The notes beneath the pieces are model-generated. The model searched no databases, was not told where the DNA came from, and saw only the letters and a program-made list of their open reading frames with translations. Shown here in pieces: positions 1 to 43,440 of a stretch of 43,440 bases of DNA. Source of the stretch: Verrucomicrobiota bacterium (GTDB lineage: Bacteria; Verrucomicrobiota; Verrucomicrobiia; Limisphaerales; JACPZS01); contig JACPZS010000033.1 in NCBI GenBank assembly GCA_016195385.1, forward strand, positions 1 to 43,440. The letters are read 5' to 3'. Made by a program: the position numbers and the translations under genes. Each line of letters opens with the position of its first letter. The first letter of the stretch is position 1.

Positions 1-48
1 GCACTTGGTCACGGACCAATGCCAGAGGGTAACGAACTCGTCCGCGCC

Positions 49-80
49 ACTGTCCTGCCGCCTGCAGGCGGCAGGACAGT
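49..80. repeat. Perfect 32-bp palindrome
   Basis: All 16 base pairs of the two halves are complementary, with no loop; the centre is CCTGCAGG. No T-run follows on either strand, so it is not a standard intrinsic terminator. It could be a REP/MITE-like dispersed palindrome or a dimeric protein site. No second copy was seen in the window. Confidence 0.6.
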
Positions 81-270
81 CCCATCTTCCCAAGCCGTTA
101 CTGCCAGACAAGGGTAGAGGGAAATTCAGATACAAGAGGGAAGACCGTCGCTCGTGCGGTGTTGTTTGTTTGCGCCGTGCGATCTCGCCGCTGTAGGCAA
201 GCCCGGTTTTGAAATCGCGGCAGCTTTTCGAACAACCGAACGCGCTGAATCCATCAACACGCGGGATACG

Positions 271-310
271 TTTCTCCTTCTCCTTGGGGAGAAGGCCGGG
301 ATGAGGGAGA
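271..310. repeat. Hairpin-forming intergenic repeat-like segment
   Basis: The core CTTCTCC-TTGG-GGAGAAG forms a 7-bp stem with a 4-nt loop and is followed by GCCGGGATGAGGGAG. Segments of this type are common dispersed intergenic repeats in many bacterial genomes. Only one copy is in this window, so the repeat status is inferred. Confidence 0.35.
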
Positions 311-370
311 GCCAAGGTTCGGTTATCCTGCGCTTGCGTTTTGTTTGCGGCGAACGCCAGAGTTCAAACC

Positions 371-1147
371 ATGAAAATTCTTTTGACCATCTTCTTTGCC
401 GCGGCGTTTACTGCGTCCGCAATGGCCGCCGTGAAAACCCAGATCATCGAATATCAACAAGGAGAAACGACGCTGGAAGGCTTTCTCGCTTATGACGACG
501 CCGTGTCCGGTAAACGGACTGGCGTGCTCGTCGTTCACCAGTGGAAGGGACTCGGCGATTATGAGAAGAAGCGCGCGGAGATGCTTGCCAGGATGGGCTA
601 CACCGTTTTCGCGGTGGACATTTACGGCAAAGGAATTCGTCCACAAGCCCAGCCGGACGCGGCGGCGATGGCAGGCAAATTCCGGGGCGACCGCCCGTTG
701 CTGCGCGCCCGCGTCGCTGCCGGTCTGGAAGTTTTGAAGAAGCACGAACGCACCGACGCGAAACGCATCGCTGCCATCGGTTATTGCTTCGGTGGCACGA
801 CCGTGCTGGAACTCGCGCGCAGCGGCGCGGACGTGGCTGGCGTCGTCAGTTTTCACGGCGGCTTGAACACGCCCACTCCCGACGACGCGAAAAAGATCGA
901 GGGCAAAGTCCTCGCCTTGCACGGCGCCGATGATCCATTCGTGCCAGCGAAGGAAGTGGCGGCGTTCGAGGACGAAATGCGCGCCGGCGGCGTTGACTGG
1001 CAACTTGTAGCCTACGGCGGCGCAGTGCACAGCTTCACCGATTGGAACGCGGGCGCGGACAATTCCAAAGGCGCGGCCTACAACCAGCACGCCGACGAAC
1101 GCTCGTGGGAAGCAATGAAGACTTTCTTCGCGGAGATCTTCAAGTAG
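371..1147 (+). CDS. Secreted dienelactone hydrolase family protein
   Basis: This 258-aa alpha/beta hydrolase of the dienelactone hydrolase family probably cleaves ester or lactone bonds; its substrate is unknown. The start at 371 gives a clear signal peptide (MKILLTIFF then AAAFTASAMA), so the enzyme is probably exported; an in-frame upstream start at 341 would bury it. The expected triad is visible: nucleophile Cys139 in GYCFGG, Asp187 in HGADDPFV and His220 in GGAVHSF. Cys rather than Ser as nucleophile is typical of this family. The next gene starts 54 bp downstream on the same strand, so the two may be cotranscribed. Confidence 0.88.
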   Translation: MKILLTIFFAAAFTASAMAAVKTQIIEYQQGETTLEGFLAYDDAVSGKRTGVLVVHQWKGLGDYEKKRAEMLARMGYTVFAVDIYGKGIRPQAQPDAAAMAGKFRGDRPLLRARVAAGLEVLKKHERTDAKRIAAIGYCFGGTTVLELARSGADVAGVVSFHGGLNTPTPDDAKKIEGKVLALHGADDPFVPAKEVAAFEDEMRAGGVDWQLVAYGGAVHSFTDWNAGADNSKGAAYNQHADERSWEAMKTFFAEIFK

Positions 1148-1201
1148 CCCGCGCGCGTTTCCCGTTGAATTTTGTCCCATCGCTTGGAGTCAATTAGCCG
1201 C

Positions 1202-2812
1202 ATGAAAAAAGCAGCGTTGTTCGTTTCAGGAATTTTTGTGGCGTTCGCCCTGTCGCCGATTCATCTCATTGCCGCCGATGCGCCGGTGGGCAAGACCGGC
1301 CCGCAGGTCGATGGCCACTTCCGCAAAGTAATTCTCGATGAAGACCAGACCATCGACGGCAAGAAGGTGGACACGCTCAAAGATCCGATGGAACTGGCCG
1401 TCGCTCCCGATGGCCGCGTGTTTTATGCGCAACGCAACGGCATCGTCAAAATGTGGAAGCCGGACACAAAGGCCACCACCGTCATCGCGGAGATCGCGGT
1501 CTTCGACGGATTGGAAGACGGCATGTTGGGCATCACGCTCGATCCCAACTTCGCGAAGAACGGCTGGGTTTATTTGAACCACTCGCTGCCGGAGACGACG
1601 AAAGACGCCAACGGCAAGAAGACCGGCATCATCCGCGTTTCGCGCTACACGCTCGCGGGAGAAAAGCTCGACCTGGCGTCGGAAAAAACTTTGCTCGAGA
1701 CGCGCACGCAGCGCGAAGAGTGCTGCCACGTCGGCGGCTCGCTTGCGTTTGACGCCAACGGAAATCTCTACGCCTCCGTCGGCGACAACACGAACCCATT
1801 TGCCTCCGACGGTTATTCGCCGACGGATGAACTGCCGGGCCGCTCACCGTGGGACGCGCAGAAATCGGCGGCGAATCCAAACGACCTGCGTGGAAAAATA
1901 AATCGCATCCATCCCGAGCCGGACGGCACGGTGACGATTCCCAAGGGCAACTTGTTTCCGCCCGGCACGCCCGGCACTCGCCCGGAAATTTACGTGATGG
2001 GCAATCGCAATCCGTTCCGCATCTCGACCGACAAGAAAAACGGTTTCCTGTACTGGGGCGAAGTCGGACCGGACGCCGGCGGGCCGAACGAGAAACAAGG
2101 GCCGGCTGGATTCGACGAAGTCAACCAGGCGCGCCAGGCGGGCTTTTTCGGCTGGCCGTATTTCATCGCTGACAACAAGCCCTACGCGAAGATCGATTTC
2201 GCCGTGCGCGAAAAGTATGCCCAGGCCAAGGCGGCCTACGACAAGACGGTGAAAGCAGCAAAGGACAAAGGTGAGGAACTGCCCGCCGACGTGAAACCGC
2301 CCGCGCCGTGGCTCACGGGCAAGCCGGTATTCTTCGACGCAGCGCATCCGGTCAACAATTCTCCGAACAACACCGGCAAGCACGAGCTTCCGCCCGCGCA
2401 GCCCGCTTTCATTTATTATCCGCACTCGCCTTCCACGCGCTTCCCGATCGTCAACGGCCCCGGCGGTCGCACGGCGATGGCGGGACCGGTTTACTACTTT
2501 GACGCAAACAACAAATCGACGACCAAGCTGCCGCCGGAATACGACCACACGCTGTTCATCTACGAATGGTCGCGCAACTGGATCATCGCCGTCCACCTCG
2601 ACGCGAACGACAATATTGCCAGAAATTCAGACAACTCGCTCAAGATGGAACGCTTCTGTCCCAAGATGACGTTCACGCGCCCGATGGACTTGGAACTTGG
2701 AGCGGACGGCTGCCTCTACTTGATCGAATGGGGCACGGCGTGGGGCAATAATTTGGACACGCAAATTGTCCGCCTTGAATACAGCCTTGGGACGCAGGCG
2801 GCGCAGAACTGA
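1202..2812 (+). CDS. Secreted glucose/sorbosone dehydrogenase-type beta-propeller
   Basis: This 536-aa protein begins with a signal peptide (MKKAALFVSGIFVAFALSP, ending near IAADA). It then shows the repeated blade pattern of the glucose/sorbosone dehydrogenase (PQQ-dependent soluble aldose dehydrogenase-like) propeller: DPMELAVAPDGRVFYAQRNG, GMLGITLDPNFAKNGWVY, and YVMGNRNPFRIS with a later WGEVGPDAG. Family members oxidise sugars in the periplasm or are non-catalytic propellers; which applies here cannot be read. No CXXCH haem motif is present. The ATG at 1202 is preferred over an in-frame start at 1172 because it begins the signal peptide. The gene converges with the proteasome operon; a weak hairpin (2812-2826) lies between them. 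Confidence 0.85.
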   Translation: MKKAALFVSGIFVAFALSPIHLIAADAPVGKTGPQVDGHFRKVILDEDQTIDGKKVDTLKDPMELAVAPDGRVFYAQRNGIVKMWKPDTKATTVIAEIAVFDGLEDGMLGITLDPNFAKNGWVYLNHSLPETTKDANGKKTGIIRVSRYTLAGEKLDLASEKTLLETRTQREECCHVGGSLAFDANGNLYASVGDNTNPFASDGYSPTDELPGRSPWDAQKSAANPNDLRGKINRIHPEPDGTVTIPKGNLFPPGTPGTRPEIYVMGNRNPFRISTDKKNGFLYWGEVGPDAGGPNEKQGPAGFDEVNQARQAGFFGWPYFIADNKPYAKIDFAVREKYAQAKAAYDKTVKAAKDKGEELPADVKPPAPWLTGKPVFFDAAHPVNNSPNNTGKHELPPAQPAFIYYPHSPSTRFPIVNGPGGRTAMAGPVYYFDANNKSTTKLPPEYDHTLFIYEWSRNWIIAVHLDANDNIARNSDNSLKMERFCPKMTFTRPMDLELGADGCLYLIEWGTAWGNNLDTQIVRLEYSLGTQAAQN

Positions 2813-2846
2813 TCACGCAAGGTGATTTGGGTTTCTGGAAATCCGT

Positions 2847-4247
2847 TCAACCCACTTCGCCGTTCAACTTGCGCGTCCAAGCGGCGGCCTCGGGTGGCGC
2901 TGGGTCAAAGGGATTGAGCAGGTTCAACGTGTTGATGCCTTCGACGTCGATGACTTCCCAGTCCACGAAATAACGCACCGTCAGTGGTTTGAGGAGGTGC
3001 ATGAGTTGCGAGCGCGAGTGGGCGCGACTGTTCGCCGGCGGATGGTACGTCGCGTGCGCGATCTCGCCGGCGCTCGCGACCCACTCGGCGGGCGTCTGGG
3101 ACAACTCCCAGCCGAGGTTGCGCGCGGGATCGACCTGGTGAAATTCCAAATCCTGTGACTTGAGCCACGGATCGTTCCACGAAATTTTTTCCTGCTCAAC
3201 GAATTGCTGCAGCAGCCAGCGCTTGGTGATCCAATCGACGCGCCCCACCAGCGCTTCCGGGCTGCGCGCCAAATCCCACAGCGTGCTCTCCCAAAGGTTC
3301 AGCAAATCGTCCGTCTCGATGTCGCGTCCGCGAAATTCGCTCCGCGCCAGTTCATAAAACTCCTGTAACAGCTCCACCGCATTCGCCGTCCGGCCGTCGC
3401 TCAACGGCACGAGCCACGGCCCGTCTGGCTGGTGCGAGAGCGAATGAAAGCACGTGACCGAATCGGCCAGGGAAACTTTCGGCATCCGATCAAGTTCGAG
3501 CAAATCCAGCACGAGCGCCGTCGTGCCGCACTTCAACAGCAGCGTCGCCGGCAGTACGCTCGTGTCGCCGTGGAGCAAATGCAGGCGGCGATATTTGCGG
3601 CCATCGGCGAGCGGCTCGTCACGCGTGTTGATGATGGCGCGATTGAATTGCACCCATTCAAATAACTCGTTCGTGATGTAGTCGGCGCGCTGGCTGATTT
3701 GAAAATGCGGATTCGCGCCGCGCCGCGTCAGGTCGCCGCGCAACTCCGCGCCCGGCGTGCTGCCGACGCGGCCCGCGCCGGCGTAGAGCACGCGCAGCGT
3801 CAAAAAAGTCAGCAGCGACAGGACGTTCGGTTCGGTCAACGGCGCGGTGCGGCGCACGAGATAGTTTTCGTGGCAACCGAACGTCGCGCCTGAATAGTGA
3901 TCGACGTTGTTGCGGATGAAGCTGACCTGCTCGACCATTTTCAATTCCTTCACCGCGCGCGTGAGGATCGCGTCGCCCGCCTGGTCGTAGAGCAGAAGGT
4001 CGCGCAACGAGACGCACTCGGGCGTGCAATACTCGAGGTGGCCCATATCGACGTAGGCGCGGCCGCCGTTGAACAGAAAACCACCGTTGCCCGCCGGCTC
4101 GTCCCAATCACGCTGGTGCAGGTCGGCGAGTCCGAGACGATGCTTGTCGAAAATCCAATTGCGCACGCGGCCGACGGCGCTGGGCGGGCCGACGGGATCG
4201 TTCACCAAACAACCGTACTCCGTCTCGAGGCCGACAATCCGGTTCAT
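2847..4247 (-). CDS. pafA: Pup/UBact--protein ligase PafA
   Basis: This 466-aa carboxylate-amine ligase is related to glutamine synthetase. It is predicted to couple the C-terminal glutamate of the Pup/UBact tag to substrate lysines, using ATP. The N-terminus MNRIVGLETEYG carries the metal-binding glutamates (E8, E10). AYVDMGHLEY gives the catalytic-base Asp (D67), and GCHENYLV, ISQRADYI and IINTRDEP are family motifs. It lacks the long N-terminal Dop insertion seen in the 6002-7516 gene, which is why this copy is called PafA. Length fits the family (about 450-480 aa). The ATG at 4247 overlaps the prcA stop as ATGA; the frame stays open upstream, but the longer version has no homology-like sequence. 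It is the last gene of the operon. Confidence 0.93.
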   Translation of the reverse strand: MNRIVGLETEYGCLVNDPVGPPSAVGRVRNWIFDKHRLGLADLHQRDWDEPAGNGGFLFNGGRAYVDMGHLEYCTPECVSLRDLLLYDQAGDAILTRAVKELKMVEQVSFIRNNVDHYSGATFGCHENYLVRRTAPLTEPNVLSLLTFLTLRVLYAGAGRVGSTPGAELRGDLTRRGANPHFQISQRADYITNELFEWVQFNRAIINTRDEPLADGRKYRRLHLLHGDTSVLPATLLLKCGTTALVLDLLELDRMPKVSLADSVTCFHSLSHQPDGPWLVPLSDGRTANAVELLQEFYELARSEFRGRDIETDDLLNLWESTLWDLARSPEALVGRVDWITKRWLLQQFVEQEKISWNDPWLKSQDLEFHQVDPARNLGWELSQTPAEWVASAGEIAHATYHPPANSRAHSRSQLMHLLKPLTVRYFVDWEVIDVEGINTLNLLNPFDPAPPEAAAWTRKLNGEVG

Positions 4248-4984
4248 AACCCGAGTTGCGCGAGCGTCAGATTTTCGTAGCGCGCCAGGCGTGGACTGGT
4301 GCGCGCGAGCCAGGCGATTTCCACTACACGTCCTTTCGCCGCTGCGCGCCAACCGTCACGGCGCTCCGCTTCGGTCGGAGTTGCTTCCGTGAATGACTTG
4401 CTTTCGGTCAGACACCACCAGGCTTGCAAAAGAAGTTCAGCGACGTCGGCGCGATTCGTCTTGCCGTTCAACTCGCGATTGAGCCACGTCTGGGCCGCCG
4501 CTTCGGCTTCGGGCACGCTGGCCGCAACGATCGCGCCCTGGTTTTGAAATTGGAACGCACCATCGAAATGCAATCGTAGCAAAACGTCGTGGCCCGCTTC
4601 GACGCCGACTTCGGCGAGCAGCAATTCGACGAGAAACGGCGCGCTGAAAATTTGCTCGAAGTTGGTTTTCAGTTGCGGACTTAGGCCAAAGCCCACAAGG
4701 CGGCGCAGGCTCACGTCTTCGGGCGCACGCGTGAATGCTTCGACATGCGCGGCGTCAATCGCGGCCTGGCGGATTTTTTCCAAGTCAGCCGGATGGCCAA
4801 GGCCGGTCAGCGCGTGGCGGTCGAACAATTCAAAAACCTTCGAGTTGCCGGCGCCGACGCCAAGCAGAAGAATGCCGCCCGGCAGACAGGCCGCGAACGC
4901 GGGCGAGCCGCCTTTCAACTGATCGCGCACGTACTCGCGGCGGTTCGCCACCGCTTCCAGCCAACGATAGGGTTCTTCGGTCAT
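4244..4984 (-). CDS. prcA: Proteasome alpha subunit PrcA
   Basis: This 246-aa Ntn-fold subunit is the non-catalytic outer ring of the 20S core, which gates substrate entry. It starts directly with the alpha-type N-terminal region (EEPYRWLEAVANRREYVRDQ) and has no propeptide or catalytic threonine. It is divergent in the middle but of normal length for bacterial PrcA (about 240-250 aa). Assignment rests strongly on position: it lies between prcB and pafA, as in the actinobacterial locus. Both ends are ATGA overlaps (4981-4984 with prcB, 4244-4247 with pafA), which indicates translational coupling and balanced ring-subunit synthesis. The C-terminus reads ENLTLAQLGL. Confidence 0.87.
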   Translation of the reverse strand: MTEEPYRWLEAVANRREYVRDQLKGGSPAFAACLPGGILLLGVGAGNSKVFELFDRHALTGLGHPADLEKIRQAAIDAAHVEAFTRAPEDVSLRRLVGFGLSPQLKTNFEQIFSAPFLVELLLAEVGVEAGHDVLLRLHFDGAFQFQNQGAIVAASVPEAEAAAQTWLNRELNGKTNRADVAELLLQAWWCLTESKSFTEATPTEAERRDGWRAAAKGRVVEIAWLARTSPRLARYENLTLAQLGL

Positions 4985-5754
4985 GACCTCAAAAATTCGG
5001 CCTGTTGCCCGGCGCTGATGGTTTGGACGCCCGCGGAGCCAAGCAATTTGATCGTGGCGAATGTTTGCGTTTCGGGATTCACGCCGCCGGTCGCTGAGTC
5101 AAATTCTGACGCGACGACCAAGAGCCGCAACGCGAACTGAACTGCCTGCGCAAGATTCATCTGCGACGGACGCGGCGTGCCATAGCGCTCCTGGTAACTA
5201 AGGATGCTGCGAATCGTGCCCGAGCCGGAACCACTGGCCGCGTGACCGACGGCCTGAAATTGCGCGCCAAGCGGATCGTAGAAAAAAATCTGCGGCTTCG
5301 CGGGCGTCGCAGAATGATCGAGTCCGGCAAAAAGCGGCACGACGATACCGACGCCCTGCATTGTCATCGGCAAGTTTTCGCGGAGCAGCCGTGCGAGCGC
5401 GCGAACTTTCGCCGGCAGGCTGAGTGATTGCAACTGACTGCGGCGGTAATACTCGAAGGATGTTTGCAAAACGCGCGCCATCTCGAACGCGGTCGCCGGC
5501 ACGCCGGCAATCGCGAGCAAAGAGCCGGCGTCGATCTCGATGATTTTGTCCACGCGATCCGTCACGATCACGTTGCCCGCCGTGGCGCGCCGGTCGCCCG
5601 CCATCAGCACGCCCTCGGCACAATGAAACGCGAAGACGGTGGTGGCTTGCGTTTGCACCGGCGCGGACGCGAGCGCTTCCGTTCGCAGTGGGGAGAAGGA
5701 TTTATTCGCGAGCAACGCGAGAAAATCGCCCGCGATCAGTGGCGCGTCGCTCAT
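4981..5754 (-). CDS. prcB: Proteasome beta subunit PrcB
   Basis: This 257-aa protein is the catalytic subunit of the 20S core, an N-terminal threonine hydrolase. A 37-residue propeptide precedes the mature start at TTVFAF (Thr38). Numbered from that Thr, Asp17 (in MAGDRR) and Lys33 (in RVDKII) fall exactly where the catalytic residues of bacterial PrcB lie, so it should be active after self-processing. AIAGVPATAFEMAR and YYRRSQLQ continue the beta-subunit pattern. The ATG overlaps the pup stop as ATGA (5751-5754) and the stop overlaps the prcA start in the same way. Confidence 0.94.
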   Translation of the reverse strand: MSDAPLIAGDFLALLANKSFSPLRTEALASAPVQTQATTVFAFHCAEGVLMAGDRRATAGNVIVTDRVDKIIEIDAGSLLAIAGVPATAFEMARVLQTSFEYYRRSQLQSLSLPAKVRALARLLRENLPMTMQGVGIVVPLFAGLDHSATPAKPQIFFYDPLGAQFQAVGHAASGSGSGTIRSILSYQERYGTPRPSQMNLAQAVQFALRLLVVASEFDSATGGVNPETQTFATIKLLGSAGVQTISAGQQAEFLRS

Positions 5755-5921
5755 TGGCCGGTGCGTTGGCGGTAGCGACGGGCCTGGTCGGGATCGACCT
5801 TGCGCATCCGTTTGAGCAATTCCTCGGTGTTGGGTTTATCCACTTTGGGCGCGCTGGGACCATCACCACCGCCACTGGGACCGGGCGTGATGGGCCGTGT
5901 TTTTTGAGCTTGGTCTGGCAT
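5751..5921 (-). CDS. pup: Prokaryotic ubiquitin-like protein (Pup/UBact)
   Basis: This 56-aa tag protein starts MPDQAQKTRPITPGPSGGG and ends RRYRQRTGQ. The Gly/Pro-rich, disordered N-terminal half and the charged helical C-terminal half (NTEELLKRMRKVDPDQARRY) match the Pup/UBact plan. The terminal Gly-Gln means it is made in the precursor form that Dop must deamidate to Gly-Glu before ligation. The ATG at 5921 is chosen because an in-frame upstream start (5978) adds a basic stretch unlike the family. It lies 80 bp after dop and overlaps prcB by ATGA. The alternative frame over the same DNA encodes nothing recognisable. The non-actinobacterial context fits the UBact branch described in Nitrospirae and Verrucomicrobia. 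Confidence 0.92.
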   Translation of the reverse strand: MPDQAQKTRPITPGPSGGGDGPSAPKVDKPNTEELLKRMRKVDPDQARRYRQRTGQ

Positions 5922-6001
5922 AAGTGAAGATTTGGTTTTGGAATTGGAGTTGTAAAATCCGCTTCGCACTTTTTGCACATCACCGCATTCGCTTCCTTTG
6001 G

Positions 6002-7516
6002 TCAGCTGATCAATTTTCGCAAGTTTTCCGGACTCGACGCGGCATCAACGGCGATACCGTAACGCAGGACATCGTCCGACGCGAACAAATCCATGAGCGA
6101 AATTTTGATCGGCCCGTGTTTGCCTTGCAACGTTATATGATCCCACTGGGCGGCCAGCACCGCGCTGGCAAATTTTTGCACGCAACGTCCGCGGACATAC
6201 GCGCGCGTGGCGCGTGGCGGATGGGAGATGGCGTGCAAAACCGCCTGCTCGTCCGGCACGCCGTGAATCGCGCCGGCTTGCTCCAAGCCGAAGTAAAGCC
6301 CTTCCGCCGCGTCTAGCCGGTGATATTCCAAATCGAGACTCTGCAGCCACGGATCGTCATCAGCCAGATTCTGCGCGGCTTGAAACTCACGCACGAGCGC
6401 GAGCTTGGCCACCCAGTCGAGCCGGTTTCGGCAGCGCATCACGTCTGTTTCCAAATCGTTCAAGATGGTTTCCCAATCGGCGACCAGCGCGGCTTTGTCC
6501 GGCTGGCTCAAATCGCAAACCTCGCGCACCAGACTCAGATAACTGCGTTGCACTTCCAGCGCCGTTGAGTCTCGCCGGCCTTCGAGCAGCAATTCCCATT
6601 TGAACCCGGCATCGCGAGAGATGGATGCCAGCGCTTCGAGCGGCTCGGCCAACTGCGGCCAGGCACGTCGCGAATCGCGCACGAGCGCTTCGAGCACAAG
6701 CGCCGTCGTCCCGACTTTCAGCCGCGTGGCGAACGAAGACATATTCGCGTCGCCGATGATGACATGGAAGCGCCGGAAAAGTTTCGGATTGGCGTGCGGT
6801 TCATCGCGCGTGTTCACGATGGGCCGGCGCTGCATCGTATCGACGCTTTGCAACTCGCTAAAAAAATCGCTGCGCTGGGAAATCTGGAACCCCGGCGAAA
6901 GAAATTGATCCTCCTCTTCGAGCGCGAATTTGCCGGCGCCGGCAAAAATTTGCCGCGTCACTAAAAAAGCCTGAATGCCGCGCACCAAATTTTCCCAAAG
7001 TAGTGAGCGGGGCAGCAGGTAATTTTCGTGGCAGCCGTAGCTGTGGCCGCGGAAGTCCGTGTTGTTTTTGTAGAGCCGCACCGTGCTGCCGCGCTGGGCC
7101 GAGAGCCGTTGCGCGCAGGCCATTAAAATGCGCTCGCCGGCGCGGTCTTGGGCGACGAGTTCCTCCAGCGTGCTGCATTCAGGCGTGCAGTATTCGGGAT
7201 GCGCGTGGTCATTGTAGAAGCGCGCGCCGTTGCCGATGACGTAATCACTTTTGATTTCGGCGAACGTCAGTTCGCGCTGCTGGTCTTGCGCGAAATACTG
7301 CGCCTCGTCGAAATCCTGCCGCAGTTCTTCGACATGGAACCCGCGCATGTCGGCATGCGGATCTTCGCAGCCGTAATCCCAGCGCATCAACACGCCCGGC
7401 TCGGTGATGCTGCGCACCAACGCAATCGATTCAGCAACGACGTCCAAATTCTCGTCGTCATCGCGCGCGATGCCGATCTCGGTTTCAAGGCCGAACTGGA
7501 TGATCGGAGATTTCAT
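6002..7516 (-). CDS. dop: Pup/UBact deamidase/depupylase Dop
   Basis: This 504-aa paralogue of PafA is predicted to convert the tag C-terminal Gln to Glu and to remove tags from proteins. It starts MKSPIIQFGLETEIGI (metal-binding E11 and E13). It carries the Dop-specific loop around residues 38-85, including LMRWDYGCEDP and ADMRGFHVEE, which resembles the RWDYEVESP...RGFD stretch of mycobacterial Dop. NGARFYNDHAHPEY gives the catalytic Asp (D103). KNNTDFRGHSYGCHENYL, ISQRSDFF and IVNTRDEPHA are shared motifs. Retention of the loop separates it from PafA. The order arc-dop-pup-prcB-prcA-pafA equals that of mycobacteria. Confidence 0.93.
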   Translation of the reverse strand: MKSPIIQFGLETEIGIARDDDENLDVVAESIALVRSITEPGVLMRWDYGCEDPHADMRGFHVEELRQDFDEAQYFAQDQQRELTFAEIKSDYVIGNGARFYNDHAHPEYCTPECSTLEELVAQDRAGERILMACAQRLSAQRGSTVRLYKNNTDFRGHSYGCHENYLLPRSLLWENLVRGIQAFLVTRQIFAGAGKFALEEEDQFLSPGFQISQRSDFFSELQSVDTMQRRPIVNTRDEPHANPKLFRRFHVIIGDANMSSFATRLKVGTTALVLEALVRDSRRAWPQLAEPLEALASISRDAGFKWELLLEGRRDSTALEVQRSYLSLVREVCDLSQPDKAALVADWETILNDLETDVMRCRNRLDWVAKLALVREFQAAQNLADDDPWLQSLDLEYHRLDAAEGLYFGLEQAGAIHGVPDEQAVLHAISHPPRATRAYVRGRCVQKFASAVLAAQWDHITLQGKHGPIKISLMDLFASDDVLRYGIAVDAASSPENLRKLIS

Positions 7517-7530
7517 GTAAAGCTGGAGAC

Positions 7531-7680
7531 TCAGGCGCGGCTGCTTAATTTGATCATTGCCACAGCGATAGTATCTAAGGATCCAAGTTCAATAATCCGG
7601 TCCAAGGAACCCGCCGGTCGAAACAACGTTGTTGGTTTGATGCAGCGCATGTCATTGTCATCAATGCGACAGTAATCCAT
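7531..7680 (-). CDS. Possible 49-aa hypothetical protein before dop
   Basis: An open frame runs from an ATG at 7680 to a stop at 7531. It sits between the membrane protein gene (stop at 7685) and dop (start at 7516), so it would fill the only sizeable gap in the operon. The product MDYCRIDDNDMRCIKPTTLF... has no recognised domain. An AAGGCG abuts the ATG too closely to be a good ribosome site. It may equally be untranslated leader of dop. Confidence 0.2.
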   Translation of the reverse strand: MDYCRIDDNDMRCIKPTTLFRPAGSLDRIIELGSLDTIAVAMIKLSSRA

Positions 7681-7684
7681 CGCC

Positions 7685-8002
7685 TTAATGCCCACCGACA
7701 AGTAGTATGATGCCACAACCAACAAGGGGAAGCGCAACCACCGACAAATAAGCTGCCAGTAACCCAAAGCGAGCGATCAACCTCCCGTACATCGCCTGTC
7801 GCGCGATGTGCCTAACGACTATATGACCGGAAACAATCGATGCGATGCTCAAAGCTAGACCGAGTGGAAAGCAAATTCGGAACAACGGACTGCCGCCAAA
7901 ACCAACCTGAAGAAATCCCGCTCCGAAAGCCATTACTAGCGGCAAGAAGGAGAGCCGACTGATCTTGGGCTGCTCACCAGATGAAGTGTCCGGGTTGCTC
8001 AT
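7685..8002 (-). CDS. Small multi-pass membrane protein in the proteasome operon
   Basis: This 105-aa protein has a polar N-terminus (MSNPDTSSGEQPKIS) and three hydrophobic segments, roughly residues 18-36, 43-62 and 80-103. The spacing and the GLALSIASIVSGHIVVRHIAR stretch (residues about 48-68) resemble small DUF4190-type membrane proteins, a weak match. The gene starts 25 bp after the ATPase stop and precedes dop, so it is probably cotranscribed with the proteasome genes. It is not part of the actinobacterial locus. Function is unknown; a membrane anchor or envelope link is only a guess. Confidence 0.62.
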   Translation of the reverse strand: MSNPDTSSGEQPKISRLSFLPLVMAFGAGFLQVGFGGSPLFRICFPLGLALSIASIVSGHIVVRHIARQAMYGRLIARFGLLAAYLSVVALPLVGCGIILLVGGH

Positions 8003-8026
8003 GTGAGACGATGCTTAACATCCGCT

Positions 8027-9736
8027 TCAAACCATGCTGCTCGGAGTCCCGTCGGTTTTGCGCGGGCGCACCGGCCCGAGCCGCACGACATTTTCCGGAT
8101 CGAAGTCGGTGAGTTTTAGCCAGTCTTCCGTGTTGTCGGTCGGGGGGAACAAATCGTTCTCCGCATACTCGGCTTGCAAGGCCGCCAGCAAATCATCGCG
8201 CGTGAGCAGCGTGTCGGCCTTCGTCGCAATGGCGCGTTTGATTGCGAGGCTCTTGGCGCGTTCGACGATCGCCGCGATGATGGCCCCGCTGGCCAGGTCG
8301 CCCCGATGAAGCATTTCTTTACGCCCGCTGCGCAGCGCGACTTCCAGAAACTCATTCGCCGGCGTGCGGGCAAAATGTGCCGTGGCAAGTGCCTTGGCCA
8401 ATTCGGCACGCGGTTCAGCCAGCGGCAACGACTCGCGTAAATAAATTTCGTAGATGGTTTGTGCCGCCGCTTGATCAGGCCGGCTGACTTTTATTTTGCG
8501 ATCGATGCGTCCGGGGCGGAGGATCGCCGGGTCGATCAGGTCGGCGCGATTCGACGCCAGAATCACCACAACGTTTTGCAATGGCTCGATGCCATCCATC
8601 TCGGTGCAGAACATCGGCACCAGCGTACTCAGGATGCTCGCGTAACGGCCGGCGCGGCGCGTGCCGAGAATTGATTCCGCTTCGTCAATGAAGAGAAACG
8701 CCAGCGCGCCGTCGTTCGCCCGCTCGCGGCATTGTGTGAAGAGGTCGCGCACTTGCCGCTCCGATTCGCCGACCCACATGTTCAAAATCTCCGGTCCTTT
8801 GACGTGCAGGAAAAATTCCGGATGATCGACACCGGTCTGCGTTTTGATTTGCTGACGCAGATTGTAAGCCGTCGCCTTCCCGAGAAGTGTCTTGCCACAA
8901 CCCGGCGGGCCGTAGAGCAGAAATCCCTTGGGCACGGTGTGCTGAAATTTCTTGAACAGATCGCGATGGAGGAACGGCAGTTCAATCGTGTCACGAATCG
9001 CCTGCACCGCGTCAGCCTGGCCGCCGATGGCCGACCACGGAAGTTCGCTGACGGCTTCGAGCGAACGCTCGACGCGCTTGCCCATGCCGATGACTTCGAG
9101 CCCGACCCGCTGATTGACATCCAAGCGAATTTCCAGGCCGGGCTTCAATTTTTCCTTCGCGAGCAGCGCCGAGCGGAGCAAAACGAGCGGCATGAGGCCG
9201 GATTCCTGGCCGATGCGCAGGCGGCCGTCGGAGAGCAGTTCGTCGATGCGCACGATGGGGCCGTTGCGCTCGAAACCAAGGCCGAGCACGACGGCGAAGG
9301 CTTCGTTGCACAGCACGCGCTGGCCAATTTGCAAACTGCTCAAGGGAATTTGCGGATCGACGCAGCAGACGTAGTCCGTGCCGCCGACGCAGACGTGCGC
9401 GCGGTCGGGTTCGAGCGCGGCAAGGAAAGTTCCGACGCGAAACGCCGGCGAACGAAGTTTCTCGACCACGGCGTCGAGCTTCTCGATGGTCTGGCGCGCC
9501 TCCTCGGTCATCTCTTCCATCGCCACGATGCGCTCGCGCAAATAAACCATATCGAGAATTGAGGAGTGGCGCGGAGGCAGCTTGCTGACGATCAAATCAA
9601 CCAATTGCAAGGCAGAGAGCGAATCCAATTGTTCGCGGGGAATGAGATCGCTGAGTGGTGAAGGGCCGCTGGCCGCACTTTCCGCCGGCCGGCCGGCATC
9701 TGAAGGCGCGGGCGCTTTCTTTTTGGACTCAGCCAT
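8027..9736 (-). CDS. arc: Proteasome-associated AAA+ ATPase (ARC/Mpa type)
   Basis: This 569-aa protein is the hexameric unfoldase predicted to recognise tagged proteins and feed them into the 20S core. Order of parts: a low-complexity N-terminus, a helical coiled-coil stretch (about 65-97) that in Mpa binds Pup, tandem OB-type beta regions (about 100-225), then one AAA+ module. That module has Walker A GPPGCGKT (276-283), Walker B AFLFIDEAE (D351, E352), a sensor region ILASNRADLIDPAILRPGR and arginines in RPGRIDRK. Length is close to Mpa (about 600 aa). Oddly, the C-terminus ends GTPSSMV; the Gln-Tyr-Leu-type docking tail of actinobacterial Mpa is absent, and no frameshifted version is seen near 8030-8100. 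It is the first gene of the operon. Confidence 0.92.
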   Translation of the reverse strand: MAESKKKAPAPSDAGRPAESAASGPSPLSDLIPREQLDSLSALQLVDLIVSKLPPRHSSILDMVYLRERIVAMEEMTEEARQTIEKLDAVVEKLRSPAFRVGTFLAALEPDRAHVCVGGTDYVCCVDPQIPLSSLQIGQRVLCNEAFAVVLGLGFERNGPIVRIDELLSDGRLRIGQESGLMPLVLLRSALLAKEKLKPGLEIRLDVNQRVGLEVIGMGKRVERSLEAVSELPWSAIGGQADAVQAIRDTIELPFLHRDLFKKFQHTVPKGFLLYGPPGCGKTLLGKATAYNLRQQIKTQTGVDHPEFFLHVKGPEILNMWVGESERQVRDLFTQCRERANDGALAFLFIDEAESILGTRRAGRYASILSTLVPMFCTEMDGIEPLQNVVVILASNRADLIDPAILRPGRIDRKIKVSRPDQAAAQTIYEIYLRESLPLAEPRAELAKALATAHFARTPANEFLEVALRSGRKEMLHRGDLASGAIIAAIVERAKSLAIKRAIATKADTLLTRDDLLAALQAEYAENDLFPPTDNTEDWLKLTDFDPENVVRLGPVRPRKTDGTPSSMV

Positions 9737-9742
9737 GCCGGG

Positions 9743-9770
9743 AGTCTAGCCCGCATCGGTGGATTTGCAA
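9743..9770 (-). promoter_or_regulatory. Putative promoter of the proteasome operon
   Basis: On the minus strand, TTGCAA (9770-9765) and TAGACT (9748-9743) are separated by 16 nt and resemble -35 and -10 boxes. Only six bases separate the -10 box from the arc ATG at 9736, so transcription would begin at or next to the start codon, a leaderless mRNA. No Shine-Dalgarno is seen before the ATG, which agrees. The remaining gap to 9906 is AT-richer and may hold the end of the upstream transcript. Confidence 0.35.
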
Positions 9771-9906
9771 ATGCCGGGTGCGAAATTTTTCAAAAAGTTT
9801 TTCGTGAGAATTTTCCTTCGCAAGAAACTCAAACCGAAACGGCACGCCAGATTTTGTTGAACTGAATTGCTTCGACCAAACAGCGCTGGCTGCTCGGTTT
9901 GAAAAG

Positions 9907-10716
9907 CTATCGCACCAAACCAGTCGTGCGTTCTTGGAGCCAAATCACGTCACGGTTGTTCGGTGAAGAAGTCATCAACGCGAGATTGTTGTGCTGCTTG
10001 ATTGGCGGATGCGTGCGCGGGTCGAGCCACTTTTTGATCTCGGCGTGGCCGTCGGCGAACGTGAGACCGGCCGCGCCAAGATGATAACTCGCCGGGATGT
10101 CCACGAGTTGGAGCGAGCCGGGAGCGCGCGGGTTTGCGCCGCGCATCGACACGACAAAGAAGCCGTTGTTGATGCGATCTTCGCGCTCATCGATCAGCAC
10201 CCACGTCTTCGACGGCGGCGGGTCGGCGAGGTCGGAGGTTTTGCGAATAACTTTGAATTGCCGCAATCCTTCCCACGCTTCGTCGGAGTTCAGCCAGTTG
10301 TTCATCGAGATGCTGCGCACGCGCGGATAAATTTTGCCGCCGTGCTTGGAAGTGCTTTTGTCCGCCGGACACCGCCAGATGACGAGTGATTGATGATACG
10401 GCCAGAGGTGGCTCGTCATCAGATAGACCGTGTTCGTGTTGTCGGGCACGGGATTTTGGTTGTCGAGCCAGCCGCGGACCCACGTCTGCCATTGGTTCAA
10501 GCCATCGAGATTGTTAGGTGGAATGCGCTCGTTGTTGTCATCGGCGTACATCATCCAAGACAAACTCATCTGCCGAAGATTGCTCAGGCATTGGATGCCT
10601 TGCGCCTTCGCCTTCGCGCCGCCGAGCGCCGGCAACAACATCGCCGCCAGAATCGCGATGATGGCGATGACGACAAGCAACTCGATCAAGGTGAAGCCCA
10701 CGCGTTTTGTTCTCAT
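9907..10716 (-). CDS. Prepilin-type N-terminal cleavage protein with H-X9-DG motif
   Basis: This 269-aa pseudopilin-like protein starts [14 protein letters not shown]. It has the prepilin peptidase site (G before FTLIE) and a hydrophobic helix rich in [14 protein letters not shown], so it is processed by a type IV prepilin peptidase and anchored in or exported through the inner membrane. Near the C-terminus, His followed by nine residues and Asp-Gly ([12 protein letters not shown]) is the H-X9-DG motif frequent in planctomycete and verrucomicrobial pseudopilins. The start at 10716 is chosen because the leader is then short and basic; the frame stays open to 10770. It follows a paralogue by 11 bp. 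Function is unknown. Confidence 0.83.
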
Positions 10717-10727
10717 GAAGGCAAGCT

Positions 10728-11486
10728 TTACGGATGCGGCTCGTGATCGATGTACCAGCGCCTTTTCCATGTGTCAGTTGATGGAAAGCAAAGTCGTTCG
10801 ACAGTCGGACTCTCCACATGACCGTCGGCCAGAACTGTATTCAACGTCTTTCGATGTGCGGGGCGATGCTTGGCGTAGCCGGCCACTTCCAGGCGGAACT
10901 GTGGCAGTTGTGCAGCCGTGTTGCTGCTTCGGCGGTTGAAGAAATTGGGGAAATATCCAAATCCGAAATTGGCATCAGTGGGACCCCAGCCGAACGTGGC
11001 GTCGCCGAAAGCGTACAAGTCGCTGGGAGCAATGACTTGGTTTTCGTAAGTGGGGATGACATTTCGCCCGATAGTGTCCAGCCCTCCTCCCAATCCCAAG
11101 GGCAATCCGAACTGGTTGTAACCATAATCGAACTTCTGCGTTCCCAATCGTCGCGGGGTGATCATAGCCGGACATCGCGACAGTTCCCCAAACGAGTGAC
11201 CTTGAAGATAGGAGCGTTGGAGAGCGTAGAGCCAGTCTGCATCTCTGGGCGGCTCGAAATTAAAATCGCCACTCGCAAGTGGATAATACTCGTAGTCGGC
11301 GACAAAGAGATTCAAAGCCACACCCCATTGATGGAGATTGCTCCTGCACGCAGCCAATTGAGCCGATTGCTTGGCCTTGCTCAATGCCGGCAACAGCATC
11401 GCCGCGAGAATCGCGACGATGGCGATGACGACGAGCAGTTCGATCAAAGTAAAACCGCTGCGCCCGAATTTTCCCCTGCTTTGCAT
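10728..11486 (-). CDS. Prepilin-type N-terminal cleavage protein with H-X9-DG motif
   Basis: This 252-aa protein has the leader [18 protein letters not shown] with a hydrophobic helix (residues 12-36). Its C-terminal [12 protein letters not shown] matches H-X9-DG. The middle, rich in Tyr, Phe and Gly ([22 protein letters not shown]), is unlike that of the downstream paralogue, so the two share only the ends. Both probably lie in one minus-strand transcript, divergent from the superoxide dismutase gene. The 262-bp gap up to 11748 would hold both promoters. Confidence 0.83.
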
Positions 11487-11748
11487 ACGCTGAGGATTGT
11501 TACCACAAGCCGATCCAGTTGAGAACTGGTCTTTTCACCGCACACGCGTTGTCTGCGAAAGCGAGAATCGTGGCGGCCAGGCAAATTCTGACGCCCGCGA
11601 TGATCTCGATTCCAACGGCCAAAATCCGCGCGTGATTCGCCGGCTTGTGTCGCGCGCAACGACGGGTTAATCATTGCGCATTGGAACTGGCGCGGGTAAA
11701 CCCGGTCAGTCGCTGAAACTCGAATCAAGACATCAACAAAAGAAAACT

Positions 11749-12378
11749 ATGGCTCACGAATTACCACCTCTTCCCTACGCTCACGACGCTTTGGAACCGC
11801 ACATCGACAAGACCACGATGGAAATCCATCACGGCAAACATCACAACGCCTATGTCACCAATTTGAACAAGGCTCTCGCCGGCAACGCCGCGTTCGAAGG
11901 CAAGTCGCTCGAAGCGCTTGTCACCGATCTAGCTTCGGTGCCGGACAACATCCGCGGCCCGGTGCGCAACAACGGCGGCGGTCACTTGAATCATTCCATG
12001 TTCTGGAAACTGATGGGGCCAAAAGCCGGCGGCACGCCGTCCGGCAACCTGGCCAACGACATCAATGCCGCGTTCGGCAGTTTCGACGCCTTCAAGGAAA
12101 AATTTGAAGCCGCCGGTATCGGTCGTTTCGGCAGCGGTTGGGCGTGGCTCGTGGTGAACAACGGCAAGCTCGAAATCGTTTCCACCGCCAACCAGGACAA
12201 TCCCATCATGGGCAAGGCCGTCGCCGGCTGCGAAGGCAAGCCGATCCTCGGCTGTGACGTTTGGGAACACGCCTACTATCTCAAATACCAGAATCGCCGA
12301 CCGGATTATCTCAAGGCCTTTTGGAGTGTTGTGAATTGGACGGAAGTGGCGAAGAATCACGACACGGCGAAGAAGTAA
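11749..12378 (+). CDS. sodA: Superoxide dismutase, Mn-type
   Basis: This 209-aa enzyme converts superoxide to hydrogen peroxide and oxygen. Metal ligands are visible: His27 (EIHHGKHH), His82 (NHSMFW), and Asp170 and His174 ([10 protein letters not shown]). NNGGGHLNH in the first domain and Gln149 in STANQDNP are Mn-type choices; Fe-type enzymes usually carry Gln in the first position and no Gln in the second. Cambialistic use cannot be excluded. There is no signal peptide, so it is cytoplasmic. The ATG at 11749 is chosen because it begins the family N-terminus ([15 protein letters not shown]). A strong terminator follows, so the gene is probably monocistronic. Confidence 0.95.
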
Positions 12379-12401
12379 TTTTTGCTTCAACAATTTGCGC
12401 G

Positions 12402-12437
12402 CGGCACGAAGGGTTCGTTCTTCGTGCCGTTTTCTTT
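12402..12437 (+). terminator. Intrinsic terminator after sodA
   Basis: A perfect 10-bp stem (CGGCACGAAG, 12402-12411, with 12420-12429) has an 8-nt loop and is followed by TTTTCTTT (12430-12437). It starts 24 bases after the sodA stop. Confidence 0.85.
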
Positions 12438-12561
12438 GGGAGCCGATGCCGCCATTGCCAAAGCCACGCGTCGATTTCGCCATGCGCTTTCTGATTGACC
12501 GCCCCCCTCCGGCTGTGCCGATATGATCAGTCAATTGTCGTTTTGACTCGAAATTTGAACC

Positions 12562-15500
12562 ATGCCCAAAGCTGATCGCAAGAACGGACACGCGTCACGT
12601 TCCGCCCTCACGGCCAAGTACGACGCACACCACACCGTCCTCAGCAAGACCTACGGCGCGCTGGCGGATTTGCGGCGCGAGCTTTCCGACTCGAAGGCCG
12701 CCGTCGCCGAACGCACGGAGATTCTGCAGACTTTTTCCCATTGCGCGGATTCGCAGCGCGCCTGGCTGCTCCTCGAAGATTACTTCGAGAAACTTTCGCT
12801 TTCGCGCAAAGATTTCACCGCGCAGGACTGGTGGCCGCGCCTGATGGCCGCGCAGGGCCAGGCACGCATCGAGGAGACGGCGCTGCTGTTCCTGCGATCG
12901 AACCGTCCGCTGCCCACCGAACTGGTGCCGCACGCGAACCTGGATCGATTTGCCGAAATCGAGCAGGCCGAGCAGGAACAGGCATTCCTGCACAAATTGG
13001 AGAACTGGCTTTTTCCACCCGCGCCCGTGCATCTCGATTCCCCTCGCGCGATGCTCCGCGTGCTCTGCCAGGTTCAACCCGCCGCGGATCATCCCTCGCT
13101 GCACGAACTGTCCGTGCAATTCAGTTTGTTCAAACCGCGCTCGGGCGAAAAACTTCGTCCGCTGGCCGAACTCACGGAGTTGACCGAGCGCGCCACGCAG
13201 GAGCAGGAACTCTTCGCCCCGGCGGACTGGGAATTCATCACCTGGTTGTCCGAAAATTATGCCGGGGCCGGGGCGCGCAACGGCTCGCTCAAGCTCCAAG
13301 GCGTGCAACTGCTCCAATGGCTCGCGCGCTGGGGACGCGAATCGCGCCTCGAATTGCCGGCCAGCGGCGTGGCGCTGAGTTTTCAGGGGCACGTCGCCGA
13401 ACTGACACCGCATTTGGAAAAACAGGGCGGGCAACTGTATTTCGCCCAACGCCTCGCGCTGGCTTCCAGCGACATCCCGCTCAACCAGGTTCGTTTCTTC
13501 GCCGGGGATCCGACGCTCGCCCTGGTGGAAGGCACGTTCTATTTGCTGCGCCACGCACCGCCTCATTCGTTGTTGGACGCGCTCGTCGCGGCACCGAGCC
13601 TGCCGGTGACAAAATTGAGCCATCGGATGTTGACGCATCTGCGCCGCGCGCGCCCGCAACAGAACGAGGACTGGGATCAACTGTGCGTCATTCACAAAGC
13701 AAAGCCGCAGTTCATTTTTGAACTGGAAGACGCCTCGGTGCGGTTGCGGCTCATCGCGCGCAGCGAACGCGATCAAAGCGCCGGGCAATGGAACGGCCAC
13801 GAGTGGCACGTCACCGAACCGGACCGGCCCAAGTCCGACAAGCCGGAAATCCTCGATGACCCACGTCTGCAGCCGGCGGCGCGCTGGTTGAGCCAGCTCG
13901 ACTGGTTCACGCCGGAGCCGGGCGTGTGGGTCGGCGACGCGAATGAAAATTTTTTGAACACGCTCGCGCAGGCGTGGCCCGACCGCCCGAATGACGCTGA
14001 TTACCTGGGCAATCCACCGTTCCACCGGTTGTTCCTTGCGCCGCGCAAGTTGAAGCCGCAAATCGTCGTGCATGGCAGCGGCATCGATTGGTTCTCGGTT
14101 TCCGCCGCGTGGGAGCAGGAGGGCATGAAATTGACGACGGCTGATTTGCAAATGTTGCAGAGCGCGACCGGTCGTTTTGTGAAGCTGCCCGACAGTGGTT
14201 GGATCGAACTCGATACGCAGGCAGTCCAATCGGCGCACGAAGTCCTCGCCGATCTCGGCGTGGACGGCCTCGTGCCGATGCCGCAACGGGTCGATCTGGA
14301 GCAGGCGACGCATCTGGACGAGGCGATGTTGCAGCGTTTCGGCGATCAACCACAGGCGAAGGAATTGCGCGAACGCATTGCCACGTTCGCCGGTTTGCCG
14401 GAAACCGAATTGCCCGGGCAATTAAATGCGGAATTGCGGCCGTATCAAAAGGACGGGTTCAACTTCCTGTGCCACCTCACGAATCTGAAGCTCGGCGGCA
14501 TCCTGGCCGACGACATGGGGTTGGGAAAAACACTGCAGACGCTGGCGTGGCTTTTGTGGCTCAAGGCGGAACATCCCAAAAAGCCCAAGCCCGCGCTCGT
14601 GATCTGCCCGGCGTCCGTGCTCCACAACTGGCGGCGCGAAGCGGAGAAGTTTACGCCGCAACTCAAAGTGCTCGTGCTGGAAAGCGGCGCCGCGCGCCAC
14701 AACCTCCGGCAGCAAATCCCGCAACACGACCTGATTGTCACGAACTATGCGCTGCTGCGCCGCGATTTGCCGGCGCTCAAGAAGTTTGACTTCCGCGTCG
14801 TCGTGCTCGACGAAGCGCAGTTCATCAAGAATCCATCGGCCCAAGTGACCGTCTCGGTGAAGCAATTGAAATCCGATCAGCGGCTTGCGCTTACCGGCAC
14901 GCCGCTGGAAAACCGCCTGCTCGATCTGTGGAGCATCGTCGATTTCATCCAGCCGATGTATCTCGGCAATCAGGCGCAGTTCCTGGAAAATTACGAGTCA
15001 CACAAGGAAGATCCGATTCAACTGGGCATCTCGCGGCGGCGGCTTTCCGCCAAGCTGCGGCCGGTGCTGTTGCGCCGCCTCAAAAAACAGGTCGCCAAAG
15101 ATTTGCCTGACCGCATCGAAGAGCGCCGCGATTGCGAACTCGGCGAAGCGCAGCGGAAACTTTACCTGGCTGAGTTGCGTCGCAGCCGCGATCAAGTGCA
15201 AAAGGCCGTCGATGAAAAAGGCCTCGCCAAGAGCAAAATCCATGTGCTCGCGGCGCTCACGCGGTTGCGGCAAATCTGCTGCCACCCGACGCTCGTGGGC
15301 AACGACTCGCCGTCCGGCAAAACTGAGACGCTGATGGAATTGCTCGAGCCGCTGCTGGCTGAAGGGCAAAAAGTTTTGGTCTTCAGCCAGTTCGTGCAGA
15401 TGCTCAAGCTCCTCGAAATCGAATGCCGCCAGCTCGAAATCCCGACGCACATCCTCACGGGCGAAACGAAGAACCGCCAGGAAGTTGTGCAAGTGTTCCA

Positions 15501-15822
15501 GGATGATCCGAATGCTTCTGTGTTTCTGCTCAGCCTTCGTGCGGCGGGCACAGGACTCAACCTGACCACGGCAAGCTATGTCGTGCTCTACGATCCGTGG
15601 TGGAACCCGGCGGTCGAGGCGCAGGCCATCGATCGATCACATCGCATCGGCCAGACGCGCACGGTGAACGCGTATCGTCTGATCGCGCCCGGCACGGTGG
15701 AGGAAAAAATCTGGGAGCTGCAGCAGCGCAAAGCGCAGACGATCACGGACGTGCTCGGCGAGGAAGGTTTCGCGCGCAGCCTGAGCAAGACAGATTTGGA
15801 TTACCTTTTCAGCGAAGACTGA
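12562..15822 (+). CDS. SNF2-family DNA translocase/helicase (target of island integration)
   Basis: This 1086-aa Swi2/Snf2 ATPase has a long N-terminal region of unknown fold (1-600) and a C-terminal RecA-type motor. Motif I ADDMGLGKT is near residues 647-655, motif II is LDEAQ (near 748), motif III is LTGTPLENR, and motif VI is AIDRSHRIGQ (near 1020). Such proteins move on duplex DNA and remodel protein-DNA complexes. No SWIM zinc finger is visible, unlike the paralogue at 28174. The final codons (SKTDLDYLFSED) fall within the left attachment repeat of the integrated element, so the gene end is a host/element hybrid that keeps the same stop. Before integration the stop lay about 15 bp from the convergent Sel1 gene now at 26179. 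Confidence 0.92.
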   Translation: MPKADRKNGHASRSALTAKYDAHHTVLSKTYGALADLRRELSDSKAAVAERTEILQTFSHCADSQRAWLLLEDYFEKLSLSRKDFTAQDWWPRLMAAQGQARIEETALLFLRSNRPLPTELVPHANLDRFAEIEQAEQEQAFLHKLENWLFPPAPVHLDSPRAMLRVLCQVQPAADHPSLHELSVQFSLFKPRSGEKLRPLAELTELTERATQEQELFAPADWEFITWLSENYAGAGARNGSLKLQGVQLLQWLARWGRESRLELPASGVALSFQGHVAELTPHLEKQGGQLYFAQRLALASSDIPLNQVRFFAGDPTLALVEGTFYLLRHAPPHSLLDALVAAPSLPVTKLSHRMLTHLRRARPQQNEDWDQLCVIHKAKPQFIFELEDASVRLRLIARSERDQSAGQWNGHEWHVTEPDRPKSDKPEILDDPRLQPAARWLSQLDWFTPEPGVWVGDANENFLNTLAQAWPDRPNDADYLGNPPFHRLFLAPRKLKPQIVVHGSGIDWFSVSAAWEQEGMKLTTADLQMLQSATGRFVKLPDSGWIELDTQAVQSAHEVLADLGVDGLVPMPQRVDLEQATHLDEAMLQRFGDQPQAKELRERIATFAGLPETELPGQLNAELRPYQKDGFNFLCHLTNLKLGGILADDMGLGKTLQTLAWLLWLKAEHPKKPKPALVICPASVLHNWRREAEKFTPQLKVLVLESGAARHNLRQQIPQHDLIVTNYALLRRDLPALKKFDFRVVVLDEAQFIKNPSAQVTVSVKQLKSDQRLALTGTPLENRLLDLWSIVDFIQPMYLGNQAQFLENYESHKEDPIQLGISRRRLSAKLRPVLLRRLKKQVAKDLPDRIEERRDCELGEAQRKLYLAELRRSRDQVQKAVDEKGLAKSKIHVLAALTRLRQICCHPTLVGNDSPSGKTETLMELLEPLLAEGQKVLVFSQFVQMLKLLEIECRQLEIPTHILTGETKNRQEVVQVFQDDPNASVFLLSLRAAGTGLNLTTASYVVLYDPWWNPAVEAQAIDRSHRIGQTRTVNAYRLIAPGTVEEKIWELQQRKAQTITDVLGEEGFARSLSKTDLDYLFSED
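15785..15822. repeat. attL: left attachment repeat in the SNF2 gene 3' end
   Basis: These 38 bp, ending exactly with the SNF2 stop codon, match 26126-26163 at 35 positions. The differences are three C/T changes at 15791, 15807 and 15819. The longest exact blocks are 15 bp (15792-15806) and 11 bp (15808-15818); strand exchange probably occurs inside one of them. The repeat keeps the coding sense, so integration leaves the gene intact. Confidence 0.85.
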
Positions 15823-15824
15823 TT

Positions 15825-16338
15825 GCCATTGATAATCAATAACTTGTGCGTTTGAAAGGCTGTTTTTAAGCCTTACTGCACACACTTTTGCACACAAATC
15901 CACCAATATCCGGCCATGTTTGCCGGTGTTTTTCTTCGTGAACAAGCGACCGTTTTCGCGCGTTTGCAAGAAACTAAACTGCTTTTGGAAACTCTGGCGC
16001 TAGAAAGCGCGTGCGGTCGCCCCCTGCACGGGATCAACTGTTCGGGAAGAACCTAGCCCAACTTCCGCAAACAAGGCGCAACGCCGAAAACATCCGCAGC
16101 AAGCTCCGGCTCGAAATCTTGAGGGTGAGTTGGATTTTTGGTTTCAGATAGAAAACCGAAGGGGTCGTCAACCTGCTGGCCGTTTCCGAGCGAAAAAGAT
16201 TCCTTTCCGGGGCTTCCGGCGAAGCTCCGCCTTGGGGATCTGCCAACACCGAATTGTGGCAAATGCACAAACCGCCCGTCAGCCCGTCAGGAAGCCCGGC
16301 CATGACGGACTGGCAGACTGTTTCCCGCTTTGCGTCCG
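15825..16338. other. Left end of the island, no firm gene
   Basis: This stretch of about 510 bases follows attL. It holds the paired TGCACACA sites (15873-15896) and one possible small minus-strand frame at 16053-16268 (71 aa, MHLPQFGVGRSPRRSFAGSP...). That frame overlaps a longer alternative frame, neither shows a known domain, and no clear ribosome site was seen. A role as replication origin or packaging region is possible but unsupported. Confidence 0.4.
15873..15896. promoter_or_regulatory. Paired TGCACACA sites at the left end of the island
   Basis: TTACTGCACACA, four variable bases and TGCACACA form a 24-bp unit 51 bp inside attL. The same unit in the same orientation lies inside attR at 26040-26063. 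Location and pairing suggest integrase arm-type or excision-factor binding sites; this is inference. Confidence 0.55.
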
Positions 16339-17679
16339 CTATCGCGGCGGTTTGATTATCCATGCGCGGCTGTCCTCGTGGCGTTCGGAAATGATGCGTT
16401 CCGGCAATCGCTTTGCCAGTCGGGAAAGATAGACTCCGCACGCCGTCGGCCATGACAGGAGCTTCCGCGCCTCGTGAGCACAACGGCTGTCTGCGCCGGT
16501 CAACTGGCTTTCAAGCTTCGCCGCCGTGCCGCGCCATGCGCCTGCCGCTGGCGTATTGAACAGCTCGCCGTCCAACAGGAGCAGGAGCTTTTGCTCTGGC
16601 GCGAGGCTGTTAATCGCTTCGATCAATTCGGGGTGATGATAGTGGACGATCCCAAAACGGCTACTTCGCAGTTCTGCGGGGATTGTCCACGTCGTCAGGA
16701 AGTGGACGAAGGCGGGCAACTCGCTTTGCAGTCGCCCCCAAAAAGCGGCGCGTTCCTCGTTGCTGTCCGTCGGCATCGGCATCGGGCGTTTGAACGCACG
16801 CAGCAACATGAGCTTGTCCTCCAAGCTGTCGTCCATCGGCGGCAATACCATCAAATTTTCTGGTTCGTCATTCACGGTGATCGTGATTCGCCAAAACGGA
16901 TTCAAAGTGATCGCCTGCCGACCTTTGGGGTGACAGCGTTGGGTTTCGTTGACAGTGACGTTCTTGATCTGCGCGCCAAAGTTGCGCCGCGCGCGGATGT
17001 CGGTGCTGCTCTGGTCATCTTCAATCATCAGGTGTTCCGCTTCAAACAAGTCCGCGTTGAAAGTCGTCTGCCCGGCCATGAATTGATACGGTTTTGCCGC
17101 GCGTCCCCCCATCAAGCTGGTGATGAGGTTTTGCAGAAGTGATTTGCCGCAGTCGTGCGGGCCGCAGAGCGCCAGGGCTTGGCCGGGGCGGGTGTGGCGC
17201 GCGAGCAAGGCTTCCACCGCGATTTTGAGCCAGCCGTAGAGGTAAGGCCGCTGGTCGCCTCCGCCGTCCACGAGCAAGCCATCGAGTAAACTGCCGAGTG
17301 TAGGCCATTCACCGGGAACCGGCGTCACGAGTCGGGGAGATTCAGCCACGAGAATCCGCTTTTCGCCAACGGTGTAGATTCCGGCATGATGTCCAGCGAG
17401 CGAGCCAGCGTAATGCACGTCCATCCGCCCTTGAATTTCAAGGAGGCGTTCGTCCAGCGGTGAGACGTGGCAACCGTCGGGTCGGTTCGGTGAGACGCCA
17501 GACGCGCGGAGCATCCGTTTGATTTGCGTCTCGTTCATCATGATCCAGCCGCCGCGCTCGTTGCGCGTCCAGTAGTTGCCCCGGTTGAAATCGAAATAGA
17601 CTTCGCGCGATTTGGGCGGTAGCGCCACCGCACCTGATTTCACGGCGGACGTTTCGTAAGGACTGGCGACGATGCTCAT
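16339..17679 (-). CDS. SF3-helicase/D5-like replication ATPase
   Basis: This 446-aa protein has a P-loop core typical of phage and plasmid SF3-type replication helicases. Walker A is GPHDCGKS (173-180), Walker B is HLMIEDD (216-222), followed by a motif-C-like WRITITVND where Asn senses the phosphate. The N-terminal 150 residues (YFDFNRGNYWTRNERGGWIM) resemble the DNA-binding/primase-associated part of such proteins. It probably unwinds DNA at the element's origin together with the upstream primase, whose stop overlaps this start as ATGA (17676-17679). The ATG at 17679 is chosen for that overlap. It is the last gene of the replication operon. Confidence 0.78.
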   Translation of the reverse strand: MSIVASPYETSAVKSGAVALPPKSREVYFDFNRGNYWTRNERGGWIMMNETQIKRMLRASGVSPNRPDGCHVSPLDERLLEIQGRMDVHYAGSLAGHHAGIYTVGEKRILVAESPRLVTPVPGEWPTLGSLLDGLLVDGGGDQRPYLYGWLKIAVEALLARHTRPGQALALCGPHDCGKSLLQNLITSLMGGRAAKPYQFMAGQTTFNADLFEAEHLMIEDDQSSTDIRARRNFGAQIKNVTVNETQRCHPKGRQAITLNPFWRITITVNDEPENLMVLPPMDDSLEDKLMLLRAFKRPMPMPTDSNEERAAFWGRLQSELPAFVHFLTTWTIPAELRSSRFGIVHYHHPELIEAINSLAPEQKLLLLLDGELFNTPAAGAWRGTAAKLESQLTGADSRCAHEARKLLSWPTACGVYLSRLAKRLPERIISERHEDSRAWIIKPPR

Positions 17680-18704
17680 GGCAGTAGCCTCCACGTCACC
17701 GGGTTGCGCTGATCGTCAGGGTGTAGTCCGTGAACAAATTCCCAAAGGTCGTTCACGCGCGAGCCATCGGTTTTTCGATAGGCGGAAAAATCGAACACGT
17801 CCACGCGGGCCGCGTCCGCCGATTGAAGTTGAGTCAGCCACCTGGCCGCGCCTTTGAGTCCCGCGCCCTCGGCATGGGCGAAGATGCGAACATGCTTGCC
17901 ACGAAAGAGCGTGAGTGCGTCCGCATGAATTTCCGGCGACGATGAGAGCATCGCCACGGGGACGCAGCGCGCATCGCGTTTGGCGTGATGACTCGCCTGC
18001 TCCCACAGCGCGACGTAATGCGCCGCGAGAAAATCGGGCAAGCCTTCCATGAGCGCAATGCTGGCAAAATTCTGCGCTTCCGCGATGCCGAGCGGCCATT
18101 GCTTTTGACTACCTTTTACAGAATGACTTTTCCGCTCAACGAGTGAAGTGCCGGGGACGGCGGGAAACGGTTCGCCATCCATGCGGCGCAGCTCGAGTAC
18201 GCGACCGCTGGCGTCCGTGACGCCGTGGCAATCGAAACCACGCCACGAGCCAAACACGAGCAGACCGCGCTCGCTGGCCCATTCCAAGCCTTCGCAATGA
18301 TACGGCCGCATCTTAGCCAGCCGTTGAATTTGTTCCGCTGTGCCGGGGCCAAAGCCGCTGCGATCCGGCAATGGCCGGGCGACTGGCGCAGGCGTCGGCG
18401 CAAACTTCGCCGTGCGAAAAATGGGAGCACGTTCGCTGTCCTCCAAAAGATGACCGCGCGGCTTGGCGTGGCGGGCTTTGTCCGCGCTCGTGAGTTTGTG
18501 CCGCAACTCGGCTTCGCTCCACGGCGGTTGACAGGTTTGATTCCACGCCACGAGCAACGGCAGCGCGTCCGCTGGCGTCAACGCGAAACCGTTCACCAGA
18601 ATGCACGCGGCGTGAAATGTGGCATCGTGCCCGCCGCTGCCAGCGATTGCGCCGGGGATGCGCGCGACATAGGCGCGGGCGCGTTCGATTGGTTGAAGGT
18701 TCAT
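17676..18704 (-). CDS. Primase with PriCT-like and Toprim-like domains
   Basis: This 342-aa protein has an N-terminal PriCT-like segment (residues about 8-75, including GSGGHDATFHAACIL and PPWSEAELRHKL), as found in phage and plasmid primases. A Toprim-like domain follows: ASIALMEGLPDFLAAHY supplies the conserved Glu. The usual second motif Asp-x-Asp is replaced by AHAEGAG, an atypical metal site. It may prime replication of the element, or act only as a helicase partner if the Toprim site is dead. It is coupled by ATGA overlaps to the gene before (18701-18704) and after (17676-17679). The ATG at 18704 fits the upstream overlap; longer frames lack similarity. Confidence 0.75.
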   Translation of the reverse strand: MNLQPIERARAYVARIPGAIAGSGGHDATFHAACILVNGFALTPADALPLLVAWNQTCQPPWSEAELRHKLTSADKARHAKPRGHLLEDSERAPIFRTAKFAPTPAPVARPLPDRSGFGPGTAEQIQRLAKMRPYHCEGLEWASERGLLVFGSWRGFDCHGVTDASGRVLELRRMDGEPFPAVPGTSLVERKSHSVKGSQKQWPLGIAEAQNFASIALMEGLPDFLAAHYVALWEQASHHAKRDARCVPVAMLSSSPEIHADALTLFRGKHVRIFAHAEGAGLKGAARWLTQLQSADAARVDVFDFSAYRKTDGSRVNDLWEFVHGLHPDDQRNPVTWRLLP

Positions 18705-18910
18705 CGGTTCAACTCCGTCTTTTTTCCGGCCTCCAAAATTTCCGCGAAAACCACCGGGAGTATTTCCGAGACGTGACGCCAAGTCCGGTTAGAATTGACG
18801 GGGACGGTGTAGGTCGTTACCCTCACGTTGTTGCAGTTTTCAACGCGCTCCGTGTCTTCAAGCCGGAGCGCCCTTCTTTTATCGGGGCGTCTTCTGCTCG
18901 CGGAATTCAT
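18701..18910 (-). CDS. Small basic protein of the island replication operon
   Basis: This 69-aa protein begins MNSASRRRPDKRRALRLEDT. Its basic N-terminus would suit nucleic-acid binding, and its C-terminal half is hydrophobic-amphipathic (HVSEILPVVFAEILEAG). No known family was recognised. ATGA overlaps at both ends, with the HTH-like gene before and the primase after, make it a credible coding gene despite its size. It may help replication initiation or regulate the operon. Confidence 0.6.
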   Translation of the reverse strand: MNSASRRRPDKRRALRLEDTERVENCNNVRVTTYTVPVNSNRTWRHVSEILPVVFAEILEAGKKTELNR

Positions 18911-19314
18911 TTCAAGTCCTCCGCTAAAACTCTCGAAAGCTCGGCGTCTGGTGTGGCTTCTGGTTCAGAGACAGTCGCTCCCGTTTCAAGGTGGGCGCGA
19001 AGAAATGAAATTAAATCCTCTGCGACGATCAACCTCACTCCGCGTTTCGCGCCACGTTGCCGCAGGCAGATTGACTTCACGAGTGGTCGATGGCCGTTCG
19101 CTTCAGTGCCCAATATAAGACTGTTGAGATAACTTCGCGAAAGCCCGCTGAACGGGCAGAGGGTGCCCGGCTTGGGCAGCCTTAGAAATTCCGGGCGGAG
19201 CATCGCTCCGACCCTGCCGAGATTTTCAGTGAGGTTTCCGACATTGGCCGCTGTCGGAAGCGGGGCGATTGTGTTCTTGGCGTCGCCCGCCGTTTCTATT
19301 GATGCGTTTTGCAT
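18907..19314 (-). CDS. HTH/excisionase-like DNA-binding protein
   Basis: This 135-aa protein has a C-terminal half that looks like a winged helix-turn-helix of the MerR/excisionase type: LCPFSGLSRSYLNSLIL (recognition region), then basic VKSICLRQRGAKRGVRLI and an AEDLISFLRAHL helix. Such small proteins control excision or early transcription of integrated elements. The ATG at 19314 is preferred; an in-frame TTG at 19335 would add seven residues. The stop overlaps the next gene as ATGA. It heads the four-gene replication operon, 35-56 bases after the unknown gene that ends at 19371. Confidence 0.6.
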   Translation of the reverse strand: MQNASIETAGDAKNTIAPLPTAANVGNLTENLGRVGAMLRPEFLRLPKPGTLCPFSGLSRSYLNSLILGTEANGHRPLVKSICLRQRGAKRGVRLIVAEDLISFLRAHLETGATVSEPEATPDAELSRVLAEDLK

Positions 19315-19370
19315 TGCGCCCGCATCATTGAACAACGGCGATCAAAGAATGGGTAAGTGGGGCAAAGCTA

Positions 19371-20246
19371 TTACTTACCCATTTCGCGAAAAAGTGAGTC
19401 ATCAGGTAATTCTGCCGGAATTTGCAAAGCAAGTTCTGCCATGAAAGGCAGGGAAGCTTCGTCCTTGTTGCCTTCGTCTCGTGGACGTCCTGCTTTGGTG
19501 TTCCTCACTCGTAATCCCAAAACGCTTTTGCAGTGAGTGCTCATCCGGTCTGCCGTCTCAAATGGCCGTAATTCGGGGGAGTCAAATTTCCGATTTGCGA
19601 CCAGCCATACGCCGCGGTAATTCCAGTTGCCGCATTGAACGATTGGCCAAATCGACATGAGCCACGCATCTAGCAAGGGATACTTCCACCCCGCAGGGCG
19701 TGGCTTTTCCGCCCACCGGACGAAAGCTTGATAAGCCTTGGGAGAACAATTCTTCGATTCTCGTAAAAAAGTTTTGAGCAAAATGTTATCGCTGTCGCGC
19801 ACTCGCTCAGACAGCAGCAATCCGGCGAAAGATGCCGAGGCTATTTCTTTGTTCTCAAACTTCTGGGCAGGGCATTCTTTCAACGAAAGGTAAATGTAAA
19901 ATCTCAAGCGCGCCGCAGCCCACTCGTGTATCCGAACGTAATATGTGCGAGCCAATTTTGGATCCTCGAACGACGCGGCAATACGTGCTTCCCAATCGGG
20001 ACGTAGCAGTGCCAGTTCGTTTTTGAAGCACGAAACCGCGAAGCTGCGGGATTCGTTCTCCGGCCTGAAACGTTGCAAAGGTTCGGCTTCAAATTCTTGA
20101 TAAATCTTCGCCCAGTTGTTCAGCGTGGTGAGCCACTTGGAGCAGATTTCAGGAATTTCGACGCGATCCGCCGGAGGGAAAGGCGATCCACTTTGATGCG
20201 TTTGGATCAAACTGCCTGGCACTATTTGAGGCTTGGTGCGCTTCAT
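19371..20246 (-). CDS. Hypothetical island protein (291 aa)
   Basis: This largely helical, Trp- and Arg-rich protein starts MKRTKPQIVPG and has no recognised domain, signal peptide or membrane segment. Notable stretches are YYVRIHEWAAARLRFYIY (about 100-118), KYPLLDAWLMSIWPIVQCGNW (21 residues, near 195-215) and a basic KAGRPRDEGNK near the C-terminus. Its ATG overlaps the stop of the zinc-ribbon gene as ATGA (20243-20246), so the two are probably made together and may act together. GC content is lower than in flanking host genes, in keeping with cargo of the element. Confidence 0.6.
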   Translation of the reverse strand: MKRTKPQIVPGSLIQTHQSGSPFPPADRVEIPEICSKWLTTLNNWAKIYQEFEAEPLQRFRPENESRSFAVSCFKNELALLRPDWEARIAASFEDPKLARTYYVRIHEWAAARLRFYIYLSLKECPAQKFENKEIASASFAGLLLSERVRDSDNILLKTFLRESKNCSPKAYQAFVRWAEKPRPAGWKYPLLDAWLMSIWPIVQCGNWNYRGVWLVANRKFDSPELRPFETADRMSTHCKSVLGLRVRNTKAGRPRDEGNKDEASLPFMAELALQIPAELPDDSLFREMGK

Positions 20247-21322
20247 CCAGCTAAGGCAAAGTTGAGCACTCCACAAACTATGTCGCCGTTTTTGTCGTTG
20301 TGATATTTGACCATCTTCGGCTTGTCCTTGCCGTTCTCGGTGAACGCCAGCGCGTTGAGCCGTGTCTCTTTTTCGAGGATTTTCGCGAGTTTGATTGCGA
20401 ACGATTTCCGGTCGCCGGAGAAAATTAGCCGCTGGTTTGTGATCACCAGATTTCCGTCGCTGACAGGCACAACGCCGGTTTCACTCACAAGTTGCCCACG
20501 GTGCTTGCCGACGTTAAAGCTAACACCTTTGGCGACTCGGAATCTCACGCCCGCAGAACCGCCTTCGTAACGGCGGCTGACAACTCTAATTTCGTGAAGA
20601 ACGCCCGGCTCGACCCACAGGACTTTTTCCCCTTTTTGCAAGACGATGCCAAGGTTCTCAAAATTTTCCGTGATTCCATTTCGCAGGTTGGCGATAATGC
20701 CATCGATCCACTCTTGGCGCTTGCGCGCGCGTTCCGCTTCGATCCGCAGACGTTCCGCTTCTTCATGCGCCTTGCGCTGTTTGCGCTGTTCCAGTTTGTT
20801 GGAAATCCAGCCGAAAACTCCATTGCCTGTTGACCGCGTACTTGGGACAAGCTCGCCGGTGTGTGGTTGAAACAGCAGCGTCTCCAAGCCGCAATGCGGG
20901 CAGGTCGCGTTTTGATCAACCAACTCCGGCGGATATTCAATCGCGACTGAGCAATGGTTACAGGGACATGACAGTAAATTCTCCGCGCTGGTTGGATCAG
21001 ACAAAACGGGTGGCGGGACTGGCGGCGGAGCGACAGCCTCGTTGAGCGAGACTTCTTCGCCAGATTCGAGCAGTTCCTTGGCTCCCCGATAAGTTAGGTT
21101 CGGTGGAATATCTTTCCCGCGAGCTTCCAACGCTTGCAACTGTTCCTCAGCCGCTGGCCGGTTCTGATACGCCGCCTCAATTTCGGGAAACTGGCTGACG
21201 CACTGGTCAAGCGCATCGCTGGCTTGCGCCTTGGTTATTCCTTCGTCCCAGGTGCAACCGAAGAAGCGCAGCTTTGCTTTCTGTCTTTCAGTCGCTGGAT
21301 CGGTTCCCCACTCGGCGCTCAT
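20243..21322 (-). CDS. Zinc-ribbon, coiled-coil and PH-like domain protein
   Basis: This 359-aa protein has four visible parts. The N-terminal 90 residues (TERQKAKLRFFGCTWDEGIT) resemble a small helical module. A Pro-rich linker (98-110) follows. Next comes a four-cysteine zinc ribbon, C121-x2-C124 and C141-x2-C144. A charged coiled coil (about 175-205) then leads to a C-terminal beta-rich region (about 225-335) ending in NLVITNQRLIFSGDRKSFAI, the pattern of bacterial PH-like domains. The start at 21322 is chosen because upstream in-frame sequence is low-complexity basic. It is translationally coupled to the 291-aa gene. Function is unknown; zinc ribbon plus PH-like domain suggests a sensor or scaffold rather than an enzyme. 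Confidence 0.65.
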   Translation of the reverse strand: MSAEWGTDPATERQKAKLRFFGCTWDEGITKAQASDALDQCVSQFPEIEAAYQNRPAAEEQLQALEARGKDIPPNLTYRGAKELLESGEEVSLNEAVAPPPVPPPVLSDPTSAENLLSCPCNHCSVAIEYPPELVDQNATCPHCGLETLLFQPHTGELVPSTRSTGNGVFGWISNKLEQRKQRKAHEEAERLRIEAERARKRQEWIDGIIANLRNGITENFENLGIVLQKGEKVLWVEPGVLHEIRVVSRRYEGGSAGVRFRVAKGVSFNVGKHRGQLVSETGVVPVSDGNLVITNQRLIFSGDRKSFAIKLAKILEKETRLNALAFTENGKDKPKMVKYHNDKNGDIVCGVLNFALAG

Positions 21323-21347
21323 ACCTGATTCTTTGCTCGCACAAGCG

Positions 21348-21373
21348 CGCAAGGTGTTAAGCTCGTGGTGAGT
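21348..21373. repeat. Internal direct repeat of the island, copy 1
   Basis: These 26 bp (CGCAAGGTGTTAAGCTCG followed by TGGTGAGT) match 24835-24860 at 24 positions. The sequence lies just upstream of the zinc-ribbon gene. Its role is unknown. Confidence 0.5.
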
Positions 21374-21383
21374 CTGGCCGTGG

Positions 21384-21749
21384 TCATGTGCCGCGCGTGT
21401 TCTTTTCGATGGCTTCCAGCAACGTGTCCGCTCGTTGGTGCCAGGTATTTGCAGCGTCGAGTTGCGCCTTGGTGATTTCGCTGTCCCCCTTCTCAGTCGT
21501 CGCGATGGCATCTAGCGATGACCTGAGAAGTTTTAGTAGTTCGAGCCGAGCCATGTCCATCTCAGCGCGTAGATGGTTAAGCTCTTTCAACTGCTCGTTC
21601 ATCTTGGCAATGACGAGAAACGGGAAGATAATCCAGACGATAGAGATAACCAACGCAAGTATCCCCAAGACCAAGACAAGCACGGCACCCAAGCCTCCCG
21701 CTACCGCTTCTGGATCCAAGGCTGTAGCAGCCAGCAATTCAAAGTTCAT
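21384..21749 (-). CDS. Small membrane-anchored coiled-coil protein
   Basis: This 121-aa protein has one long hydrophobic segment (about 18-48, GGLGAVLVLVLGILALVISI and on). It is followed by a charged coiled coil (MNEQLKELNHLRAEMDMARLEL, 50-75) and a helical tail. A good ribosome site (AAAGGA, six bases before the ATG) supports the start at 21749. It lies between the secreted Sel1 gene and the zinc-ribbon gene on the same strand. No family was recognised; the topology would suit a membrane scaffold or a small effector. Confidence 0.6.
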   Translation of the reverse strand: MNFELLAATALDPEAVAGGLGAVLVLVLGILALVISIVWIIFPFLVIAKMNEQLKELNHLRAEMDMARLELLKLLRSSLDAIATTEKGDSEITKAQLDAANTWHQRADTLLEAIEKNTRGT

Positions 21750-21818
21750 TTTTCATCCTTTACGGCATTTCATTCGCAACTTCTTGATTTTTGACGGGCG
21801 TTTCGGTGACGAGGCTTT

Positions 21819-22622
21819 TCACTTCATCGCCTCAAGTTTTTTCTTTGCGGGCAGGAAGTTTTGATCGGCGGCAGTTTGAAGCCACCGCTTTCCAACGGCT
21901 TCATCCTTTTCGACGCCATCGCCGGTCAGATAGCGGATGCCCAAATCGTATTGAGCTTGAGCCGAGCCGTCGGCAGCGCGCAGCTTTTGAAACTCAAGCG
22001 CTTTCTGATCGGCGGTTTCTTTCTTCGCCGCCTCTTTCGCTTGTCGTTCTGCTAGCACCTCTTGTTGTTTTGCCAGCGCCTCGTTCGCACGCTCTGTTTG
22101 TTTATTCCGTAAAGCCAGAGCTACGCGCTCCCATACTTCCTGTGAAACTGGGACTCCCCAATCGTATAGGGGCATCGTGTGCCCGTAAGTGTTGGTGATC
22201 CCTACGCGCATCGCGAACGCGCGGACACGACTACCATCAACAATCGTGCGATGCCTGGAGTAATTCCTCAAAAACAAATAATTGCCGGGATAGTCTTTTC
22301 CATTGTCCAAGACCAAGCCATCTGTCCGATTTTGAAGGCTCTTTCCGAAGATTAGATCCCAACTCCCCGCACGGACTGGCTGCTCATAATCGCGCTGAAT
22401 CCAAACCTGCGGCTCCTGAATAATGTAGTTTGTGCCACCGATGGTGCGAATGTCATCTTCCAACTCGAGAGCATCTTGTGCGGCCGACGGCTCCGCGCCG
22501 CGACCAACTGTACCACCAATAAACACTCCGATGCTTCGCAAGTCCGCTTGCGCAAAAACTTGGGCGGCGCATACGGAGAAAGCGAGCGCCGTGGCAATGT
22601 ACTTCGATGGTGTTGACTTCAT
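21819..22622 (-). CDS. Secreted protein with C-terminal Sel1 repeat
   Basis: This 267-aa protein has a signal peptide (MKSTPSKYIATALAFSV, with cleavage likely near CAAQVFA-QA). The central region (40-150; WIQRDYEQPVRAGSWDLIFG, FLRNYSRHRTIVDG) is unrecognised. A Lys/Ala/Glu-rich helix follows (175-205), then at the C-terminus a Sel1-like repeat (AQAQYDLGIRYLTGDGVEKD, VGKRWLQTAADQ). Sel1 repeats bind other proteins. A ribosome site AAGGGA lies before the ATG. It is the first gene of the minus-strand cargo run and is divergent from 22768. Confidence 0.68.
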   Translation of the reverse strand: MKSTPSKYIATALAFSVCAAQVFAQADLRSIGVFIGGTVGRGAEPSAAQDALELEDDIRTIGGTNYIIQEPQVWIQRDYEQPVRAGSWDLIFGKSLQNRTDGLVLDNGKDYPGNYLFLRNYSRHRTIVDGSRVRAFAMRVGITNTYGHTMPLYDWGVPVSQEVWERVALALRNKQTERANEALAKQQEVLAERQAKEAAKKETADQKALEFQKLRAADGSAQAQYDLGIRYLTGDGVEKDEAVGKRWLQTAADQNFLPAKKKLEAMK

Positions 22623-22767
22623 ACGCTCGTCCCTTTTTTCACCGTGGCAGGGTGTCAGGAATGTTCGCCCGTGTCACTTGGATTTTGCGTCGTTCGCAAC
22701 AGGCAGAAGTCCACCGCACGAAAGAATTTTCGGTGACAAGGGCCAGCAGACGAAGTATGAGGAACCC

Positions 22768-23127
22768 ATGAGCAATTGCCCTGACGCGATCGGTTTGCAG
22801 CAAATCGGTGCAGCGACGCTGGAGGAATTTGACCGGCGCGTCGCCAACATTCCGCAAGACCTTTGCGCGCCTTTTCACCATGAAGCCGGAAGGCTCGAAA
22901 CCGAATTGCTGACGATTTACAAGTTCGTGGCGATGGGAGCCCGAAACGAGCAGGATTTAGCGGCGGTAGCGGCAAGCTGGAAGCTCATGGTGGAGATGTG
23001 TGATGACGCCGCCCGGAGACTGGCTGAACTCAACCAGCAACATCCGGCTTGTGGCGCGGACATTTATTTTGATCGGATGCTGGATTTGCGGAATAAATGC
23101 GAACGCCTGAAGAAGATGCACCATTAA
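22768..23127 (+). CDS. Hypothetical helical island protein (119 aa)
   Basis: The start at 22768 follows a ribosome-site-like TGAGGAA. The product (MSNCPDAIGLQQIGAATLEEF...) is predicted mostly helical, with EAGRLETELLTIYKFVAMGA and a closing RMLDLRNKCERLKKMHH. No signal or membrane segment and no known family were seen. The gene overlaps the next by 31 bases. It is on the opposite strand to the cargo genes before it, so a divergent promoter must lie in 22623-22767. Confidence 0.5.
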   Translation: MSNCPDAIGLQQIGAATLEEFDRRVANIPQDLCAPFHHEAGRLETELLTIYKFVAMGARNEQDLAAVAASWKLMVEMCDDAARRLAELNQQHPACGADIYFDRMLDLRNKCERLKKMHH

Positions 23128-23369
23128 CGCCGCCGGAAAGGGAGATTGCGGCGCTGGCGAAATTGTACGACCGCTTCGCGCATTCGCTCGATCCGTTTTC
23201 GGCTGGACGTGATGAGGCGGAGGCGACGTTCATGCAGTCCATCGCGGATTGGTATGACAGCCTCGACCCGCCAAAGCCAACGCTGCACGAATTTAGGAAG
23301 GGCGTAATCGTCCGCTGCAAAAAGCACCTTTCGGCTTCGGACAAGCCTTCAGCTATTCCACCAGGTTAG
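23097..23369 (+). CDS. Hypothetical small island protein (90 aa)
   Basis: It starts inside the previous gene in another frame (MRTPEEDAPLTPPEREIAAL...) and continues for 240 bases beyond it. The product is acidic at the N-terminus, with a helical core (ALAKLYDRFAHSLDPF, EATFMQSIADWYDSL) and a basic end. Its length beyond the overlap and its protein-like composition support coding. It converges with the broken vapC. No family was recognised. Confidence 0.45.
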   Translation: MRTPEEDAPLTPPEREIAALAKLYDRFAHSLDPFSAGRDEAEATFMQSIADWYDSLDPPKPTLHEFRKGVIVRCKKHLSASDKPSAIPPG

Positions 23370-23746
23370 CGACGCGCCTTCGTTTTATCACCGGGATCAC
23401 ATGCGGAGAAGAAACGCTTCGACACGCGCGCTGGTGGTCGTCTGCGGTTGCCCTCCGCCTTCAGGGTTCGCGCCCTGGCGTGCAAGTCCGCCGATGCGAC
23501 CGGCGTGGGCACCAAAAAGCCGCTGGCGATGTCGCTCTCCACGTCCTGCCACAGCGCATCGCGCTCCGCCGGAGTGATGCGCTGGCGCTGGATAGCGCGG
23601 TTGAAGGCGTTGCGCAATTCGAGATGCGCCAGCGGGGTGAGCGGCAAAGGCTGCTGTTTGGATCCCAAAGCCTCGTCCGCTGCCTTCGAGGTCGCTTCCT
23701 CCAAGTAGAGGGAGGCGAGGAAGCTGGTGTCGGCAAAGGCTACCAC
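23366..23746 (-). pseudogene. Truncated VapC-type PIN toxin
   Basis: The first 95 residues are a PIN-domain RNase: VAFADTSFLASLYL carries Asp6 and LAHLELRNAF carries Glu43, as in VapC toxins. After LHARARTLKAEG the frame turns into a basic tail (NRRRPPARVSKRFF). The expected region with the third and fourth acidic residues (the D-x-x-H/AA helix) is missing. About 35-45 residues of the fold are absent, so the nuclease is probably dead. It starts with GTG at 23746 and overlaps the antitoxin stop by seven bases, an intact operon arrangement. Confidence 0.6.
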
Positions 23747-23988
23747 TCGTAGCTCTCCCGTTCCTCCGCAATGATGTTGCCCGGCAAAACACGGTCGCCG
23801 AAGACCCGTTTGCGCCGCGCCTCAAAGTCCGGCAGTTGGAATTTCTTTGGCTTCGCAGGTCGTGGAGGCGGCGAAAGAAGAGCGACGACTTTGCCTTTTT
23901 TGACGATCTCGACCTGCTCGCCATCGGTGATCCAATTCAAGACACTGCCGAAGTCATGGCGGAGTTGGCGGACATTCGCGGTTTTCAT
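23740..23988 (-). CDS. Phd/YefM-type antitoxin
   Basis: This 82-aa protein starts MKTANVRQLRHDFGSVLNWI, the Phd/YefM N-terminal DNA-binding pattern, followed by DGEQVEIVKKGKVVALLSPP. The C-terminal part (LPDFEARRKRVFGDRVLPG) would bind the toxin. An in-frame ATG three codons upstream (23997) is possible. Toxin and antitoxin overlap. Because the toxin is truncated, this gene may persist as a solitary regulator. Confidence 0.75.
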   Translation of the reverse strand: MKTANVRQLRHDFGSVLNWITDGEQVEIVKKGKVVALLSPPPRPAKPKKFQLPDFEARRKRVFGDRVLPGNIIAEERESYEW

Positions 23989-24103
23989 GTTGCACACGGT
24001 TGTTGCACAGCCACGCTAGGCCGCGTGTCGAGGCGCGTCAACGGCGTTTACGGGCGCTCAGGCGACGGCGGCTTTCAACACCGCGTCAACGGCAAGCCCC
24101 GGC

Positions 24104-24529
24104 CTACGCTTGGGGAAGCTCCTTGAACGGGTTGAACACTTTCAGTCCCGGTCGCTGGAAATCCCGGTCGTTGCCCGTCACGATGGTCAGCCCGTGGCGG
24201 CGCGCCGTCGCGGCAATGTAACTGTCTTCCACCGGCATCCGCTGTCCGGCTTGTTCAAGTAAAAATTTCTGGTCGGCCCACACATGCGCCGTGCCGACAT
24301 TGAAGGACAGGATTCTGCCTTCCATCGCTTCGATGCTCTGTGTCAGCCAGGCTTGCAACCGCGTCCGCGCCCGGCCCTCTTTGGTGCGAATCCAATAGGC
24401 CACTTGCGCGAGGACGACTGTGCTCGTGTAACACTCCGCCTGCTCGCGTTCCAGCCACGAGACGACGGCGCGATTGCCGTTCGTTTTCACCGGCTGGCAG
24501 AGCACGTCCGTATCGAGCAACCAGCTCAT
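24104..24529 (-). CDS. PIN-domain toxin (VapC/FitB type)
   Basis: This 141-aa PIN protein starts MSWLLDTDVLCQP (Asp6) and has VEDSYIAATARRHG (Asp102) and TGNDRDFQRPGLKVFNPF (Asp121, Asp123) near the end. PIN toxins cleave tRNA or other RNA with bound Mg. The second conserved acidic residue, normally Glu in a LxELxxG context, appears as Gln42 in VVLAQVAYWI, so activity may be reduced. The start overlaps the antitoxin stop as ATGA (24526-24529). The open frame continues upstream, but that part is antitoxin DNA read in another frame. Confidence 0.82.
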   Translation of the reverse strand: MSWLLDTDVLCQPVKTNGNRAVVSWLEREQAECYTSTVVLAQVAYWIRTKEGRARTRLQAWLTQSIEAMEGRILSFNVGTAHVWADQKFLLEQAGQRMPVEDSYIAATARRHGLTIVTGNDRDFQRPGLKVFNPFKELPQA

Positions 24530-24753
24530 GGCTTGATCTTCTTTGGTAGTTCGCGGCGGCGCGGCGGCATGTCGTCCATCGGCACGGGGCACTGCTTCCA
24601 GACGGCCAGCCAGTTTGCTTTTCGCTTCACGCGGCGGAGGATGACGACGTCTTCCTCGGAGTCGAAGGTCGCATCGAATTGATCGCCCGGACTGGCGGGC
24701 GCAAGCGCCGCGGGTATGCTGAACCGGCGTTTGGCATCGAGGGTGACAATCAT
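24526..24753 (-). CDS. AbrB/MazE-type antitoxin
   Basis: This 75-aa protein starts MIVTLDAKRRFSIPAALA, the swapped-hairpin AbrB pattern that binds DNA as a dimer, with PGDQFDATFDSEEDVVILRR completing the barrel. The C-terminal tail (NWLAVWKQCPVPMDDMPPRR) should wrap the PIN toxin. It probably represses its own operon. It lies 116 bases from the integrase stop; the second copy of an internal repeat (24835-24860) is in that gap. Confidence 0.8.
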   Translation of the reverse strand: MIVTLDAKRRFSIPAALAPASPGDQFDATFDSEEDVVILRRVKRKANWLAVWKQCPVPMDDMPPRRRELPKKIKP

Positions 24754-24834
24754 GGTGGGATAATCCCACGCCGGGTTTTTGCTGTCAATGACCGCGCTGC
24801 TTCGGGGCCGCTCAGGATCCGTGACACAGCGGCA

Positions 24835-24860
24835 CGCAAGGTTTTAAGCTCGTGGTGCGT
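24835..24860. repeat. Internal direct repeat of the island, copy 2
   Basis: This matches 21348-21373 at 24 of 26 positions and lies between the AbrB antitoxin gene and the integrase stop. The two copies are 3.5 kb apart in the same orientation and could mark a cargo insertion or a duplicated gene edge. Confidence 0.5.
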
Positions 24861-24869
24861 GGCCGCGAT

Positions 24870-26024
24870 TTATTTCACCGTGACGGATGGGATCACGCTC
24901 ACCGCCGCCCGCAGCGGTTCAAGTTCGTGATGCGAATAATTCTTGTTCATTTCCGCCGAGGCGTGGCCGGTAAGCAATTGCCGAATTTCTTGGGAAACAC
25001 CTCGATTCAACATTGCGGAATTGAAGCCGTGCCGGAAGGAGTGGAACGAAAGTTTGGAGAACGTGCGCCCCCTGGTGCCTTTGCGTGGCCCGGATGCGCC
25101 CGCCGCGATGCCCGCCTTTTCCATGATCCGGCTAAATGGCGTTGAAAGCCCTTGTGATCCGCCCGTCTTGCGCCCCGCCAGTGTTGAGAAAAGAAACGCT
25201 TCAGGATTGTCCTGCCCGGCAATCGTAAGTAAATGGGCTTCCAAGTCAGGATGCAAAGGGATCACAATTTCCTTGCCCGTGCGCGCTGTCTTCCGGGGCG
25301 TGAAACGAATTGTCTTCGCGGACAAGTCGATGGAAGTCCATTTCATGTTCGCCACATCCCAAAGCCGCGCGCCTGTGAAGTAGGCAAATAAAATCACGCC
25401 GCGCCAGTCTTGGGAAGGAGCCGCGCCCAAAAGTGCCGCTGTTTGTTCCGCCGTGAAGACTTCCTTCTTCACCGCCTTGTGCCCCAAATCATCCAAAGCT
25501 TCCGCCGGATTCTCGGTAATCAAACCTTGCCGGCGGGCCGCGTTGAATGCGGTGCGGATCACACTCACGCCCCGGTTGCACGTCCTGCCCGATTTGCCGG
25601 CATGGATTTCGGCATCGCGGAATGATTTCACATCGCGCGAGGATATGTGGGCGATGTTCAAGGCCGCACGCTTGCCAAGATGTTTGATGAAGCGATCAAC
25701 GACGTAGCCGTAACTCTCGCCCGTGCCTTGGCTGCGAGTTTGTTTTTTGCCGGCAAGCCAGTCCCGAAGCCAGTCTTCCACAGTGTAAAAGTGGAGCGGT
25801 TCGCCCGTGGTGCGTTCCACAATTTCGGAAATCACCCGGCGGGCTTGCGCTTCCGTCAAGATGCCTTTGCCCGCCTTGCGTTCCGCTTCCGCCCAGGCCA
25901 GGCACACCACCCACGCCTTGTTTTTGTCTTTCTCCTTCGTGCTGCGCTGGGTTCGTTCACCGTTCGATTTGCGATAGCAGCAAATCCAGTAAGGACTTCC
26001 GGGCCGTTGCTTGATGGATGGCAT
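24870..26024 (-). CDS. int: Tyrosine site-specific integrase of the island
   Basis: This 384-aa phage-type integrase has an N-terminal arm-binding/SAM-like region (1-170), with the core-binding part around EDWLRDWLAGKK, and a C-terminal catalytic domain. Active-site residues are Arg220 (YFTGARLWDVANMKW), a Lys in the RKTARTGK beta-hairpin (near 245), His328-x-x-Arg331 (FHSFRHG), His354 (LLTGHAS) and the nucleophile Tyr363 (NYSHHEL). It should insert and excise the element at the SNF2 3' end. It lies about 100 bases inside attR and reads away from it. Its promoter overlaps the paired TGCACACA sites, so autoregulation is likely. Confidence 0.94.
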   Translation of the reverse strand: MPSIKQRPGSPYWICCYRKSNGERTQRSTKEKDKNKAWVVCLAWAEAERKAGKGILTEAQARRVISEIVERTTGEPLHFYTVEDWLRDWLAGKKQTRSQGTGESYGYVVDRFIKHLGKRAALNIAHISSRDVKSFRDAEIHAGKSGRTCNRGVSVIRTAFNAARRQGLITENPAEALDDLGHKAVKKEVFTAEQTAALLGAAPSQDWRGVILFAYFTGARLWDVANMKWTSIDLSAKTIRFTPRKTARTGKEIVIPLHPDLEAHLLTIAGQDNPEAFLFSTLAGRKTGGSQGLSTPFSRIMEKAGIAAGASGPRKGTRGRTFSKLSFHSFRHGFNSAMLNRGVSQEIRQLLTGHASAEMNKNYSHHELEPLRAAVSVIPSVTVK

Positions 26025-26039
26025 AATGCCGTGCGATTG

Positions 26040-26063
26040 TTACTGCACACAATAATGCACACA
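26040..26063. promoter_or_regulatory. Paired TGCACACA sites at the right end of the island
   Basis: TTACTGCACACA, four bases (ATAA) and TGCACACA repeat the left-end unit (15873-15896) in the same orientation. The unit covers the predicted -10 box and part of the spacer of the integrase promoter. Bound protein would therefore both mark the end for recombination and block integrase transcription. Confidence 0.55.
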
Positions 26064-26077
26064 CTCACCCGTGTCAA
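26049..26077 (-). promoter_or_regulatory. Putative integrase promoter
   Basis: On the minus strand TTGACA (26077-26072) and TATTGT (26054-26049) are 17 nt apart, a good sigma70-type match. The predicted start of transcription is near 26042, 18 bases before the integrase ATG (26024). Confidence 0.6.
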
Positions 26078-26125
26078 AGACGTTCTATTATGTTAAAAAC
26101 AAAGGGGTTTTTGAAGATCAAGGAG

Positions 26126-26163
26126 GCAAGATAGATTTGGATTACCTCTTCAGCGAAGATTGA
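26126..26163. repeat. attR: right attachment repeat
   Basis: A 38-bp copy of the SNF2 gene end (GCAAGATAGATTTGG... to the TGA at 26161-26163), with 35/38 identity to attL. The differences turn Thr to Ile in one codon and are silent in two. The host flank resumes here: the convergent Sel1-repeat gene ends at 26179. Confidence 0.85.
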
Positions 26164-26178
26164 GTCGCGTTGGGCACG

Positions 26179-27039
26179 TCAGGGCAAAATCAGACCGCCC
26201 TTTTCCGTGATGTTTTGCGAAATCATCGCGTAGGTGCGACGACGGCCGTCTTCGATTTGCGGCTTGGTCATCTGCTTCACCAGGAAATCACGCGCCTGCA
26301 CGGCGTATTTGTCGCCCTGTGCGGCGGCGGTGTTGAAGTAGATGTAAGCCATCACGCGATCCTGCGGCACACCCCGGCCATCCACGTAAGCGATGCCCAG
26401 ATTCACCAGCGCGTCGGCGAGGCCCTGGGTCGCGGCCTGACGATACCATTTCACCGCTTCCGTGTAATTGGTCGCCACGCCTTCGCCTTTGTAGTATCGG
26501 ATGCCAAGATTATTTTGCCCGGCAGCGAGACCTTGCTCGGCTGCCATGCGAAACCAGCGCACGGATTGCGCGAAGTCGCGTTTCGTGCCCAACGCATCGC
26601 GATAGCAGACGCCGAGATTGTTCTGCGCCGCAGCGTAGCCTTGTTCGGCAGCCTGGCGATACCAGCGCATGGCGTCGTCGTAATTGCGCCGGACGCCCTG
26701 GCCCACTTGATAAAAGAAACCGAGGTTGTTCTGCGCGGGCGCGTAGCCAAGTCCCGCGGCTTTTTGATAACACACAGCGGCTTCGTCGAAATTTTTCGTC
26801 ATTTCGAGAAACACGCCCTGCTCGTACTCCGCTTTCAAATCCACCGCTTTGGAGCTCATGTCCTGGAACGCCTCCGTCGCCGAAACTTTGGCTGGCTTGC
26901 GCTCCTGACCAGACAGTGGACGGCTGGTGAGTGCCAGCGCACCCAGCGTCAGCAACATGAGCGCGACGGGCAGCAAACTGGCCGGCGACCACGGCTTTTC
27001 CCGCCGGGGCGGCCGCGTAAATGAGAAACTGGCATTCAT
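26179..27039 (-). CDS. Membrane-anchored or exported Sel1-repeat protein
   Basis: This 286-aa protein has a basic N-terminus, then one hydrophobic segment (LLPVALMLLTLGALAL, about 22-37) acting as anchor or signal. It is followed by five to six Sel1 repeats in register, for example APAQNNLGFFYQVGQGVRRN, AAAQNNLGVCYRDALGTKRD and AAGQNNLGIRYYKGEGVATN. Sel1 arrays are helical scaffolds for protein binding. Before integration of the island the gene converged on the SNF2 gene with about 15 bases between stops. It is divergent from the PEP-CTERM gene. Confidence 0.85.
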   Translation of the reverse strand: MNASFSFTRPPRREKPWSPASLLPVALMLLTLGALALTSRPLSGQERKPAKVSATEAFQDMSSKAVDLKAEYEQGVFLEMTKNFDEAAVCYQKAAGLGYAPAQNNLGFFYQVGQGVRRNYDDAMRWYRQAAEQGYAAAQNNLGVCYRDALGTKRDFAQSVRWFRMAAEQGLAAGQNNLGIRYYKGEGVATNYTEAVKWYRQAATQGLADALVNLGIAYVDGRGVPQDRVMAYIYFNTAAAQGDKYAVQARDFLVKQMTKPQIEDGRRRTYAMISQNITEKGGLILP

Positions 27040-27403
27040 CGAAATTAAATTTTAGCGCTCGAATGCGACCAACAAACGCGCATCGCGTTCGAAATCAATT
27101 TGGTGGCAACTCCCTGCCGGACACGCAGCCCAGGCAGGCGCGGCGCACGAAATCCATTCGTGTGCTGATCTACTTCGACTGGAGCGCCAGAAATCTTGAG
27201 GCGCGCCGGTCTGGTGAACCGGAACTGGCTCCTTTCCGGCGTGGAAGCCCTTGCTTTAACTTCATCCAGCCAAATTGGAATTCGGCGTTTCAAAGGCGGC
27301 GCAGTTGGGAGCCGCGTTTGGAGAATAATTTGCCAACTCGCGCGGAAGTATGATACTCGGCGCTCGTGCAATATCCGGCGGCGGTCTGGAAGTAATTTAC
27401 CAA
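27040..27403. other. Divergent intergenic region
   Basis: About 360 bases lie between the start codons of the Sel1 and PEP-CTERM genes and must hold both promoters. Open frames here are basic, Arg-rich and unlike proteins. No repeat or RNA gene was recognised. Confidence 0.45.
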
Positions 27404-28066
27404 ATGAAAACACTCGCTCAAAGCAGATACGTCGTTTCGCTCGCGGTGGCGTTGTCGTTTGTGGCATCTGCGCATGGTCAGGTTCTCATCGTGGATAACC
27501 TCGCGGCCTCTCGCTCAATTTCAAGTTCTGCTTCGGTTTTCGACACACAATGGGAGGCAAACAAATTTGTCACCGACAGCCATAGCTACCGCCTGAAGTC
27601 AGTTTCTTTGCTCATGGATTCCGCTTCCATTCCCGCCAATTCTTTTCAAGTCGAAGTCAGGTCCGATGCAGGTCGTCAGCCCGGAGAGGTGCTGGCAATA
27701 TTGAGCGGTAGCAGCAATCCGAAGATTGCGGACATTTACAGCTACTTCACAACCTCGCGCGTGATTCTTGGCCCGGACACTCCCTACTGGATAGTCGCCT
27801 CAGTTCGGACGGGGAACGGAGAATACTCTTGGAACTTTGCCAGCGATCAAAGCTTCGTCGGAGTAGGCCAGCTTGGTGGCTGGAGTGAAAGTATCAACGG
27901 AGGTGCCACTTGGTCCGACGAGGAAGTTGCGTTCCCAAGTCAGTTCAGCGTGGTTGGTGAAATTGTGCCCGAACCATCCAGTTGCGTCCTGATCGTGCTT
28001 GGCCTCGCTGCAATTGGGTTCCAGAAATCCTCGTGCTTTGCGCGCTACCTGCGAACACGGAACTGA
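27404..28066 (+). CDS. PEP-CTERM sorted exported protein
   Basis: This 220-aa protein has a signal peptide (MKTLAQSRYVVSLAVAL, cleaved near ASAHG). A beta-rich body follows (30-190; FDTQWEANKFVTDSHSYRLK, SFQVEVRSDAGRQPGEVLAI), of the 'choice-of-anchor' type. The C-terminus has VPEPSSCVLIVLGLAAIGF and then a basic RYLRTRN, the tripartite PEP-CTERM signal recognised by exosortase. The protein is probably cell-envelope or matrix associated. The ATG at 27404 is chosen for the signal peptide; an in-frame start at 27350 adds no signal-like sequence. Confidence 0.82.
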   Translation: MKTLAQSRYVVSLAVALSFVASAHGQVLIVDNLAASRSISSSASVFDTQWEANKFVTDSHSYRLKSVSLLMDSASIPANSFQVEVRSDAGRQPGEVLAILSGSSNPKIADIYSYFTTSRVILGPDTPYWIVASVRTGNGEYSWNFASDQSFVGVGQLGGWSESINGGATWSDEEVAFPSQFSVVGEIVPEPSSCVLIVLGLAAIGFQKSSCFARYLRTRN

Positions 28067-28173
28067 AATCCAACGACGCTCTTCATACAATGGAGTAAAA
28101 GGCCGGCTCCAATTTCCACATCGAAAAACTCTCCCCTTGTCGCACTACTACTCCCGCCTACACTTGCCCGCGC

Positions 28174-31100
28174 ATGATGGATACGTTTGAACTGCACGCA
28201 CCGGAGATGGCAGCGGCCTACCTCGACGCGTTCGAGCCAGAGACGCGCCGACGCGGCGAGGATTACTTCCGTCGCGGGCGCGTGGGCGAAATTTCCTGCG
28301 CCGAACCGGGCGTGCGGTTTGTCGCCCCGGTGCAAGGTTCGATGCTCTACCAAGTGGAACTGTTTTACGACGACGCCGACGAAGGCTGGTTTGGCGATTG
28401 CACCTGTCCGATGGAATACGATTGCAAGCACGCCTACGCCGCAATGAAGGCGTTGCTCGCGGAGCAAAGCGTGGCACGTGTGCGCGAAATCAGCGCCGGC
28501 GCGGTGGCGAAATCAGCTCCCGCCACGCGGCAAAAAAAAGAATCGATCGCCATCATCCCGTTGGCGGATCAGGTCGTCGCCGCACTGGGCCGGCCGCTGA
28601 ATCGCGAAGAAGCCAAGTTTCTCCGCCAGTTCAAAACCGTGTATGACCAATGCTGCCGGCAGCGCCGCATCACGCGCTGGGATTTCCAGCAACTCGGGCT
28701 GCCGCTCGGCGGCTACGGCTGGGAGGCGCTGAAAATCTGGCCGGCCTTTCCGCAGAGCGAGCATGAATTCTGGCTCTACGTCGCCAATGAAGCCATGCAG
28801 CATCACGTCCCATTGCCGGATTTTCTGGCGCCGGTTACGAACGTCGCCGCGATCCAAGATCGCCTTGCGAATTGGCGGCGCGCGGAAGAAATCGGGCGTT
28901 GGAATCATCTCCTCGGCAACTTGCGGGACTGGCATGACAATGCGCCGGCAATCGCTCGCGGTGAATGCGATCTTCGGATCAAGGTCGGCGAGAAGGAAGC
29001 TATCCTCGAATGGAAGCGGCCGGACCACGAGGATTTTGAAACCATCAAAAACACGCAACTGCACCAACTCGACCGTGATCACCGGCAGGGCCGGGTTTTA
29101 CTTCCCGCCGAGGCCGAATTGATCTGGCGCTCCTTCCAACCACGGCTGCACTACAACCGCACCGTGCGCCTGCCGTTCGTCGATCCCGAAATGCTCGCCT
29201 TGCTCGCGGGATTTTTCCGCGTGCGCGCGCTCGAAAGCCGGCTGGTGAACGCCGCCGGACAGCCGTTTGCGCGGCCGCCGGAGCCGCTGCGCTGGAATTT
29301 GAAGTCTGCGGCCGCCGAAGACGGCAATTACATTCTGCGCGTCACGCAAGCCGACGGCACGCCGGTACCGCCGTTGCTCTGCACGCTGCCGGGAAATCCG
29401 CCGCTGTATCTCACGCGCGACGCGCTCTTCACCGGCCCAGCGGTGCCCGAACACGTGCTCGAACCGGCGTCGGAAAATCACATCCCCGCCCCCGCGCTCG
29501 AAAGCCGTCCCGGCTTGGAATTGCTGCAACGCCTCGGCGTCGAGTTGCCGCCGCGCGTGCGCGAACGTGTGCGCCGCGTGCCAGTGAACGTCGCCATTCG
29601 CTGCGAACTCAAACCGATTTATCCCGGCAGCCAGTCGGAGAATTGTCTCTTTCACGTGCTGGCGCAGTCCGAAGACGGACAAGTGGAAGAAACCTGGACG
29701 GGTTCGTCTTGGGGCGGCACGTTGCGTGCGTCGCCTCCCAAAAACAAATCCAAGCGGGAGGAATTCATCGCGCTTTACGACCGCGCGCTCATGCACGCCG
29801 TGCCGCGTTTGTTCGAACCGCTCGGCCTCAAGTCTGACGCCTACTCGCGGCTGCCCGCGTTACGCGTGACGAAAAAATTTCCGGAACTTTTCGTTCCGTG
29901 GCTCAAGTCGCTTCCGCCGCAAATTATTGTGCGACTGGACGGCGAACTGGCCTCGCTCGCGCAGGACGCCGTGTCCGGCCAGGTCCGGCTGGACGTGACG
30001 GAGACGCAGATGGATTGGTTCGATCTGCGCGTCGTGCTCGATGTGTCCGACACGACACTCACGCCGGCGGAACTCAAGTTGTTGCTCGATGCGAAAGGCG
30101 GCTTCGTCCGGCTCGGCGCGAAAGGCTGGCGGCGTTTGCAATTTAATCTGACCGACGAAGAAGATGAGCGGCTCGCGCGGCTCGGTTTGAATCCGCATGA
30201 GTTGACCTCCGAACCGCAACGCCTGCACGCGCTGCAACTCGCGGACGAGGCGGCGAAGAAATTTCTGCCCGAACAACAGGCCGCGCAAATCCAGCGTCGC
30301 GCCAGTGAAATCAAAGCGCGCGTTACGCCGGAATTGCCCGGCGGCGTGAGCGCGACGTTGCGACCATACCAACTCGAAGGGTTTCACTTCCTGGCTTACC
30401 TCGCGGCCAATCGCTTCGGCGGCATCCTCGCCGACGACATGGGCCTGGGCAAAACATTACAGACGCTGACATGGCTGGCGTGGCTGCGCAGCCAAACTCC
30501 CCAGACGCCAGACGCCAGACGCCATCCCCCATCTCTCGTCGTTTGTCCGAAGTCCGTGATGGACAACTGGCGGGCGGAGATCGTGCGTTTCACGCCGGAT
30601 TTGCGCGTGCGCATCTGGTCCGCGAGTGAACTGCCGAGCCTGCTCAAGAAACTTGGCGAAGCCGATTTACACGTCATCAATTACAGCCAGCTTCGACTCG
30701 TGGGCGAAGCCCTCGCGCCTGTGTCGTGGCTCGCGGTGATTCTCGACGAAGGCCAATACATCAAAAACCCCAACTCGCAGACGGCGCAAGTAGCGCGGGC
30801 GCTGCGCGCGGATTATCGCCTCGCGCTGTCCGGCACGCCGATTGAAAACAAACTGCTCGACCTCTGGAGCCTCATGGCATTCGCGATGCCCGGCGTGCTC
30901 GGCAGCCGCGCGCAGTTTGCGAAAATGTTCGACGCGAAAGAAGACCCATTCGCCCGCCGCCGGCTGTCCGCGCGCGTGCGGCCCTTTCTGTTGCGGCGCA
31001 CCAAAGCGCAGGTTGCCAAAGATCTGCCCGATCGCATCGAGGAAGATTTATTTTGCGAAATCGAAGGCGAGCAAAAGGCGCTCTATCGCGCCGAACTCAA

Positions 31101-31746
31101 ACGCGCGCAGCAAATGCTGCTCAAGATCAAGACGCAGAAGCAGCTCGCCAAGGATCGCTTTCATTTCCTCACGTCGCTGCTCCGGCTGCGCCAGATTTGC
31201 TGCCATCCCGCGCTGGTGAAACCGGAGTCCAAGGCCGCGAGCGCCAAGCTCGAAGCGCTCGTCGAGCAACTCGAACCGTTGATGGAGGAAGGCAACAAGG
31301 TGCTCGTGTTCTCGCAGTTCGTCGAAATGCTGGCTCTCCTTCAGACCGCGCTCGCAGAAAGAGGCTGGCCGCTGTTTTATCTCGCTGGCGACACGGAAAA
31401 CCGCGGCGAGCTTGTCCAAAAATTTCAGTCGGCGGAAGGCGCGGCGGTGTTCCTCATTTCGCTCAAAGCGGGCGGCTTCGGCCTGAACCTAACCGCTGCG
31501 AGTTACGTCGTACTCTTCGATCCGTGGTGGAATCCCGCCGTGGAAAATCAAGCCATCGACCGCACGCATCGCATCGGCCAAAGTCGAAACGTCATCGCCT
31601 ACCGCCTGCTCATCAAAGACAGCATCGAGGAAAAAATCCGTGCGCTGCAAAAGCAGAAGAGCGCGCTTGCGGACGATGTGCTGGGCGAGGAGAAATTCTC
31701 GCAAAGCCTCACGCTGGAGGATTTGCAGTTTCTCTTCGCGGATTGA
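28174..31746 (+). CDS. SNF2-family helicase with SWIM zinc finger
   Basis: This 1190-aa protein has an N-terminal SWIM zinc finger, C76-x-C78-x5-C84-x-H86 (DCTCPMEYDCKHAYAAMKAL). A long middle region follows, then the Snf2 motor: motif I ADDMGLGKT (near 752), motif II LDEGQ in place of the usual DEAQ/DEAH, motif III LSGTPIENK and motif VI AIDRTHRIGQ. SWIM fingers bind DNA or proteins. It is a paralogue of the protein at 12562, from which it differs by the SWIM finger and in the N-terminal half. Its last codons (EDLQFLFAD) resemble the attachment sequence of the island. A second ATG at 28177 is possible. Confidence 0.92.
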   Translation: MMDTFELHAPEMAAAYLDAFEPETRRRGEDYFRRGRVGEISCAEPGVRFVAPVQGSMLYQVELFYDDADEGWFGDCTCPMEYDCKHAYAAMKALLAEQSVARVREISAGAVAKSAPATRQKKESIAIIPLADQVVAALGRPLNREEAKFLRQFKTVYDQCCRQRRITRWDFQQLGLPLGGYGWEALKIWPAFPQSEHEFWLYVANEAMQHHVPLPDFLAPVTNVAAIQDRLANWRRAEEIGRWNHLLGNLRDWHDNAPAIARGECDLRIKVGEKEAILEWKRPDHEDFETIKNTQLHQLDRDHRQGRVLLPAEAELIWRSFQPRLHYNRTVRLPFVDPEMLALLAGFFRVRALESRLVNAAGQPFARPPEPLRWNLKSAAAEDGNYILRVTQADGTPVPPLLCTLPGNPPLYLTRDALFTGPAVPEHVLEPASENHIPAPALESRPGLELLQRLGVELPPRVRERVRRVPVNVAIRCELKPIYPGSQSENCLFHVLAQSEDGQVEETWTGSSWGGTLRASPPKNKSKREEFIALYDRALMHAVPRLFEPLGLKSDAYSRLPALRVTKKFPELFVPWLKSLPPQIIVRLDGELASLAQDAVSGQVRLDVTETQMDWFDLRVVLDVSDTTLTPAELKLLLDAKGGFVRLGAKGWRRLQFNLTDEEDERLARLGLNPHELTSEPQRLHALQLADEAAKKFLPEQQAAQIQRRASEIKARVTPELPGGVSATLRPYQLEGFHFLAYLAANRFGGILADDMGLGKTLQTLTWLAWLRSQTPQTPDARRHPPSLVVCPKSVMDNWRAEIVRFTPDLRVRIWSASELPSLLKKLGEADLHVINYSQLRLVGEALAPVSWLAVILDEGQYIKNPNSQTAQVARALRADYRLALSGTPIENKLLDLWSLMAFAMPGVLGSRAQFAKMFDAKEDPFARRRLSARVRPFLLRRTKAQVAKDLPDRIEEDLFCEIEGEQKALYRAELKRAQQMLLKIKTQKQLAKDRFHFLTSLLRLRQICCHPALVKPESKAASAKLEALVEQLEPLMEEGNKVLVFSQFVEMLALLQTALAERGWPLFYLAGDTENRGELVQKFQSAEGAAVFLISLKAGGFGLNLTAASYVVLFDPWWNPAVENQAIDRTHRIGQSRNVIAYRLLIKDSIEEKIRALQKQKSALADDVLGEEKFSQSLTLEDLQFLFAD

Positions 31747-31883
31747 AAAGAAGCTCACCGAAAATGTTGCCGGCAAGATCCGAAGTGTTACTTTGGAAAA
31801 TGAAGTGCGGACATCAGCGACTGAATTTGTCGAAAATAACCGGCGTCAGGATTTGTGATTACTGAGTTTCAATCGCGAACATT

Positions 31884-33347
31884 TTGAACACTACCAAACA
31901 GCATCACGCGTTTAACCCGGATCATCTCGCGCTCACGCGCCGTGAATTTCTCGCACGCTGCGGCATGGGCATGGGCGCGCTGGGCCTGACGGGTTTGCTA
32001 GGCAACACGCCGGCGTTTGCCTCCACCGAGAGCGCCGCCTACACCTCGCCGCTGGCGCCGCGCACGCCACATTTTCCAGGCCGGGCCAAGCGTGTCATCC
32101 ATCTGTTCATGAACGGCGGGCCTTCGCACGTGGACACGTTTGATCCGAAACCCTCGCTGGCGAAGTACGCGGGCAAACTTTTGCCGGTGGAAAATTTGAA
32201 AACGGAGCGAAAAACCGGCGCGGCGTTTCCATCGCCGTACAAATTCAGTCCGCACGGCCAGAGTGGCATCGAAGTGAGCGAAATTTTTCCCCACGTCGCG
32301 GAATGCGTTGATGACCTCGCGATCATCCGCTCCATGCACGCCGACGTGCCCAATCACGAACCGTCGTTGATGCTGATGAACTGCGGCGAGGCGCGGCAGA
32401 TCCGACCCAGCATGGGATCGTGGGTGACGTACGGCCTGGGTAGCGACAACCAGAATCTGCCCGGCTTCATCGCGATGTGCCCAGGCGGTTATCCGATTCA
32501 GGAATCCCAAAACTGGCAGGCTGGTTTTCTGCCGAGCGTTTTTCAAGGAACGTACGTGGATACGCAACACACGCAGATCGAGAAATTGATCGAAAACGTG
32601 CAAAATAATCTCACTTCGATGCCGGAGCAGCGGGCGCAACTCGACTTGCTCAAGCAGTTGAACGAGCGCCACGCGCGCGCGCGCCAGCAGGACGGCCAGC
32701 TCGAAGCGCGCATCCAGTCCTTTGAACTCGCGTATCGGATGCAGATGGATGCCACCGACGCCTTTGACATCAGCCGCGAGCCGGAATACATCCGCAAGAT
32801 GTACGGCGAAGGCACGCAGGCGCGACAGATTCTCATCGCGCGCCGGCTCATCGAGCGCGGCGTGCGGTTCGTCCAGCTCTGGCACGGCAACGGCCAGCCG
32901 TGGGACAATCACGATGACATCGAGATCAACCATCGCAAACTTGCCGGGCAATGCGACCAGGCCATCGGCGCGCTGCTCAAGGATTTGAAACAACGCGGCC
33001 TGTTGGAAGACACGTTGGTAATTTGGGGCGGGGAATTTGGGCGCACGCCGACGGTCGAATTGCCGACGCCCGGTTCCAACGCCGGCAAGATCAACGGCCG
33101 CGACCACAACAACCACGGCTTCACGATGTGGCTGGCCGGTGGCGGCGCGAAAGGTGGAACAGTTTACGGCGCGACCGATGAATTTGGTTTTGCCGCCGCC
33201 GAAAACAAAGTCCACGTTCACGATCTCCACGCCACGATCCTGCACTTGCTCGGCTTCGATCACGAAAAGCTCACCTTCCGAAACGCCGGCCGGGATTTTC
33301 GCCTGACCGATGTGCATGGCCACGTCGTGAAGGAACTTATTGCCTGA
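31884..33347 (+). CDS. DUF1501 Tat-exported protein
   Basis: This 487-aa protein has a twin-arginine signal (TRREFLARCGMGMGALGLTG) and an alkaline-phosphatase/sulfatase-like fold typical of DUF1501: HLFMNGGPSHVDTFDPKP, VIWGGEFGRTP and GRDHNNHGFTMWLAGGG. The start is TTG at 31884, needed to place the Tat motif about 20 residues from the N-terminus. In verrucomicrobia and planctomycetes DUF1501 genes usually pair with a DUF1549/DUF1553 cytochrome-like partner; none is adjacent here. Catalytic role is unproven; a periplasmic hydrolase is likely. Confidence 0.88.
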   Translation: MNTTKQHHAFNPDHLALTRREFLARCGMGMGALGLTGLLGNTPAFASTESAAYTSPLAPRTPHFPGRAKRVIHLFMNGGPSHVDTFDPKPSLAKYAGKLLPVENLKTERKTGAAFPSPYKFSPHGQSGIEVSEIFPHVAECVDDLAIIRSMHADVPNHEPSLMLMNCGEARQIRPSMGSWVTYGLGSDNQNLPGFIAMCPGGYPIQESQNWQAGFLPSVFQGTYVDTQHTQIEKLIENVQNNLTSMPEQRAQLDLLKQLNERHARARQQDGQLEARIQSFELAYRMQMDATDAFDISREPEYIRKMYGEGTQARQILIARRLIERGVRFVQLWHGNGQPWDNHDDIEINHRKLAGQCDQAIGALLKDLKQRGLLEDTLVIWGGEFGRTPTVELPTPGSNAGKINGRDHNNHGFTMWLAGGGAKGGTVYGATDEFGFAAAENKVHVHDLHATILHLLGFDHEKLTFRNAGRDFRLTDVHGHVVKELIA

Positions 33348-33524
33348 CCGGGCCGGCGCTGGCGGCCTCGGCGTTGGGCAATTCAATCCGTGCTCAAGTC
33401 TGAAGGAGCTTCGTCGCCGATTGGTTCGACTCGCCGCTGGTTGCAATTTTTTGGGGAGACATTTTCGCCACTGACTGGCACATTCCAGCCGGCGCTTCCG
33501 CCGCGACCACTCCGCACAACTGGA

Positions 33525-33553
33525 TTGACAGCTTCGGCAGCCAGAACTTTAGT
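33525..33553 (+). promoter_or_regulatory. Putative cysI promoter
   Basis: TTGACA (33525-33530) and TTTAGT (33548-33553) are separated by 17 bases, with the ATG 22 bases further on. The -35 box is perfect and the -10 box moderate. It supports the choice of start at 33576 rather than the upstream open frame. Confidence 0.5.
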
Positions 33554-33575
33554 CAGGATAGCGATTCGACATTTT

Positions 33576-35246
33576 ATGATAACAACTGGGTCAGAGAGCA
33601 AGCCGACTCACAATGAAGTGATCAAAGAAGCCATCCCGACGCTGGCGGGCAACATTGCCGCCACGATGGCTTCCGGTACGGATCAGTTTTCCGCCGACGA
33701 CCAGCAGTTCACCAAGTTCCACGGCATCTACCAGCAGGACGACCGCGATCTGCGCAAGACGCAAAAGAAATTCATGATGATGATTCGCGGGCGCATCCCC
33801 GGTGGCGTGATGACGCCGAAGCAGTGGCTTACCTTCGACGACCTCGCCTCGACCTACGGCAACAACACCCTGCGCATCACCACGCGGCAGAGCATTCAGT
33901 TCCACGGCGTGGTCATGTCCGGCCTCGGCCCGCTGATAAAGAAGATCAACGAATGCCTGCTCTCCACGCTCGCAGCGTGCGGCGACGTGAACCGCAACGT
34001 GATGGCCTCGCCCACGCCCGCACGGACGCATGTCCGCGCGCGGATGCTGGAGGATTGCCGGCGTGTGGCCGATGCGTTGCGTCCACAGACCGGCGCGTAT
34101 CACGCCATCTGGATCGACGGCGTGCAACTCAACCTCGACGACCCGGCGAACAAGGACTTTGTTGATCCCCTCTACGGCAAGACCTACCTGCCGCGCAAAT
34201 TCAAGACGTGCTTCGTCATGCCGCCGGTGAACGACATGGACGTGTTCACGAACGACCTCGGGTTCATTGCCATCGTCGAAAACGGCCAGCTCGCCGGCTA
34301 CAATCTAGCCGTCGGCGGCGGCATGGGGCGCAGTCATGGACAGACCGTGACTTACCCGCGCCTGGCCGACGTGCTCGGCTTCTTCAAGCCGGAGCGCATC
34401 GTGGACATCGCGAAGGCGGTACTCACAGTGCATCGCGATTTCGGCGACCGCACCGATCGCAAGCACGCGCGCCTCAAATACGTCGTGGCCGAGCGTGGAG
34501 TCGAGTGGACGCGCGCGGAGATCGAGCAGCGCACGGGCTTCAAGTTGGAGCCGCCGCGCGACTACAAGTTTACGACCACCAGCGATGTCTATGGCTGGAA
34601 CAAGGCGTTGGATGGGACTTGGTTTCTCACGCTCTTCGTCGAGACCGGTCGAGTGAAGGAACGGCAGAAAGTCGCTCTGCGACGCGTCGCAGAGAAATTT
34701 GGCGCCATCGAGTTTCGTCTTTCGGCTAACCAAAACGTCATTCTGGCCAACGTCGCCGAGTCCGACAAAGCGGCTCTCAACGAGCTGCTTACTGAACAGG
34801 GCGTCAAGACCGACAACCAGGCGACCGTGCTGCACGCAGCGTCGATGGCCTGCCCCGCGCTGCCGACCTGCGGCCTCGCGCTCGCGGAATCCGAGCGCAT
34901 GTTGCCCAGCCTCGTGGACCGCATCGAAAAGCTCTGCGCCGAGGCCGGACTCGCGGGCGAGGAAATCATCATCCGCTCGACCGGCTGCCCGAACGGCTGC
35001 GCGCGCCCCTACATGGCGGAGATCGCCTTCGTCGGCAAAGCCCCCGGACGTTACCAACTCTGGCTCGGCGGCAACGCTTCCGGCACCCGCCTCAACCGCG
35101 TCTTCAAGGACGTGATCAAGGAAGCCGATGTGGAAACCGAACTGCGCCCCCTCCTCACGCGCTTCGCGAAAGAGCGGAACAGCGGCGAGCGTTTCGGCGA
35201 CTGGTGCGACCGGGTGATATTGAATGAGCGGCCGGCGGCGAATTGA
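33576..35246 (+). CDS. cysI: Sulfite reductase hemoprotein subunit CysI
   Basis: This 556-aa sirohaem/4Fe-4S enzyme reduces sulfite to sulfide. KFHGIYQQDDRDLR, RIPGGVMTPKQWL, TTRQSIQFHGV and NMA-type NVMASPTPA fit the family. The cluster/sirohaem cysteines are C426-x5-C432 (ACPALPTC) and C471-x3-C475 (TGCPNGC). The C-terminal end RFGDWCDRV follows KAPGRYQLWLGGNASGTRL. Close similarity to CysI rather than nitrite reductase, and neighbouring cysH/D/N, support sulfite as substrate. No CysJ flavoprotein gene is nearby; electrons may come from ferredoxin or a remote reductase. Upstream in-frame sequence from 33390 lacks similarity and contains the promoter. Confidence 0.92.
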   Translation: MITTGSESKPTHNEVIKEAIPTLAGNIAATMASGTDQFSADDQQFTKFHGIYQQDDRDLRKTQKKFMMMIRGRIPGGVMTPKQWLTFDDLASTYGNNTLRITTRQSIQFHGVVMSGLGPLIKKINECLLSTLAACGDVNRNVMASPTPARTHVRARMLEDCRRVADALRPQTGAYHAIWIDGVQLNLDDPANKDFVDPLYGKTYLPRKFKTCFVMPPVNDMDVFTNDLGFIAIVENGQLAGYNLAVGGGMGRSHGQTVTYPRLADVLGFFKPERIVDIAKAVLTVHRDFGDRTDRKHARLKYVVAERGVEWTRAEIEQRTGFKLEPPRDYKFTTTSDVYGWNKALDGTWFLTLFVETGRVKERQKVALRRVAEKFGAIEFRLSANQNVILANVAESDKAALNELLTEQGVKTDNQATVLHAASMACPALPTCGLALAESERMLPSLVDRIEKLCAEAGLAGEEIIIRSTGCPNGCARPYMAEIAFVGKAPGRYQLWLGGNASGTRLNRVFKDVIKEADVETELRPLLTRFAKERNSGERFGDWCDRVILNERPAAN

Positions 35247-35266
35247 CCTCCTTATTCGTTCAGAGA

Positions 35267-35956
35267 ATGGACTTAGCCGAAAAAATCCCGGACGGAATTT
35301 ATTACATCGTCTTGGCGGACTTGGTGGGTTCGACCAAATTTGGAGCCGAAATGGGAAACGATGCTCTTACTGCACGCATCCAGACGTTCGTAGCGGCGTC
35401 AAAAGACGCTATGAAGAACGCGAGGATGAGTTCCAATTCAGGTCGTTTCATAAAATCAGCAGGAGATGGTGTTTTGTTCGTTTTCAGCCACTTTCCAGAT
35501 GTAGTGCAGTGGGCGATGGAATTCGACGGAACGCTCGACCTTGCTCAAATTCGTCAAGAACCACTGCGAGCACGACTCTGTGTTCATGCTGGAGAAGTTC
35601 GGTTTGAAGCCGGCGAGACGACTGCTTTGGCTGTCAACCAAGTGTTCAAAATGGAGAAGAAGGTTGACGCAGGCGAACTCGTGCTTACGGACATCGCTCA
35701 TAAACTTGCATTGCCTTCGGTCTATCCGAAACAGTGTGAATTTGAGGAAAAAGGAACGATACGGCTTGATGGGTATGCTCGACCAGTGAAGTTGCACCGC
35801 TTGATCGTCAAAGCCGACGTTGCCTTCCTACGTGATAAGGCTCTACGTAGCCGTGAGGTTGCGAACACCCCAACTCCCGAGGCGAGCATCAATCAGTTGA
35901 AAGCCGAAATTGCGGAGGTCCGAAAAATGGCTTCTGGCGGGGCGAGATGGCAGTAG
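35267..35956 (+). CDS. Class III nucleotidyl cyclase-like protein
   Basis: This 229-aa protein is a single cyclase-homology-like domain. ADLVGSTKFGAEMG has the first metal Asp and SAGDGVLFVFSHFPD the second, RLCVHAGEVRFE the following strand, and GELVLTDIAHKLA the later region. These resemble class III adenylate/guanylate cyclases, but several substrate-specifying residues cannot be confirmed, so it may be a divergent or inactive cyclase. The ATG at 35267 is preferred to a TTG at 35243 next to the cysI stop. DNA here is lower in GC than the cys genes. It sits between cysI and the DUF433 pair, an accessory insertion in the sulfur cluster. Confidence 0.7.
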   Translation: MDLAEKIPDGIYYIVLADLVGSTKFGAEMGNDALTARIQTFVAASKDAMKNARMSSNSGRFIKSAGDGVLFVFSHFPDVVQWAMEFDGTLDLAQIRQEPLRARLCVHAGEVRFEAGETTALAVNQVFKMEKKVDAGELVLTDIAHKLALPSVYPKQCEFEEKGTIRLDGYARPVKLHRLIVKADVAFLRDKALRSREVANTPTPEASINQLKAEIAEVRKMASGGARWQ

Positions 35957-36163
35957 ATTATCAATACATTGTGAGACTCATCAAGGCATCCGAACATCCG
36001 AGAGACAACAATTGTGCAGTTCCCGCAGCCGTACTGCACGAGAACTCGTACGCGCAGCTTGCGATTACGCTGTTGCTCGTTCGTTCGCAAACCAGAAGTG
36101 GTTAGGTATCGTTGATATTGTAGCTCTAGGCTAACGACAGTCGACTGTGTTACCCTCTTTCCC

Positions 36164-36400
36164 ATGAACGAAGACACGTTACTGCCGGACGAAAAGAATC
36201 CGCTCATCTGGATCAACCCCGGACGGATGAGCGGCGCACCGTGCTTTTACAAGACACGGATGCCCATCGACAGCCTGTTCGTGAACCTCGAAGGCGGCGT
36301 CGGCCTCGACGAATGGCTCGACGCCTTTCCGTCGGTGACGCGCGAGCAGGCCGTCGCGGTGCTGGAATATGCGCACAGCAAAATCCTACAACCGGCATGA
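36164..36400 (+). CDS. DUF433 antitoxin-like protein
   Basis: This 78-aa DUF433-family protein (NPGRMSGAPCFYKTRMPIDSLF, GVGLDEWLDAFPSVTREQAVAVLEYA) is of the VapB-like/HTH class usually paired with a DUF5615 PIN-like protein. The stop overlaps the partner's ATG as ATGA (36397-36400), the normal arrangement for a toxin-antitoxin pair. The 207 bases upstream (35957-36163) hold no gene that can be supported and should carry the promoter. Confidence 0.8.
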   Translation: MNEDTLLPDEKNPLIWINPGRMSGAPCFYKTRMPIDSLFVNLEGGVGLDEWLDAFPSVTREQAVAVLEYAHSKILQPA

Positions 36401-36720
36401 GGGTGGTATTCGACATTTGCGTGCCGCGTCCGCTCCGCAAACACCTTCCCGGCCATGAAATCCGCACCGCGCAGGAACTGGGCTGGGACACTTTGCAGAA
36501 CGGCGACTTGATAAGCGCCGCCGAGCCGCTGTTTGACGTGCTGATCACGTCCGACCAGAACTTGAAGTATCAGCAGAATCTCGCCGGGCGAAAGCTGTCC
36601 ATCGTGGTGTTGCCGACGAACTACATGCCTGACGTGTTGCGGCTGGCACCGAAAGTGGCGCAGGCGTTGTCGGGGATTCGTCCTGGCACCGGAGCTTTTG
36701 TTGAAATTGAACCTGATTGA
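36397..36720 (+). CDS. DUF5615 PIN-like protein (putative toxin)
   Basis: This 107-aa protein has the DUF5615 pattern: MRVVFDICVPRPLRKHLPGH, TAQELGWDTLQNGDLISAAE, FDVLITSDQNLKYQQNLAGR and SIVVLPTNYMPDVL. The PIN-like acidic residues Asp6 and SDQN are present; the usual Asp-Glu at the start is Asp-Ile here. Coupled by ATGA to the DUF433 gene, it is likely a toxin partner. It ends only four bases before cysH, so the pair is inserted into the sulfate operon without breaking cysH. Confidence 0.8.
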   Translation: MRVVFDICVPRPLRKHLPGHEIRTAQELGWDTLQNGDLISAAEPLFDVLITSDQNLKYQQNLAGRKLSIVVLPTNYMPDVLRLAPKVAQALSGIRPGTGAFVEIEPD

Positions 36721-36724
36721 ATCC

Positions 36725-37387
36725 ATGACCCTCGAACAAATCGCCCAAGCCAACGCCGAACTGCGCCACAAGTCCGCGCTCGACATCGTGAAGTGGGCCA
36801 TTGCGCAGGCGAATGGCCGCGCCATTGTCTCGACGAACTTCCGCCCATACGAGGCGGTAATTCTCCACCTCGGCACGCAGGTGCAGCCGGACATCCGGGT
36901 GCTGTGGGTGGATCACGGCTACAACCGCGCCGCCACTTACAAACACGCCGAGCAGCTCAAGACGCAACTCAAGCTGAACATCCACGCTTACATTCCGAAG
37001 CTGACCGCCGCGCATTACGATGCCGTCCATGGCGGGATGCCCGAACCGACGCCGGAGAACGAGGAGCGCATCAAGGCCTTCAGCACGGTGATGAAACTGG
37101 AGCCGTTCCAGCGTGGGATGAAGGAACTCGCACCCACCGTCTGGATCACCGCGCTGCGCCAGGTGCAGAACCCAAACCGCGCCGGACTCGACATCGTGAG
37201 CCACGATGGAAATTTTGGTTCGCTCAAAGTCTCCCCAGTGTTCTACTGGAGCGACGCGGAGATGGAAGCCTACTTGAAGCAGCATAACCTGCCGAACGAG
37301 TGGGATTACTTCGATCCGGCGAAGGCGGATGACAAGCGCGAGTGCGGTTTGCACGCGAATTGGGGCGGGAAAGCACTGAGAAATTGA
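36725..37387 (+). CDS. cysH: Phosphoadenosine phosphosulfate reductase CysH
   Basis: This 220-aa reductase converts PAPS to sulfite with thioredoxin. The PP-loop-like N-terminal region (RAIVSTNFRPYEAVILHLG), LWVDHGYNRAATYKHAE, and the catalytic C-terminal ECGLH (Cys207) are seen. The paired cysteines that hold a 4Fe-4S cluster in APS-type reductases are absent (VMKLEPFQRG at the equivalent place), so PAPS is the likely substrate. The ATG at 36725 matches the family N-terminus; a frame start at 36698 would overlap the toxin gene. The stop codon's last base begins the left inverted repeat of the next cassette. Confidence 0.9.
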   Translation: MTLEQIAQANAELRHKSALDIVKWAIAQANGRAIVSTNFRPYEAVILHLGTQVQPDIRVLWVDHGYNRAATYKHAEQLKTQLKLNIHAYIPKLTAAHYDAVHGGMPEPTPENEERIKAFSTVMKLEPFQRGMKELAPTVWITALRQVQNPNRAGLDIVSHDGNFGSLKVSPVFYWSDAEMEAYLKQHNLPNEWDYFDPAKADDKRECGLHANWGGKALRN

Positions 37388-37416
37388 GACACGGATTTCA
37401 CGGATTGGCACGGATT
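37387..37416 (+). repeat. Left 30-bp inverted repeat arm of the GxxExxY cassette
   Basis: AGACACGGATTTCACGG then ATTGGCACGGATT, containing three CACGGATT units. It begins at the last base of the cysH stop and ends seven bases before the GxxExxY ATG, so it also forms the leader of that gene. Confidence 0.8.
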
Positions 37417-37423
37417 AAGAAAT

Positions 37424-37798
37424 ATGGCTGAACTGCTTTATCGCGAGGAGACGCACCGGCTCATTGGACCATGCATGGAGATTCATCGGGAGTTGGGCAA
37501 AGGGCATGATGAGGTCATCTACAAGGATGCGCTGGTCGTGGAGTTGGGCCGCGCCGCCATTCCCTTCGAGCGCGAGAAGAAATACGAGATTCACTACAAG
37601 GGCGTGCTCCTTCCGCATTTTTATTTCGCTGATTTTGTGGTCTGGGACAAAATCATCTTCGAGGCCAAAGCGGTCGATAAACTGACCGACTCCCATGTGA
37701 AGCAGGTGTTGAACTATTTGGCCGCGTCCAAACTCCGCGTCGGCCTGCTCGTAAATTTCGGCGCGGACTCGTTGGAGTGGAAGCGTGTCATCCTCTGA
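37424..37798 (+). CDS. GxxExxY protein (PD-(D/E)XK-like)
   Basis: This 124-aa protein of the GxxExxY family shows the signature GKGHDEVIYKDALVVEL, then IPFEREKKYEIHYKG, and FADFVVWDKIIFEAKAVDKL, which carries the Asp and the Glu-x-Lys of a PD-(D/E)XK nuclease fold. Its function is not known; a nuclease or restriction-like role has been inferred for the family. The gene stands between cysH and cysD, enclosed by 30-bp inverted repeats. The His-Asp at the signature replaces the more usual Leu-Leu before Glu. Confidence 0.85.
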   Translation: MAELLYREETHRLIGPCMEIHRELGKGHDEVIYKDALVVELGRAAIPFEREKKYEIHYKGVLLPHFYFADFVVWDKIIFEAKAVDKLTDSHVKQVLNYLAASKLRVGLLVNFGADSLEWKRVIL

Positions 37799-37800
37799 AC

Positions 37801-37830
37801 AATCCGTGTCAATCCGTGAAATCCGTGTCT
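37801..37830 (-). repeat. Right 30-bp inverted repeat arm of the GxxExxY cassette
   Basis: This is the reverse complement of 37387-37416 with one mismatch (G to A at the second spacer). It begins two bases after the GxxExxY stop codon and lies 29 bases before cysD. Confidence 0.8.
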
Positions 37831-37859
37831 AAAATATTTTCTGAGAAATTTGTGTCTCA

Positions 37860-38798
37860 ATGAGCAGCTACCATCTTGACCATCTTCAGTATCTCGAAAC
37901 GGAAGCGATTCACGTCATGCGCGAGGTCGCGGGCGAGTTCGAGCGGCCGGCGCTTTTGTTTTCCGGCGGCAAGGATTCCATCTGCCTGCTGCGGCTGGCG
38001 GAGAAGGCGTTTCGCCCGTCGGACATTCCGATGCCGTTCGTCAACATCGAGACGGGGCATGAGTTTCCCGAGTTGATTGATTTCCGCGACCGCCGCGCCA
38101 AGCAACTTGGTGCGAAGCTCATCGTCCGCAATGTCGATGACGCCATCGCCAGGGGCCTCGCCACGCCCAAGCCTGGTATCGTCAGTCGCAACCAGCTTCA
38201 GACACCGGTGCTGCTCGCGGTAATCGAGGAGTTCCAGTTCGACTGCTGCATCGGTGGCGCGCGGCGCGACGAGGAGAAGGCCCGCGCCAAGGAACGCTTC
38301 TTCAGTTTCCGCGACGGTTTCGGCCAGTGGGATCCGAAGAACCAGCGCCCGGAAATCTGGAACCTCTACAACGCGCGGCTCAACCAAGGCGAGAACATGC
38401 GCGTCTTCCCGCTCTCGAACTGGACGGAGATGGACGTGTGGGAATACATCAAGAAGGAGCAGCTCGAAGTCCCGACCATTTATTTCAGCCACGAGCGCGA
38501 ATGTTTTCGCCGTGGCGGTCAATGGTTGCCCGTCCCGCCGCCGCACACAGATACGACCAAGCCCGACCCTTACGCTGGCGCGCGTCCGACCGACAAGGAG
38601 CCGGTCAAGAAAATGATCGTCCGCGTCCGCACCATCGCCGACATGATCAGCACCGGGATGATTGAATCTAAAATTTACACCGTGGACGACATCATCACCG
38701 AGATCGCCGCCGCGCGCGTGACTGAGCGCGGCTCCCGCGCTGACGACAAGGCCAGCGAGGCCGCGATGGAAGACCGCAAAAAGCAGGGGTATTTCTGA
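37860..38798 (+). CDS. cysD: Sulfate adenylyltransferase small subunit CysD
   Basis: This 312-aa PP-loop enzyme forms APS from ATP and sulfate with CysN. It starts SYHLDHLQYLETEAIHVMRE. The PP-loop SGGKDS is at 35-40, with NIETGHEFPELIDFRDRRA, GGARRDEEKARAKERFFSF and WTEMDVWEYIKKE following. Length fits CysD (about 300 aa). The ATG at 37860 follows the inverted repeat directly. The stop is embedded in the left arm of the next repeat pair (38798-), exactly as the cysH stop is embedded in the first cassette. Confidence 0.95.
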   Translation: MSSYHLDHLQYLETEAIHVMREVAGEFERPALLFSGGKDSICLLRLAEKAFRPSDIPMPFVNIETGHEFPELIDFRDRRAKQLGAKLIVRNVDDAIARGLATPKPGIVSRNQLQTPVLLAVIEEFQFDCCIGGARRDEEKARAKERFFSFRDGFGQWDPKNQRPEIWNLYNARLNQGENMRVFPLSNWTEMDVWEYIKKEQLEVPTIYFSHERECFRRGGQWLPVPPPHTDTTKPDPYAGARPTDKEPVKKMIVRVRTIADMISTGMIESKIYTVDDIITEIAAARVTERGSRADDKASEAAMEDRKKQGYF

Positions 38799-38892
38799 GA
38801 CACGGATTTCACGAATTTACACGGATTAAACTGCACCATGACAAACCCTGCGATTGGTCAAACCATCCGTGATTATCCGTGCAATCCGTGTC
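38798..38892. repeat. Empty inverted-repeat pair between cysD and cysN
   Basis: A left arm at 38798-38827 (28/30 like the cassette arm) and an imperfect inverted right arm at about 38865-38892 surround 37 bases with no gene. Each arm has two to three CACGGAT units. It lies 22 bases before the cysN start and could be a cassette that lost, or never held, its gene. A hairpin in the mRNA leader is also possible. Confidence 0.65.
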
Positions 38893-38914
38893 GCTGCCTG
38901 GATCGCCACTAACC

Positions 38915-40231
38915 ATGTCTCACACCCAGCATCCCATCGAACTCCTGCGCTTCAACACCTGCGGCTCCGTCGATGACGGCAAGTCCACGCTCATCGGGCG
39001 GCTGCTCTACGACTCGAAGTCGTTGATGGAAGATCAACTGGAGGCGCTGGAAATTTCCGCCGACATCACCGGCGGCGGAAAAATCAATCTCGCCAACCTC
39101 ACGGACGGCCTGCGCGCCGAGCGTGAGCAGGGCATCACCATCGACGTCGCCTATCGCTACTTCGCCACGCCGCGCCGCAAGTTCATCGTCGCCGACACGC
39201 CGGGGCATGTGCAGTACACGCGCAACATGGTCACGGGCGCAAGCACGGCGAACCTTTCCATCGTGCTCGTCGATGCGCGCCTCGGCGTCATCGAGCAAAG
39301 CCGCCGCCACACGTATCTCGCGTCGTTGTTGCGCATCCCGCATCTCGTCATCGCGGTGAACAAAATGGATCTCGTCGGCTGGAGTGAAGATCGCTTCCAA
39401 GAGATTCGTGATGAGTTCGAATCGTTCCTGCCGCTGCTCGACATGAAGGACGTGAAGTTCATCCCCATCAGCGCGCTCAACGGCGACAATGTGGTCGATC
39501 CTTCCAAGTTCACGCCGTGGTATGTCGGTCCGACGCTGCTCGGCCACCTCGAAACGATTTCCATCGCCAGCGACTGGAACCTGCACGGCTTCCGTTTCCC
39601 GGTGCAATGGGTCAATCGCCCGAACAATCCGACGAATCACGAGCTGCATGACTTCCGCGGCTTGAGCGGACAAATCGCCGGCGGCATCGTGCGCGTCGGC
39701 CAGAAAATCATGGCCTTGCCGAGCGGCCTCAAGAGCACGCTGAAACAAATTTGGACCCACGACGGTCCGCTCCAGGAAGCGTTCTGTCCCCAGTCCGTCA
39801 CGCTGGTGCTCGAGCACGATATCGACATCAGCCGCGGTGACATGCTCGTCGGCCTCGATTCGCTCCCCGGTGCGAGCACCGAACTGCACGCGCGCGTTTG
39901 CTGGATGCACCAACGCCCACTGCAACGCGGGAAAAAATACTTCCTCAAGCACACCACACAAACGGTGCAAGCCATCGTCACCGCCATCGAAGACCGCATC
40001 AACATTTCGACCTACGCGCCCGAGATGGAACCGCCGGAACTCGGCGTGAATGACATCGGCGAAATTCGCCTCAAGGTTTCCAAACCACTCATCTACGACG
40101 GCTACGCGACCAATCGACTGACTGGCTCGTTCGTCTTGATTGAACAAGGCACCAATCACACCGTCGCCGCCGGGATGCTCCTGCCGCCGCTCGAAGCCGT
40201 GAAACCGGAATACAGCGACTTCGCAATCTGA
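38915..40231 (+). CDS. cysN: Sulfate adenylyltransferase large subunit CysN (GTPase)
   Basis: This 438-aa GTPase drives APS synthesis with CysD. P-loop GSVDDGKS is at 17-24, with switch-region RAEREQGITIDVAYRYF, DTPGHVQY (G3) and NKMD (G4); beta-barrel domains follow. Length corresponds to CysN without a fused CysC kinase, so PAPS production needs an APS kinase encoded elsewhere. The ATG at 38915 starts the family sequence; an in-frame start at 38879 lies in the repeat. It is the last gene of the cys cluster. Confidence 0.95.
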   Translation: MSHTQHPIELLRFNTCGSVDDGKSTLIGRLLYDSKSLMEDQLEALEISADITGGGKINLANLTDGLRAEREQGITIDVAYRYFATPRRKFIVADTPGHVQYTRNMVTGASTANLSIVLVDARLGVIEQSRRHTYLASLLRIPHLVIAVNKMDLVGWSEDRFQEIRDEFESFLPLLDMKDVKFIPISALNGDNVVDPSKFTPWYVGPTLLGHLETISIASDWNLHGFRFPVQWVNRPNNPTNHELHDFRGLSGQIAGGIVRVGQKIMALPSGLKSTLKQIWTHDGPLQEAFCPQSVTLVLEHDIDISRGDMLVGLDSLPGASTELHARVCWMHQRPLQRGKKYFLKHTTQTVQAIVTAIEDRINISTYAPEMEPPELGVNDIGEIRLKVSKPLIYDGYATNRLTGSFVLIEQGTNHTVAAGMLLPPLEAVKPEYSDFAI

Positions 40232-40294
40232 CGCGCAGTGCAAGCCAGGAACCGTGAAGATCGCAAATCAACTTTTGCGAATAAAGAAATCACA

Positions 40295-40441
40295 TTAGCA
40301 CCGCGGCTTTAGCCCGGTGAACCCGAGTACTGGAAGATGAATCAGCCGTTTCAACGGCTTTGGACGCCACTGCGGGAAACCGTTGAAACGGTTGAGGGGT
40401 TCGTGGACGCTTTCTTCACCGGGCTAAAGCCACGGTGCTAA
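40295..40441. mobile_element. 147-bp MITE-like element with 27-bp terminal inverted repeats
   Basis: Terminal repeats at 40295-40321 and 40415-40441 (starting TTAGCACCG and ending CCCGGTGAA) match at 26 of 27 positions. An inner inverted pair (GCCGTTTCAACGG and CCGTTGAAACGGT-type) gives the whole element a long-hairpin structure. It encodes no protein and shows no clear target duplication. It lies between cysN and the aquaporin gene; the region has no gene from 40232 to 40494. Confidence 0.7.
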
Positions 40442-40494
40442 TGAGACACGTTCAAAATCTGATTTGCCCGCAACTGTGAACTTGAAGTCGCTCG

Positions 40495-41148
<654 letters not shown>

Positions 41149-41217
41149 TTAAACCAACAATCTCACCTGCGCCTCAACAACATTTTCGCGACGACTTCGG
41201 AAATAACCGAAACCGAG

Positions 41218-43440
41218 TCACGGCTTGCGCAAACGAAAGAAACGTTGCGGCCAATCCATCGGCGCGGTGACTTCCCAGCGGCCACCGTTGGTCTTGGCTA
41301 CTTCAATGGCGGGCAGCCAATTTGTGGCGGCGACGTTCGTTGAGGATTCGAACACGAAACCGGTGGAGGGGAACGGCCAGGAGATTCCAAGGGCATTGGC
41401 CGCGCGCGTCGTGCTGAGTCCAGGGCGGACGAGCGGAGCGGTGCAAGTGTTCAGCAAGATTGAAATCGTGCGAGACGAAGGTGTTGCGACAACAACGTCC
41501 GGCGTGCCATCTCCATTCAGTTCTCCGACCGCAAGTGCCCGGAGAAATACGCCCGCATCAAAAGCGATTGCCTTCTGGAAAGTTCCGTCCCCATTTCCGA
41601 CCATAATCTGAAGACTCCCGACGCCAAGGCCATTGTCTGTTGCGAGGACGAGATCTGGTTTACCATCCCCATTGAAGTCAGCTACGGCCACCTCATTTGG
41701 CAGGTTAGCGATTGTATATCTGGCAGCAGGTTGAAATGTGCCATTGCCGTTGCCCAGTAAAACAACCAGGTTGGTCAACACGGTAAAATTGCCAGCGACC
41801 AAGTCGAGCTTGCCATCGCCGTTCAAATCACTCATCGCGAGAGACGCGGCATTCAATCCGCCGTAATAATTGGTGGCGTCCTGAAAGGTGCCATCGCCTT
41901 TGCCTAACAGAATCGATATGTTGCCTGTTCCAGGCAGGAACGCTTTGCCTCCGGTCGCCACGTCAAGCCGGCCATCGCCATTGAAATCGCCGATGACAAC
42001 GGAATTCACGCCTCCTCCAGTGCTGAAGAATCTCCTCGGACGAAAACTTCCGTCACCCTCGCCTATTAGCATTACAACTCCGGCAGAGCTGTGGCCAACG
42101 ACAATGTCCGGCCTGCCGTCGCCATTGAAGTCCCCGACCGCTACGGAAGTGGGGTAGCTGCTCAAGTCAAAGTTCAGCGCATCTTGAAATGTGCCGTCAA
42201 CTTTTCCGAGCAACACCGATACGCTGGCTTGCTCCTGGCGTTTGAAATCGTTAATCACGACCAGATCGAGTCTTCCGTCAGTGTTGACATCGGCAACAGC
42301 AACTGAAATCGGCGTTGCTCCTGCTCTATAATTAGCGGATTCCCCAAAGTTACCGGTGCCCAAGCCGAGTCGCACTGAGACGAAGCCCGAACCGGCGATA
42401 TCGGAGTTGCCACGAACGGTCACTGCCAGATCCGCCTTGCCGTCGCCGTTGAAATCGCCAATCGCGATTGAGCCAGGATTTATCACGCTGCCGTAAGCAT
42501 CGTAACTTAAGGGTGCGATGAATCCGCCATCCATTCTGCCTAACAAAATCGAAACGCCGCCCTTTATAACCACAGCGAAATCGAGCACCCCATCACCATT
42601 GACATCGCCCGTAGCGACAGCAAACGCATCGTCTCCGGCATCATAATAGACGGCGGCCTGAAATCCACCGTCACCTTTGTTAATGAGAACTGAGATGCTT
42701 CCGGAACCAGGTGTGACTGCGGCCAGGTCGGCCTTGCCATCATGATTGAAATCGCCAGTCAGCAGAGTATTTCCCGAAGATGCGGTTTTTGCGGTCGCAA
42801 TAGTGAGGGGATTTTTGAAAATTCCATCACCCGCATTTATGAGCACAGAAACACTGGCCGTAATCGAATTGAGCACTGCTAAGTCAGGCTTTCCGTCTCC
42901 ATCTAAGTCCGCTACCACTAAAGAATTCGGAAAGTTTCCGCCTGGGTAATTGACGGCCAGCTTGAAAGTGCCACCACCTGAATTCAAAAAAATCGAGACA
43001 GCCCCGTTCGTATAATTGAAGCTGGTCACGTCATACGAGCCACGGCTGGCCACTGCCAGGTCGAGTTTGCCATCTCCATTGAAATCGCCCACAGCTACAG
43101 AAGTTGGAGCGGTGTCGGTAGCGAGGTTGAAAGTTTGCTGGAAGCTTCCGTCTCCGGTGCCCAAAAGTACCGAAACATTGGTGGAACCAAGGTTAGCCAC
43201 CGCAAGGTCAGGTTTGCCATCTCCATTGAAGTCCCCCACTGCCATGGAAAAAGGTGTCAAGCCGGTTGCATAAGCCACTGGCGGCTGAAAATTGCCATCG
43301 CCTATACCCAGCAGTACGAAAGCGTTGGTGGAACCAACGTTCGCGGCGACAAGGTCAAGCTTGCCGTCGCCATTGAAGTCAGCCGCAATCAAAAATAAAG
43401 AACTTCCGCCCACGCGATTGGAGGTTGCTAATTGGAAATC
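41218..43440 (-). CDS. FG-GAP/VCBS repeat protein (5' end beyond the window)
   Basis: At least 740 aa, open to the window edge; in-frame sequence continues (DFQLATSNRV) beyond a GTG at 43413, so the start is not in this window. About 13 repeats of an integrin-like FG-GAP/VCBS unit are seen, each with a Ca-binding loop such as DFNGDGKLDL, DFNGDGKPDL or DVNTDGRLDL. The whole should fold as one or two beta-propellers. The C-terminal region (GISWPFPSTGFVFESSTNV, RFFRLRKP) is the tail often found on verrucomicrobial surface proteins. It is probably extracellular. Repeat length of about 50-65 codons makes this stretch strongly repetitive at DNA level. Confidence 0.85.
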   Translation of the reverse strand, partial: DFQLATSNRVGGSSLFLIAADFNGDGKLDLVAANVGSTNAFVLLGIGDGNFQPPVAYATGLTPFSMAVGDFNGDGKPDLAVANLGSTNVSVLLGTGDGSFQQTFNLATDTAPTSVAVGDFNGDGKLDLAVASRGSYDVTSFNYTNGAVSIFLNSGGGTFKLAVNYPGGNFPNSLVVADLDGDGKPDLAVLNSITASVSVLINAGDGIFKNPLTIATAKTASSGNTLLTGDFNHDGKADLAAVTPGSGSISVLINKGDGGFQAAVYYDAGDDAFAVATGDVNGDGVLDFAVVIKGGVSILLGRMDGGFIAPLSYDAYGSVINPGSIAIGDFNGDGKADLAVTVRGNSDIAGSGFVSVRLGLGTGNFGESANYRAGATPISVAVADVNTDGRLDLVVINDFKRQEQASVSVLLGKVDGTFQDALNFDLSSYPTSVAVGDFNGDGRPDIVVGHSSAGVVMLIGEGDGSFRPRRFFSTGGGVNSVVIGDFNGDGRLDVATGGKAFLPGTGNISILLGKGDGTFQDATNYYGGLNAASLAMSDLNGDGKLDLVAGNFTVLTNLVVLLGNGNGTFQPAARYTIANLPNEVAVADFNGDGKPDLVLATDNGLGVGSLQIMVGNGDGTFQKAIAFDAGVFLRALAVGELNGDGTPDVVVATPSSRTISILLNTCTAPLVRPGLSTTRAANALGISWPFPSTGFVFESSTNVAATNWLPAIEVAKTNGGRWEVTAPMDWPQRFFRLRKP

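What the first reader, a model, noticed from the sequence alone, without database searches (positions are those of the whole stretch)
2847..9736. Complete Pup/UBact-proteasome operon in a non-actinobacterial genome
All parts of the tagging and degradation route are in one run: ATPase, Dop, tag, PrcB, PrcA, PafA, in the mycobacterial order. Catalytic residues are visible in PrcB (Thr1, Asp17, Lys33 of the mature form), in Dop (D103) and in PafA (D67). The flanking genes look verrucomicrobial. This is the strongest candidate for a poorly studied system in the window.
Basis: partly seen in the sequence, partly recalled or inferred. Interest (0 to 1): 0.82.

Follow-up and report, generated by a model that had tools for sequence, protein, structure and literature searches.

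The report
UBact proteasome operon without tyrosine tail
This stretch of a bacterial genome, whose closest named relatives are Verrucomicrobiota, holds the complete gene set of an already known protein-tagging and proteasome system, and its ATP-driven motor protein lacks the tyrosine tail by which mycobacterial motors dock to the proteasome, so it likely docks in a different way.

Summary
Window 2847-9736 (minus strand) holds an intact operon: ATPase, Dop, tag, PrcB, PrcA, PafA, with the stated catalytic residues. The tag is UBact (PF20513 and NF033388, above cut-off), not Pup. It is not actinobacterial contamination: the six genes recur in this order in 30 of 89 related loci, and the window's Dop and PafA nest inside verrucomicrobial clades. 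As a system it is a new member of a known kind; Pup-like conjugation and proteasomes in Verrucomicrobia have been in print since 2008-2017. What I did not find in print is the docking interface. All 63 ATPase C-termini examined (63 genes, window included) end in Val or Ile, with no aromatic residue in the last ten: GQYL/HbYX is absent. In 73 aligned PrcA the residues contacting the tail's carboxylate and backbone in M. tuberculosis (Lys52, Asp144) are invariant, while the two contacting the tyrosine are replaced (Arg26 kept in 1 of 73, Glu119 in none). I infer a tyrosine-free tail that still docks by its carboxylate. PafA has its own invariant alpha-loop motif; the tree excludes it from Dop but, unrooted, cannot prove it a PafA orthologue. 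No biochemistry was tested.

The parts
8027..9736 (-). Proteasomal AAA+ ATPase (ARC/Mpa type), 569 aa; pore loop W321-V322-G323; C-terminus ...TPSSMV, no GQYL/HbYX
   Evidence: TIGR03689 422 bits, PF17758, PF00004; PDB Mpa 7px9 E 5e-94; tails
8030..8068 (-). Codons of the last 13 residues of the ATPase: the tyrosine-free tail, predicted to dock
   Evidence: 46 of 46 C-termini and 18 of 18 (one gene counted twice there) end in V or I, none with an aromatic residue in the last ten
7531..8002 (-). Two overlapping small ORFs (7685-8002, 105 aa, hydrophobic; 7531-7767, 78 aa) between ATPase and Dop; no family, not conserved, probably not part of the system
   Evidence: no Pfam or NCBIfam match at E 0.001; no tblastn match at E 1e-4 in 89 related loci
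6002..7516 (-). Dop: deamidase/de-conjugating enzyme, 504 aa, with Dop-loop region and catalytic D103
   Evidence: PF03136 484 bits, TIGR03688 435 bits; PDB 4b0r E 8e-101; groups with actinobacterial Dop 99/96; E11, E13, D103 in 53 of 53
5751..5921 (-). UBact tag, 56 aa, ends ...RRYRQRTGQ
   Evidence: PF20513 83.4 bits, NF033388 84.1 bits, both above cut-off; aligned with 89 relatives
4981..5754 (-). PrcB, catalytic proteasome beta subunit, 257 aa, predicted 37-residue propeptide, mature Thr1 = T38
   Evidence: PF00227 85.6 bits, TIGR03690 143.6 bits; T38, D54, K70 in 84 of 84; Rhodococcus beta 2h6j E 1e-25
4244..4984 (-). PrcA, proteasome alpha subunit, 246 aa; pocket Lys49 and Asp141 kept, Tyr-contact positions Gly25 and Leu118 changed
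   Evidence: TIGR03691 50.3 bits; AlphaFold2 pLDDT 93.0; Foldseek: chains of Mtb proteasome entries first (E 4e-13; the listing does not say which subunit), Rhodococcus alpha 1q5q_A rank 13, E 7e-13; columns
2847..4247 (-). PafA-type enzyme, likely UBact ligase, 466 aa, catalytic D67; alpha-loop motif E197-W-V-Q-F-N-R203
   Evidence: PF03136 371 bits; outside the Dop clade; motif and D67; AlphaFold2 pLDDT 89.8

Best explanation
The window encodes a complete and intact UBact tagging and proteasome gene set of Verrucomicrobiota type, which likely marks proteins with UBact and feeds them to a 20S proteasome through an ATPase that would dock by its C-terminal carboxylate without a penultimate tyrosine. 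Predicted route: Dop deamidates the C-terminal Gln of UBact to Glu; PafA uses ATP to join that Glu to lysines of target proteins, and Dop can remove the tag; the ATPase ring binds UBact, pulls the substrate through its W-V-G pore loops and passes it to a PrcA/PrcB barrel that cuts with the N-terminal Thr of PrcB. Docking: the tail [VI]-[VI]-COOH would enter the pocket between alpha subunits, its carboxylate held by PrcA Lys49 and its backbone by Asp141 of the neighbour, without the tyrosine contacts used in mycobacteria. Gene identities, catalytic residues, tail ends and the conservation pattern are shown; every biochemical step and the docking geometry are inferred.
For: Families and residues. 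Six genes in this order in 30 of 89 loci. Clade membership of Dop and PafA. Proteasome fold of PrcA. Tail: 46 of 46 and 18 of 18 (one gene twice) end in V/I, none with an aromatic residue in the last ten. Pocket: equivalents of Mtb Lys52 and Asp144 are K and D in 73 of 73 PrcA; the equivalent of Arg26 is R in 1 of 73; the equivalent of Glu119 is E in 0 of 73. These four are tail-contact residues in M. tuberculosis (PMC9599533 passages; PMC6466877 passage). Tag end: GQ in the window and 67 of 89 loci, GE in 22.
Against: PrcA, PrcB, PafA, Dop and the ATPase of the window all score below the NCBIfam equivalog cut-offs. The PafA gene scores higher against the Dop model (283) than the PafA model (248), its predicted fold matches Dop and PafA structures about equally, and the unrooted tree only excludes it from Dop; it cannot show that it is sister to actinobacterial PafA. 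The pocket comparison rests on an alignment to Mtb PrcA scoring only 27 bits. A further contact, Ser146, is S in only 27 of 73. No ATPase from UBact-bearing phyla other than Verrucomicrobiota was examined. No complex was modelled. Conservation of Lys49 and Asp141, two of 26 fully invariant PrcA positions, could also serve ring assembly.
Confidence: 0.78

Rival explanations
1. The ATPase does not use its tail to dock. It contacts the alpha ring mainly through the hairpin of its C-terminal beta-grasp domain, or works as a stand-alone unfoldase, and the missing GQYL is simple loss.
For: The hairpin tip is basic and partly invariant (R469, S470, G471 in 39 of 39, R or K at 472), and in Mtb hairpin residues touch the alpha-ring H0 helices (PMC8755798 passages). 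The ATPase gene is not always beside prcBA: it is seen in 36 of 56 loci with at least 5 kb before UBact.
Against: The tail end does not drift: V or I in 64 of 64 rows, and carboxylate- and backbone-contact residues of PrcA are invariant. In 30 of 89 loci the ATPase gene heads the six-gene run.
Confidence: 0.2
2. The 2847-4247 gene is not a ligase but a second de-conjugating or otherwise different enzyme of the PafA/Dop family, so the system removes tags or only deamidates UBact.
For: TIGR03688 (Dop) outscores TIGR03686 (PafA); alpha-loop unlike actinobacterial PafA and without a predicted helix; the first five Foldseek hits are Dop; the tree, unrooted, does not join it to actinobacterial PafA in particular.
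Against: By eye it lacks the Dop-loop region. The window's and all other verrucomicrobial Dop in the tree join actinobacterial Dop to its exclusion, 99/96 (which also warns that two long branches meet). PF03136 gives two matches in 46 of 56 carriers, one in 1 and three or four, mostly pieces, in 9, as expected of a ligase and depupylase pair.
Confidence: 0.11
3. Actinobacterial DNA contaminating a Verrucomicrobia assembly.
For: The gene order is that known from actinobacteria (recalled).
Against: The tag is UBact, not Pup; same operon in Verrucomicrobiota loci; 100/100 verrucomicrobial clades; operon G+C 0.600 against 0.579 for the rest of the window.
Confidence: 0.01

Closest known systems
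UBact-proteasome system of Gram-negative bacteria (Pfam PF20513, NCBIfam NF033388; the original UBact paper is recalled, not held)
   Same: UBact tag, PafA/Dop pair, PrcB/PrcA, ATPase; taxonomic range including Verrucomicrobia
   Different: Nothing in kind; the tyrosine-free tail and altered alpha pocket were not mentioned in the passages I read
Mycobacterial Pup-proteasome system (Mpa, Dop, Pup, PrcBA, PafA)
   Same: Same enzyme families, catalytic residues, tag ending in G-Q, alpha-pocket Lys and Asp
   Different: UBact instead of Pup; ATPase ends in two aliphatic residues as a rule ([VI][VI] in 39 of 46, M, T or A before the last residue in 7) instead of GQYL; pocket Arg26 and Glu119 replaced; pore loop W-V-G instead of F-V-G; different PafA alpha-loop; no Bpa found in this genome (whose control rang nowhere, so not conclusive)
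Proteasome activators whose tails lack the HbYX tyrosine, such as 11S/PA26 (recalled)
   Same: Tail binding through the carboxylate and a pocket lysine without a penultimate tyrosine
   Different: Those are not ATPases of this family; resemblance in working, not membership

Membership tests
UBact (PF20513 / NF033388) | Profile score above curated cut-off | tested here: met
   83.4 bits against 27.8 and 84.1 against 35
UBact (PF20513 / NF033388) | C-terminal Gly-Glu or Gly-Gln | tested here: met
   window ends RTGQ; 67 GQ and 22 GE among 89 loci
UBact (PF20513 / NF033388) | Conjugation to lysines of proteins | not testable with these tools
   needs mass spectrometry
Pup (PF05639) | Profile match | tested here: not met
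   0 matches in the whole genome; control Corynebacterium glutamicum rang
Bacterial 20S beta subunit (PrcB) | N-terminal Thr nucleophile with Asp17 and Lys33 | tested here: met
   T38, D54, K70 in 84 of 84; equivalog cut-off of TIGR03690 not reached (143.6 against 191.9)
Bacterial 20S alpha subunit (PrcA) | Alpha-type proteasome fold with N-terminal H0 helix | tested here: met
   model pLDDT 93.0, helix 3-23; Foldseek to Rhodococcus alpha 1q5q_A E 7e-13, TMt 0.80 (the higher-ranked Mtb chains are not labelled by subunit); sequence profile under its cut-off (50 against 139)
Dop (TIGR03688) | Dop-loop region and catalytic Asp; groups with actinobacterial Dop | tested here: met
   equivalog cut-off not reached (435 against 492)
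PafA (TIGR03686) | Family fold with catalytic Asp, no Dop-loop, not inside the Dop clade | tested here: met
   excluded from Dop 99/96; D67 in 47 of 47; Dop-loop judged by eye
PafA (TIGR03686) | Sister group of actinobacterial PafA | tested here: inconclusive
   three groups meet in an unrooted tree; no outgroup was at hand
PafA (TIGR03686) | Equivalog cut-off of the profile | tested here: not met
   248.5 against 551.3; Dop model scores 282.7
PafA (TIGR03686) | Helical alpha-loop with the actinobacterial sequence | tested here: inconclusive
   sequence differs; model shows no helix there but at pLDDT about 70
Mpa/ARC proteasomal ATPase (TIGR03689) | OB, AAA and C-terminal regions aligned over the length | tested here: met
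   residues 66-554 align to Mpa; profile 422 against cut-off 505, so under it
Mpa/ARC proteasomal ATPase (TIGR03689) | C-terminal GQYL docking motif of mycobacterial Mpa | tested here: not met
   so it is ARC-like, not an Mpa in the strict sense

The most novel reading that the evidence does not exclude
Verrucomicrobiota run a distinct branch of bacterial proteasome whose ATPase docks without any HbYX tyrosine: the tyrosine and its two partner residues in the alpha pocket (Arg26, Glu119) were lost together, while the lysine and aspartate that hold the tail's carboxylate and backbone were kept, giving a natural carboxylate-only docking ATPase.
Probability: 0.5. Interest if true: 0.58.

Novelty: new member of a known kind. 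Interest (0 to 1): 0.4.

Why it matters
To my knowledge (recalled) UBact systems are known mostly from sequence, and the biochemistry of bacterial proteasomes comes from actinobacteria, much of it from a pathogen. A compact operon from another lineage is a usable source of all parts. If the tyrosine-free tail docks, it separates the role of the HbYX tyrosine from that of the carboxylate-lysine bridge in an ATPase-driven proteasome, a question otherwise approached by mutants.

Tried and rejected
Contamination: rejected. A clade thought to lack PrcA and PafA (L023, L025, L027, L028, L044, L066, L068): rejected; both genes are found elsewhere in 7 of 7 of these genomes. Extra copies: none found; the genome has two PF03136 matches and one PF00227 match, all in this operon (PF00227 does not detect this PrcA). 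The small ORFs at 7531-8002 as a conserved partner: rejected. Deciding ligase against depupylase by fold: inconclusive. A family-level count of UBact carriers held only the own genome. A search for the Bpa activator found nothing, but its control rang nowhere, so it shows nothing. Origin by trees against Nitrospirota or Armatimonadota, and trees of PrcA, PrcB and the ATPase: not done. (a DNA pattern in L043) was an idle probe without a result.
Full report
OBSERVATION. The operon is real and intact. On the minus strand, 9736 down to 2847, run an ATPase (569 aa), Dop (504 aa), a 56-aa tag, PrcB (257 aa), PrcA (246 aa) and PafA (466 aa). From the tag to PafA each neighbouring pair overlaps by four bases. 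Between ATPase and Dop lie 510 bases with two overlapping small ORFs without a family and without a tblastn match at E 1e-4 in 89 related loci. Family scores are: the tag is UBact by both Pfam and NCBIfam, above cut-off; the whole genome has no Pup match. The other five proteins score below the NCBIfam equivalog cut-offs. The genome has no other PF03136 or PF00227 match.

WHERE IT BELONGS. A scan of genome contigs with a UBact alignment gave 325 relatives among 450 matched stretches; the best 80 were kept. By title 73 of the 80 are Verrucomicrobiota or subgroups of it, one is 'PVC group', and six carry other names (see the last field). All six genes follow in the window's order in 30 of 89; of the 45 loci with at least 5 kb before and 4 kb after UBact, 20 show it. 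The ATPase is found in 36 of 56 loci with 5 kb before UBact, Dop in 44 of these; PrcA in 63 and PafA in 39 of 72 loci with 4 kb after it. So the full run is common but not universal; in several genomes parts lie elsewhere. In sampled genomes UBact passed the cut-off in 10 of 288 of the phylum (12 at E 0.001), and PF03136 occurred in 56 of 286 of the class (different draws, own genome included). PrcA had 1960 homologues at E 0.001, of which the best 120 were listed; those that bear an organism name are Verrucomicrobia or Pedosphaera. A tree of 62 Dop and PafA rows puts the window's genes inside verrucomicrobial clades (100/100 each) and joins verrucomicrobial with actinobacterial Dop (99/96) to the exclusion of both PafA groups. 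The verrucomicrobial rows were a hand-picked subset (29 of 53 Dop, 24 of 47 PafA), with 7 Corynebacterium PafA of 120 listed and 2 actinobacterial Dop; the root is a midpoint, and the program warned that the two PafA groups are long branches that meet. Contamination from actinobacteria is excluded.

DOCKING TAIL. Mycobacterial Mpa docks by a C-terminal GQYL with a penultimate tyrosine (PMC8755798, passages; PMC12288473, passages). The window's ATPase ends TPSSMV. Of 46 C-termini (window plus 45 loci, seven of them from genes cut at the other end) all end in V or I; the penultimate residue is I 22, V 17, M 3, T 3, A 1; none has an aromatic residue in the last ten. To sample genomes whose ATPase was not in the locus I searched 18 more handles, two of which are one genome; 17 of 18 matched at E 1e-60, giving 18 C-termini, all ending in V or I, penultimate V 16 and I 2, none aromatic. 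L135 and L136 are the same gene, so 64 rows stand for 63 genes; L128 and L144 lie in one genome. Many rows are close relatives (44 different last-60-residue stretches among the first 46), so these are not 63 independent events.

POCKET. In M. tuberculosis the tail tyrosine contacts PrcA Arg26 or Glu119, the carboxylate contacts Lys52 in one of two modes seen with Mpa and with PafE/Bpa, and the backbone contacts Asp144 and Ser146 of the neighbour (PMC9599533, passages); a review gives the lysine and arginine contacts for Bpa (PMC6466877, passage). I placed these on the window's PrcA by eye from the pairwise alignment (27 bits, ungapped around Arg26; the model's helix 3-23 and strand 29-34 agree). 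In 73 PrcA (window plus 72 loci, all different; five cut ones dropped): Lys52 is K49 in 73 of 73; Asp144 is D141 in 73 of 73; Arg26 is position 25, G 39, P 11, S 9, R only 1 (L059); Glu119 is position 118, L 64, I 6, M 3, E 0; Ser146 is position 143, S in 27. Of 246 positions 26 are fully invariant. So residues that met the tyrosine are gone and the main ones that meet carboxylate and backbone stay. That is the pattern expected if a tyrosine-free tail still docks. It is inference: no complex was modelled, and invariance may have other causes.

LIGASE. The 2847-4247 gene lacks the Dop-loop region by eye and lies outside the Dop clade, but scores higher with the Dop profile. Its alpha-loop, which in actinobacteria is a helix in PafA and a loop in Dop (PMC7947786, passages), reads E-W-V-Q-[FH]-N-R: W198, Q200, N202 and R203 in 47 of 47 (window plus 46; three rows dropped), E197 in 46 of 47. 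This is unlike the C. glutamicum PafA and the Acidothermus Dop. The model shows no helix there, at pLDDT about 70; Foldseek ranks Dop structures first and PafA 4bjr sixth with similar E-values and TM-scores. I keep it as PafA, the likely ligase.

TAG. UBact ends GQ in the window and 67 of 89 loci, GE in 22, so in most of them Dop deamidation would be needed before ligation, as for mycobacterial Pup (general knowledge).

PRIOR WORK. Pup-like conjugation outside actinobacteria including Verrucomicrobia: PMC2588565 (passages, one from the abstract). Dop/PafA homologues sporadic in Verrucomicrobia: PMC7947786 (passages). Gram-negative proteasome subunits of Armatimonadetes, Nitrospirae and Verrucomicrobia: PMC5666114 (passages). 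The paper that named UBact is recalled and not in the library; a search for the word gave 18 papers, most from other fields by title; of the two I opened, one mentions UBact in passing (PMC11354881) and the held part of the other does not hold the word (PMC7203096). I found no description of the verrucomicrobial ATPase tail or pocket in the listings or in the passages read; most subscription journals are not covered.

VERDICT. An ordinary, complete member of a known system, with one specific and testable peculiarity shared by the relatives examined: a tyrosine-free tail.

Noticed in passing
L024, L035, L036, L041, L043, L089, L096, just before the ATPase gene; in the window's genome at G000:C98:55142-56134 (L145): A regulator gene lies on the same strand just before the UBact ATPase in 7 relatives; its L043 copy has HTH_11, WYL and WCX domains (the only copy checked). 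The window's genome has a 72% identical copy on another contig. It recalls PafBC, the WYL regulators beside actinobacterial pafA (recalled).
   Followed up: partly
L027, L028, L044, L049, L052, L085 (and L025, L035, L042): UBact operons or parts of them in records titled Proteobacteria, Klebsiella pneumoniae, Betaproteobacteria, Bacteroidetes or Omnitrophota (and three titled Akkermansia muciniphila) carry UBact 71-91% identical to the window's; these record titles are probably wrong.
   Followed up: no
L023, L025, L027, L028, L044, L066, L068: A group close to the window in which UBact and PrcB (and Dop where the contig shows it, except L025) stay together while PrcA and PafA are found elsewhere in the genome.
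   Followed up: yes
window 8768-8779, ATPase residues 320-323: The pore loop is M-W-[VL]-G with the Trp invariant in 39 of 39 aligned ATPases, against F-V-G in mycobacterial Mpa.
   Followed up: partly
window 9907-11486: Two prepilin-like genes with N-terminal methylation motifs and DUF1559 matches under the cut-off lie upstream of the operon, a type common in the PVC group (the group remark is recalled).
   Followed up: no
window 12562-15822, 28174-31746 and 24870-26024: Two long SNF2-type helicase-like ORFs (1086 and 1190 aa) on the plus strand, and an integrase-like ORF on the minus strand; judged by eye only.
   Followed up: no
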